Positions 1 through 46,787 of a stretch of 46,787 nucleotides of DNA are shown here, in pieces. The stretch is from NCBI RefSeq assembly GCF_003287355.1, contig NZ_QMIM01000009.1, forward strand, positions 1 to 46,787, read 5' to 3'. The position numbers were made by a program, and so were the translations under genes. Numbering within the stretch: position 1 is the first letter of the stretch; every line of letters starts with the position of its first letter. Source of the stretch: Halorubrum sp. 48-1-W. Lineage in GTDB: Archaea > Halobacteriota > Halobacteria > Halobacteriales > Haloferacaceae. Below the pieces are notes generated by a model. That model was not told where the DNA came from and searched no databases. It saw nothing but the letters and a program-made list of their open reading frames with translations.

Positions 1-2
1 CG

Positions 3-899
3 CTCGACGAGTTCGTCGACATCGGTGCCGACGAGAACGTCCCGCTCCACCTCTCGCATTTCAAAGTCGCCGGCCCGATGCAACACGGAAAGGTCGACCG
101 GGCGACGGCGCTCCTGGAGGCCGCCCGCGAGCGTGGCGTCGACATCACGGCCGAACAGTACCCCTACACGGCCGGGAGCACGATGCTCTCGGCGGCTCTC
201 CCCCCGTGGGTCCACGCCGACGGGCCGGAGGGGACGCTCGAACACCTGCGCGACGACGCGACACGCGAGCGGATCCGCCGCGACGTCGAGGAGTGGCGCG
301 TCGACGGCTGGGAGAACATCGGCGCGCTGACCGGTTGGGAGAACGTCGTCATCGCGAACGTGGAGACCGAGGCGAACGAACACCTGGAGGGGGAAAGCGT
401 GGCGGCGATCGCCGCCGAGCGCGACACCACCCCCGTCGACGCGGTCTGCGAGCTCCTCCTCGAGGAGGAGCTCGGCGTCAGTATGACGCTCCACATGCTC
501 GAGGAAGCCGACGTCCGGGAGATACTCTCGTACGAGCGGGTCTGCGTCGGGTCCGACGGGCTGTTCGGCGGGAAACCACACCCCCGCGTCTACGGGACGT
601 ATCCGCGGATCCTCGGACACTACGTCCGCGAGGGGAACCTCCTCACGCTGGAGGAGGCCGTCCGAAAGATGACGTCGCTTCCGGCGCGGGCCATGGGGCT
701 CGATCGAAAGGGGGTTCTCCGCCCGGGGATGGACGCCGACCTGGTCGTCTTCGACCCGACGACCGTGAAGAGCCGGGCGACGTTCGAGCACCCTCGGCGG
801 TATCCCGAGGGGATCGACCACGTCGTCGTGAACGGCGAGCTCGCGGTTCGGAACGGCGAGACGACCGGTGCCCTCCCCGGTCGGGCCGTTCGAAAGTGA
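3..899 (+). CDS. N-acyl-D-amino-acid deacylase / D-aminoacylase family amidohydrolase, C-terminal part
   Basis: The gene runs in from the left window edge, so only the last 298 codons are visible. The family hydrolyses N-acyl-D-amino acids, or related amide or ring bonds, with a metal-dependent TIM-barrel site in the cytoplasm. The protein shows the family signatures: HLSHFKVAG near the visible start, VGSDGLFGGKPHPRVYGTYPRIL in pieces around residues 175-200, then the run LTLEEAVRKMTSLPA and the closing beta-sandwich GVLRPGMDADLVVFDP. The stop codon lies in the first unit of a 19-bp tandem repeat. The exact substrate cannot be read from the sequence, and dihydroorotase/hydantoinase-like relatives are possible. 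There is no evident link to the accessory genes downstream. Confidence 0.85.
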   Translation, partial: LDEFVDIGADENVPLHLSHFKVAGPMQHGKVDRATALLEAARERGVDITAEQYPYTAGSTMLSAALPPWVHADGPEGTLEHLRDDATRERIRRDVEEWRVDGWENIGALTGWENVVIANVETEANEHLEGESVAAIAAERDTTPVDAVCELLLEEELGVSMTLHMLEEADVREILSYERVCVGSDGLFGGKPHPRVYGTYPRILGHYVREGNLLTLEEAVRKMTSLPARAMGLDRKGVLRPGMDADLVVFDPTTVKSRATFEHPRRYPEGIDHVVVNGELAVRNGETTGALPGRAVRK

Positions 900-949
900 T
901 CGGGTCGTTCGAAAGTGATCGGGCCGTTCGAAAGTGATCGGGCCGTTCG
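882..949. repeat. 19-bp tandem repeat over the deacylase stop codon
   Basis: Three consecutive 19-bp units of the form CGGGCCGTTCGAAAGTGAT occupy 882-900, 901-919 (one C-to-T change) and 920-938. A partial fourth unit, CGGGCCGTTCG, follows. Unit one contains the TGA stop of the deacylase, so the repeat has grown into the 3' untranslated region. It is probably a slippage product. Confidence 0.85.
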
Positions 950-1006
950 GGACGGGTGCGGTATCCGACCGCGTCCTCTACACCACGGTCGGTGATCGGG
1001 TGGCGG

Positions 1007-1306
1007 TCACCGCCGTAATCCGGCTTCTTCGTCGTCCTCGACGTATCGGACGGTGAAGTAGTCGTAGCCGCCGTAGGCCGTCTCCAACGCGCCCATCCAC
1101 CAGTTCCAGCGTTCGACCAGCGAGGAGCCCTCGGGCGCGTCCGAGAGGTGCCGGACCACGCCGGGGACGGTCAGCGCGTGTCCGCGGTCGGTGGAGGGTT
1201 TCCCGGAGTCGACGAGGTCGCTGGCGGCCCTGGCGACCACGCGCCGCTCCGTGGCGGTCCCGCCGAACTCCTCGGCCAACGTCCGCTCTAGCCGCTTGCG
1301 GTCCAT
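1007..1306 (-). CDS. Conserved small hypothetical protein (99 aa)
   Basis: An ATG-started acidic 99-residue ORF lies opposite the deacylase. It has codon bias and composition typical of halophile proteins (acidic, few lysines). Visible features are a basic N-terminal helix (DRKRLERTLAEEF), a central RWNWWMGALETAYGGYDYF aromatic-rich stretch and a C-terminal EDDEEAGLRR tail. No signal peptide or membrane segment is seen. I do not recognise the family and assign no function. The aromatic-rich centre and consistent reading frame argue that it is a real gene rather than a shadow ORF, but the high GC of this region makes spurious ORFs common. Confidence 0.55.
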   Translation of the reverse strand: MDRKRLERTLAEEFGGTATERRVVARAASDLVDSGKPSTDRGHALTVPGVVRHLSDAPEGSSLVERWNWWMGALETAYGGYDYFTVRYVEDDEEAGLRR

Positions 1307-1386
1307 GCCCTCGGGTAGGGTCGACGGCTATTTGAGTCGTCCGGTGGGGGTGTTCCGGCGGGAGCGTCGGCCCGATCGCCACCGCG

Positions 1387-2463
1387 TCACAGCCGCACAG
1401 CGAGCGCCACGAACAGCAGGGTGAACGGTGCGGAGAGCAGCCCCAACGCGATCCCGCCGCCCTCCGCGCCCGCCGCGGACATCGCCAAGCCGACGACGAG
1501 CGAGCTGCTCCCGAGGAGTGCGAGGGTGGCCCGTTCGGGCACGCTCGCGCGCTCGGGGCCCGGAGAGCGGGCGAGAACGCTCTCGAGTGCGGTCTCGACC
1601 TCCTCGGCCCGCTCGCTCGGGACGAACAGCCAGGGCGTCGACCGGTACCAGGCGTTCCCGCGGTACGCCAACAGGAACAGCGTCGTCCACGGGAGGTCGA
1701 TCCGGCGCGTCCGGATCACGGCGTCGAGGTCGTCGCTCCGGCTCCGGTCGTGGGTGTGAGACGTCCGCTTGACGACGCGTTCCGCGGGGTCGAGCCGAAC
1801 CGAGGTTCCCTTCGAGTCGGCGAGGACCGGCAGGAGCCAGATCAGCGGGAACAGGTAGGCGAACACGAGTTCGACCGGCGAGGGGCCCCACACCCAGAGC
1901 GCGCCGAACGGGACGGCTCCCGCGAGCACCCAGCGGGGGCGTATCGGCTCCCCCGAGAGCGAGTAGTCGCCGACTGCGGAGCGGAGCTTCTTGCGAGCCC
2001 CCTCGGTCGATCGGTCGTAGGCGATCAGGAGGTAGACCAGCGAGAACGGGCCGCCGACGAGAAGCAACACGGCGAGCACCCACAGGTCGGTGTTCCCGCT
2101 GACCGTTCCGCCGCCGACGGCTTCGCTGCCGGTCGCTGTGGCCCACGCTGAGCTCGCCACGCCGACGGCGACGACCGCGACGACGGCGAGGAGGAGGACT
2201 GCGAGGACGAGCCCCGCCCCGAGCGCGAACGACCGGAGCCGATCGTGGCGGACCGGCCCCCACTCGATCGGCTCGGGAACCGAGGCCGGGTCGGCTTCCG
2301 TCCGCGAGTCCGTGCCGGTCGCCGTCCCCTTCACCTTCGCCGCCCCGGTCGGTTCCGCCGTCTCGGCGGTTTCGGTCGACTCCGTCGACTCCGCCGTCTC
2401 GGCCGATTCCGCCGTCTCGGCCGACTCGACAGTCTCGACAGGGGAGCCGCTCCCGGAGGGCAT
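1387..2463 (-). CDS. Multi-pass membrane protein with Glu/Ser/Thr-repeat N-terminus, function unknown
   Basis: This is a 358-residue protein with a low-complexity N-terminus made of ETAES/STE-type repeats (residues about 8-35, encoded by imperfect tandem triplet blocks near 2350-2440). A hydrophilic linker and about six hydrophobic segments follow: residues about 77-110, 128-148, 180-215 (two segments) and 310-357 (two segments). A cytosolic charged loop between segments contains RRIDLPWTTLFLLAYRGNAWY. No catalytic motif is recognisable. The ATG start at 2463 fits the end of the low-complexity run. It stands alone between the small hypothetical gene and the metal ATPase on the same strand, 81 bp from the latter. 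It is probably a haloarchaea-restricted membrane protein. Confidence 0.7.
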   Translation of the reverse strand: MPSGSGSPVETVESAETAESAETAESTESTETAETAEPTGAAKVKGTATGTDSRTEADPASVPEPIEWGPVRHDRLRSFALGAGLVLAVLLLAVVAVVAVGVASSAWATATGSEAVGGGTVSGNTDLWVLAVLLLVGGPFSLVYLLIAYDRSTEGARKKLRSAVGDYSLSGEPIRPRWVLAGAVPFGALWVWGPSPVELVFAYLFPLIWLLPVLADSKGTSVRLDPAERVVKRTSHTHDRSRSDDLDAVIRTRRIDLPWTTLFLLAYRGNAWYRSTPWLFVPSERAEEVETALESVLARSPGPERASVPERATLALLGSSSLVVGLAMSAAGAEGGGIALGLLSAPFTLLFVALAVRL

Positions 2464-2544
2464 CTCGGGCCCCGATACGCGTGACGAGCTGTTAAAACTG
2501 TCCGCCGCCGGGGTTGTGGCCCGTCACGCCGCGGTCACGGCTCG

Positions 2545-4926
2545 TCACTCCGCTGCCCCTGCCGGTTCTTCGGTCCCCGGGGGCTCCGCGGGCACGACGT
2601 TCCCGAGCCGGAGCGCGTTGCCGGTGACGCCGAGGCTCATCCCCATGTCGCCGACGATCACCGCCATCGCGACAGTGACGTACCCGAAGGGGGCGCCGAC
2701 TGCGAGCAGCGCCTTCACGGCGAGGGACGCGCCGATGTTCGTCCGGATCGTCCGTCCGGCGCGCGCCGAGAGGTCGATCACGTACGGGAGCCGGGTCAGG
2801 TCGTCGGCCATGAGCGCCACGTCCGCGGTCTCGAGGGCGGTGTCGGTGCCGGCCGCCCCCATCGCGATCCCGACGTCCGCGGCCGCCAGCGCTGGGGCGT
2901 CGTTGATCCCGTCACCGACCATCGCGACCCCGCCGTCGCTTGCCGCGCCGATCTCCCGGACGGCGACGACCTTCTCGTCCGGGAGGAGCTCCGCGCGGAT
3001 CTCGTCGACGCCCACCGTTTCGCCGATCGCTCGTGCAGTCCGCTCGTTGTCGCCGGTGAGCATCACGACGCGGTCGATCCCGAGGTCGTGGAGCCGGTCG
3101 ACGGCCCACCCGGCCTCCGGTCGGACCGCGTCCGCGACCGCGATCACTCCCTCCAGCCGGTCCTCGGTGCCGACGAGCACGACCGTCTTGCCCGTTGCCT
3201 GGAGCCCCGGGATCGTCTTGCCGGACAGGTCGAGGTACTCCCCGTGTTCACAGGTCGCGGGGTCCTCGATCCTCCCGGTCTCGTTCGTCTCCGCTACCCC
3301 CTCGAGGGTTCCGCCGTCAGTCCGGACGTGCGCGTGCCCGAGATCGAACCCGAGGTCCTCGAACAGCGACGGCTTGCCGGCGTAGTGGGTCTCGCCGTCG
3401 ATCTCCGCCCGAACGCCCTTCCCGGCGAGCGCCTCGAACCCGGCCACGTCGCGGTCGGTGGACTCGGCGGTCCCGTCGTCGGGTCCGCCCTCGCCGACGT
3501 CCTCCCCGTACGCCACGATCGCCTCCGCCACGGGGTGTTCGCTCCGACGCTCCAGCGCGGTCGCACGCGCGAGCAGGTCGCCTGCGTCGGCCACACCGAG
3601 CGGGATCACGTCGGTGACGGCGAGCTCGCCGGTCGTGAGCGTCCCCGTCTTGTCGACGGCGACGGCGTCGACGTCGCCGGCTGTCTCCAGGTGTTCGCCG
3701 CCCTTGATCAGGACGCCGTTTCGCGCGGCGGCGGTCACGCCGGAGACGACGCTGACGGGCGTCGAGATGACGAACGCGCACGGACACGCGATCACGAGCA
3801 GGGTAAGCCCGCGGACGAACCACGTCTCGGCCGGGCCGCCGACGACGACGGTGCCGAGGACGACCGTCGCGACCGCGGCGGTCACGACGATCGGCGTGTA
3901 GACGCCCGCGAACCGGTCGACGAACCGCTCCGCTCGGGTTTCCTCGCCGTTCGCCGCCTCGACGAGTTCGACCACCTGCGCGATGGTGGACTCCTCGGCG
4001 GGTGCGGTCGCCTCGACCTCCAGGTAGCCCGCCTCGTTGATAGAGCCGGCGTACACCTCGTCACCCGGCTCCTTCTCGACGGGGACTGACTCGCCCGTGA
4101 TCGGCGACTCGTCGACCGCACCGGCGCCCTCGCGGACGACCCCGTCGAGGGGGACGCGCTCACCCGGTCGGACGGCGAGCAGTTCGCCGACGGCGACCGC
4201 CCCGGCCGGGACGGTCTCCTCTCCTCCGTCCCGGATCACGACCGCCTCGTCGGGCGACAGCTCCATCAGCTCCCGCAGCGAGGTTCGCGCGCGGTCGATC
4301 GAGAAGCGCTCCAAGAGCTCCGCGGTCGAGAAGAGCACCGCGAGCGTCGCCGCCTCGAACGGGAGGTCGATGAGCAGGGCCGAGACCACCCCGACCGACA
4401 TCAGGAGGTCGATGTCGAGGCTCATGCCCCGGAGCGAGTAGTACCCGTTCCGGAGGATCGGCGGGGCCGCGACCGCGATCGCGAGCAGGTACGCGAGCGA
4501 CGCGCCGGACACCTCCCACGGGCCGAGGACGCCGACCTCCCCGCCGACGGTCGCGAAGAGCGGGTTCGCACCCGGGAGGAGCCACTCGAGGACCAGCCCG
4601 ACCGCGAGGAAGACGCCGCCGGTAGCCGTGAGAACCGCTCGCGGACTGGTGAACAGCCCATCGGAGACGGCGTCCGAGTCGGCGTCGGCGACGTCGTAGC
4701 CCGCGCCCTCGACCGCGTCGACGAGCGCGTCCGCGTCGAGGACCGACGGGTCGTAGGTAACGACGGCGACTCCCGAAGTCGGCCGCGTGTCGACGGCGAG
4801 GACGCCATCGCGGTCGAGGGCTCCCTCGACCTTCCCCGCACAGGACGCACAGTCCATGTCGGGAACGACCAGCCGGAGCTCGACGCTCTCGACCGGAGGA
4901 TCGTCCGTTCCGTTCCGTTCGCTCAT
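2545..4926 (-). CDS. Heavy-metal P1B-type ATPase (Zn/Cd/Pb-type exporter)
   Basis: This 793-residue integral membrane pump exports soft or transition metal ions using ATP. Domains in order are an N-terminal heavy-metal-associated domain with MDCASC (Cys26, Cys29), membrane helices, an actuator domain with the TGES loop (SPITGESVPVEKE), the ion-path motif CPC in VIACPCAFVIS, the phosphorylation loop DKTGTLTTGE, and the hinge VGDGINDAPALAAADVG. The last membrane pair contains VGDMGMSLGVTGNALRL, whose Asp is typical of the Zn/Cd/Pb subgroup rather than the copper subgroup. An extra insertion of about 50 residues, holding a Cys-His pair (ATCEHGEYLDL), sits in the nucleotide-binding domain. No metalloregulator is adjacent. 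It is the last gene of the GC-rich left block. Confidence 0.93.
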   Translation of the reverse strand: MSERNGTDDPPVESVELRLVVPDMDCASCAGKVEGALDRDGVLAVDTRPTSGVAVVTYDPSVLDADALVDAVEGAGYDVADADSDAVSDGLFTSPRAVLTATGGVFLAVGLVLEWLLPGANPLFATVGGEVGVLGPWEVSGASLAYLLAIAVAAPPILRNGYYSLRGMSLDIDLLMSVGVVSALLIDLPFEAATLAVLFSTAELLERFSIDRARTSLRELMELSPDEAVVIRDGGEETVPAGAVAVGELLAVRPGERVPLDGVVREGAGAVDESPITGESVPVEKEPGDEVYAGSINEAGYLEVEATAPAEESTIAQVVELVEAANGEETRAERFVDRFAGVYTPIVVTAAVATVVLGTVVVGGPAETWFVRGLTLLVIACPCAFVISTPVSVVSGVTAAARNGVLIKGGEHLETAGDVDAVAVDKTGTLTTGELAVTDVIPLGVADAGDLLARATALERRSEHPVAEAIVAYGEDVGEGGPDDGTAESTDRDVAGFEALAGKGVRAEIDGETHYAGKPSLFEDLGFDLGHAHVRTDGGTLEGVAETNETGRIEDPATCEHGEYLDLSGKTIPGLQATGKTVVLVGTEDRLEGVIAVADAVRPEAGWAVDRLHDLGIDRVVMLTGDNERTARAIGETVGVDEIRAELLPDEKVVAVREIGAASDGGVAMVGDGINDAPALAAADVGIAMGAAGTDTALETADVALMADDLTRLPYVIDLSARAGRTIRTNIGASLAVKALLAVGAPFGYVTVAMAVIVGDMGMSLGVTGNALRLGNVVPAEPPGTEEPAGAAE

Positions 4927-4979
4927 TGGCGAGGAGTAACCGGCCGACGGTTATTAATCCATCTGCCGTTCTCGAGGTC

Positions 4980-5665
4980 GTGTTCAGATACGCTGATTCC
5001 ATGCGAAAGCGAACGATCGCAACCACTCGTCAGCAGTTTCTGCTTCAGCTCTGCTGAAACAGTTTGAGAAGTAGATGATTCTACAATATAATTTATAACT
5101 GATATGTCCGAAGCTGGTCCGATTTCTATGTCGTTCGTGTCTACGATCGAAACCATGTTCTTATAGGTTCGATGAAGTAGAACCGCGCCACCAGCGAGAG
5201 ATATCGCGTTATCCACATCACATTTTTGAGAGGATTTCGCGAAAGACTGGTCGACGATTACGTTCGTTCTTGTCTGTTCAAGCGTTGTATGGTGAAGATC
5301 GTTCGAATCAAGATCGACGGTAGCGTACAGCCAATATCGTTCATCATCGGACTGAATCACGGTCTCATCAACCGCGACGTGATTCGAACTCCGACCAGAT
5401 CCCGGCTGTAGGTCAGTCCAATGAAGCCTGTTCTGAACGGTAGGCCGAACCCGATCAACACCAAATATTTCAAAAAATAAAACAGTATTTGAAAATGATG
5501 ATCCAACCAGGTGAAGCTGAATACTGAGCTTCACAACAGCTTCGGTGTTGTTCTCGCTCCACAAACGCTACGTTGAGCTCGCCTACACAGCAGATGAGGC
5601 AGTCGTTTCGGGTATCGATCACTTTGAAAACGCACCGCCTCGCATTTCAATCCTTATCTGAACAC
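4980..5665 (-). mobile_element. IS6-family insertion sequence remnant with intact terminal repeats
   Basis: The ends are perfect 11-bp inverted repeats: GTGTTCAGATA at 4980-4990 and its complement TATCTGAACAC at 5655-5665, giving a 686-bp element. Inside, on the minus strand, a transposase-like frame reads LSIQLHLVGSSFSNTVLFFEIFGVDRVRPT, then NHVAVDETVIQSDDERYWLYATVDLDSN with the first catalytic Asp of an IS6-type DDE enzyme. Further downstream the reading frame is scrambled and the C-terminal VERVFREVKRRT region is lost, so it cannot be autonomous. No matching 8-bp target duplication is visible. It marks the left border of the accessory region. Confidence 0.8.
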
Positions 5666-5781
5666 CGCCATCGATCCCGGCGAAAAATATCGTATCGCAG
5701 ACGTGGTTTGTTGCGCTAGCAGGCTTTCATAGGTGTTGAAACCCCCAGCTGATAATAGTTTTACACGCTTAGTACAGTTGA

Positions 5782-6210
5782 ATGAGGTACGAGGATGAGA
5801 AGAAGTTTCAGCGAAACAACTATTATCGTGATCCCCCTGTGGCTCTCATGGAAACGTTGGACGAGATATTCTCCTTATTCAGCGAGGAACGTCGCCGATA
5901 CGTACTGTACTATCTCGATCAAGTAGGCGGAAAAGTGTCTATCGATGAACTGGTAGAACAAATACACGATTGGGAAACGTCATCTTCCCACGATTCAGCC
6001 CCACCCGACGAGTTCGAGAAGATAACTATCTCTTTAGGACATAATCATCTCCCACAAATCGAAGATGCGACCCACATCGAATTTCAGCGTGAAAACGAGC
6101 AAATTTGGATTTCAAGTCTCTCCGTTGAAACCGACGTTCTGCTATCTGTTTCAAAGGCTATCGAACAACCATCAAACTCCACAGACATCAATCTTGGAAC
6201 TGACCCTTGA
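5782..6210 (+). CDS. DUF7344-type winged-helix protein
   Basis: This 142-residue soluble protein has a core LDEIFSLFSEERRRYVLYYLDQVGGKVSIDELVEQI (residues about 25-60) followed by an acidic loop, then LGHNHLPQIEDATHIEF. That is the layout of the haloarchaeal DUF7344 winged-helix family, generally taken as DNA-binding regulators. The start ATG at 5782 lies about 20 bp after an AT-rich AATAGTTTTACAC stretch that could serve as the TATA element, giving a very short leader. The gene has lower GC than the left flank and sits between an IS remnant and mftE. It may regulate the mycofactocin locus, but only proximity supports that. Confidence 0.7.
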   Translation: MRYEDEKKFQRNNYYRDPPVALMETLDEIFSLFSEERRRYVLYYLDQVGGKVSIDELVEQIHDWETSSSHDSAPPDEFEKITISLGHNHLPQIEDATHIEFQRENEQIWISSLSVETDVLLSVSKAIEQPSNSTDINLGTDP

Positions 6211-6409
6211 TTCGTTCAGTACACATATTCCAGCGACCAACCATTTCAGACGAGTATATGTCTGAAGAATTGGATTTCAACAGAGCCAATCTTTGGAACC
6301 GTACCGCTCACCTTTCGATCTTCTGGGAGTTTCAAGACGAAAACCCGCCTTTCAGGACGGGGAGGATGTCGCTCGAACACTATCCTAACGGCGCGACTCG
6401 AACACTATC
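6211..6409. other. AT-richer spacer with possible IS200/IS605-type end remnant
   Basis: No gene is supported here. The stretch CCCGCCTTTCAGGACGGGGA near 6343-6362 followed by GGATGTC resembles the hairpin-like right end of haloarchaeal IS200/IS605 (IS1341-type) elements, but no transposase or TnpB frame is attached. Short ORFs in this interval look like out-of-frame noise. Confidence 0.3.
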
Positions 6410-6420
6410 CTAACGGCGCG
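6372..6420. repeat. 24-bp tandem direct repeat at the mftE 3' end
   Basis: The 24-bp word beginning CTCGAACACTATCCTAACGG occurs at 6372-6395 and again at 6397-6420, separated by one base. The stop codon of mftE (complement of CTA at 6410-6412) lies in the second copy, and the first copy duplicates it just outside the gene. This looks like a recent slippage or insertion scar. Confidence 0.9.
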
Positions 6421-7192
6421 CGTTGAGTTCGTGGAACTCGTCTCGGATATACGCCGTATACGCGTCCGCGATATGTTCCAAGAGCACTTCTCCGGCAGCC
6501 GCGGTCGCTGGCCTCGCATCACCGAGAACACCGCTTTCATCATATGTCTCTACGCCGTCAGCAAATAACGCCGCAGCAGAGACCGTTCCGGTGTGTCCTT
6601 CGGGGAGGTCGCCTTCCACGAGCGATGGTTCAATAGCGAGAAGCATCGCAGTCTCGCTGGCACCTGCGTGAACGACGGGTTCGTCGACGTCGATTCCTGC
6701 GGCTGATAACCCTTCGTCAAGCAGTTCCATGTACCGTTGGAGTCTCGTAATGGCGACTAGATCCACCCCTTCCGTCCGGGCGAGTTCCGCGTATGCGGCG
6801 TCAACTATGGAAAACGAACCTCCGTGTCCAGGAAGTATCACAACCCGGGTGAACCCCTGACTCTCGAAAGATGAGACGTAATCACGAAGCACTGCCGTGA
6901 GTGTATCCGGAGAGATAGAGAGGGTGCCAGGGAACGCGGCGTGTTCGTCGGAAGGCCCGACTGGCACAGGAGGGGCAACAAGAGCATCCTCGAGGTTTCG
7001 AGCGATACGTTCCGCGAGTGCCGTCGCGATTCGGGTGTCCGTCCCGACTGGGAGATGTGGCCCGTGTTGTTCGGTTGCGCCGAGCGGAACGATGATCGTA
7101 TCTACACCTCCTTGAACCGCGGATTCGATCTCTTGCCACGTCAGATCGGCCAGCGTCACGTGGTCAGTGTCACACACGGCCGTATCGTTCAC
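6410..7192 (-). CDS. mftE: Mycofactocin peptidase MftE (creatininase family)
   Basis: This is a metal-dependent peptidase of the creatininase fold. In the mycofactocin pathway MftE cleaves the C-terminal Val-Tyr dipeptide, already modified by MftC, from MftA. The protein has the family metal-binding motifs VPLGATEQHGPHLPVGTDTR (Glu, His, Asp ligands), ILPGHGG and HAGASETAMLL. The length of about 260 residues is normal. A GTG at 7192 is chosen as start; an in-frame TTG at 7204 or a later GTG are alternatives. It is divergent from mftA with about 130 bp between, so both can share a regulatory region. Adjacency to mftABC separates it from other creatininase-family amidohydrolases. Confidence 0.9.
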   Translation of the reverse strand: MNDTAVCDTDHVTLADLTWQEIESAVQGGVDTIIVPLGATEQHGPHLPVGTDTRIATALAERIARNLEDALVAPPVPVGPSDEHAAFPGTLSISPDTLTAVLRDYVSSFESQGFTRVVILPGHGGSFSIVDAAYAELARTEGVDLVAITRLQRYMELLDEGLSAAGIDVDEPVVHAGASETAMLLAIEPSLVEGDLPEGHTGTVSAAALFADGVETYDESGVLGDARPATAAAGEVLLEHIADAYTAYIRDEFHELNARR

Positions 7193-7292
7193 CTGATGAT
7201 ACAAGATTGTTCTCCTCGATAAGCTACAGCGACTCTCCTCGTCTCCAATGGACCAAGAGAGATTCCCGTGTAAATGGGAGGGTATCCAAACG

Positions 7293-7302
7293 TATTTAGT
7301 AA
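7293..7302 (+). promoter_or_regulatory. Probable TATA box of the mftA operon
   Basis: The sequence TATTTAGTAA is centred about 27 bp before the mftA ATG at 7325. In haloarchaea a TATA centre at this distance predicts transcription starting at or within a few bases of the ATG, that is, a leaderless mftA message. No purine-rich ribosome-binding site is visible before the ATG, which fits. Confidence 0.5.
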
Positions 7303-7324
7303 TCTATTGTGTGGTTGATACTGT

Positions 7325-7444
7325 ATGTCACAGTCAGCCGATTCAAGCGACGATACTGAGCAGTCCACAACTGACGAGCCCGATATCGAGGAAGATCTCT
7401 TCGAGGAAGAGCTCCGAATCGATGGAATATGTGGCGTCTACTAG
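7325..7444 (+). CDS. mftA: Mycofactocin precursor peptide MftA
   Basis: This 39-residue acidic peptide starts MSQSADSSDD and ends LRIDGICGVY followed by TAG at 7442-7444. The C-terminal IDGxCGVY block is the hallmark of MftA. MftC decarboxylates the terminal tyrosine and cross-links it to the penultimate valine, and MftE then releases the Val-Tyr-derived core. The leader contains the acidic segment EEDLFEEEL before the core, as in actinobacterial precursors, and would bind MftB. It lies two bases upstream of mftB and opens the mftABCF operon. Ile replaces the Met found at the IDGMCGVY position in mycobacteria. Confidence 0.96.
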   Translation: MSQSADSSDDTEQSTTDEPDIEEDLFEEELRIDGICGVY

Positions 7445-7445
7445 C

Positions 7446-7688
7446 ATGACCACGAAACTGGCGAGGCCCGATCACATCAAATTCAGGCGGGAGGCGGAAG
7501 GAGGGCTCGTGTACGATCACGAAAACTACGGCTACGAGGACGCGTCCATGTACGAAGTGAGCGACACGGTTATTGACGTGTTAGAGTACATCGACGGAGA
7601 ACGACCTCGACAGGCCCTCGAGGAGGAGTTTTCGCCGGGCGTCGTCGAAACACTATTACAGCGTGGAGTCATCACAAATGTCGAGTGA
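7446..7688 (+). CDS. mftB: Mycofactocin chaperone MftB (PqqD-like RRE protein)
   Basis: This 80-residue protein has a PqqD-like winged-helix layout: KFRREAEGGLVYDHENYGYEDASMYEVSDTVIDVLEYIDGERP, then ALEEEFSPGVVETLLQRGVITNVE. MftB binds the MftA leader and presents it to the radical SAM enzyme MftC. The ATG at 7446 is two bases after the mftA stop. An open frame extends upstream to 7248 but overlaps mftA in another frame, so the internal ATG is preferred. The last codons overlap the mftC start by 11 bases, implying translational coupling. The protein is slightly short for the family but all expected segments are present. Confidence 0.93.
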   Translation: MTTKLARPDHIKFRREAEGGLVYDHENYGYEDASMYEVSDTVIDVLEYIDGERPRQALEEEFSPGVVETLLQRGVITNVE

Positions 7689-8637
7689 ACCGCTTTCGGC
7701 ACCGGTCACGATCACGTGGGAGGTGACGCTGGGTTGTAACCTCCACTGTGACCACTGCCTGTCGGGAAGCGGCCCGGGCCACCAGCTACCGAACGAGCTC
7801 ACGACAGATGAGGCTCGTGAGTTCATCGCGGAACTCGATCGGATGGACGTGTTCCAAGTGAACATCGGTGGTGGCGAACCCTTCATCCGTCCCGATATGC
7901 TGGAGTTGCTCGAGGAACTCACGAGTCGTGACATTTCGACGTGCGTGAGTACGAACGGAACGCAGCTCGATGAGGCGACACTCGACCGTATCGAGGCGAT
8001 GGACCCACTGTTCCTTCAAGTGAGTATGGATGGTCTCCAAGCGGAAAACGACGCCATTCGTGGTGACGGCGTGTATGACCAAGTCGTCGATTCCCTCAAC
8101 CGGTTAGAAGACCGTGACATCGGCACGACAGTAAACACGGTCGTCACTCGACAGAACGTCGAAGATCTGTCCAAAATATATGACCTCGCAACATCGCACG
8201 GTGCCGGCCTCCGGCTAAATCGATTCCGCCCGAGTGGCCGCGGCGAGGACACGTGGGACGAGTTCCGCCTCACGGAAGATCAGATACGGTTCCTCCACGA
8301 CTGGATCGACGATCATCCCGACGTCCGAACCGGCGATTCCTTCTTTTATTTAAATGCGCTCGGTGAGGTTAGAAATAACACGCTCAAACAATGCGGTGCC
8401 GGATCAATGACGTGTCTCGTTGATCCCGCCGGTGACGTGTTCCCCTGTGCGTTCACACAGTGGGATCATCTCGCCTCCGGGAACGTAACGGACGACGGGT
8501 TCCAGACGGCGTGGGACGAAATCGCGAACCTCCGTAGTCGGATCGACGACCACGAGGGATGTCCCGCGGTCGCGATGGGTAGCTCCGACCCCGACGGCGA
8601 AGACCCTCAGCTACGGGCCATTCTCTCGGGCGACTGA
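7678..8637 (+). CDS. mftC: Mycofactocin radical SAM maturase MftC with reduced SPASM domain
   Basis: This 319-residue radical SAM enzyme acts on the C-terminal Val-Tyr of MftA, by oxidative decarboxylation and then C-C bond formation. The CxxxCxxC cluster is Cys20, Cys24 and Cys27, followed by GGGEPF (residues 64-69) and the strand motifs CVSTNG and LQVSMDG. The SPASM region begins correctly with Cys239-x12-Gly-x4-Cys257 and contains LGN-like SGNVTDDGF. After that only EGC295PAVA is left of the usual CxxCx5CxxxC block, and the protein closes DPDGEDPQL where the family generally has a final Cys after DP. Three or more auxiliary cluster ligands are therefore missing. ATG 7678 is preferred over the upstream GTG 7663. 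Confidence 0.92.
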   Translation: MSSEPLSAPVTITWEVTLGCNLHCDHCLSGSGPGHQLPNELTTDEAREFIAELDRMDVFQVNIGGGEPFIRPDMLELLEELTSRDISTCVSTNGTQLDEATLDRIEAMDPLFLQVSMDGLQAENDAIRGDGVYDQVVDSLNRLEDRDIGTTVNTVVTRQNVEDLSKIYDLATSHGAGLRLNRFRPSGRGEDTWDEFRLTEDQIRFLHDWIDDHPDVRTGDSFFYLNALGEVRNNTLKQCGAGSMTCLVDPAGDVFPCAFTQWDHLASGNVTDDGFQTAWDEIANLRSRIDDHEGCPAVAMGSSDPDGEDPQLRAILSGD

Positions 8638-8643
8638 CTCCGT

Positions 8644-10953
8644 ATGCCGGGAGATGGGTCGATGCGGGCTCACGGGGAGTATCGCCTTCGAAACGGGGTC
8701 ACGGTTCCTGGCACCATCCTCGTCTCCACGCAACCGCTCCTTGCGACGCGACTCAACGAGACCGCTATCGAGGCTGTCCACGCACTCGAGAGTGAAACGT
8801 TTCGATCGCCGACGGCGGTCGCCTCGGAGCTCGGACGTGACGCCGAGCCGGTCGTACAACTGTTTGAACGGCTCCATCGACGCGGATTTCTCGAGTGGCG
8901 GCCCGCCCGGGATCGCCAATTTAGACCGCCCGTATCGATCGTCGTGACGGTCCGAAACGACCGTACCTCGCTTGAACGGTGTCTCGACGCACTAGCCGAA
9001 CTCGAGTATCCGATGTACGAGGTAGTGGTGGTTGACGACGGATCAACGGACGGCACCAACGAGATGGCCAGAAACTACGACATGGTCGGAACCGGTCGTG
9101 TTCACGTGCTGTCGGTGGGACGTTCCACCGATCCGCTAGGCATCGGTGCCTCACGAAACCGTGGTGTCGCCGCAGCTACTCACGACGTCGTCGCGTTCAC
9201 TGACGCGGACTGTCGCCCGCGGGCGGACTGGCTTACCGACCTCGTCCCGATCCTCAGAACTGCCGACCTCGTCGGGGGTCGGATCCGCCCCGCAGGTGAG
9301 ACAGCCGCGAGCGTATACGAGGGGATTAACTCTTCACTGGATATGGGCGCCTACGCGTCACGAGTGGAGCCCGGAGGGAACGTCCCGTATCTAGCGACGG
9401 CGAACTTGATCGGCCACCGCTCCGCGTTCGAATCCGTCCCGTTTCCCGATCGGAGTATCGCCGAAGATGTGGACGTGTGCCGGCGCGCTATCGCGGCTGG
9501 ACTCGAGGTCGTGTACTCGCCAACTGGGGTCGTCGAGCATGTCTATCGAGACGGGAAACGCGACTTCGCCAGCCGTCGCACAGCGTACGGTTCGTCGGAG
9601 GCGTTGCTCGCGCGCGACTACGGTCGTGATGGCTCCGGAGGCGTCGGTGTACCAACGCTCCTCCCATTCGCCGTTATACTCGGGTTGCTTGCGACTTTCG
9701 GTTCGGCCGTGGTCTCTACTGTCACGGTCGGAGTGATGGCGATATCGCTCGGTCTCCTCGGAAGTTTCCGTGGGTGGCATCTCTGGCGGCGGTACGGGCA
9801 GCTCCCCCCGATTATTTCGGCGTCCGACGTGCTACGGAGCTGGGGTCGTGAGCGGCTTTCGTCGACGTATACCGTCTCGCGAGAGGTCACGCGGTACTAC
9901 GCGGGACCAGCACTCTTTCTCGGTGTCTTGGCATGGGGAGCGGGGATGCAGACGGTGGGGGGCGGCATCATCGGTGTGACTATCACCGCAATAGCGCTCC
10001 CGATGGCCGTCGAATATCGCGTCCACGATCCGGACACGTCGCTACTTGGCTACGGAACGTACTACGCTGTAGACCACTTCGGATATCAGTACGGGGCCTA
10101 TCGCGGAGCGTTCGTCTACCACACGTTCAGCCACCTCAATCCGCTGACGCGGTTTCGACTCACGGGACCCGGGGCAACGTTCTTCGCACGACTACGTATC
10201 GGCCGTGAGACATCGCCCACAGAGACGCTTACCATCGGGACCGTAACGGGTCGGTTCAACGTCGATTCATCGGCAGAAGAGTGGTGGTTCAGGGATGACC
10301 AGCTCAGGGGCGAACGTCCGGTCGTCGCCGATCTGCTCGAACGGATCGAATCCGACGACACGTTCCTCGACGTCGGCGCAAACATCGGGATCTACAGTTG
10401 TCTGGTCGGCCGTAAACTCGACGAGGGGACCGTCATCGCTGTCGAGCCTCATCCGGAGAACGCGGCGCGGCTCGCGGAGAACCTGTCGATGAACGGTGTC
10501 GATTCACTGGTGGTTCGAAAGGCGCTCGGATCCGAAAACGGACGTGGGGCGCTGGCAAGCCCGGACGATACAGTGGCCGGGAGCGGAACACACACCCTCC
10601 TCACGGAACGGGACGCGTCGACCGACTCCGTGTCGTCCTCAACGGATCGGTCGCTGTCGACGCCAGTCATGACGGGAGATTCGTTGGTGGCATCAGGTGA
10701 GAGACCACAACCGACGGTGATCAAGATCGATGTCGAAGGCACGGAAGGTGACGTACTCGACGGCATGGACGAGGTCTTGTCGGACCCATCGTGTCGACTG
10801 GTGTACTGTGAGCTCCATCCGGACTCACTCTCAAAACACGGCGCGACCACTGAACGAGCAACGACCATCCTCCACGAGAAGGGATTCTCCGTGACACGTG
10901 TTCAGGACCTCCCGGACGAACGCACTATCGTTCGAGCCGAAAAGACGGAGTGA
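8644..10953 (+). CDS. mftF: MftF-type glycosyltransferase fused to an FkbM-family methyltransferase
   Basis: Domains run in order. An N-terminal PqqD-like/RRE-type segment (residues about 13-85) leads into a GT2 catalytic domain (95-330) with VSIVVTVRND, DDGSTDGT (131-138), the DxD motif Asp187-Asp189 and the AEDVD motif (273-277). Membrane-associated hydrophobic segments lie at about 338-374 and 420-456, followed by the MftF-like tail DPDTSLLGYGTYYAVDHFGY. Residues about 560-765 form a FkbM-type SAM methyltransferase with FLDVGANIGIYSC (motif I), VIAVEPHPENAARL, KIDVEGTEGDVL and YCELHP. MftF attaches a beta-1,4-glucose chain to the mycofactocin aglycone, and the extra domain would methylate a sugar hydroxyl. 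The usual MftF is about 470 residues; this one has 769. It starts six bases after mftC and ends 12 bases before an IS remnant. Confidence 0.92.
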   Translation: MPGDGSMRAHGEYRLRNGVTVPGTILVSTQPLLATRLNETAIEAVHALESETFRSPTAVASELGRDAEPVVQLFERLHRRGFLEWRPARDRQFRPPVSIVVTVRNDRTSLERCLDALAELEYPMYEVVVVDDGSTDGTNEMARNYDMVGTGRVHVLSVGRSTDPLGIGASRNRGVAAATHDVVAFTDADCRPRADWLTDLVPILRTADLVGGRIRPAGETAASVYEGINSSLDMGAYASRVEPGGNVPYLATANLIGHRSAFESVPFPDRSIAEDVDVCRRAIAAGLEVVYSPTGVVEHVYRDGKRDFASRRTAYGSSEALLARDYGRDGSGGVGVPTLLPFAVILGLLATFGSAVVSTVTVGVMAISLGLLGSFRGWHLWRRYGQLPPIISASDVLRSWGRERLSSTYTVSREVTRYYAGPALFLGVLAWGAGMQTVGGGIIGVTITAIALPMAVEYRVHDPDTSLLGYGTYYAVDHFGYQYGAYRGAFVYHTFSHLNPLTRFRLTGPGATFFARLRIGRETSPTETLTIGTVTGRFNVDSSAEEWWFRDDQLRGERPVVADLLERIESDDTFLDVGANIGIYSCLVGRKLDEGTVIAVEPHPENAARLAENLSMNGVDSLVVRKALGSENGRGALASPDDTVAGSGTHTLLTERDASTDSVSSSTDRSLSTPVMTGDSLVASGERPQPTVIKIDVEGTEGDVLDGMDEVLSDPSCRLVYCELHPDSLSKHGATTERATTILHEKGFSVTRVQDLPDERTIVRAEKTE

Positions 10954-10965
10954 GAGCGGAGGGTA

Positions 10966-11581
10966 GTGTTTAGATGAGCTGATCCCATGCGAAGGCGAAC
11001 GCTTGCAACCGATTTTCAGCAGTACTCGGTTCGACGCGGCTAAACATATTTGAGAACTGGTTTGTTCGTCGTTTTACTTCACGAAAGACACGTTCGACGG
11101 CATTCCCACGTGTGACGTGTTGGAATCGGAGACCATGACGATGGCAGGCCGCCTGTAACCATGGCACACTGTCGACGAGAAAGACTGCGTTGTCAACCTG
11201 ATGTTTCTCACGCAGTTCAGAGAGAAACATCGAGGAGATCGCGTTGGTTCTCGTCGGATACAGCCGAACGCGGAGCCGGCGGTTCGTGTCGGGATTGACG
11301 GTAGCGTACAGCCAATATCACTCAGAATTGAGCTGAATCACGGTTTCATCGACCCGACGTGATTCGGATCAGTACCGTCTGTCGGCTGTAGAGCGGCCTT
11401 CTGTACCAACCGATGGAGGGTGGTTCGATGACGATCGACACCCACTTCTCAAGAACTCGAGTGTCGCCCCTCGCTCCAGAACACCTAACTCGATACGACC
11501 GCTATCGCCGTTGAGGCGGTCGAACGAGAGCATAGACCCCTCGAGCTTTTGACCGCCTCATCTTCCGACTTATTTCAGCAC
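10966..11581 (-). mobile_element. Degenerate IS6-family insertion sequence
   Basis: The ends resemble the element at 4980: left GTGTTTAGAT at 10966-10975, right TTATTTCAGCAC near 11570-11581. The minus strand keeps the transposase C-terminal half intact (10970-11230): FLSELREKHQVDNAVFLVDSVPWLQAACHRH, then GNAVERVFREVKRRTNQFSNMFSRVEP and FAFAWDQLI. The N-terminal half (11231-11560) is frame-broken, although NHVG/DETV-like and LTVAVNPDTNR-like pieces are readable. It follows the mftF stop by 12 bp. The remaining 11582-11699 holds nothing recognisable. Confidence 0.75.
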
Positions 11582-11699
11582 CGCCCACTTCCCGGAACCG
11601 ATGCTTAAATTACCACGACTGGATACAGCGGTAAGGCGTCAGAGGAGTTGGGTCGTGGGTTTGACCTTCTTCCTGTAAGTCACTGTGTCGCTAAACCTA

Positions 11700-12872
11700 T
11701 CATGAGAGGTCTATGTACCCGCGAATATTATTCGTTTCTATCATATCGTTGTACGCCTCGTTGATCTCGTCTAAACTGTACGAGGCGGTCAGGTATCCTC
11801 CCTCTTCACCCAGTTGTAGATTTCCGGATTCGTACTGTTCGAGGAGCGTGGGCACCGCCAGGTTCGGACCCCATCCACCGTACAACGTTCCGGTTATATC
11901 ACGCTCGCCGAACGTGAACATAAGCGTTCCCCCTGCCTTTTCAGGGAGATCAATTCTCGTCGCGTCCGCAGGGTTGTTAGAGACGGAGACCAGTTGTCCC
12001 ATACTCTTCGTGGTGCTGTATGCTTCCCCCAGCGCCTCTGGTGTTCCAATCGATCCAGTGAATATTGCGACATCAGCCATTCGACCGTTAGTGATCGAAT
12101 CGACGAATTCCATCGGATCCGTCTCCTCAGGGTCAACGGTATGCGTTGCGCCAAATTCGGACGCTTTCTCGCGTTTGTACTCTGACGGATCGACGACGAC
12201 AATCTGATCAGCACTTTCCCGTCTGGATCCTTGAACCGCCGCTGCACCGACGCCCCCGAGACCGAAGTGAACCACGGTATCACCCGGTTCGATATCGGCT
12301 CTGTTCACTGCTGCACCGAATCCAGTCGCGGCAGCACACCCTGTCACTGCCGCAACCTCCCAAGGGACATCAGGGAACTCTTCAATTGACGTCACGCTGT
12401 CCCCATGCGTGACGATGTGCTCGGCATAGCAGCCCAGAAACGCGAACTGTCCGACATCGGTTCCGTCGTCCTTGTGCATCCGGAACGTCCCGTCCGGCAT
12501 CGTACCCGCCAATACCTGTTGTCCTCGCGTACACATCTCTTGATGTCCGGCAGTACAAAACCGGCACTTTCCACAGCTTGGGATCCACGATAGGACGACA
12601 CGATCGCCGGCTTCGACGTGCGTGACCGCATCACCGACTTCTTCGACGATGCCTGCTCCTTCGTGGCCCAGTGCACAGGGGTAGTGTTCGGTGGGCATAT
12701 CCCCAGATGCGACGTGCCAGTCACTGTGGCAGACCCCAACCGCCTTCACGTCGATGAGAACCTCATCTTTTTTCGGGTCATCTAGCGTGACTTCTTCAAC
12801 CTTGATATTGCCTCGTGAGCTGAAACGATCCTCTACCCCGGGTTCCTCGACATAGGCCACTTCTGTTTGCAT
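11700..12872 (-). CDS. NDMA-type zinc-dependent alcohol dehydrogenase (candidate mycofactocin-dependent nicotinoprotein)
   Basis: This 390-residue medium-chain dehydrogenase has catalytic zinc ligands Cys48 and His70-Glu71 (VCHSD, GHEGAG), a structural zinc site Cys100, Cys103, Cys106, Cys114 and a dinucleotide fold HFGLGGVGAAAVQG. The overall sequence fits the NDMA-dependent (Rxyl_3153-like) alcohol dehydrogenases that co-occur with mycofactocin genes and keep NAD tightly bound, using MFT as external acceptor. Position next to the mft locus supports this reading. An AT-rich stretch with TTATTTA lies about 30 bp upstream of ATG 12872. A plain NAD-dependent glutathione-independent ADH is the alternative. 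IS remnants flank it on both sides. Confidence 0.85.
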   Translation of the reverse strand: MQTEVAYVEEPGVEDRFSSRGNIKVEEVTLDDPKKDEVLIDVKAVGVCHSDWHVASGDMPTEHYPCALGHEGAGIVEEVGDAVTHVEAGDRVVLSWIPSCGKCRFCTAGHQEMCTRGQQVLAGTMPDGTFRMHKDDGTDVGQFAFLGCYAEHIVTHGDSVTSIEEFPDVPWEVAAVTGCAAATGFGAAVNRADIEPGDTVVHFGLGGVGAAAVQGSRRESADQIVVVDPSEYKREKASEFGATHTVDPEETDPMEFVDSITNGRMADVAIFTGSIGTPEALGEAYSTTKSMGQLVSVSNNPADATRIDLPEKAGGTLMFTFGERDITGTLYGGWGPNLAVPTLLEQYESGNLQLGEEGGYLTASYSLDEINEAYNDMIETNNIRGYIDLS

Positions 12873-12929
12873 AGCAATCCAGATTTATAATCATTAAGAA
12901 TAAATAATTTTCTACCGTTCGTACCAATC

Positions 12930-13520
12930 GTGTTTAGTTAAGCGGGTTCCACCAAACGGTGAGGTCTCGTAACCACGTTTCGGCGGTCTCCGGATCGACG
13001 TGGCTAAAACTATTGCTAAACGAGGAAGTTCGTCGTTTTATTTCTCGAAAGATACGTTCGACAGCATTCCGATTCCCGCAGTGCGGCGGTTATATGTTGT
13101 GCGCGATCAACGACAAACGCGGCGTCAGAGATGTCGTGTTTCTCGCGAAGCTCTCGTAGAAACTGCTGTGTCAATACTGTTGTAGTGGTTGTACAGAGCC
13201 TCATGTGTAGATATTTCTTCGACTCGAGATCGACAGTTGCGGACAGCCAGATCGGCTGACCGTTGATTCGGAACACCGTTTCGTCGAGCGCAACGTGATC
13301 CGGGCTGGCGTCGCTGGCGGGCTACAGATCAGCCTTCTGAACCCAGTCATGAACAGCTTTCCGCAACCGTTTGACACCGAACTTTTCCAATTCTAAAAAT
13401 CTATTCGAAAGTGATCGTCCGGACAGATGAAGTCGAATACCAATCTCCATCAGCTTGAACGGTGTCCGCTCTCGCTCCCCAAATCTAACTCGATCCAGTC
13501 GCTACGTCGCTGAGTACTGC
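12930..13520 (-). mobile_element. Degenerate IS6-family insertion sequence
   Basis: The left end GTGTTTAGTTAAG at 12930 resembles the ends of the other IS6 remnants; the right end is not clear. On the minus strand the transposase middle is readable at 13016-13276: INGQPIWLSATVDLESKKYLHMRLC, then FLRELREKHDISDAAFVVDRAQHITAAL, after which frames break. Translation of 12940-13015 recovers the FSHVDPETAE-like end. N-terminal pieces (MEIGIRLHLSGRSL-like) occur around 13400-13450. It differs more from the 4980 and 46077 copies than those do from each other. Confidence 0.7.
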
Positions 13521-13544
13521 GGATGTTGCGGAACCGTCGCTCGT

Positions 13545-14402
13545 TCACAGTAACTGGTGTTCCTCGAGATACGTCACGACACGCGCTGCGGCGTCCTCGG
13601 GCGATGTATCGATCTGCTCTCCGACGCTCGATCCGCCGTCGCTGCCCCGTCCGAGCATTCGGTAGATGCGCTCCTCGACCGTCCCGGTTCGTGGCGGTCG
13701 ACCACGACCCCATCGTTCGTTGGGTGTCACATCTTCGATCGTCACAGGACCGACACTCATCGAGAATCGGGACTCTCTCGGCGCGACATCCTCCAGTGGC
13801 ACTGTTTCGATCTCGGCCTGCTGGCCGGCGACGATCGTCGAGAGCGGCGCACGGTCCGGATCCGTATAGCCGGCGTCGATCCCCAGTACCGTCGGCGACT
13901 GGACGACGACTGCCTCTTGCCGGCCGATCGCTAGTTTCCGCTGGACGGCGAGCTCACCCTGATCGACCGTGACATCGGCGTCGATATTCGGGGTGCCGAG
14001 TCGTGTCACCCGCGTCGCGACGGGCCAGTCCAGCCGTTCCCCGACGAGTGTCGCGATCTCGGATCCCGCGAACGAGGACGACTGCCCCACGACGACGACG
14101 TCCGGTGATTCGCGTGCAGCGACGCGGGCCAGTACGGTCGCGTACTTGTCCCCGGCCGCTTCCTCGATGGGATCGTAGGCCACGTGGAGCCCTTCGTCGG
14201 CGCTACGTTCGAGCGCCGCACGAACACAGCGCTGCGCCGTCTCTCCGCCGATGCCGACTGCTGTCACCTCCTCGGCAACGTCGCGGGCGGCTGCCAGCGC
14301 GACGCGATCGTCGATGCTCAATTGGGGGCGGTACGGCTCCGCGTTACCGTCTTCGTCGACGACCCGGTGAGGCTCGGAGCGCGCGGCGACGAGAGCCTTC
14401 AT
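13545..14402 (-). CDS. fixA: Electron transfer flavoprotein beta subunit (FixA-like)
   Basis: The 285-residue protein starts MKALVAARSEPHRVVDEDGN and continues with the ETF-beta landmarks: LSIDDRVALAAARDVAEEVTAVGIG, ESPDVVVVGQSSSFAGSEIATLVGERLDWP (AMP/nucleotide-binding part), VTVDQGELAVQRKLAIGRQEAVVVQSPTVLGID, and an unusual C-terminal tail (about residues 235-285) that is low in recognised motifs. It pairs with the FixB-like subunit encoded upstream and carries electrons from dehydrogenases to FixC/FixX. The ATG overlaps the TGA of the preceding SDR, so it is the last gene of the OYE-fixB-fixC-fixX-SDR-fixA operon. The separation of fixA from fixB by three genes is unusual. Confidence 0.88.
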   Translation of the reverse strand: MKALVAARSEPHRVVDEDGNAEPYRPQLSIDDRVALAAARDVAEEVTAVGIGGETAQRCVRAALERSADEGLHVAYDPIEEAAGDKYATVLARVAARESPDVVVVGQSSSFAGSEIATLVGERLDWPVATRVTRLGTPNIDADVTVDQGELAVQRKLAIGRQEAVVVQSPTVLGIDAGYTDPDRAPLSTIVAGQQAEIETVPLEDVAPRESRFSMSVGPVTIEDVTPNERWGRGRPPRTGTVEERIYRMLGRGSDGGSSVGEQIDTSPEDAAARVVTYLEEHQLL

Positions 14403-15178
14403 TGTGCCGTGTACCCTCCGTCGACCGGGATCGTGGCCCCGGTAACGAACGCCGCGTCGGCGGACGCGAGGAACGCGATCGCACGACCGATGTCTTCGGG
14501 GTCAGCGATCCCCAGCGGCGTCTCCTCTATCATCGACGCCATCGTCTCGGGGATGTCGCTGTCTCCCTCCGATTCCATGGCGGCTTCGAGCATCGGCGTC
14601 TCGACGACACCGGGACAGATGGTGTTCGCACGGATATCGGGTGCGTACTCGACAGCGATCGATCGAGTCAGCGAGACGAGCGCCCCCTTTGTCGCAGTGT
14701 AGATGTCCATCCCAGGTTCCGCGATCAGTGCGGCGATCGAGGCGTTGTTGACCACGACACCTGTTCCTTGGCCGGTATCGAGCATTGCCGGGATCGCATG
14801 CTTCGCAGCATACATCGGTCCCTTGAGGTTCACGCCGGTCAGAAACTCGTAGGCGTCGTCGTCGAACTCCGTGATCCGACTATCGGCCTCCTGTGAGGCC
14901 ACGGCCGCGTTGTTCACGAGGACGTCAACGCTCCCGAACGTCTTCTCCGCGTGCTCGATCATTCCTGCGACGGCATCCTCGTCGCTCACGTCGGCCTCGA
15001 CGAACGAGGCGTCGCCCCCGTCCGCGTCGGTAATGTACCCGGCCAACTCTTCACCGTCCTCGGCGGAGAGGTCTGCGACGACGACATCTGCGCCGCGCTC
15101 GGCGAGTATGCGACACGTTGCCGCACCGATCCCGCTCGCGCCACCGGTCACGATGGCCGTCTGGTCATCGAGATACAT
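14399..15178 (-). CDS. Classical SDR-family oxidoreductase inside the fix operon
   Basis: A 259-residue NAD(P)-dependent dehydrogenase with TGGASGIG (cofactor), NNAAV, catalytic Ser in NNASIAA, YTATKG (Tyr-x3-Lys) and PGVVETPM. Unlike the large SDR group elsewhere in the window, it has no extra PYDL-x-T-x3-L-x-ET insertion after the second strand, so it should exchange NAD(H) freely. The ATG at 15178 lies two bases after the fixX stop, and the gene overlaps fixA by four bases (ATGA), so it is clearly cotranscribed with the ETF genes. It probably oxidises a hydroxy intermediate of the pathway whose electrons enter the Fix system. The substrate is unknown. Confidence 0.88.
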   Translation of the reverse strand: MYLDDQTAIVTGGASGIGAATCRILAERGADVVVADLSAEDGEELAGYITDADGGDASFVEADVSDEDAVAGMIEHAEKTFGSVDVLVNNAAVASQEADSRITEFDDDAYEFLTGVNLKGPMYAAKHAIPAMLDTGQGTGVVVNNASIAALIAEPGMDIYTATKGALVSLTRSIAVEYAPDIRANTICPGVVETPMLEAAMESEGDSDIPETMASMIEETPLGIADPEDIGRAIAFLASADAAFVTGATIPVDGGYTAQ

Positions 15179-15180
15179 TG

Positions 15181-15471
15181 TCAGCCGAAGTCGAACTCCA
15201 CGCCCTTGCCGCCCTCTGCTTTCGACCACGAGACGGCGCCCTTGTCGGGGTCGTTCGCACAGAAGACCATACAGGCGCCACACTCCACGCACGGTTCGTA
15301 CGCGAAGTAGATACCGCCCTCCTGGTCCTCCTGATAGTCGAAACACTCCGCAGGACAGAGGTGTAGGCAGGGCTTGTCCTCGCAGGTGATACACTGTTCG
15401 TTGTCGACGGTGATGTGGGCGTCCTCGCTCACGTCCCACTCGACCGTCTCTAGATCGTCCTGGACACTCAT
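15181..15471 (-). CDS. fixX: FixX-like ferredoxin
   Basis: The 96-residue iron-sulfur protein contains CITCEDKPCLHLCP and YEPCVECGACMVFC, the ferredoxin pattern of FixX and of the C-terminal part of ETF-quinone oxidoreductase. It would work with FixC to pass electrons from the ETF to the membrane quinone pool. It starts MSVQDDLETVEW and ends in KGVEFDFG. It lies 84 bp after fixC and two bases before the SDR on the same strand. Confidence 0.92.
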   Translation of the reverse strand: MSVQDDLETVEWDVSEDAHITVDNEQCITCEDKPCLHLCPAECFDYQEDQEGGIYFAYEPCVECGACMVFCANDPDKGAVSWSKAEGGKGVEFDFG

Positions 15472-15555
15472 CGCTCTGTCTCTCCGTTGGTACCGGTTCG
15501 TGGTGTGTGTGAACTCATGGCTATGTATTGGTGTCGATAGGTATTGCTCTTTTGG

Positions 15556-16869
15556 TCACAGTGATCTGAGTCCTCGATACCCGTCCTTGAGTAGGTCGAG
15601 GACGCCGGCATCACTACGTCGGAACGCACGGTACGCCTGTCGCCACGTCAATCCGGACGCGTCGGTTTCCGCGGAGTACATCCTCCGGAGCGTCTCCGTC
15701 GCGATGCCCGGATACGCGTCGTACATCCGTTCGTTTTTCAGGAACTTCGGGAGGTGACGGTGTTGCTTCATGTCCTGGAGGACGTACGAATCCTCCAGAC
15801 TCGTGTCGTACCGTCGGCCGAACGCGTCCCAGTCCCCGTCCTCGGCACACTCCATTACGGCCTCGGCGGCAACGAGACCGCTCTTGATCCCGTAGTCGAG
15901 TCCCCGGAACGTGTACCCCTTGTTGAGTACGAGCCCCGCGGCGTCGCCGACGAGCGCGACCCGGCGATCGTGGCGGTCCGGGAGGGTATCGTAGGAGTGC
16001 TCGGGGACGAGGATCCCCTGGTACTCTTCGACGGCGTCGCCCTGGACGTATGGACGGACGTTGTCGAGTTCCATGAAGTCCTCCAACAGCGAGTACAGCG
16101 GGGTACCGGTCTCGCCGTACCCCTCGTCGCCGAGCCACCGGAGGGTTTCGAGACCCCCGACCGCGCCGACGGAGATGTACTCGTCGAACGTGTAGATGAA
16201 GTAGCCGATGGTGGCTGCGCCTTGGGGGAACCCCGTGTAGATGTATGCCGCTCCCTCGTCACTATCCAGGTTGAAGCGCTGGTCGATCGTCTTTCGGCCG
16301 ACGTCGATCACCTTCTTGACCGACAGCGCCATGTCCTCGTTGCGCATCGTTCGCTGGATCCCCGTCTTCCGACCGACCGTCGTGTTCACACCATCGGCGC
16401 CGATCACAGCGTCGCAGGCGATGTCGCCGTTCTCGCGGTCGGTGTGGACCACTGCACGGCTCTCCTCCTGTGTGACGTCTTGGACGGTCGTTTCCGAGAG
16501 GAACGTCACCCCCTTTTCGACCGCACGGTCGACGAACCATCGATCGAACTTCCCGAGTATCAGCGTGTAGTTTGGTTCCTCCCGGAGTTCGAGGTCGCGG
16601 TACCCGATGGAGACCTCTGCGTCGCCGTGGAGCAGTTTGATGTTGTGCTCGACCACGTGGCGTTCAAGCGGTGCTTCTTCCGGGAACTCCGGGACGAGGT
16701 CGTCCAGGATACTGCCGTAGAGTACGCCGCCGGTGACGTTCTTCATCCCCGGCTGTTTGGCACGTTCGACCAGGGCCACCTCGAACCCCTCGTCGGCGAG
16801 TTTGTAGGCGGCAGCGACGCCGGCCCGCCCGGCGCCGACAACCACCACGTCGAAGGCGACGTCCGTCAT
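15556..16869 (-). CDS. fixC: FixC-like ETF-quinone oxidoreductase (FAD)
   Basis: This 437-residue flavoprotein oxidises the ETF and reduces quinone together with FixX. The N-terminal FAD fold is VVVVGAGRAGVAAAYKLADEGFEVALVER. The family segments PGMKNVTGGVLYG, IGADGVNTTVGRKTGI, and the second FAD contact VALVGDAAGLVLNKGYTFRGLDYGIKSG are all present. The C-terminal helical part (HRHLPKFLKNERMY) is typical of FixC. The start ATG overlaps the stop of fixB (ATGA). Geranylgeranyl reductases share the fold, but the fixBX neighbours settle the assignment. Confidence 0.93.
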   Translation of the reverse strand: MTDVAFDVVVVGAGRAGVAAAYKLADEGFEVALVERAKQPGMKNVTGGVLYGSILDDLVPEFPEEAPLERHVVEHNIKLLHGDAEVSIGYRDLELREEPNYTLILGKFDRWFVDRAVEKGVTFLSETTVQDVTQEESRAVVHTDRENGDIACDAVIGADGVNTTVGRKTGIQRTMRNEDMALSVKKVIDVGRKTIDQRFNLDSDEGAAYIYTGFPQGAATIGYFIYTFDEYISVGAVGGLETLRWLGDEGYGETGTPLYSLLEDFMELDNVRPYVQGDAVEEYQGILVPEHSYDTLPDRHDRRVALVGDAAGLVLNKGYTFRGLDYGIKSGLVAAEAVMECAEDGDWDAFGRRYDTSLEDSYVLQDMKQHRHLPKFLKNERMYDAYPGIATETLRRMYSAETDASGLTWRQAYRAFRRSDAGVLDLLKDGYRGLRSL

Positions 16870-17870
16870 TCGGCCACCTCCTCGGTCTCTGCGGCCTCGT
16901 CGCCCGCTCTCGCCCGGCGAACTGCCTCGGCCAAGACGGGTCCGTACTCGTACACGTCGCCGACGATACCGATGTCGGCGAAGTTGAAGACGCGCGCGTT
17001 GGGGTCCGAATTGATCGGGATCAGATGGTCGGCATTCACCGAGCGCATGTGGTAGGAGTCACCCGAGATCGCGCAGGGAACGTAGACCTCAACGTCGATC
17101 TCCTTGCCTGTCACGCCGATCTGGCGGTCGTAGGGCACCCATCCTTCATCCGACGGTGGACGGGAGGCGCCGCTGGCGGCGCCGAACGCGTCCGCGAGGT
17201 CCTCGATCAGGTCGAAACCGTCCGCACTACCCAACCCGAAGCCACCGGCGACGATGCGGCGCGCCTTCGAGAGGTCGTCTTCCGGGACCTCGAACGTCTC
17301 AACGTGCCGGAGACGGCCGTCGTCGGCCACGTCGACCTCGACGGTGCGTTCGGTTGGTTCACCCTCGGGGTGCTGATCGGGCGTCCCGAGTGATTCGGTG
17401 TTGAGCGTCACCACAGGGGGCTCTCGTTCGAACTCAAACTCGGCGTACGCACGGCCGCCGTACACGGGTCGCCCGGCCCGCAGCTCGCCGTCTCGAACCC
17501 GCAGTAGGCAGTCGGTGACACAGGCCCCCCGCCGTCGCCGCGCCGTCGCCGCCGCGAGGTCGGTGCCATCTGCGGTATCGGGGAGCAGGACGGCTCGTGC
17601 GTCGTCGGTGAGTTCCGCGAGTGCCTGTGAGCGGGCGCGGATGCCCGCTGCGCCCGACGTGAACTCCCCCTCCTCGCGTGTCACGTGGAGTACCTCGTCG
17701 GGAGCTCCAGCTGCGGCTTTCTCCGGCGTGACGAGGCCGTCGAACGTGACGGCGACGACGGTGGGTTGTTCGGACACCGGACCCGCGTCGCCGATCGCCT
17801 CGGCGAGTCGGTGAGCTTCGTCCAGCAGTGCAACGTCGTCGTCGTCGGGTACGGCTACGATCCGAGTCAT
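16866..17870 (-). CDS. fixB: Electron transfer flavoprotein alpha subunit (FixB-like)
   Basis: A 334-residue ETF-alpha protein. The C-terminal FAD domain is clear: ARRIVAGGFGLGSADGFDLIEDLADAFGAASGASRPPSDEGWVPYDRQIGVTGKEIDVEVYVPCAISGDSYH (in pieces) and INSDPNARVFNFADIGIVGDVYE. The usual GISGAIQH motif reads AISGDSYH, so part of the flavin loop is altered although the His is kept. ATG 17870 is chosen over an upstream in-frame GTG at 17879. A 16-bp gap separates it from the OYE-type gene, and it overlaps fixC. It ends with a Glu-rich tail (GDEAAETEEVAE). Confidence 0.92.
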   Translation of the reverse strand: MTRIVAVPDDDDVALLDEAHRLAEAIGDAGPVSEQPTVVAVTFDGLVTPEKAAAGAPDEVLHVTREEGEFTSGAAGIRARSQALAELTDDARAVLLPDTADGTDLAAATARRRRGACVTDCLLRVRDGELRAGRPVYGGRAYAEFEFEREPPVVTLNTESLGTPDQHPEGEPTERTVEVDVADDGRLRHVETFEVPEDDLSKARRIVAGGFGLGSADGFDLIEDLADAFGAASGASRPPSDEGWVPYDRQIGVTGKEIDVEVYVPCAISGDSYHMRSVNADHLIPINSDPNARVFNFADIGIVGDVYEYGPVLAEAVRRARAGDEAAETEEVAE

Positions 17871-17886
17871 TGGTAGCACCTCATGG

Positions 17887-19824
17887 TCATGTGGATAGCT
17901 CCCGAGCGAGCATCTCGCCGTCGTAGATGGCTTTGTCGATCAGTCGCGGCGCGACGCAGTCGCCGATGCGGTGGACCGAATCGCCCGTGAATCCCTGTTT
18001 TACCAGCGCGTCGGCGAGGCCAGTCCGGGCCTCCCGACGTTCCGCAACCACGAGCGAGTCAGCGGAGACGGTGTTCACGTCTTCGGAGTAGACGTTGAGC
18101 AACTGTGCGGTGTTATCCTCGAAACCGATGATCGTGGCGTGGGTCTCGATGTCGACGCCATGCTCGTACAGTGTTTCGAGAAACGGCGGAACGTTTGTTC
18201 CCTCCAACTGATCACCCGGGTGGTAGGAAGTGGTCACGAAGGTCACGTCGTGATCGCCCGCGAGGTACTCCGCGACGCTGACTCCTGCTGCGTGTTTGTT
18301 GTTGTCGAAGACGATCACCGAGTCCCCGACTTCTTCGCCGCATAGGACGTCCCACGAGCGGTGAACGTCCGGTCCCTGTAGGTCGGGTTGGCTCTCGCTG
18401 GCGCCGATGGCGACGATCACGTCGTCCCACGCGTCGGAACTGACGTCCTCGGGGACGACTTCCGTGTTCGTTTCGACGGTCACGTCGCGGTTGTCCAGTT
18501 GGTTCTTTAGGTTCCGGACGGCATCGCCGAACTCCTGTCTGGAGTCGACCTGTGTAGCGATGTTCGACTGGCCGCCGAGTTGTTCCTCTCGCTCCCGGAT
18601 GGTCACCCGATGGCCGAGATCGGCGGCCGTCACCGCGAAAGAGAGTCCCGCGGGCCCGCCGCCGACGACGAGCACGTCCCGGGGCGCCGACGCCGGATCG
18701 CGGTCCTCGAGGTGGGGGATCTTCGTCTCCCTCCCGGATCGAGGCGTCTGGATACAGCCGACGTGACCGTTAGTGTGGATGCCACCCAGACAGTTCTGGT
18801 TACACGCAATACAGTGGGTGACCTCTTCGTCCTCGCCGCGCCGGACCTTCCGGACCGTGTCGGCATCGGCGATGAGTTGACGGCACATTCCGACGAAGTC
18901 CGCCCGGCCCTCCTCCAGCACGTCGTTGGCCTTCGTGAGATCGTTGATCCGACCGGCCGCAATGACTGGGATGTCGACTTCCTCCCTCGCTGCACCGTAG
19001 TACTCGGAGGTGTAGCCAAGCGGTGCGTGCATCGGCGCATCGGTGATGTACAGCTTCGAGATGGTGGCGATGTCGGAGTCGATGAAGTCCAAACTCGGGT
19101 GAAGGCGGCGGATCACCTCGACCGCGTAGTCGTAACCGTAGCCACCCTCCTCCATCTCGTCCAGCGTGAGCCGGATACCGACTGGGAAGTCATCGCCAAC
19201 CCGGTCTCGGATCGCCTCGACGACCTCGTTCACGAGCCGAACACGACCGTCCAGCGACCCGCCGTACTCGTCTTCACGGTGGTTGTACTTCGGCGAGAGG
19301 AACTGTCGAAGGATCCCGTCATGGCCGGCTTTGAGTTCGATCCCATCGAGATCGCCCCGTTTGACGTGTTCGGCGGTTTTGGCGAAGCCGAGTTTGATCT
19401 CCTCGATATCCCCCTTCTCCATTCGCTTTGGCATCTCGTAGCCGTACTCCGACGGAATCGCCGAGGGTGCCCACGTCTCCCGCATCGCGTGCTCGCCGGT
19501 ATCTTCCCCACCGGTATGTTGGAGCTGGGCGAACACCTTGGTCCCGTAGTCGTGAACTCTGTCCGCTATCATCTGGAGGCGCGGGACCACGTCAGGATCG
19601 TACCCCGAGGCGTACATCGGATTCGACGCGCTCGGGTGGACTAGCATGCTCGACGGGCCCATGATGAGACCCACGCCGCCGCGGGCCCGGGCCTCGTAGT
19701 ACGCTGCGTCGCGTTCCGTCGGCAGACCGTCCTCCGCGAACCCCGTCTCGTGGGCCAGGAACACCGTCCGGTTTGGGATAGTCACCGACCCGATTCGTCT
19801 CGGTGTGAAAAGCATGTCCGGCAT
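17887..19824 (-). CDS. OYE/2,4-dienoyl-CoA reductase (FadH)-type flavoenzyme, mycofactocin-system type
   Basis: A 645-residue modular flavoprotein. An N-terminal FMN TIM-barrel (residues about 1-330: LFTPRRIGSVTIPNR, QLQHTG, RQFLSPKYNHREDEYGGSLDGRVR, VIAAGRI) precedes the 4Fe-4S site Cys338-x2-Cys341-x3-Cys345-x11-Cys357. A FAD/NAD-binding part with VLVVGGGPAGLSFAV starts near 384. The family reduces C=C bonds of enals, dienoyl-CoA or steroids, or runs as demethylase. It matches the FadH/OYE enzymes recurrently found in mycofactocin regions. ATG 19824 is preferred because residues before it (to 19920) do not resemble the family. It is the promoter-proximal gene of the fix operon and has a paralogue at 37163. 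Confidence 0.88.
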   Translation of the reverse strand: MPDMLFTPRRIGSVTIPNRTVFLAHETGFAEDGLPTERDAAYYEARARGGVGLIMGPSSMLVHPSASNPMYASGYDPDVVPRLQMIADRVHDYGTKVFAQLQHTGGEDTGEHAMRETWAPSAIPSEYGYEMPKRMEKGDIEEIKLGFAKTAEHVKRGDLDGIELKAGHDGILRQFLSPKYNHREDEYGGSLDGRVRLVNEVVEAIRDRVGDDFPVGIRLTLDEMEEGGYGYDYAVEVIRRLHPSLDFIDSDIATISKLYITDAPMHAPLGYTSEYYGAAREEVDIPVIAAGRINDLTKANDVLEEGRADFVGMCRQLIADADTVRKVRRGEDEEVTHCIACNQNCLGGIHTNGHVGCIQTPRSGRETKIPHLEDRDPASAPRDVLVVGGGPAGLSFAVTAADLGHRVTIREREEQLGGQSNIATQVDSRQEFGDAVRNLKNQLDNRDVTVETNTEVVPEDVSSDAWDDVIVAIGASESQPDLQGPDVHRSWDVLCGEEVGDSVIVFDNNKHAAGVSVAEYLAGDHDVTFVTTSYHPGDQLEGTNVPPFLETLYEHGVDIETHATIIGFEDNTAQLLNVYSEDVNTVSADSLVVAERREARTGLADALVKQGFTGDSVHRIGDCVAPRLIDKAIYDGEMLARELST

Positions 19825-19833
19825 GGATTGTAT

Positions 19834-19848
19834 GTGGTTCTCTACCAC
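19834..19848. promoter_or_regulatory. Perfect 5-5-5 inverted repeat before the OYE gene
   Basis: GTGGT-TCTCT-ACCAC lies 10-24 bp upstream of the OYE start codon in the divergent promoter region. It could be an operator or a leader hairpin of the fix operon. Only the symmetry supports it. Confidence 0.3.
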
Positions 19849-19876
19849 GTATTGTTCGGACGAGGATAAAGGTGTA

Positions 19877-19889
19877 CCGCCGACGGCGG
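19877..19889. promoter_or_regulatory. Perfect palindrome next to the TATA box of the chelatase-like operon
   Basis: CCGCCG-A-CGGCGG (6-1-6) sits 11 bp upstream of the AT-rich TATA element at 19901. It is part of TACCGCCGACGGCGG, whose core resembles the inverted repeat at 23192-23208 ahead of the SDR array. This may be a shared regulator site. Confidence 0.35.
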
Positions 19890-19900
19890 GCCGGAAATTG

Positions 19901-19915
19901 TTTATAACGTTATAT
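19901..19915 (+). promoter_or_regulatory. Probable TATA element of the chelatase-like operon
   Basis: TTTATAACGTTATAT is centred about 27 bp before the ATG at 19935, predicting a leaderless or nearly leaderless transcript for the plus-strand operon. The element is itself nearly symmetrical, so it might also serve the divergent OYE gene. Confidence 0.5.
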
Positions 19916-19934
19916 CCCATTGGGAGATACTGAC

Positions 19935-21926
19935 ATGGAGGTATCGTACCCGTTTGTCGGGATAGTCGATCAGCAAGCGATGAAGCGTGCGTTACTAATC
20001 AACGCTGTCAACCCTGACGTGAACGGTGTACTGCTCCGTGGTGAGCGCGGTACTGCCAAGTCAACCGGTGTCCGTGCGCTCGCAGAGATCCTTCCCGAGA
20101 TCGATGTCGTCGCGGACTGTCCCTACGGCTGTCCACCCGGTGATCCCGATCGGATGTGTAGCGAGTGCCGGCAGCGGCACGTAGCTGCCGCCGACTTCCC
20201 GGTCGAGCGACGACAGATGCAGATGGTAGACCTACCGCTGAACGCATCCGAGGACCGCGTCGTCGGCAGTATCGATCTGAAGCGAGCCGTCGATGCTGGC
20301 GAGGCGACGTTCGAACCGGGTATCCTCGCAGAGGCCAACCGTAACATCCTCTACGTCGACGAGGTGAACCTGCTCGACGACCACATCGTCGACGTCCTGC
20401 TCGATGCGGCCGCGATGGGTGAAAACATCGTCGAGCGCGAGGGGATCTCCTTCCGTCACCCGGCTGAGTTCATCCTCGTCGGCACGATGAATCCAGAGGA
20501 AGGCGGGCTCAGACCGCAACTTCTCGACCGCTTTGACATCATCGTCGACGTCGAAGCCAGCGACGACCCAGCCGAGCGCGTCGAAATCGCCGAGCGTCGA
20601 GAGGCGTTCGATGCCGATCCCGAGGCGTTCCGCACCGAATACGCCGACGAACAGGACGCGCTCCGCAAACGAGTGCGGGACGCACGCGAGCGGCTCACCG
20701 ATGTCGAAATATCCGAGAAACTGTTGCGTGACGCCTCCTACGAGGCGCTCCGGCAACGCGCTCACGGGATGCGCGCAGACATCGCTGTCTCCCGGATCGC
20801 GCGCGCTATCGCGGCATTCGACGGCGAGGACGAGGTGACCGACGCACACGTCGCGGAGGCACAATACTTCGCGTTCCCTCACCGAGTGGAGGGCGTCGCC
20901 GAGATGAGCTTCGGCGAGGCAGCGCTCTCGACCGGGAACGACGACGACGAAGCTGAAGAGGGTGAGGACGACGAGGACGACCCCGAGGGCGACGACTCGG
21001 CCGACCAGCAAGGCGGAGGTATCCCGATCGCCGAAGGCGAGGAGTCCTACGCGGTCGATCGAACCGCCATCGACCCGGAGAAGGACCGGACGATGCGGAG
21101 CGCGCTCGCACGGCGCACACCCTCACGTGTTGACGTACGTAGCGGTCGGTACGTCCGATCGCGCATACAGGAGGACGTGGACGACGTGGCTATCGACGCG
21201 ACGCTTCGGGCGGCTGCACCCCACCAACGACAGCGCCGGCGGGAGGGGGACGACCTGGTCATCGAGCCACGAGACCTCCGACAGAAGTTCCGTGAGCGGA
21301 CCGCTCGTGCGCTGGTGGTGTTCGTCGTCGACGCCAGCGGGAGCGTGATGAGCGGCCGGCAGATGATGGAAACCAAACGCGGCCTGCTCTCGCTGATCGA
21401 GGACGCTTATCGCGCTCGAAACCGGGTCGCCGTTGTGGTCTTCCGCGGCGAGAGCGCCTTCACGCTGGTCGAACCCACTCGCAACCATCGGGGGGCCCGC
21501 GACGCCGTCTCGCGGCTGACCGTCGGCGGCAATACGCCGCTGGCCCATGGCTTGGTTGAGGCCTACCAGCTCGTGGACCGTGAGAAACGTCGCGACCAGG
21601 AGCTCTACCCGCTGGTCGTAGTGCTCTCGGACGGGCAGTCGAACGTCGAATACCGCGAGGACGGCGACGCTAGAGAGGACGCGCTCCGTGCCGCGGCGCT
21701 GTTCGACGAGGACGATGTTCCGGCAGTGTTCGTCGACACCGGACATAAACTCGACACGACGCCCGACGAGATCTGGACCGATCGGAAGGCCAAGCGGATG
21801 AAACGGAAGCGCCACGAGCGCAACCGCGAGTTCGCGGCGACGATGGGCGCCGACTACCTGCCGCTGATCGACCTGCCGCGTGACGTCGATCTCGAAGCGC
21901 TCGACTGGGAAGAGGGGACAGTATGA
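19935..21926 (+). CDS. Magnesium/cobalt-chelatase-like AAA+ ATPase fused to VWA domain (BchI-BchD type)
   Basis: A 663-residue protein. The AAA+ domain has Walker [10 protein letters not shown] (36-44), a four-cysteine cluster (Cys62, 66, 75, 78: [10 protein letters not shown]...MCSEC) and Walker [23 protein letters not shown]. It continues with [20 protein letters not shown], an extremely acidic linker, an Arg-rich spacer and a C-terminal VWA domain with the MIDAS motif [18 protein letters not shown] and LSDGQSN. The I and D functions of protoporphyrin or cobyrinate chelatases are thus in one chain. No BchH/CobN catalytic subunit is in the window, so it may act as an AAA+/VWA maturation or remodelling factor for a neighbouring redox protein. 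ATG 19935 is preferred over an upstream TTG. It overlaps the next gene by four bases. Confidence 0.85.
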
Positions 21927-23062
21927 CACGACGCGACGAAGCAGCGGGGAAACCCGACCAACACCAATCGATGACCGACCACGATATCACACACGACATC
22001 GAGACGATCGGAGACGAAGTACGGGCCGACGGGACGTTCCCGTTCTCGGCCATCGTCGACCAGACCGAAATGAAGCGCGCGCTCGTGTTGAACGCCGTCA
22101 ACCGCGACGTGGGCGGCGTGTTGATCCGGGGCGAACGGGGGACGGCCAAGTCGACGGCGGTCCGTGCGCTGGCGGAAGTGCTCCCGGACATCGAGGCCGT
22201 GGCAGACTGTCCCTACGGCTGTCCGCCGACCGATCCCGACCGGATGTGCGATGAGTGCCGCAGGCGCCACGGTACTGGCGAGGACCTCCCGACCGAGACG
22301 CGGCCGATGCGGGTGGTGGACCTGCCGCTGAACGCCTCGGAGGACCGCGTCGTCGGGAGCATCGACCTCGAACGTGCGGTCCAGGCGGGGGAACGGGAGT
22401 TCGAACCCGGAATCCTGGCCGAGGCCAACCGCAACATCCTCTACGTCGACGAGGTGAACCTGCTCGACGACCACATCGTCGACGTGCTGCTCGACGCGGC
22501 CGCGATGGGCGAGAACATCGTCGAACGCGAGGGCGTCTCGTTCCGGCATCCATCGGAGTTCATCCTCGTCGGCACGATGAACCCCGAGGAGGGCGACCTG
22601 CGACCGCAACTCCTCGACCGCTTCGGCCTCGTCGTCGACGTGGAAGGAGTCAACGAAGTGGACGACCGCGTCGAGATCAGTCGCCGTCGTGCCGATTTCG
22701 AGGCCGACCCCGAAGCGTTCCGCGCCGAATATGCTGAAGAGCAGGCGACGCTACGGGACGACATCGTGGCGGCCCGCGAGCGACTCGACGAGGTAGAACT
22801 CGGGGACGAGATCGCACGGCTGATCGCGGGGATGAACATCGAACTCGATGTCGACGGCCACCGCGGTGACATCACGCTCCGCCGGGTCGCCCGGACGCTG
22901 GCGGCTTACGAGGGCGCCGACGAGGTTACCCCTCGAACTGTCCGCCGTGTCGCGCGGATGGCGCTGGAACACCGGCTCCAGCGACTGCCGTTCGAGGAGG
23001 AAGAACAGGACGTACTGAGTACGTTCCACGACGTGCGGCGCGACCTCGGGCTGGAAGACTGA
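21923..23062 (+). CDS. Chelatase-like AAA+ ATPase (BchI type), partner of the upstream gene
   Basis: A 379-residue AAA+ protein closely related to the N-terminal half of the preceding protein: Walker [10 protein letters not shown] (70-78), the same Cys cluster (96, 100, 109, 112), [17 protein letters not shown], and [20 protein letters not shown]. The lid domain ends [37 protein letters not shown] in pieces. It lacks the VWA half. An N-terminal extension of about 35 residues ([10 protein letters not shown]...) precedes the conserved part, and an internal ATG at 21971 (MTDHDITHD) is an alternative start. ATGA overlap with the upstream gene implies cotranslation. The two probably form a mixed hexamer in which only one subunit carries the VWA. 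Confidence 0.85.
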
Positions 23063-23191
23063 GCAACCGACTGGGAGATCGAACACCGCTCTCAAAGCGT
23101 ATGCGGTTCGGCCTCGTTCTCGTACTCGTTTCATCAACGTCGTACTGGTATAATTCCTTTAACGTCGTGTTGGTCGCTCTGATGGGGGATT

Positions 23192-23208
23192 TTACCGGCG
23201 ATCGGTAA
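23192..23208. promoter_or_regulatory. Inverted repeat upstream of the SDR-array promoter
   Basis: TTACCG-GCGAT-CGGTAA is a perfect 6-5-6 inverted repeat ending 8 bp before an ATATTTAT TATA element. A second small palindrome, ATCAT-GT-ATGAT, overlaps the 3' side of the TATA at 23223-23234. This layout fits a regulator site. It resembles the site at 19877. Confidence 0.4.
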
Positions 23209-23216
23209 GTACCATC

Positions 23217-23224
23217 ATATTTAT
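23217..23224 (+). promoter_or_regulatory. Probable TATA box of the six-gene SDR array
   Basis: ATATTTAT lies 80 bp before the ATG at 23304, so the message would have a leader of about 50 bases. No other TATA-like stretch lies between the six SDR genes, whose spacers are 9-34 bp, so one transcript is likely. Confidence 0.45.
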
Positions 23225-23303
23225 CATGTATGATCAGGTAACTGTCGGTTGGGAACACACACCATGAGGTCTGATGACAAACAGTTGTTCCCGGAGAAAA
23301 CCC

Positions 23304-24125
23304 ATGCCAGAGTACGACTTTAGCGGCAAGGTAGCGTTCGTCACTGGTGCCGGTCACGGCCAGGGGCGCTCACACGCACAGCACTACGCGAAACACGGCG
23401 CGGATGTCGTCGTCACAGACATCTGTGAGAACATCGAAACGAATCCGTACGATCTCAGTACACCGGACGAGCTGGAGGAGACGGCAAGCATAATCGAGGA
23501 CGAGGGGCAAGAAGCGCTGGCTATCGAAATGGACGTTCGCGACGAGAGCCAGGTCAAGGCGGCGGTCGACCAAGCTGTCGACGAGTTCGGTCGCATCGAC
23601 ATTCTCGCAAACAACGCCGGCATCTTCAACGCCTCGGAGATGACGGAAATGGACGAGGCGATGTGGGACGAGATGATCGACACAAATCTGAAAGGTGTCT
23701 GGCTCTGCTCGAAACACGTCGGCCAACACTTCATTGAGCGGGGTGACGGTGGCAAGATCGTTACCACCTCATCGACGGCCGGCTTCGTCGGCACGCCTGC
23801 GAACGGGCACTACGTTGCCACGAAGCACGGAGTTCGTGGACTGACGAAGACGTTAGCGCTCGAACTCGCCGAGTACGACGTCAACGTCAATGCTGTCGCA
23901 CCCACGGGAATTAACACGCCGATGATCTCGGGCTACGTCGAATCCTACGGCGAGGAGATGCTCAACGAGATCGCTGAACTGACCGGCCCATTCAACCTCT
24001 TCGGCGACGGTGGGATGATCGAGGCCAAACATATCAGTGAAGCCTATCTGTGGCTGTCAAGTGACGCCGCTCGCTATGTCACCGGGATCACGCTCCCCGT
24101 TGACGCCGGAATGCTCGCGAAATAA
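23304..24125 (+). CDS. Mycofactocin-coupled SDR dehydrogenase, copy 1 of array
   Basis: A 273-residue SDR with TGAGHGQG (14-21), NNAGI (103-107), Ser156 region (KIVTTSS), Tyr170-x3-Lys174 and the C-terminal ISEAYLWLSSDAARYVTG. After the second strand it has the insertion CENIETNPYDLSTPDELEET (41-60), the mark of carveol-dehydrogenase-like, mycofactocin-coupled SDRs in which the loop encloses a non-exchangeable NAD. ATG 23304 is chosen because all paralogues start M-x-x-YDF; the open frame reaches upstream to 23274. First gene of the array. Its nearest relative in the window is copy 6 (both have DICENI and NPYD). Confidence 0.92.
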   Translation: MPEYDFSGKVAFVTGAGHGQGRSHAQHYAKHGADVVVTDICENIETNPYDLSTPDELEETASIIEDEGQEALAIEMDVRDESQVKAAVDQAVDEFGRIDILANNAGIFNASEMTEMDEAMWDEMIDTNLKGVWLCSKHVGQHFIERGDGGKIVTTSSTAGFVGTPANGHYVATKHGVRGLTKTLALELAEYDVNVNAVAPTGINTPMISGYVESYGEEMLNEIAELTGPFNLFGDGGMIEAKHISEAYLWLSSDAARYVTGITLPVDAGMLAK

Positions 24126-24142
24126 CAAGCGATCACGGGACA

Positions 24143-24970
24143 ATGCCAGGATACGACTTCGACGGTCAGGTCGCGTTCGTCACCGGCGCCGCTCACGGCC
24201 AGGGACGCTCGCACGCACAGCACTACGCGAAACACGGCGCCGATGTCGTCGTCACCGACGTCGGACAGAACATGGACACCGTACCGTACGATCTCGGTAC
24301 ATCGGACGAACTCGGAGAGACGGTACGTCTCGTCGAGGAGGAGGGGCAGGAGGCGCTCGCGATCGAGATGGACGTTCGCGACGAGAGCCAGGTCAAGTCG
24401 GCCGTCGATAAGGCGGTTGACGAGTTCGGCCATATCGACGTCCTCGCCAACAACGCCGGTATCGAGTCCATTACCGAGGCGACGGAGATGGACGAGGCGA
24501 TGTGGGACGAACTGGTCGACACGAACCTGAAAGGGGTCTGGCTCTGTGCGAAGCACGTCGGCCAGCACTTCATCGACCGTGGCGACGGCGGCAACATCGT
24601 CTCCACGGCGTCGACATCGGGGTTCACGGGTGTTCCGCTCGGGAACGCCCACTACGTCGCCGCTAAACACGGCGTTCGTGGGCTGACGAAGACGTTGGCG
24701 CTCGAACTCGCGGAGTACGACGTCAACGTCAACGCAGTCGCCCCCACGGCCATCGACACACCGATGGTCAGCGGGATGCTTGAGGCCTACGGCGAGGAGG
24801 TTCTCGACGAGGGTGCCGCCGCGCTCTCGGGCCCGTTCAACATCTTCGACCCGGGCGAGATGCTCGAATCGCGCGACATCAGCGAGGCGTACATGTGGCT
24901 CTCCAGCGACGCCGCACGCTACGTCACCGGGATCACGCTCCCAGTCGACGCCGGATTCCTCGCGAAGTAA
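24143..24970 (+). CDS. Mycofactocin-coupled SDR dehydrogenase, copy 2
   Basis: A 275-residue paralogue starting MPGYDFDGQV with TGAAHGQG, the nicotinoprotein-type insertion GQNMDTVPYDLGTSDELGET, NNAGIES, and HYVAAKHG as the Tyr-Lys motif. The region after the active site, APTAIDTPMVSGMLEAYGEEVLDEGAAALSGPFNIFDPGEML in pieces, is matched by the degraded copy at 32876. The gene lies 17 bp after copy 1. The spacer resembles the one between copies 3 and 4, suggesting duplication of a two-gene unit. Oxidises an unknown secondary alcohol, by family. Confidence 0.92.
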   Translation: MPGYDFDGQVAFVTGAAHGQGRSHAQHYAKHGADVVVTDVGQNMDTVPYDLGTSDELGETVRLVEEEGQEALAIEMDVRDESQVKSAVDKAVDEFGHIDVLANNAGIESITEATEMDEAMWDELVDTNLKGVWLCAKHVGQHFIDRGDGGNIVSTASTSGFTGVPLGNAHYVAAKHGVRGLTKTLALELAEYDVNVNAVAPTAIDTPMVSGMLEAYGEEVLDEGAAALSGPFNIFDPGEMLESRDISEAYMWLSSDAARYVTGITLPVDAGFLAK

Positions 24971-25004
24971 CGACACAAAACCAACTCACCACCAACACCC
25001 AACA

Positions 25005-25826
25005 ATGGTAGAATACGACTTTGGCGGCCAGGTGGCGTTCGTCACCGGTGCCGCTCACGGACAGGGACGCTCGCACGCACAGCACTACGCGAAACACGGT
25101 GCCGACGTCGTCGTCACCGACATCAACCGGAACATGGACACGGTGCCGTACGATCTTGGCACTCCCGAAGAACTCGACGAGACGGTAAGCCTCGTCGAAG
25201 AGGAGGGGCAAGAAGCGCTGGCTATCGAGATGGACGTTCGCGACGAGAGCCAGGTCAAGTCGGCCGTCGACGAGGCGGTCGACCACTTCGGGACGATCGA
25301 CATCCTCGCCAACAACGCCGGCATCGCCCACTTCGGCGATCTGGTCGAGATCGACGAGGCGATGTGGGACGAGATGCTCGACACGAACCTGAAGGGTGTC
25401 TGGCTCTGTGCGAAGCACGTCGGCCAACACTTCATCGACCGTGGTGACGGCGGCAAAATCGTCTCCACCTCATCGATCTACGGTAAGGTTGCAGGGCCCG
25501 GATCGGGTCACTACATCGCCGCCAAGCATGGCGTGCTGGGGCTGACGAAGACGTTGGCGCTGGAACTCGCGGAGTACGACGTCAACGTCAATGCGGTCTG
25601 TCCCACCGGCGTCGAGACACCGATGGTCGCGGGAGTGATGGAAGCCTACGGGGAGGAGGCGCTCGAGACGGCGACGGAGATGACCGGCCCGTGGAACATC
25701 TTCGGCGACGGCGGAATGATCGAATCGAAGGACATCAGCGAGGCGTACATGTGGCTCTCCAGCGACGCCGCCCGCTACGTCACCGGGATCGGGCTTCCCG
25801 TCGACGCAGGAATGCTCGCCAAATAA
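25005..25826 (+). CDS. Mycofactocin-coupled SDR dehydrogenase, copy 3
   Basis: A 273-residue paralogue starting MVEYDFGGQV. It has TGAAHGQG, the insertion NRNMDTVPYDLGTPEELDET, NNAGIAHFG, a serine segment STSSIYGKVAG unlike its neighbours, HYIAAKHG, and CPTGVETPMVAGVMEAYGEE. The changed residues around the active-site Ser and the substrate loop (GPWNIFGDGGMIES) suggest a different substrate from copies 1 and 2. ATG 25005 follows the sequence CACCAACACCCAACA, which recurs exactly before the copy at 34638. The nearest relative is the copy at 34638. Confidence 0.92.
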   Translation: MVEYDFGGQVAFVTGAAHGQGRSHAQHYAKHGADVVVTDINRNMDTVPYDLGTPEELDETVSLVEEEGQEALAIEMDVRDESQVKSAVDEAVDHFGTIDILANNAGIAHFGDLVEIDEAMWDEMLDTNLKGVWLCAKHVGQHFIDRGDGGKIVSTSSIYGKVAGPGSGHYIAAKHGVLGLTKTLALELAEYDVNVNAVCPTGVETPMVAGVMEAYGEEALETATEMTGPWNIFGDGGMIESKDISEAYMWLSSDAARYVTGIGLPVDAGMLAK

Positions 25827-25843
25827 CCAGTAATCACGACACT

Positions 25844-26665
25844 ATGCCAGGATACGATTTCAACGGTAAGGTCGCGTTCGTCACCGGTGCCGCACACGGT
25901 CAGGGACGATCGCACGCACAGTACTACGCGAGACACGGCGCCGACGTCGTCGTCACCGACGTCGGGCAGAACATCGACCACGTTCCCTACGACATGGGGA
26001 GCACCGACGAACTCCACGAAACCGCCGACCTCGTTGAGGACGAGGGGCAGGACGCGCTCGCCCTCGAGATGGACGTCCGTCACGAAGGGCAGGTCGAGTC
26101 CGCCGTCACCGAGGCGCTCGACGAATTCGGTCACATCGACTTCCTCGCGAACAATGCCGGCCACTGGCCGGCCGCGGACATGACCGAGATGGACGAGAAA
26201 CAGTGGGACGTGGTGATCGACACGCTGTTAAAAGGCGTCTGGCTGTGTTCCAAACACGTCGGCCAGCACTTCATCGACCGTGGCGACGGCGGCAAGATCG
26301 TCTCCACCTCCTCGACGGCCGGGCTCGTCGGTGCGCCGGGGGTAGGTCACTACGTCGCTGGTAAACACGGCGTGATCGGCCTCACCAAGACGCTGGCGCT
26401 GGAACTCGCCGAGTACGACGTCAACGTCAACGCCGTCTGTCCGACGGCGCTTGACAGTCCGGGAATGCAGAACTACATGGAGGCCTACGGGCCGGAGATG
26501 CTCGAGAACATGGGCGAGATGACCGGCCCGATGAACGTGTTCGAGCCGGGCGAGATGATCGAGCCGAAGGACATCAGCGAGGCGTACATGTGGCTCTCCA
26601 GCGACGTTGCACGCTACGTCACAGGGATCGCACTGCCCGTCGACGCCGGAGCGACCGCGAAATGA
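25844..26665 (+). CDS. Mycofactocin-coupled SDR dehydrogenase, copy 4
   Basis: A 273-residue paralogue starting MPGYDFNGKV with TGAAHGQG, the insertion GQNIDHVPYDMGSTDELHET, NNAGHWPA, HYVAGKHG and CPTALDSPGMQNYMEAYGPE. Several positions invariant in the other copies differ: QYYARHG for QHYAKHG, DVRHEGQ, DTLLKG for DTNLKG and SSDVARYVTG. The substrate-binding loop is methionine-rich (MLENMGEMTGPMNVF). It is therefore the most diverged intact member of the array, although the catalytic Ser, Tyr and Lys are kept. It lies 17 bp after copy 3. Confidence 0.92.
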   Translation: MPGYDFNGKVAFVTGAAHGQGRSHAQYYARHGADVVVTDVGQNIDHVPYDMGSTDELHETADLVEDEGQDALALEMDVRHEGQVESAVTEALDEFGHIDFLANNAGHWPAADMTEMDEKQWDVVIDTLLKGVWLCSKHVGQHFIDRGDGGKIVSTSSTAGLVGAPGVGHYVAGKHGVIGLTKTLALELAEYDVNVNAVCPTALDSPGMQNYMEAYGPEMLENMGEMTGPMNVFEPGEMIEPKDISEAYMWLSSDVARYVTGIALPVDAGATAK

Positions 26666-26687
26666 TCGCAGTCAGAACAGGAAACCA

Positions 26688-27512
26688 GTGGTAAACTACG
26701 ACTTCAGCGGCCAGGTGGCGTTCGTCACCGGTGCCGCGCACGGACAGGGGCGCTCGCACGCACAGCACTACGCGAAACACGGCGCCGACGTCGTCGTCAC
26801 CGACATCAATCAGAATGTCGACACTGTACCGTACGATCTCGGAACGTCGGGCGAACTCGAAGAGACAGCAGGTCTGGTCGAGGAAGAAGGCCAGGAAGCC
26901 CTCGCGATCGAGATGGACGTTCGCGACGAGGCACAGGTCGAATCCGCCGTTGAGGAAGCGATCGATCACTTCGGCAGGATCGACGTCCTCGCGAACAACG
27001 CCGGTATTGTCACTGTTTCCGACGCGACCGAACTGGACGAGGCGATGTGGGATGAGGTCATCGACACGAACCTCAAAGGCGTCTGGCTCTGCGCGAAACA
27101 CGTCGGCCAGCACTTCATCGATCGCGGAGATGGCGGTAAAATCGTCACGACGACCTCACAGGCGGGGCTAACCGGCAACCCGGGAATCGTTCACTACGTC
27201 GCCTCCAAGTGGGGTGTTGTCGGGATAACGAAGACGCTGGCGCTGGAACTCGCCGAGTACGACGTCAACGTCAACGCTGTCGCCCCATCGGTTGTGAACA
27301 GTCCGATGGTCCCCGGGATGATCGAAGCCTACGGAGAGGAAGCGTTGAGCAGTATCGGCGAGGTTGCCGGGCCGATGAACATCTTCACGCCAGAGGAGCC
27401 GGGTATCGATCCGCGCTACATCAGCGAGGCGTACATGTGGCTCTCCAGCGACGCCGCCCGCTACGTTACCGGTATCGTGCTACCTGTAGACACTGGACAC
27501 ACCGCAAAATAA
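26688..27512 (+). CDS. Mycofactocin-coupled SDR dehydrogenase, copy 5 (GTG start)
   Basis: A 274-residue paralogue. A GTG at 26688 followed by GTAAACTACGAC gives M-V-N-Y-D-F, aligning with the ATG-started relatives; the longer frame from 26607 overlaps copy 4. It has TGAAHGQG, the insertion NQNVDTVPYDLGTSGELEET and NNAGIVTVS. The active-site segment TTTSQAGLTG carries Ser, and HYVASKWG has Trp where others have His. A loop FTPEEPGIDPRY replaces the usual FxxGGMIE and is one residue longer. These changes suggest a distinct substrate pocket. Confidence 0.92.
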   Translation: MVNYDFSGQVAFVTGAAHGQGRSHAQHYAKHGADVVVTDINQNVDTVPYDLGTSGELEETAGLVEEEGQEALAIEMDVRDEAQVESAVEEAIDHFGRIDVLANNAGIVTVSDATELDEAMWDEVIDTNLKGVWLCAKHVGQHFIDRGDGGKIVTTTSQAGLTGNPGIVHYVASKWGVVGITKTLALELAEYDVNVNAVAPSVVNSPMVPGMIEAYGEEALSSIGEVAGPMNIFTPEEPGIDPRYISEAYMWLSSDAARYVTGIVLPVDTGHTAK

Positions 27513-27521
27513 CCCAGAACG

Positions 27522-28343
27522 ATGGTAAACTACGACTTCAGCGGCCAGGTGGCGTTCGTCACCGGTGCCGGTCACGGTCAGGGCGAATCGCACGCCGAAC
27601 ACTACGCGAAACACGGTGCGGACGTCGTCGTCACCGACATCTGCGAGAACATCGACACGAACCCGTACGACATGAGCACGTCGACGGAACTGGAGGAGAC
27701 AGCCTCGGCGGTCGAGAACCACGGTCAGGAGGCGCTGATGATCGAGATGGACGTCCGCGACGAGGACCAGGTCGAGGCCGCCGTCGACCAGGCCGTCGAC
27801 CACTTCGGTCACGTCGATATCCTCGCCAACAACGCCGGCATCTTCAACGCCACGGACATGACGGAGATGGACGAGCAGATGTGGGACGACATGATCGACA
27901 CGAACCTGAAGGGTGTCTGGCTCTGCGCAAAACACGTCGGCCAGCACTTCGTCGAGCGGGGCGACGGCGGCAAGATAATCTCGACGACGTCGACTGCTGG
28001 TTTCACCGGTGCCCCCGGGAACGGCCACTACGTCGCCACGAAACACGGGGTGCGTGGCCTGACGAAGACGCTGGCGCTGGAACTCGCCGAGTACGACGTC
28101 AACGTCAACGCCGTCGCACCGACGGGCATGGACACGCCGATGATCTCGGGGTACGTCGAATCGTACGGCGACGAACTGCTGGAGGAGACGATGGCGATGA
28201 CCGGGCCGGCCAACGTCTTCGAACCCGGCGAGATGCTGCAACCCAAGGAGATCAGCGAGGCGTACATGTGGCTCTCCAGCGACGCCGCCCGCTACGTCAC
28301 CGGGACGACGCTCAAGGTCGACGCCGGGATGACCGCGAAGTAG
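27522..28343 (+). CDS. Mycofactocin-coupled SDR dehydrogenase, copy 6
   Basis: A 273-residue paralogue starting MVNYDFSGQV with TGAGHGQG, the insertion CENIDTNPYDMSTSTELEET, NNAGIFNATD, TTSTAGFTG, HYVATKHG and GYVESYGDE. It is closest to copy 1, with which it shares DICENI, NPYD, IFNA and the MISGYVESYG loop, although four genes lie between. ESHAEHYAKHG differs from the RSHAQHYAKHG of the rest. It ends the first SDR array, nine bases after copy 5. Confidence 0.92.
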   Translation: MVNYDFSGQVAFVTGAGHGQGESHAEHYAKHGADVVVTDICENIDTNPYDMSTSTELEETASAVENHGQEALMIEMDVRDEDQVEAAVDQAVDHFGHVDILANNAGIFNATDMTEMDEQMWDDMIDTNLKGVWLCAKHVGQHFVERGDGGKIISTTSTAGFTGAPGNGHYVATKHGVRGLTKTLALELAEYDVNVNAVAPTGMDTPMISGYVESYGDELLEETMAMTGPANVFEPGEMLQPKEISEAYMWLSSDAARYVTGTTLKVDAGMTAK

Positions 28344-28515
28344 CGGGGCTGTCGAGATCGGTCTCGACCCGTTCCGTTGGGTCCCTTTCCGGCTAGTTTT
28401 CTCAATCAGTTCTCTGTTAGTTCATCGTGAACAAATTACACATGCGACGGGTGCGGTTACAGGTGAGTGTCGGCGAGACATCGCTTCGAGGATCTGGTTC
28501 GTTCAGGTGAACACG

Positions 28516-28611
28516 ATGGTTCAGTACGATTTCAACTGGCAGGTAGCGTTCGTCACCGGGACCGCACGTGTACAGGGTCAATCACACGCGGCAGAGTACG
28601 CAAAATACGGT
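28516..28611 (+). pseudogene. N-terminal fragment of a mycofactocin-type SDR
   Basis: The frame starts MVQYDFNWQVAFVTGTARVQ and continues SHAAEYAKYG, matching the first 32 residues of the SDR paralogues with several substitutions (HGQG changed to RVQG). Similarity then stops abruptly and unrelated GC-rich sequence follows to 28814. A truncated, non-functional copy just past the array. Confidence 0.85.
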
Positions 28612-28814
28612 CGTGTGGCGACTACGGAGCGGCGAAGTGAACACCCCCCGCAACCACCGACGCCACCGAGATTTTTTGACGAGAACGCCATCAAACGACG
28701 CCACACTCTGACGAGTGGTACCGTCGACTGGAGTGGCCCTCGGTAGAGATGGGGGGTTGAGCCGTCGCACCGCCACGGTCGAGAGTCGATTCGCCGTCAG
28801 ACGACCACCCGGAG

Positions 28815-30632
28815 TCACGACCGCTCGTATCGAACGTCGAGGCCGACGTCGTCCCGGATCAGGTTCGAGACGGTACAGATTCGCTTGGCGGACGTGACGA
28901 TTCGTTCGACGGTCTCCTCGTCGGCGTCGGATTCCAGCGTGAGGGTCGCGTCGATGTTCTCGATCCGACCGTGGTCTGGCTGCCCCGTCACGTCGACATC
29001 GACCGACGCGAGGTCGGCGTCGTACTTCTCGGCCTGTAAGCGCGTCGAGACGGCGAGACAGGATGCCAGTGACCCCAAGAAGTGGTCCACGGGCGTCGGT
29101 GCGGTGCCACTTCCGCCGACATCTGCCGGTTCGTCGAATCGCCAAGCGTACTCACCGAAGTCGACGTCGCCGGCCAGACCGTCGTCGTTGCTGGCGGTAA
29201 CCTGCCGGTTTGCCGGCTCTATCTCCTCGGCGTCGGTGTCTCCGCCGCCGACTGCTACTCCCTCAGGGAGGAGGCGTTCTGGCTCCGTCACGCCCTCGGA
29301 GATCGTCTCGAGGAATCTGGCCGCATCTGCCCCATCGACGACACGGTGGTCGAACGACAGTGACATCGTCAGGTGGCGTTGAGACGTGGTCCCCTCCGAT
29401 GTGTGGACGGCTCTCTGCTCTGCACGACCGAGACCGAGGATGGCCACCTCCGGAGGATTGATGATCGGGGTGAACGAGTCCACGTCGAGTGGACCCAGAT
29501 TCGAGACCGTGAACGTCCCTCCGGCGAGGTCGTCCAGGTCGTACTCGCCGGCCTGGACGCGTTCGGTCAGGTTTCGGCGGGTCGCACTCAACTCGCTCAG
29601 GGACTTCGACGCCACGTCGGGCACCACGGGCGTGAGCAAACCGTCGTCGACGTCCACAGCGATGCCGACGTTGTGTTCCTCGTACTGGCGGTGGACGCCG
29701 TCCTCGAACGTCGCGTTGAATGCCGGGTGTTCGGACAGTGCACGCGACACTGCTCGGAGGAGCAGGTCCTGCACCGAGACGTCTCCGTCGATTTCCGCCC
29801 TGGCCGCATCGACCGCCTCGAACAGCGCCTCGACATCGACCGAACGGTCGACAGTGACGTGTACTGCCTGCCGGTAACTCTCGCTCAGGCGGTCGGCGAT
29901 CTGTCCTCGCATCCCGTCCAGTTCGCGCTCGGTACGGACCGTTTGAGAGGCAGGGCCACCGGTCGCGAGGGCGTCGAGGTCGTCCGCGGTAACCGCCGAC
30001 CCGTCGTCGGGCACGGGCATATCACTGGGATCTAGCCCCAGTTCCTCCGCACGGCGCTTCGCCCGGGGAGTCAGCCGGGGCGTGGCCGTCTGGCGTTCGT
30101 GCCAGGCGTGGACATCGTCTTCGGTGACCATTCTCTCGTCGACGGCAGCCGTGACCTGATGGATGTCGACGTCTAGTTCCGCTGCCCGACGGCGAGCCCT
30201 AGGACTCACGCCTACCGGCCCATCCGAAGAGTCGCCGGCATCGTCAGTCGAGCGCTCGTCGTCGATGGCGCCCCCCTCGGCGTCGTCGGCCGTTGGTTCA
30301 CTCCCGTCGTCGCCGGCTGACGCATCGGTGTCGGCAGGTTCGAGATCGTCCAGACGCGACCGTGCCTCGGCCGTGAGGTCCCCGATGTCCGCGCCCTCGT
30401 CTGCGACGATCGCGAGGGGGACGCCCGGCGGCCCTTTGTCGCCGACGTCGGCGAACCGTTCCCGGAGGACGCCGTCTTCTTTCGCGGCGATCTCGGCCGT
30501 CGTCTTCTCGGCCTCGATCTCCAGGAGTCGGTCGCCATCGGCTACCGCCGCGTCGCGGTCCGCGAACCACTGGAGCACCTCGCCGGTGGTCATCGACATC
30601 CCCAGATTCGGCATCGTCACTATGTACGCCAT
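28815..30632 (-). CDS. 2-oxoacid/acetoin dehydrogenase E2 acyltransferase fused to an OsmC-like domain
   Basis: A 605-residue fusion. Residues 1-80 form a lipoyl domain with Lys43 (EAEKTT) as probable lipoylation site. Two peripheral-subunit-binding domains follow (about 142-178 and 186-222). The acyltransferase domain (233-455) has the active-site motif His429-x3-Asp433-Gly. Residues about 475-605 are an OsmC/Ohr-like domain with two conserved cysteines, Cys525 (SLASCLAVS) and Cys586 (KRICTVSNLI). E2 transfers acyl groups from lipoyl to CoA. OsmC/Ohr proteins are thiol peroxidases, some of them reduced by dihydrolipoyl groups. Last gene of the E1alpha-E1beta-E2 operon, 132 bp after E1beta. 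No E3 is nearby. Confidence 0.9.
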   Translation of the reverse strand: MAYIVTMPNLGMSMTTGEVLQWFADRDAAVADGDRLLEIEAEKTTAEIAAKEDGVLRERFADVGDKGPPGVPLAIVADEGADIGDLTAEARSRLDDLEPADTDASAGDDGSEPTADDAEGGAIDDERSTDDAGDSSDGPVGVSPRARRRAAELDVDIHQVTAAVDERMVTEDDVHAWHERQTATPRLTPRAKRRAEELGLDPSDMPVPDDGSAVTADDLDALATGGPASQTVRTERELDGMRGQIADRLSESYRQAVHVTVDRSVDVEALFEAVDAARAEIDGDVSVQDLLLRAVSRALSEHPAFNATFEDGVHRQYEEHNVGIAVDVDDGLLTPVVPDVASKSLSELSATRRNLTERVQAGEYDLDDLAGGTFTVSNLGPLDVDSFTPIINPPEVAILGLGRAEQRAVHTSEGTTSQRHLTMSLSFDHRVVDGADAARFLETISEGVTEPERLLPEGVAVGGGDTDAEEIEPANRQVTASNDDGLAGDVDFGEYAWRFDEPADVGGSGTAPTPVDHFLGSLASCLAVSTRLQAEKYDADLASVDVDVTGQPDHGRIENIDATLTLESDADEETVERIVTSAKRICTVSNLIRDDVGLDVRYERS

Positions 30633-30764
30633 ACACGACCCTCCTCCGATTCCGATGTAAATCTGTGGGTGGTACTGTGTATCACTCGTGGTATCCGCGA
30701 GACAGCGTCACCACCGGCCCAACGGCGAGCGGTGCCGTTCGCCGGCAGTTCGGCCCCGCGGCCA

Positions 30765-31739
30765 TCAGAACGTCGGCGAGAGCACGTCCTCGACGGCCTG
30801 CGAGATGGTTGCCTGATCCGGCAGTACCTCGCCCTCCTCGGGCTCGCTGTACGACACTGGGGCGTCGGCCCGGGTCACGCGCTTGACCGGTGCGTCGAGG
30901 TCGAACAACGACTTGTTGGCGATCCGGGCCGCGACCTCTGCGGCTGTCCCGCACATCCGGTTTCCGGTGTCGACGACGACGACGCGACCGGTCTTCTTGA
31001 CGCTGTTCAGGATCGCTTCCTCGTCGAGTGGGAGTGGCGTCCGGAGGTCGAGCACCTCGACGTTCGCCTCCCCCTCGAACTCCTCGGCGACCGCAGTCGC
31101 CTGTGGCACCGTCTCGCCGACGGCGACTACCGTCACGTCGTCGCCCTCGCGCCTGACCGCGGCCTCCCCCAGCGGGACGGTGTACGTTTCGTCGGGGACC
31201 TCACCGGTGTCCCCCTGTAGGACTACGGGGAAGTACACGACCACGGGGTCGTCGTCCTCGATGGCGCTCAGCAGGAGCCCCTTCGCGTCGTACGGTGTGC
31301 TCGGGATCACCTGCTTCATACCGTAGTGCATCAGTCCCGCGTGTGGTGCCTCGGAGTGCTGGGGTCCGAGTCCACCCGGCGACCCGGCCATCGGGACCGT
31401 CACCGTCATTGGGACCGAGTACTGGCCGTTGCTCATGTGGTGGATCCGGGCGGCGTTGTTCACCAGTTGTTCCATCGTCAGGTGCGGGATCGTGTTGATC
31501 TGGTACTCGACGATGGGCCGTTTGCCGTCCATGGCCGCGCCGACACCGATACCGGTGAACCCCGGTTCGGCGATTGGAGTGTCCCTGACCCGGTCCTCGC
31601 CGAACTCGTCGGCCAACCCGATCGAGGTATTCAACAGCGCTTTCTGGACGTCCTCTCCGAGAAGGATCACGTCGTCGTCTGCCGCCATTGATTGCCGGTA
31701 CGCTTCGATGACCGCCGTTAGGTACGCTTTTTCTGACAT
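30765..31739 (-). CDS. 2-oxoacid/acetoin dehydrogenase E1 beta subunit
   Basis: A 324-residue E1-beta starting MSEKAYLTAVIEAYRQSM. Family segments are DVILLGEDV, DTPIAEPGFTGIGVGAAMDGKRPIVEYQ, PGGLGPQHSEAPHAGLMHYG, IPSTPYDAKGLL and VEVLDLRTPLPLDEEAI. It forms the thiamine-diphosphate enzyme with the E1-alpha encoded four bases upstream. An ATG at 31739 is chosen; the open frame continues upstream into E1-alpha in a frame without similarity. Whether the substrate is pyruvate, a branched 2-oxoacid or acetoin cannot be decided from the sequence. Confidence 0.93.
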   Translation of the reverse strand: MSEKAYLTAVIEAYRQSMAADDDVILLGEDVQKALLNTSIGLADEFGEDRVRDTPIAEPGFTGIGVGAAMDGKRPIVEYQINTIPHLTMEQLVNNAARIHHMSNGQYSVPMTVTVPMAGSPGGLGPQHSEAPHAGLMHYGMKQVIPSTPYDAKGLLLSAIEDDDPVVVYFPVVLQGDTGEVPDETYTVPLGEAAVRREGDDVTVVAVGETVPQATAVAEEFEGEANVEVLDLRTPLPLDEEAILNSVKKTGRVVVVDTGNRMCGTAAEVAARIANKSLFDLDAPVKRVTRADAPVSYSEPEEGEVLPDQATISQAVEDVLSPTF

Positions 31740-31743
31740 GGTT

Positions 31744-32775
31744 TCACCGGTACTTGGGCGCCGGTTGGACGTTGTCCTCGGCGTAGATCGTTTCCAGGGC
31801 TCGCTCGCCGGCCGGTTCCTCGCTATCGCGCATGAACTCGACCGCTTCCTCAACGGTCTCGTCAACCGCGTGGTCGATGTCCTCGAACTCCGAATCGTCC
31901 ATCACGCCAGCGTCGGTCACCCGGTCTTTGAACAGTTTCAGCGGGTCCCTGTTCTCGCGCCACTCTTGAATCTCCTCCTCGGTGCGGTAGGGCCGGTCCC
32001 CGAGGAGGTCCTGCTCGGCCGAGAAGTGCCCGAAGTAGCGGTAGGTCTCGCACTCGACGAACTGCGGCCCCTCGCCGTTGCGCGCCGCGGCGACCGCCTC
32101 GGACACTTCGTCGTAGACGGTGAGGACGTCTTGGCCGTCGATCGTCTTGCCGGGCATGTCGAACGCCGTAGCTCTGTCGGAGATGTCGTCGGTCGGGATC
32201 GAGTAGTCAGACGACGTCGACACGGCGTACTGATTGTTCTCGCACAGGAAGACGATGGGCAGATCCCATATGGCGGCCATGTTCATTGTCTCGAAGACGA
32301 CGCCCTCGTTCGAGGCGCCGTCACCAAAGAAGGCGACCGTGACACGGTCGTCGTTGTCGATCTGGCTGGAGAGAGCCGCACCGGCACCGTGAGGGACGCT
32401 CGCCCCGACGACGGCGCTGGTCTCGAACACCCCGTTTTCAGGATCGTAGAGGTGGAACTCGCCACCACGGCCACCACCGACGCCGGTTTTTTTGCCACCG
32501 AACTCGGCCAGTAGCTCGTTCACGTCCGTTCCCATAGCCAGTACGTGGCCGTGACTGCGGTGTGTGCCGGTGATCAGGTCGTCGTCATCGAGAGCGAAGC
32601 AGGTCCCGACTGCACTCGCCTCCTGGCCGTTGCACATGTGTGCATCGCCCGGAATCTCGCCTGCCTCGACCAAGTCAAGTAGCGCCAGTTCCACCTCTCG
32701 GGTCAGTTTCATCTGACGATACATCTCACGGAGGTTCGACTTGTCGTGATCGTGTACGTTAGTTTCTTGACTCAT
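31744..32775 (-). CDS. 2-oxoacid/acetoin dehydrogenase E1 alpha subunit
   Basis: A 343-residue E1-alpha starting MSQETNVHDHDKSN. It has MCNGQEASAVG, HRSHGHVLAMG, GGRGGEFHLYD, and the thiamine-diphosphate motif GDGASNEGVVFETMNMAAIWDLPIVFLCENN, with the YFGHFSAEQ loop near the C-terminal third. It decarboxylates the 2-oxo substrate and acylates the lipoyl group of the E2. The HGH and GRGGEFH segments are close to acetoin dehydrogenase-type E1-alpha as well as to pyruvate dehydrogenase. The upstream region (32776-32830) contains TTTAATATG on the minus strand as a likely TATA box, about 30-40 bp before the ATG. First gene of the operon. Confidence 0.93.
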   Translation of the reverse strand: MSQETNVHDHDKSNLREMYRQMKLTREVELALLDLVEAGEIPGDAHMCNGQEASAVGTCFALDDDDLITGTHRSHGHVLAMGTDVNELLAEFGGKKTGVGGGRGGEFHLYDPENGVFETSAVVGASVPHGAGAALSSQIDNDDRVTVAFFGDGASNEGVVFETMNMAAIWDLPIVFLCENNQYAVSTSSDYSIPTDDISDRATAFDMPGKTIDGQDVLTVYDEVSEAVAAARNGEGPQFVECETYRYFGHFSAEQDLLGDRPYRTEEEIQEWRENRDPLKLFKDRVTDAGVMDDSEFEDIDHAVDETVEEAVEFMRDSEEPAGERALETIYAEDNVQPAPKYR

Positions 32776-32875
32776 GATCCCACGGTACTGACAAATGCTA
32801 CCGCACATCATATTAAATCTACGTATCATGGTACTGCGACAGTCGATCGCCCCAGTCGCACGTTAATACCGACGA

Positions 32876-33515
32876 GACCTGGCCGAAACCGCGGACCTGG
32901 TCGAGGAGGAAGGACAGGAGGCATTCCCTATCCAGGCCGACGTCTTCAACGAGGACGAGGTTGAAGCCGCCTTCGACCAGACCATCGACCGGTTCGGACG
33001 GATCAACATCCTCGCCAACAACGCCGGTATCGAGTCCATCGCGAAGGCGACGGAGCTGGACGAGGAGACCTGGAATGAGTCGATCGACGTGAACCTCAAG
33101 AACGTCTGACTGTGTTCGAAACACGTCGGCCAGCACTTCATCGAACGGGATGACGTTGGCAAGATCGTTAGCACCGCCTTGACGTCGGACTTCTCGGGCG
33201 TGCCGATCGGGAACGCCACTATGTGGCTTCGAAGCACCGGGGGCGGGGCCTGGCGAAGACGCTGGCGCTGGAACTAGCCGGGTACGACGTCAACGTCAAC
33301 GCCGTCGCACCGACCCCCATCGACACCCAGATGATGGATGGCATGTTCGGGGCCTATGGCGAGGAGGTCCTGGATGAGGGTGCCGGGGCGCTCGCCGGCC
33401 CGTTCAACGTCTTCGAGCCCCGGTAAAATGCTATCGTCGCGGGATATCAGCGAGGCGTACATGTGGCTGTCGAGCGACGCCGCCCGCTACGTCACCGGGA
33501 TCACTCTCCCTGCCG
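32876..33515 (+). pseudogene. Degraded mycofactocin-type SDR
   Basis: Similarity to SDR copy 2 starts inside the gene at LAETADLVEEEGQE and runs on through NNAGIESIAKATELDEETWNE. An in-frame TGA follows (after NLKNV, near 33108). A frameshift occurs near 33217 (GVPIGNA) and the frame resumes as KHRGRGLAKTLALELAGYDVNVNAVAPTPIDTQ. Another frameshift lies near 33421 before ISEAYMWLSSDAARYVTGITLP. The N-terminal 57 residues with the cofactor motif are missing. It cannot make an enzyme. Confidence 0.92.
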
Positions 33516-33778
33516 CGGCGGACGAACACGATATTCCAAGGGAGGGGGATACCTGCACCAACGGTAGCATCCCGCGCCACGCCTCCCTCGCCCACTGTCT
33601 CTCGCAGAACGACGACCCTGCCGTCCAGCTCGGGCACGTCGGTCGCTCGAACCAGAAAGCGTTCGAACACGTACCTAGTTTTATTACTGTTGGTTGAGAA
33701 GAATGTCGCGCCAAAGCCCACAGCACATTCGAAGTGAAGTGATAACCAACGGCGGGCTTTGTCCAGGTAAGATAGACA
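33516..33778. other. Spacer with promoter-like AT stretch before SDR copy 7
   Basis: No gene is supported. TAGTTTTATTACTG at 33677-33690 is a possible TATA region about 95 bp before the ATG at 33779. A minus-strand open frame here (containing ELDGRVVVLRETVGEG) has no recognised family and continues antisense through SDR copy 7, so it is not called. Confidence 0.35.
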
Positions 33779-34603
33779 ATGGTACAATACGACTTCAGCG
33801 GCAAGGTGGCGTTCGTCACCGGAGCCGCGCACGGACAGGGACGCTCCCACGCACAGCACTACGCGAAACACGGCGCCGACGTCGTCGTTACCGACATCAT
33901 CGAGAACATGGAGACGGTCCCGTACGACCTCGGGACGGAGGAGGAACTTGCCGAAACCGCGAACCTGGTCGAGCAGGAAGGACAGGAGGCGCTTCCAATC
34001 GAGGCCGACGTCTCCAAGGAAGACGAGGTCGAAGCCGCCGTGGACCAGGCCGTAGACCACTTCGGAAAGATCGACATCCTGGCAAACAACGCCGGTATCG
34101 AGTCCATCTCCGAAATGACCGAGATGGACGAGGCAATGTGGGACGAACTGATCGACGTGAACCTCAAGGGTGTCTGGCTGTGTTCGAAACACGTCGGCCA
34201 GCACTTCATCGACCGGGGCGACGGCGGCAAGATCGTCTCCACCTCTTCGACGGCCGGCAAAGCTGGTGTCCCGGGCAACGGCCACTACGTCGCCGCCAAG
34301 CACGGCGTGATCGGTCTGACGAAGACGCTGGCGCTGGAACTCGCCGAGTACGATGTCAACGTCAACTGTATCGGGCCGACGGCGATCAACACCCAGATGG
34401 TCCAGGGGATGATCGAGTCCGCTGGTGAAGAGTTCATGGAGGAGATCGGTGCGATGAGCGGCCCGACGAACATCTTCGATCCGGAAGGTGGGATGATCGA
34501 AGAGAAGGACATCAGCGAGGCGTACATGTGGCTCTCCAGCGACGCCGCACGCTTCGTCACCGGCACGTACCTCCCGGTCGACGCCGGGTTCCTCGCGAAG
34601 TAA
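33779..34603 (+). CDS. Mycofactocin-coupled SDR dehydrogenase, copy 7
   Basis: A 274-residue paralogue starting MVQYDFSGKV with TGAAHGQG, the insertion IENMETVPYDLGTEEELAET, NNAGIESIS, STSSTAGKAG, HYVAAKHG and GPTAINTQMVQGMIES. It differs from the first array by ADVSKEDEVEAA in place of MDVRDESQV, and by ARFVTGTYLPVDAG at the end. The degraded copy just upstream shares IES, IDVNLK and ADV-x-x-EDEVEAA with it, so the two probably arose together. The 34-bp spacer to copy 8 is nearly the same as the spacer between copies 2 and 3. Confidence 0.92.
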   Translation: MVQYDFSGKVAFVTGAAHGQGRSHAQHYAKHGADVVVTDIIENMETVPYDLGTEEELAETANLVEQEGQEALPIEADVSKEDEVEAAVDQAVDHFGKIDILANNAGIESISEMTEMDEAMWDELIDVNLKGVWLCSKHVGQHFIDRGDGGKIVSTSSTAGKAGVPGNGHYVAAKHGVIGLTKTLALELAEYDVNVNCIGPTAINTQMVQGMIESAGEEFMEEIGAMSGPTNIFDPEGGMIEEKDISEAYMWLSSDAARFVTGTYLPVDAGFLAK

Positions 34604-34637
34604 CGACCCGCAACCAACCCACCACCAACACCCAACA

Positions 34638-35459
34638 ATGGTACAATACGACTTCAGCGGTCAGGTGGCGTTCGTCACTGGAGCCGCGCACGGACAGGGG
34701 CGCAGTCACGCACAGCACTACGCGAAACACGGCGCCGACGTCGTCGTCACCGACGTCAGTCGGAACATGGACACGGTGCCGTACGACCTCGGGACGAGCG
34801 AGGAACTGGAGGAGACAGCCAGCCTGGTCGAGGACGAAGGCCAGGAAGCCCTCGCGATCGAGATGGACGTTCGCGACGAGGGCGACGTGGAGGCGGCGGT
34901 CGACCGCGCTGTCGATCACTTCGGTCACATCGATATCCTCGCGAACAACGCCGGCATCGCGTCGATGGCCGACGCAGTCGAGATGGAAGAGGAGATGTGG
35001 GACGAGATGATCGACACGAACTTGAAGGGTGTCTGGCTCTGTGCGAAGCACGTCGGCCAGCACTTCATCGACCGTGGCGACGGCGGCAAGATCGTCTCGA
35101 CTGCTTCGACTGCGGGGGCGATCGGAATTCCCGGACAGGGGCACTACGTCGCTGCCAAACACGGGGTCGTCGGCTTGACGAAGACGCTGGCGCTCGAACT
35201 CGCCGAGTACGACGTCAACGTCAACTGTATCGGCCCCACGGGAATCGACACGCCGATGATCTCCGGCATCAACGAGGCGTACGGCGAGGAGGCGCTCGCC
35301 GCGGTGACGGAGATGACTGGCCCGTGGAACGTCTTCGGCGACGGCGGCATGATCGAGTCGGAGGACATCAGCGAGGCGTACATGTGGCTCTCCAGCGACG
35401 CTGCACGCTACGTCACCGGTGTATACTTGCCGGTCGACGCCGGATTCCTCGCGAAATAG
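34638..35459 (+). CDS. Mycofactocin-coupled SDR dehydrogenase, copy 8
   Basis: A 273-residue paralogue starting MVQYDFSGQV with TGAAHGQG, the insertion SRNMDTVPYDLGTSEELEET, NNAGIASMA, STASTAGAIG, HYVAAKHG, GPTGIDTPMISGINEAYGEE and GPWNVFGDGGMIES. The last loop and the N-R-N-M-D insertion link it to copy 3. All catalytic residues are in place. It is probably cotranscribed with copy 7 from the promoter region before 33779. Confidence 0.92.
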   Translation: MVQYDFSGQVAFVTGAAHGQGRSHAQHYAKHGADVVVTDVSRNMDTVPYDLGTSEELEETASLVEDEGQEALAIEMDVRDEGDVEAAVDRAVDHFGHIDILANNAGIASMADAVEMEEEMWDEMIDTNLKGVWLCAKHVGQHFIDRGDGGKIVSTASTAGAIGIPGQGHYVAAKHGVVGLTKTLALELAEYDVNVNCIGPTGIDTPMISGINEAYGEEALAAVTEMTGPWNVFGDGGMIESEDISEAYMWLSSDAARYVTGVYLPVDAGFLAK

Positions 35460-35476
35460 CACCCTCCTGCTCTGGG

Positions 35477-35782
35477 TCACTCCCAGGGCAGTTGCGGGTT
35501 CTCCTCGGTCCAGTACGACGCCAGCCCGACAGCCATCACGACGCCGGCGACGAAGGCGACAACGAGCGTGCTCGCCTCGACGGCGTCACGGTACACCCAC
35601 GCCAGCGAGCCAGCGACTGCGGCGTTCGCGCTACCCCAGAGTACGTTCAGCACCGCACTCGATTCCGAGCCGAACGGCGTCATGTGGCGCTTCCCGGTGA
35701 CTCCACGGACGAAGTGTGGGATCGCGTTCGTGCCAAACAGGCCGACGACGGCAAACACGACGAGTTCGATACCGGTTGCCAT
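35477..35782 (-). CDS. Small membrane protein, unknown function
   Basis: A 101-residue protein with three hydrophobic segments: residues about 4-20 (GIELVVFAVVGLFGTNA), 44-62 (AVLNVLWGSANAAVAGSLAWVY) and 70-89 (STLVVAFVAGVVMAVGLASY). A basic loop HFVRGVTGKRHMTPFG lies between the first two. It begins MATGIEL at 35782 and ends NPQLPWE. It faces SDR copy 8 tail to tail with an 17-bp gap. The family is not recognised with certainty; similar small integral membrane proteins are common in haloarchaea. Confidence 0.65.
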   Translation of the reverse strand: MATGIELVVFAVVGLFGTNAIPHFVRGVTGKRHMTPFGSESSAVLNVLWGSANAAVAGSLAWVYRDAVEASTLVVAFVAGVVMAVGLASYWTEENPQLPWE

Positions 35783-35830
35783 ACGCCCGCATTTGACTGC
35801 CCGCTAATAGTTCTCCGGGACGGGTCTACT

Positions 35831-36135
35831 CTACAGTTCGAGCGTTGTCGCGTCGCTGACCTCGAATCGGGTGACCGTCGGCTCGCCGGCGAACAGTTCG
35901 GGAAGTCGTTCCTCGAAGTCTGGAAATGCTCCGTCTGATCGTGCGCGTCGACCGCGTCCGCGTCCTCGTACCGTTCCAAAAACCGGATCGTGTTCTCGTC
36001 TTCGACGTCCACGGCGGCACGGTATTCGATCGCGCCGTCCTCCCGGTTCGACTGTTCGACGACCGTCCCTCTGTGGTCACGCGTCTCGCCTCGTCGCTCT
36101 GCGTCGATCGGGAACGAGGCGTGGCGTACGATCAT
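35831..36135 (-). pseudogene. Frameshifted ABM-domain (quinol monooxygenase-like) gene
   Basis: From ATG 36135 the minus strand reads MIVRHASFPIDAERRGETRD, later VVEQSNREDGAIEYRAAVDVEDENTIRFLERYEDADAVDAHDQTEHFQ, the layout of small antibiotic-biosynthesis-monooxygenase-like proteins. Near 35926 one base appears missing; shifting frame restores DFEERLPELFAGEPTVTRFEVSDATTLEL and a stop at 35831-35833. Family members are about 100 residues and the repaired product has that length. One deletion or a sequencing error would explain it. It is divergent from SDR copy 9, about 100 bp away. Confidence 0.8.
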
Positions 36136-36232
36136 CGTGTGTTCGCTGGTACTTCCCACACACTGTCGCTTCGGGTCGGAACGACAATACGACGTACTCG
36201 TTCCGTCACGGACACCGCAAACTAGAACTGCT

Positions 36233-37072
36233 ATGGCACCGACACACACGGTAGTGCCGCGTTACAGGTTCGACGGAGAGGTCGCGTTCGTTACCGGCGC
36301 CGGCCGAGGCCAGGGCCGCTCTCACGCTCAACACTACGCGAAACACGGTGCCGACGTGGTGGTGACCGGCGGTGCACGCGGGATCGAGACCAGTCAGTAC
36401 CCACTCGCCTCCGAGACGCAACTCGATGAGACAGCCAGTCTCGTCGAGGACGAAGGACAGGACGCGCTCGTGGTACGTGCCGACGTTCGCCGGGAGCCGG
36501 CAGTCGAAACTGCTGTCGAGGAAGCGATCGACCACTTCGGGACGATCGACATCCTCGCGAACAACGCCGGCATCTGGAACGTCACCGACCTCGTTGAGAT
36601 GGACGAACAGCGGTGGGACGAACTGGTCGACTCCGACCTCAAGGGGGCATGGCTCTGTGCGAAACACGTCAGCCAGCACTTCATCGAGCGGGACGGCGGT
36701 GGGAAAATCGTCTCCACGGCATCGACGGCCGGGCTCGTCGGGGCGAAGGGGTCGGGCCACTACGCGGCCGCGAAACACGGCATCGTCGGCCTGACGAAGG
36801 CGCTCGCGCTCGAACTCGCGCCCCACGACGTGAACGTCAACTGTGTCGCCCCGACCGGCGTCGCCACGCCGATGATCGACGGTATTCTCGAGACGGTAGG
36901 AGAGTCGGCGCTCGCTTCCGTTTCCGATGCCAGCGGGTCGATGAACGTGTTGGATGAACAGCTCATTGAGCCGGGCGACGTGAGCGAGGCGTACATGTGG
37001 CTCTCGAGTGACGCCGCACGCTACGTCACCGGGGTCGTTCTCCCCGTCGACGCCGGTATGCTGGCGAAATGA
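36233..37072 (+). CDS. Mycofactocin-coupled SDR dehydrogenase, copy 9 (most divergent)
   Basis: A 279-residue SDR starting MAPTHTVVPRYRFDGEV. It has TGAGRGQG, the insertion GARGIETSQYPLASETQLDET (with QYPLA instead of VPYDL), NNAGIWNVT, STASTAGLVG, HYAAAKHG and APTGVATPMIDGILE. It lacks the strictly shared DTNLKG (DSDLKG) and AEYDVNVN (APHDVNVN). The N-terminus is six residues longer than in the other copies. It is the least similar of the nine but retains the mycofactocin-type insertion and the catalytic residues. It lies 91 bp from the convergent second OYE gene. Confidence 0.9.
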   Translation: MAPTHTVVPRYRFDGEVAFVTGAGRGQGRSHAQHYAKHGADVVVTGGARGIETSQYPLASETQLDETASLVEDEGQDALVVRADVRREPAVETAVEEAIDHFGTIDILANNAGIWNVTDLVEMDEQRWDELVDSDLKGAWLCAKHVSQHFIERDGGGKIVSTASTAGLVGAKGSGHYAAAKHGIVGLTKALALELAPHDVNVNCVAPTGVATPMIDGILETVGESALASVSDASGSMNVLDEQLIEPGDVSEAYMWLSSDAARYVTGVVLPVDAGMLAK

Positions 37073-37162
37073 CCGTGGCTCCAGAAACGACCCCCGCCGT
37101 CCCGACACTGCTGGCCGACTGGCTGTACCGGACGCTCTCGTAACCGATCCGTCGGCTACTAC

Positions 37163-39073
37163 CTATAGCCGTCTCGCGAGCAGTTCGCCGTCGTAGTACG
37201 CGCGGTCGAGCTTCCGAGGTGAGACGGCGTCCCCGACCCGGTAGACGTCGTCGCGACGTTCATCCAACTCGAGGTAGAGCGACTCGTCGGCCTGTCGGCG
37301 ACCGGCAACGACCACAGTGTCCGGGTCGCGAGTCGCGGTGTCGCCGGTGAGCGTGTTCCGGAGGGTGGCCGTGCCGTCCTCGGCGACCGAATCGACAGTG
37401 TGATTTCCGGTGAACTCGGCCCCCTGGGCCTGTAGTACAGCAACGAACCCCGGAAGGTTCGGTTGCTCGGTTCGGAACGCGGGGTAGTGGTCGCTGCTGA
37501 CCATCTCCACCGACGCCCCGCGGCCGAGGAGTTCGAGTCCGGTCTGGACGGTGACGATCCAGCGGTTCTCGTCGAACAGTAGCACGTCCTCCCCGACCTC
37601 GGCGCCCTCGAGCACGTCGAACGCGTTTACCACCGTCCCGTCGAACCGATCGCCAGTCTCGGGGAGTGTTGCCCCTGTCGCGACGACGACGGCGTCCCAC
37701 GATGGCTCCACGTCGGCGGCTGTGACGGGCGAATCGAGCTCGACGGTCACCCCCGATTCGCGCGCGGCGGTCTCCAGGTCGGCGGCCGCGCGCCCGAACG
37801 GCGCGAGCGGTCCCTGCGCGGCGAGCGTGAGTTGACCACCGAGGCTATCGCTCGCCTCGCGTAGCGTCACGTCGTGACCGCGCTCGGCGGCGATCGCGGC
37901 GAAGCGCAGTCCGGCCGGACCGCCGCCGACGACGAGGACGCGCTGAGGGAGCGCAGCGTCGTCGAGGGCGGAGCGGGCTACCAGTTCGGATTCCCGACCG
38001 GTTCGGGGGTTCACCACACACTCGACATGACCGCCGTGAGCGTGCCCGTACACCGCCTCGAGACACTTCTGGTTACACTGGATACAACGGTCGTAGCCCT
38101 CGCCGGCTTCGTCTTTCCGGAGCGTTTCGTCGTCAGCGAGTAGCTGACGAGTGAAGCTTACGAAGTCGGCGCCCGCGTCGAACAGGGTGTCGACGTCGTC
38201 GACCGTCGTGAACGGCAACCGCCCGATTACGGGCACGTCGACGGTGTCGGCGGCCGTGGCGATCGGACCGATCAGATCCGGAGCATCCGTCGAAATTCCA
38301 GCGTGTGTTTGGTTGTACGTCGCATGGCTCCCAACCGTACAGGAGAGATAGTCGAACCCCTCCAGGGCGTCGAGGATCTCGGGCACGTCGTCGAACGCGT
38401 ACCCGCCGTACTCCAGTTCCGCGAGCGAGAGATGGAGGCCGACCGGACCGTCGATCCGGTCAGCGGCTGTCTCGAGTGCTTCGTTCACGAACCGTGCCCT
38501 TGCCGACCAGTCGCCCCCGTACTCGTCGTCCCGGGCGTTGTACCGCGGGGACAGGAATTGTCGGAGGACCGAGAACGGGCCCGCAGCCAGTTCAACGCCG
38601 TCGAAGCCGGCTGCATCGAGGTTCGCCGCTGCGTCGCCGAACCCGGATAGTACCTCGTCGATGTCGTCCCGAGTCATCGTCTTGGGCATCTCGTAGGCGG
38701 CATCGGATGGGGACGCCGAAGGGGCCAGTTGAGGTTGCATTTCCCAGTCACCTCGGGATTCCGCACCGGTATGAGTGAGTTGCCCGACGACTTTCGCGTC
38801 ATGGTCGTGGACGGCGTCGACGACGCTCGCCAGCGCCGGGACCACCTCCTCGTCGTACGCGTCAATGAATGCCGGCCCACTGGCAGACGAGTGGACAAGC
38901 ATCTCAGCGGGGCCGACCACCAGCCCCGCACCGCCGGCTGCGCGAGCAGCGAGATGGGCAGCGAGCTCCTCTGTCGGCCGTCCATCGTCGACGAACCGGG
39001 TGCGAACGGGCCGAAAGACGCCACGGTTCGGAACCGAGAGAGGTCCAACTGTTGCGGAATCGGAGATGTCCAT
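37163..39073 (-). CDS. Second OYE/FadH-type flavoenzyme, mycofactocin-system type
   Basis: A 636-residue paralogue of the protein encoded at 17887. An FMN barrel (VGPLSVPNRGVFRPVRT, QLTHTGAE, RQFLSPRYNARDDEYGGDWSAR, VPVIGRLPF) is followed by the iron-sulfur cysteines CIQCNQKCLEAVYGHAHGGHVEC. Next comes the FAD/NAD part VLVVGGGPAGLRFAAIAAERGHDVTL, and a C-terminal half with VVVAGRRQADESLY and VYRVGDAVSPRKLDRAYYDGELLARRL. ATG 39073 is chosen over an upstream in-frame TTG. It shares with its paralogue the Ser-x-Ser-Ala LVHSSAS motif and the MPK-(T/R)M segment. It may reduce a C=C bond of the same class of substrate handled by the SDRs. Confidence 0.87.
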   Translation of the reverse strand: MDISDSATVGPLSVPNRGVFRPVRTRFVDDGRPTEELAAHLAARAAGGAGLVVGPAEMLVHSSASGPAFIDAYDEEVVPALASVVDAVHDHDAKVVGQLTHTGAESRGDWEMQPQLAPSASPSDAAYEMPKTMTRDDIDEVLSGFGDAAANLDAAGFDGVELAAGPFSVLRQFLSPRYNARDDEYGGDWSARARFVNEALETAADRIDGPVGLHLSLAELEYGGYAFDDVPEILDALEGFDYLSCTVGSHATYNQTHAGISTDAPDLIGPIATAADTVDVPVIGRLPFTTVDDVDTLFDAGADFVSFTRQLLADDETLRKDEAGEGYDRCIQCNQKCLEAVYGHAHGGHVECVVNPRTGRESELVARSALDDAALPQRVLVVGGGPAGLRFAAIAAERGHDVTLREASDSLGGQLTLAAQGPLAPFGRAAADLETAARESGVTVELDSPVTAADVEPSWDAVVVATGATLPETGDRFDGTVVNAFDVLEGAEVGEDVLLFDENRWIVTVQTGLELLGRGASVEMVSSDHYPAFRTEQPNLPGFVAVLQAQGAEFTGNHTVDSVAEDGTATLRNTLTGDTATRDPDTVVVAGRRQADESLYLELDERRDDVYRVGDAVSPRKLDRAYYDGELLARRL

Positions 39074-39114
39074 GCTAACAGATATCAATTAGTTGTACTT
39101 GAAGATAGCGCAGT

Positions 39115-39834
39115 TCACACGTCCCGCCGGATGTTTGGATGACGGACGAGCCACGCTGTTGCATCCTCGACCGCCGTTTCTTCCTCTCCGACGATCCTGA
39201 TCCGCTTCAGTTCGCCTGTCGGATAGCAACCGATGCGCGCGTCGAACCGCTCGCTCACCTCACTAAGCACCGTGTTCAAATGACTTTCTGGCGTCTCAGT
39301 ATAGAGCGTCTGAGAGGTGATACTTCCCTCCAAACCGTTCGCAACGTGCTCGAAGACGGCCTTCATTTCGGCAGGAATTCCGGGTAGTACGTAGACGTTC
39401 CCGCAGATACAGCCCGGCGCGATCCCAACGTGGTTCGGGATGATCTCTGCCGAAGCCGGATACCGTGCTGCTGTCTCAATATCGTGTCGAAAGTCGGGAT
39501 GGTCCTCCCGAATTTCTGTTACAGCTGCTTCCACATGTTCTCGTGCCTCAGAATTGGGTTCGAGTGGTAGTCCCAGCGCGTCAGCTACTGCTTCGATCGT
39601 GATATCGTCCGGCGTCGACCCGAGCCCTCCAGTTGTTAGTACCAGGGTATGTGTCTGGCTGAGGTCCGAGACGGTCGTCTCGATGGTAGGGGCTTCGTCG
39701 GGGACGACTCGTATTTCACGGACGTCGATACCAAACTCTGTGAGTCGGGTCCCGAGCCACGACGCGTTCGTGTTCTCAACGTCGCCCGCCAGTAGTTCGT
39801 CCCCGATAGAGACGATTGCGGCAGTTGTCGCCAT
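39115..39834 (-). CDS. CinA/MoaB-type molybdopterin-binding domain protein
   Basis: A 239-residue cytoplasmic protein starting MATTAAIVSIGDELLAGDVENTNASWLGTRLTEFGIDVREIRVVPDE in pieces. It carries the MoCF-domain core TLVLTTGGLGSTPDDITIEAVADALGLPL, NHVGIAPGCIC, and YVLPGIPAEMKAVF. This is the N-terminal CinA domain without the C-terminal NMN-deamidase domain, as usual in archaea. Its role (nucleotide pyrophosphohydrolase-like or cofactor-binding) is uncertain. An upstream in-frame ATG at 39885 is possible but adds residues with no similarity. It is divergent from the IclR gene. Confidence 0.82.
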   Translation of the reverse strand: MATTAAIVSIGDELLAGDVENTNASWLGTRLTEFGIDVREIRVVPDEAPTIETTVSDLSQTHTLVLTTGGLGSTPDDITIEAVADALGLPLEPNSEAREHVEAAVTEIREDHPDFRHDIETAARYPASAEIIPNHVGIAPGCICGNVYVLPGIPAEMKAVFEHVANGLEGSITSQTLYTETPESHLNTVLSEVSERFDARIGCYPTGELKRIRIVGEEETAVEDATAWLVRHPNIRRDV

Positions 39835-39993
39835 TCTATTCACCTGTGTAGTCTCGCTCCCCTCGTAAGTGTATGATGGGTCCATCGTGATTTTTTGGTT
39901 ACATGTGATGTGTAGAACCAAGCGAATTTGTCGGGTTCCAGCTATCGCCTCGTTTTGTCTATACTACCTATCTGTTCTCTCAAAATAGATAAT

Positions 39994-40007
39994 TGTTCTT
40001 TAGAACA
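39994..40007. promoter_or_regulatory. TGTTCT-TT-AGAACA inverted repeat, candidate IclR operator
   Basis: This is a perfect 6-2-6 inverted repeat, with an additional GTTCT half-site 20 bp to the left (39974) and an AACAG on the right. It shares its half-site with the inverted repeat at 40148. Confidence 0.4.
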
Positions 40008-40147
40008 GAACAGCTGTTACTCACTCGGCGGCATTAATCAATAGCTACTGATGGTTGTATGAGACTGTTTGACCACACGTTATTCACGGATATTCACGAC
40101 AGATCTAGAGCGCTGTGGGGCTGTTAGGATCTGTACTATATCATGAA

Positions 40148-40164
40148 AGAACAAACATTGTTCT
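40148..40164. promoter_or_regulatory. AGAACAA-ACA-TTGTTCT inverted repeat, candidate IclR operator
   Basis: This is a perfect 7-3-7 inverted repeat about 47 bp before the IclR ATG, just upstream of the AT-rich CTATAGTAATTAG that may be its TATA region. Same AGAACA half-site as the repeat at 39994, in the other orientation. The position fits autoregulation. Confidence 0.45.
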
Positions 40165-40210
40165 TCTATAGTAATTAGTTGTCTACTTTGGCTGAACGAC
40201 CATTCAATTT

Positions 40211-41005
40211 ATGTCAATGGATACGTACCGACATGCCATGGGAGAGAAACACACTACCGAAGTAAGCGCGGTCAATCGAACGATACGTATTATCGAAACG
40301 CTTCGTGACCTCCAACCCGCAGGCGTCACCGAAATCGCGAACGCTGCGGGACAAACGAAAAGTTCGGTATATAACCACCTCGCGACCCTGGAAAACGAGG
40401 GGTACGTCATCAAAACCAACGGGGAGTACGAACTAGGGCTACGGTTCCTCCCCCTCGGTGAGGCCGCTAGACAACGGCTTAGCGTATACCGGGCTGCACG
40501 TGCCGAGATCGAACAACTCGGCAGGGAGACGGGGACCAACGCGTACCTGTCGGTCGAGGAGCGAGGACTGGCGACCGTGATTTTCCGCCACCTGGAGAAC
40601 GAAATCGACCTCGGCTCCATCGGAACGACAGTGCCGCTGACTACCTCGTCCATGGGGAAGGCGATCCTGGCACAACTACCTGTAGAACGCGTCGACGAGA
40701 TCGTCGATCGGCATGGATTCCCCCGGATGACCGAATCCAGTATCGTCGATAGGGGCGCACTCGACGAAGAATTGGAGCAAATCCGCCAGCAGGGGTTTGC
40801 TCTCGACAAAGGGGAGCACGTCAAGCGACTCAGGGGCGTTGGTGCCGCCATCTTAGGTCCGGACGGTGAAGTGCGCGGGGCAGTCAGTGTCGCGGGCCCG
40901 GAACGGGAGTTACGTGGCCCGTTCTTCGAAGAAGAGCTCCCGGATGCCGTCCTAGACGTGACGAACGTTATCGAGCTAAAGCTGATGGAAAACATGTCTG
41001 TGTGA
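40211..41005 (+). CDS. IclR-family transcriptional regulator
   Basis: A 264-residue regulator. The N-terminal winged helix runs EVSAVNRTIRIIETLRDLQPAGVTEIANAAGQTKSSVYNHLATLENEGYVIK in pieces (residues about 16-70). The C-terminal effector domain includes GRETGTNAYLSVEERGLATVIFR, VPLTTSSMGKAILAQLP, GFALDKGEHVKRLRGVGAAILGPDGEVRGAVSVAGPE. IclR proteins typically control catabolic operons in response to an aromatic or organic-acid ligand. Start ATG 40211 has alternatives at 40217 and 40238; the last lies directly before the conserved part. It is the only clear ligand-binding transcription regulator in the window and could control the mycofactocin-SDR-Fix genes to its left. Confidence 0.92.
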   Translation: MSMDTYRHAMGEKHTTEVSAVNRTIRIIETLRDLQPAGVTEIANAAGQTKSSVYNHLATLENEGYVIKTNGEYELGLRFLPLGEAARQRLSVYRAARAEIEQLGRETGTNAYLSVEERGLATVIFRHLENEIDLGSIGTTVPLTTSSMGKAILAQLPVERVDEIVDRHGFPRMTESSIVDRGALDEELEQIRQQGFALDKGEHVKRLRGVGAAILGPDGEVRGAVSVAGPERELRGPFFEEELPDAVLDVTNVIELKLMENMSV

Positions 41006-41491
41006 GATCAGCATCGCGAGGTCTCATCTCGAGTGCTCCCCTACTCTCCGAAATCCGATCGTCCTCCTCGGGAAAGCCGATCGGGATACCGGGGAGAACG
41101 AACTGCCGCGGAATATCCGGAAAACGCTCCCTTTCTACTACGGCGCGAACGCAACTATTGACGATTCGCCTCGTTCCCCGGGTCCATTCTGGGTACCAAT
41201 TACCGACGCTGTAGGGCCCTTCTAGTCGGTACTTCTCCGTTCGAGCTGTCGTTCTGTTCGCACCCGAAAGCTTCGCCCGGATCAGTCACAATTCCATTCA
41301 AATAACAACAGTACATTTGTTATAGAAACGTCATCGTCGGTGTTCGAGAAGCGATAGTCCCGGTCCAGTCGTCGCCGTTGCGGAGGGTCTGTCAGTAGTG
41401 GTCCCGAAATCGCTCCAGGATCAGCGACCTCAGTGACGTCGATCCGGCTGATTCGGTCACTGTCCCAGGCGTCGGAACACGCCTGTTCCGA
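41006..41491. other. Gene-free interval between IclR and the SMC-related gene
   Basis: This 486-bp stretch shows no convincing reading frame. A 70-codon plus-strand ORF overlapping the IclR stop has no coding character. The interval contains the left copy of the 25-bp repeat (41298-41322). Confidence 0.5.
41298..41322. repeat. Left copy of 25-bp near-direct repeat flanking the RdfA/SMC pair
   Basis: The sequence starts TCAAATAACAACAGTAC and ends TTTGTTA. It matches 44185-44209 at 22 of 25 positions in the same orientation. It also contains an inverted repeat ATAACAA-x8-TTGTTAT (41302-41323). It lies 170 bp beyond the stop codon of the SMC-related gene. Confidence 0.7.
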
Positions 41492-43432
41492 TCAGATATC
41501 GGTGATACGCTCGTACGCATCGTCCAGCACGGCGGCGTCCTCTGGCAAGAGCGCGACCATCACGTAGCGGGCGTGGGTGGAGAAGTAGTCGACCAGGACA
41601 GCGATGCGCCCGGCGTCGATCGCTTCCAGAGAGTCAAGCAGCATGAACGGGACCCTCTCAGACACGTCGTGGACGAGATAGCCGGCGAGTGCGAACACCA
41701 GACCCGTCACCTCGCGCTCGCTCTCGGAGAGGTGATCGACGGTGTCCTCGTAGGCTGCTCCCGAGCCAGTCGTGCGGACGACATGGAGTTCGAAAGCCTG
41801 TTTGGTCACCTTGCGACGCCCTTCCCTGACCTCGCGCTCAACACGTTCGATCCAGATCCGGTCGAGGTTCTCGTACTCGAGCCGGTCTAGCAGCGAGTCC
41901 ATGTGGTCGTTGAACGCCTCAACCGCCTCCCGTTCGATTCGACCGATCCGCGTGCGGAGGCGCTCGATTTCCTCAGTTACGTCGTCGAGTTCGTCGTGAA
42001 TCTCGCCCTCATCCTGGATATGTGCCTCCGCCTCGGCGATATCGGCTTCGACGTCTTCCAACTGGTTTTCTACCCGTCCGAGTTCGTACTCCAGTTCGTT
42101 TGCGTTCCGGTGGAGGTCGAGTACCTCGTCGTACTCCTCGCCCTCCAGTTCGTCGATCGCGGCCTCGACCTCCTCGATCGCCTCGGTCACGTGCTCGCGT
42201 CGATCCCGGAGGTCGTCTATTGTCGCCTCCGTCCGCTCGATCTCCGTCTCGAGTTCGTCCAGCCGGCGTTCGAGTCGGTCGCGTTCCGTTCGGGCCTGTT
42301 CGATTTCTCGCTTCTCGCTCCGGAGTTGCTCGATCTCGGATTCGAGTCGGTCGACCTCGCCGACTTTCGACTGGCTGCGGTCGCGTAGCTGCTCGAGTGT
42401 GGACTCGATCTGACCCGGGTCGATCGCGGTACCACAGGTCCAACAGGTGACGGCATGGTCGACGAGCTGGTCCGTGAGAGCCCCGTCACCCCCCGCGTCG
42501 AGGTCGATCGGCGCCCCCGGCCCGTCCTCGTCAAGCATCCCTTCGTTGAACCGGATCACGCTCTGGAGTTCGTTCACCTGGCTTTCGAGTTCGCTCTTTC
42601 GCTGCCGGAGCTCTCGGAGCTGCGCATCGATCTCGTCGGCGTTGGTGTCGGGCGCGTCACCTCGATCCTTCAGTTCGGACCCGTACTCTCGGCGTTCCGT
42701 CTCGAGCGCCCGGAGGCTCTCCTGTTCGGTTTCGAGTTCGTACCGCACGTCATCGAGGTCGGCGCGCTTCTCGCGGAGTTCTTCGAGTCGGTCTTCGAGT
42801 TCGGACTGTTCCGCCTGCTGGGTCTCGACGTCGGCGTCGGCCGCGTCGAGTTCGTCCTCCACGGCTTCGAGTTCGGCTTTCGTCTGCTCGATCTGCTCAT
42901 GGAGTGTCTCGCGACGATCCTCGAGGTCGCGGAGTTCGCCCTTCCGGTCGTCGATAACGTCGAGTTCCGCTTCGAGGCCATCACGACGGTTTTGGAGGCG
43001 GTTGATCTCGGACTGGATCTCCTCGGTGTCGACGGGGCGCATGATGAGCTCTCTGAGGTCTGCGTTCGTCGCGACTGCCCGTCGCGCCTCGTTTGACTCG
43101 AGCAGGAACGCGAACAGGTCCGCCAACTCGGGATCGTCGAGGTACGGGTCGCCGCCCTGCTCGATGCCCCCTTCACGCCGGGTGAACGTCCGGGAGTACG
43201 TCTCCTCGCCTCGTTCGAGCGTGACCTCGGCGTTGTCGGCGTCCCCTTTCATCGCGACGTTCTCGCTTCCGAGCGCGGCCATGATGGCCTGAAGGAACGA
43301 CGTACGGTTTGTGGCGTTCCGGCCGACGAGGATAGTTACCCCGGACTCGAACGTAACCTCCGTCTGCCGAATTCCTCCGATATTGTGGGCGTGGACTGTG
43401 GCCCTCGGTGCGGAGGCCTGTTGTCGCTGCAT
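41492..43432 (-). CDS. Archaea-specific SMC/Rad50-related coiled-coil protein
   Basis: This 646-residue protein has globular ends and a long coiled coil. The N-terminal lobe has VTILVGRNATNRTSFLQAIMAALG, in which the Walker A reads G37-RNATN-R-T-S45 without the usual GK. Coiled-coil arms (about 136-300 and 345-510) are rich in Glu, Arg and Leu heptads and meet at a zinc-hook-like C330-W-T-C333-G. The C-terminal lobe has the signature-like LSESEREVTGLVFALAGYLVHD and a Walker B-like PFMLLDSLEAIDAGRIAVLVDYF. It belongs with the haloarchaeal SMC-like proteins found next to RdfA. It probably shares transcription with rdfA, 96 bp upstream. Role likely in chromosome or cell-shape organisation, inferred. 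Confidence 0.88.
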   Translation of the reverse strand: MQRQQASAPRATVHAHNIGGIRQTEVTFESGVTILVGRNATNRTSFLQAIMAALGSENVAMKGDADNAEVTLERGEETYSRTFTRREGGIEQGGDPYLDDPELADLFAFLLESNEARRAVATNADLRELIMRPVDTEEIQSEINRLQNRRDGLEAELDVIDDRKGELRDLEDRRETLHEQIEQTKAELEAVEDELDAADADVETQQAEQSELEDRLEELREKRADLDDVRYELETEQESLRALETERREYGSELKDRGDAPDTNADEIDAQLRELRQRKSELESQVNELQSVIRFNEGMLDEDGPGAPIDLDAGGDGALTDQLVDHAVTCWTCGTAIDPGQIESTLEQLRDRSQSKVGEVDRLESEIEQLRSEKREIEQARTERDRLERRLDELETEIERTEATIDDLRDRREHVTEAIEEVEAAIDELEGEEYDEVLDLHRNANELEYELGRVENQLEDVEADIAEAEAHIQDEGEIHDELDDVTEEIERLRTRIGRIEREAVEAFNDHMDSLLDRLEYENLDRIWIERVEREVREGRRKVTKQAFELHVVRTTGSGAAYEDTVDHLSESEREVTGLVFALAGYLVHDVSERVPFMLLDSLEAIDAGRIAVLVDYFSTHARYVMVALLPEDAAVLDDAYERITDI

Positions 43433-43528
43433 AGGCGTTTTGCCAGTGGAAATCGTATAAACATGTCGACGCTAGTCCCGATGTCGTCGCCCACTCGTGA
43501 GGGCGTCGCCACCCCCTCGCACAGGCTG

Positions 43529-44146
43529 CTACTCGTCCGAACCGACGCAGTCGCAGCCGCCGTTGTCGAGTAACGCCTCAACAGCGTACTTCGTGCCACA
43601 GTCTCTACACAGCACGTTAACCTCTACCAGCGTGCGGAACGAGCCGAGCTCGATGTCATCGTTCCGTCGCAATTGTGCCAGTTTGCTGTTGGTAACCGAT
43701 TGAACGCGACCACGAAGTCGCTGGATGTGCTCCTTCTCGGATTCGGTTCGGTCTCTCTTCTCACTAGAGTACGAGGCGCCGCGGTGTTCTCTCAGGTAGG
43801 TTCGGATAGCTTGGTAGGTAACGAACTCCTGTTGAAGGTGATCGACGTCGACATCCTCACGATCGAGGCGACGTTTGGCCCGCGTACGGTCGGCGGTGCT
43901 AACGTCGTCGTCAGTCAGAAGTCGGTACACGTTTTCGACGTCTCCGTCGAGAGGTTGTATTTCTGCATCGATCAGTGCGACACGGAGGAGTTCCCGATTG
44001 AACTCGTCGGCAAGGTCTCGCAAACTCTTCCGTTCGTCACCGTTCGCAGTCCAGCGACGTTCGAGTCGGTCACCGATCCCATCCAAATCGTGCTTCTCGA
44101 TCAGCTGTTCTACTTTGCCCCGACGGCCGGGTTCTGAATCACTCAC
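43529..44146 (-). CDS. rdfA: Rod-determining factor RdfA-like protein
   Basis: A 205-residue protein starting, from GTG 44146, MSDSEPGRRGKVEQLIEKHDLDGIGDRLERRWTANGDERKSLRDLADEFN in pieces. This is the conserved N-terminal domain of the haloarchaeal RdfA family, linked to the switch to rod-shaped cells in Haloferax. A helical middle (SVTNSKLAQLRRNDDIELG) precedes a C-terminal zinc-ribbon-like CRDCGTKY...NGGCDCVG. An in-frame TTG at 44188 would extend the N-terminus by 14 residues without similarity, so the GTG is preferred. The right copy of the 25-bp repeat covers its promoter region. It is followed by the SMC-related gene. Confidence 0.8.
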   Translation of the reverse strand: MSDSEPGRRGKVEQLIEKHDLDGIGDRLERRWTANGDERKSLRDLADEFNRELLRVALIDAEIQPLDGDVENVYRLLTDDDVSTADRTRAKRRLDREDVDVDHLQQEFVTYQAIRTYLREHRGASYSSEKRDRTESEKEHIQRLRGRVQSVTNSKLAQLRRNDDIELGSFRTLVEVNVLCRDCGTKYAVEALLDNGGCDCVGSDE

Positions 44147-44184
44147 TACTCTCCGGTCCGGCTCCGAGGGTAAAGGCGTACGGA

Positions 44185-44209
44185 TCAAATAATAACAGTA
44201 CTGTTGTTA
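44185..44209. repeat. Right copy of 25-bp near-direct repeat, over the rdfA promoter
   Basis: It begins TCAAATAATAACAGTAC and includes the perfect palindrome AACAGTACTGTT (44194-44205). Read on the minus strand, the TTATTATTTGA part is 40-50 bp ahead of the GTG start of rdfA and could be its TATA box. A regulator bound at the palindrome would therefore control rdfA. Confidence 0.65.
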
Positions 44210-44342
44210 GGTACCCTCTGAAATCGCTATCGCGAACTGATCGGAACGCTCACTCGTGGTACAGTGTCGTCCGACGTCTCGTCCGTATGAACCCGTGATA
44301 TCGACCCGAAACTTGATTCCGGTGGTGGACAAACAGCTACCT

Positions 44343-45212
44343 ATGTGCTCCAGTAACACGGACGAGCACGTCGTGCTCCTCACCGGCGGTACGAGCGGTA
44401 TCGGTCGGATCGCTGCGACGGAACTGGCCGAGCATGGGGCGACCGTCGGGGTCGTCGGTCGGGAGCGGTCCCGTGGAGAGTCGCTGGCGGCCGAGTCGTC
44501 GACGCTGCCGGGCGAGATCCGGTTCCACCGCGCCGACCTGGCGACGCAGTCAGCGGTGCGTTCACTCGCGACGGAGATCCGAGAGACGTACGATCAGCTC
44601 GATGCGCTCGTCCACAACGCCGGACTCTCTGTGAGCGAGCGCACCGAGACCGCCGACGGGGTCGAACGCACGCTCGCGGTCAACCATCTGGCTCCATATC
44701 TTCTCACACACGAACTGCTCGACGTCGTACTCGCGTCGGCGCCGGCCCGGATCGTCACGACCGGCTCCGAAACCCATCGTCGCGCCTCGATCGATTTCGA
44801 GGACCTCCAGTTCGAGCGCGACTACGACGCCCTGCAGGCTTACTCACGGTCGAAACTCGCGCTGATCGCGTTCACGCTCGAACTCGCTGACCGAGTTCCG
44901 GAAGGCGTGACCGCAAACAGCTTCCACCCCGGATTCGTCCCGTCGACGAACCTGTTTCGCGACGTTGCCCTCACTACTCGGCTCGCCGTTCGTATTGCGG
45001 GGATCGTTCCCGGTATCGGGACCAGCGAACGGGTGGGCGGACGACGGCTGGTCCGTCTCGCCACTGAGCCCGAGTTCGGCGACCGGACTGGCGTTTACGT
45101 GACTGGTGACGGTGCCGTCCAACCGTCCGACGAGGCTACCGACCCCGAGATCCGGACCCGCCTCTGGCGCCGGAGCGCCGACCTCGTTGGCGTCGATCCG
45201 GCGTGGCCCTGA
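44343..45212 (+). CDS. SDR-family oxidoreductase (retinol-dehydrogenase-like)
   Basis: A 289-residue SDR with TGGTSGIG, HNAGLS, NHLAPYLLTHELLD, the serine segment IVTTGSETH and YSRSKLALIAFTLELA (Tyr-x3-Lys), followed by HPGFVPSTNLFRD. It lacks the mycofactocin-type insertion and its NHLAPYLLT motif places it among retinol/protochlorophyllide-like dehydrogenases. ATG 44343 is chosen; the open frame extends upstream to 44256 without similarity. It is not linked by strand or spacing to the MFT-type SDRs. The substrate is unknown. Confidence 0.88.
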   Translation: MCSSNTDEHVVLLTGGTSGIGRIAATELAEHGATVGVVGRERSRGESLAAESSTLPGEIRFHRADLATQSAVRSLATEIRETYDQLDALVHNAGLSVSERTETADGVERTLAVNHLAPYLLTHELLDVVLASAPARIVTTGSETHRRASIDFEDLQFERDYDALQAYSRSKLALIAFTLELADRVPEGVTANSFHPGFVPSTNLFRDVALTTRLAVRIAGIVPGIGTSERVGGRRLVRLATEPEFGDRTGVYVTGDGAVQPSDEATDPEIRTRLWRRSADLVGVDPAWP

Positions 45213-45219
45213 TTTGCTC

Positions 45220-46070
45220 CGGGGTGAGACCGCATTTACTAGACGTTAGAAATACGTTCTCATATTTGAAACTGGGAGTCGATCGATCGCTGTATCGATC
45301 GCTGTGTCGATCGCTGTTGTACGTTCGTCGAGTGAGTCGAAGAGGCGGTTGTTGCGCGTTGCCTGGAGTCGTCTCCAGCATTCCTCGACTGGGTTCTACT
45401 CCGGCGAGTACGAAGGGCGCGTCACGAAGGTGCGGTCGTCAGGGGCAGTCAGGTCGTCAGGGGCAGTGAGGCCCGTGACGGCCGATGCCTGAAAATACGG
45501 TACTCCATCCAATACGACAATCAGATCATCTTCAGATTCTACACATAGTATTAAACTGATAATTTTGTGTGATCGGCAGTGGTGTACTCCGTGAGCCGAG
45601 AGGAGAAGCGTTCACCGTCCTCGGTGATCGCGCCCGACAAACGCGTCCACTTCCATTGACCGGATACTTCGACGGCGGGCTGCGTACCACACGGAAACCC
45701 CCCTCAACGCGATTCGACTTGGACAGACGTCTCCGTTTGATCGAGACACACTACTGTGGCGTCCGTCTTCCGCCGCTTTTTTTCGTCTCGTCGTGGAACG
45801 CTTCTTGGTCGCTATCGTCGGATTCGGTGGCTGAGTGAGGTGGTTTTGATAGCTCAATCCCGCCTCTTTCAAGAACCGCCGACAACTCGAGATCGAGTAT
45901 TCGACACTGTACGTTTCTTCGAGATATTCTCGTGCGAGCGCCGGCGTCCACGCCGGCGCGTCACAGCCGATCTCTCGAGGCGATCCGTGGACAGTTCGCT
46001 CGAACTCTTCTTATTGTAGTTCTGAGAGTTTTCGCTTTCGGCCAGATCACTGAGTATCAGAAACAGCCTG
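45220..46070 (-). mobile_element. Decayed IS630-family insertion sequence
   Basis: Read on the minus strand, pieces of an IS630-type transposase appear in order. First is EEFERTVHGSPREIGCDAPAWTPALAREYLEETYS, just after an in-frame stop near 46018. Then come SCRRFLKEAGLSYQ (45840-45900), SVSRSNGDVCPSRIALRGVSVW (45680-45760), a degenerate DDLIVVLDGVPYFQASAV part (45480-45530), and the family C-terminus SP-EYNPVEECWRRLQATRNNRLFDSLDER (45320-45420). Multiple frameshifts and stops make it inactive. Confidence 0.8.
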
Positions 46071-46076
46071 TTCGAG

Positions 46077-46620
46077 TGGTTCGTCAGGTACGCAGATCCA
46101 CGCGAAAGCGAACGATCGTAGCCACTCGTCCGCAGTTTCTGCTTCGGCTCTGGTGAAACAGTTTGAGAAACGGATGGTTCTGTGTTTCACCTTATAATTG
46201 ACATATTTGGCACTGTTCCGAGTTCCATGTCGTTCGTATCTGAAATCGAAGCCATGTTTTTGCAGGCTCGGTGAAGTAGAACCGCGTCATCAACGAGAGA
46301 GATCGCGTCATCGACGTCGTGCTTTTGCCGGAGTTCCGTGAAAAACTGATCTGCGGTCACGTTCGTTCCTGTTGGTTCAAGCGTTGTATGGTGAAGTTCG
46401 TTCGAATCGGGATCGACGGTAGCGTACAGCCCATCTCGTTCACCATCGAGCTGACTCACGGTCTCATCAACCGCGACGTGATTCGGACGCCGACCAGATT
46501 CCGGCTGTAGGTCAGTCGTACGAACCCTGTTACGAACGATAGACCGAACCCGATCAACACCGAATACCTCGAGAAACAAAACAGTATTTGAAAACGATTA
46601 TTCACCCAGGTGAACACCGA
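46077..46620 (-). mobile_element. Truncated IS6-family insertion sequence, close relative of the 4980 copy
   Basis: The minus-strand frame at 46187-46579 reads FLEVFGVDRVRSIVRNR, then NHVAVDETVSQLDGERDGLYATVDPDSNELHHTTLEPTGTNV and ELRQKHDVDDAISLVDDAVLLHRACKN, matching the 4980-5665 element closely, including its degenerate continuation. It lacks a clear right terminal repeat and the N-terminal transposase start. It directly abuts the IS630 remnant. Shared decay between this copy and the 4980 copy suggests one derived from the other after inactivation, or that both are moved in trans. Confidence 0.75.
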
Positions 46621-46787
46621 CCGTTCTCGACCGCCCAATCATAAGGAGTTCATATACACTACGATAATGAGCGTGTCATAGAAGACTTCCCACACCAAAC
46701 AGGAATCGCTCAACACAGGTGAAGGAACGAACGATTCTGCGGTGGCGTGCCGGTGAGCGCCCGGAGGGCGCGAACCGCCCGCGAGGG
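46621..46787. other. Right window edge, no gene seen
   Basis: Mixed AT-rich then GC-rich sequence. A possible plus-strand frame opens near 46720 (KERTILRWRAGERPEGANRPRG) and runs off the window, but its repetitive Arg/Gly character looks like non-coding GC-rich sequence. Confidence 0.3.

Follow-up and report, generated by a model that had tools for sequence, protein, structure and literature searches.

A haloarchaeal MftF homologue with a fused FkbM-type methyltransferase domain that may methylate the mycofactocin sugar chain

The mycofactocin (mft) cluster of Halorubrum sp. 48-1-W contains a gene whose product, judging by its sequence, can be described as an MftF homologue extended at its C terminus by an FkbM-type methyltransferase. 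The gene occupies positions 8644..10953 (+) of the 46,787-nucleotide stretch of DNA that we analyzed (the window) and is an uninterrupted ATG-to-stop frame of 769 codons. We consider it likely, with a probability of roughly 70%, that the protein is a bifunctional mycofactocin-decorating enzyme whose glycosyltransferase (GT) half adds sugars and whose FkbM half O-methylates a hydroxyl of the sugar chain. Its parts are as follows.

8644..10161 (+), residues 1-506: MftF part, with a small N-terminal domain, GT2 domain at 98-263, predicted membrane helices within ~339-461 and RFRL end
10162..10218 (+), residues ~507-525: linker of ~20 residues, variable between fused homologues
10219..10953 (+), residues ~526-769: FkbM-family SAM methyltransferase domain of ~245 residues, with DVGANIG, VEPHP and KIDVEGTE motifs

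When the 769-aa protein was analyzed with hmmscan, the MftF profile TIGR03965 matched residues 23-500 (244.7 bits, E 1.8e-72) over profile positions 13-463 of 467; this score is far above those of other families and does not reach the curated cut-off of 280. The GT2 family PF00535 matched residues 98-263 (92.9 bits), while the C-terminal part passed the cut-offs of both TIGR01444 (fkbM_fam; residues 573-723, 96.6 bits, cut-off 37.7) and PF05050 (Methyltransf_21; residues 576-749, 62.3 bits, cut-off 22.7). These matches, in a single frame, bear out the original prediction that MftF is fused here to an FkbM-type methyltransferase, and the DVGANIG and KIDVEGTE motifs that it named are both present, as is VEPHP. 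Of the domain types for which it had proposed a search, GT2 and FkbM were recovered, but the PqqD Pfam model gave no match to residues 1-95 at E ≤ 0.01; residues 11-87 form a small beta/helical domain in an AlphaFold model. The MftF part terminates at an RFRL motif at residue 506, as it does in unfused homologues. Because alignments of standalone FkbM relatives to the fusion protein start at approximately residues 516-532, we place the beginning of the FkbM part near residue 526 (window position ~10219). The second enzyme had been predicted to span residues 560-769 (10320-10953), a start that would cost the domain its first ~35 residues.

With the exception of MftD, the surrounding region seems to contain a full set of genes for the synthesis and use of mycofactocin. 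The features of the island are listed below.

6410..7204 (-): mftE, creatininase-family peptidase (TIGR03964, 159.6 bits, cut-off 172; PF02633)
7248..7688 (+): mftB (MftB2) open frame (NF043018, 129.4 bits, matched from residue 72)
7325..7444 (+): mftA, precursor peptide MSQSADSSDDTEQSTTDEPDIEEDLFEEELRIDGICGVY, with a core conserved in all 14 mft loci
7663..8637 (+): mftC, radical SAM maturase (TIGR03962, 305.3 bits, cut-off of 265 passed)
11700..12872 (-): NDMA-dependent-type alcohol dehydrogenase (TIGR03989, 399.9 bits, cut-off 440)
13545..19920 (-): mft-associated electron-transfer block (NF038209 and TIGR03997 matches, both below cut-off), containing the next six features
13545-14402 (-): ETF-like protein
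14399-15439 (-): SDR
15181-15471 (-): FixX-like ferredoxin
15556-16869 (-): FixC-like flavoprotein
16866-17879 (-): EtfA
17887-19920 (-): OYE/FadH
23274-24125, 24143-24970, 27522-28343, 33779-34603 and 34638-35459 (+): five mycofactocin-coupled SDRs (TIGR03971, all over cut-off)

The mftA, mftB2 and mftC genes lie directly upstream of mftF, which six bases separate from mftC, and mftE is divergent. The true start of mftB is probably just after mftA, at ~7448, with the longer frame, which overlaps mftA, having been over-called. MftA ends in RIDGICGVY, so that its core reads IDGICGVY; the core reported from other mycofactocin producers is IDGMCGVY. No protein over the TIGR03966 cut-off for MftD was found in the 14 mft-bearing haloarchaeal genomes, the best reaching 154 of 470.85 bits, although their mycofactocin pathway is complete in other respects. 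An OYE/FadH-type flavoenzyme (TIGR03997-like) is present in this cluster, where MftD was not found, and such a flavoenzyme has reportedly been noted in an mft cluster of Saccharopolyspora. A second OYE-like protein is encoded further downstream in the window. The ETF-like, ferredoxin and FixC-like genes are present in all of the other mft loci as well, and in the window organism reduced mycofactocin may be re-oxidized via an ETF/quinone route rather than by MftG. Two short frames on the minus strand (10970-11230 and 13016-13276) resemble transposase remnants, the second matching PF00665 weakly, and the G+C content is lower around 5-8 and 11-14 kb, near the stretch carrying mftF and the alcohol dehydrogenase gene. 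The mft island may be mobile.

MftF was searched for across the genomes of the window's family (170), its genus (52), three other families (26, 125 and 146) and the order (392), and was found in 14 haloarchaeal genomes; mftF is carried by 3 of the 52 genomes of the genus. The haloarchaeal survey suggested in the original prediction recovered the fused architecture in 6 of these 14 MftF genes, from six genomes in two families: the window genome (G000), G458, G452, G088, Halobellus rarus (G122) and Haloterrigena turkmenica DSM 5511 (G344). The protein of G458 is 90% identical to that of the window, and the one of Haloterrigena turkmenica is a single RefSeq coding sequence of 783 aa, annotated just as MftF, on the closed plasmid pHTUR01. 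A genuine GT2-FkbM architecture, probably bifunctional, recurs in six species, in an mft-cluster setting and with intact SAM motifs. The original prediction had allowed that homologues might carry the second domain as a separate gene and that this one might be an assembly fusion. Since six independent assemblies carry the fusion, one of them as a single annotated coding sequence on a closed plasmid, an assembly or sequencing artefact joining two separate genes is effectively ruled out.

The MftF proteins of the other eight genomes, which include Halolamina pelagica (G050) and Halobellus inordinatus (G068), end with the RFRL motif or a short distance beyond it, and no separate fkbM gene was found near mftF in these eight loci of 18-19 kb. 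Because 8 of the 14 haloarchaeal MftFs lack it, the FkbM domain is dispensable for the mft cluster, and the broader expectation that archaeal mycofactocin is methylated is not supported as a general statement. Long open frames at some standalone FkbMs were considered as further fusions and rejected, as they read as high-GC frame extensions. Among the matches listed in a scan of genome contigs, most were unrelated bacterial GT2 enzymes and three were haloarchaeal MftFs; among those listed in the plasmid search, no bacterial MftF had an FkbM half. The two bacterial MftFs that we examined, from Thermomicrobium roseum (~515 aa) and Tsukamurella (~470 aa), are both without the FkbM domain.

The original prediction allowed that the FkbM domain might be of independent origin. 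A tree was built from 54 FkbM domains, 48 of them from standalone haloarchaeal proteins; in it, the six fused domains branch among the haloarchaeal standalone FkbMs, with which they share 32-44% identity, and form one clade (support 98/99) in which Haloterrigena turkmenica is sister to the rest. Haloterrigena turkmenica likewise branches first in an 11-row clade of the GT-half tree that contains every fused protein and has unfused genes nested within it. On that tree the fused or unfused label changes three times, most simply as one gain and two losses; constraining the fused MftFs to one clade was borderline rejected (p-AU 0.048) on a tree with many weak branches. Pairwise identities in the GT half rise and fall with those in the FkbM half (Pearson 0.98, in part owing to one close pair; Spearman 0.71). 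Because the fused FkbM domains form one clade, independent repeated fusions are unlikely; these sequence comparisons are best explained by a single fusion event, after which the two halves were passed on together, and the FkbM domain was likely lost later in some lineages.

Several observations bear on whether the methyltransferase domain is functional. The motifs DxGANxG, VEPHP, KIDVEGxE and VYCExH occur in all six fused proteins, and the residues that are invariant among 40 FkbM relatives are retained in the fused domain; the SAM pocket residues, whose lack of conservation would have counted against the original prediction, are conserved. Between the window genome and G458, a single pair, the dN/dS of the FkbM domain is 0.33 (Fisher P = 2.5e-4), close to that of the MftF half, which indicates that the domain is under purifying selection; across codons 570-640, where changes are few, dN/dS is not below 1. 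An AlphaFold model of the isolated domain (pLDDT 87.8) predicts a class I SAM methyltransferase fold, its best structural matches (Z ~17 over ~160-175 residues) being class I methyltransferases, including catechol O-methyltransferase. A PDB sequence search with an FkbM alignment returned one weak match only, 3tfw. PF05575, the family of the Vibrio cholerae O-antigen sugar methyltransferase RfbT, matched one fused homologue at 30.1 bits (cut-off 27.9) and the window protein at 25.5 bits, under the cut-off; this weak-to-moderate similarity fits a sugar acceptor. The GT half is well predicted in the full-length AlphaFold model, and the structures similar to it include those of processive synthases, hyaluronan synthase among them. 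For the FkbM half, which had an alignment depth of two rows, confidence in the full-length model is low, so that the arrangement of the two domains is not readable from it. Hydropathy and the AlphaFold model suggest paired membrane helices between residues 339 and 461, which would place the two catalytic domains on the same side of the membrane.

We propose that the N-terminal GT2 half puts sugars on the mycofactocin aglycone, by analogy with the mycobacterial MftF, which builds a beta-1,4-glucan on mycofactocin of which one glucose is 2-O-methylated (PMC7491314). The C-terminal half would be a SAM-dependent O-methyltransferase, captured from a standalone haloarchaeal FkbM gene, joined by a short linker behind the membrane helices and probably sharing the cytoplasmic side with the GT domain. 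It would most likely methylate a hydroxyl of the chain that the GT half builds, yielding methyl-mycofactocin glycosides, and a 2-O position would match the mycobacterial product.

The acceptor could also be something other than a hydroxyl within the chain. FkbM enzymes act on varied acceptors, so family membership does not fix the substrate, and the domain might methylate the aglycone, either at the lactam or at the phenolic group of the ring derived from tyrosine, or might act on a different small molecule; the catechol O-methyltransferase among the fold neighbours reflects shared fold only. We regard this as improbable, since the domain is fused to a sugar-adding enzyme and shows the PF05575 likeness. 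Somewhat more credible, if still unlikely, is that the domain methylates the non-reducing end and caps the growing chain, the fusion thereby setting chain length. The processive synthases among the neighbours of the GT half mean that a chain may form, a tethered methyltransferase would suit such a role, and mycobacterial chains reach nine glucoses, but the mycobacterial methyl group sits on the second sugar and elongation continues past it (PMC7491314).

A catalytically idle or structural passenger, left by a chance fusion, would be compatible with the eight MftFs that lack the domain and with a history of one gain and two losses. The SAM and FkbM signature residues are nevertheless all retained across divergence to ~45-57% identity, and together with the purifying selection this makes an idle domain very improbable. 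Methylation of a sugar-chain hydroxyl remains our preferred reading. In a more speculative extension, a single haloarchaeal fusion, independent of MftM, created a single-chain GT-methyltransferase whose product is a methylated mycofactocin of distinct chemistry; methyl transfer would be coupled to growth of the sugar chain and might cap it, and some lineages would later have dropped the domain, giving two forms of the cofactor. We put this forward only tentatively.

The window protein shares with the MftF family (TIGR03965; Rv0696 family) its GT2 domain, its place after mftC, a full-length profile match and the mft setting, and differs in the extra ~245-residue FkbM domain and in a score below the equivalog cut-off of 280. 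Standalone haloarchaeal FkbMs (TIGR01444, PF05050) have motifs and a fold like those of the fused domains but are separate genes of ~250-310 aa, whereas the fused domains form their own clade. MftM is not known to be an FkbM-family enzyme. The resemblance to mycobacterial MftM would lie in the proposed product type, a methylated mycofactocin glycoside. As the original prediction held, mycobacterial mycofactocin receives its methyl group from a separate protein, MftM (PMC11778925). In contrast to the fused haloarchaeal domain, MftM is encoded outside the mft cluster, in which no methyltransferase was found in mycobacteria (PMC7491314). The cluster on pHTUR01 has the same fused MftF and the same mft island as the window; a 2011 report by Haft described a Haloterrigena turkmenica mft cluster with a glycosyltransferase, and the word methyltransferase is absent from it (PMC3023750). 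Our literature search found no paper linking mycofactocin with Halobacteria and no chemical data on archaeal mycofactocin. The MftF-FkbM architecture is thus real, conserved and apparently undescribed, in a sequence already public and named only MftF.

To our knowledge, mycofactocin has been chemically characterized only in actinobacteria, and a methyltransferase fused to MftF offers a strong clue, from genome sequence, as to how the archaeal cofactor is built. Haloterrigena turkmenica, which is cultured and carries the fusion on a closed plasmid, allows a direct test of cofactor methylation. If the proposed activity is correct, methylated mycofactocin would have been reached by two evolutionary routes, one of them haloarchaeal, which would suggest that methylation of this cofactor is useful rather than incidental.
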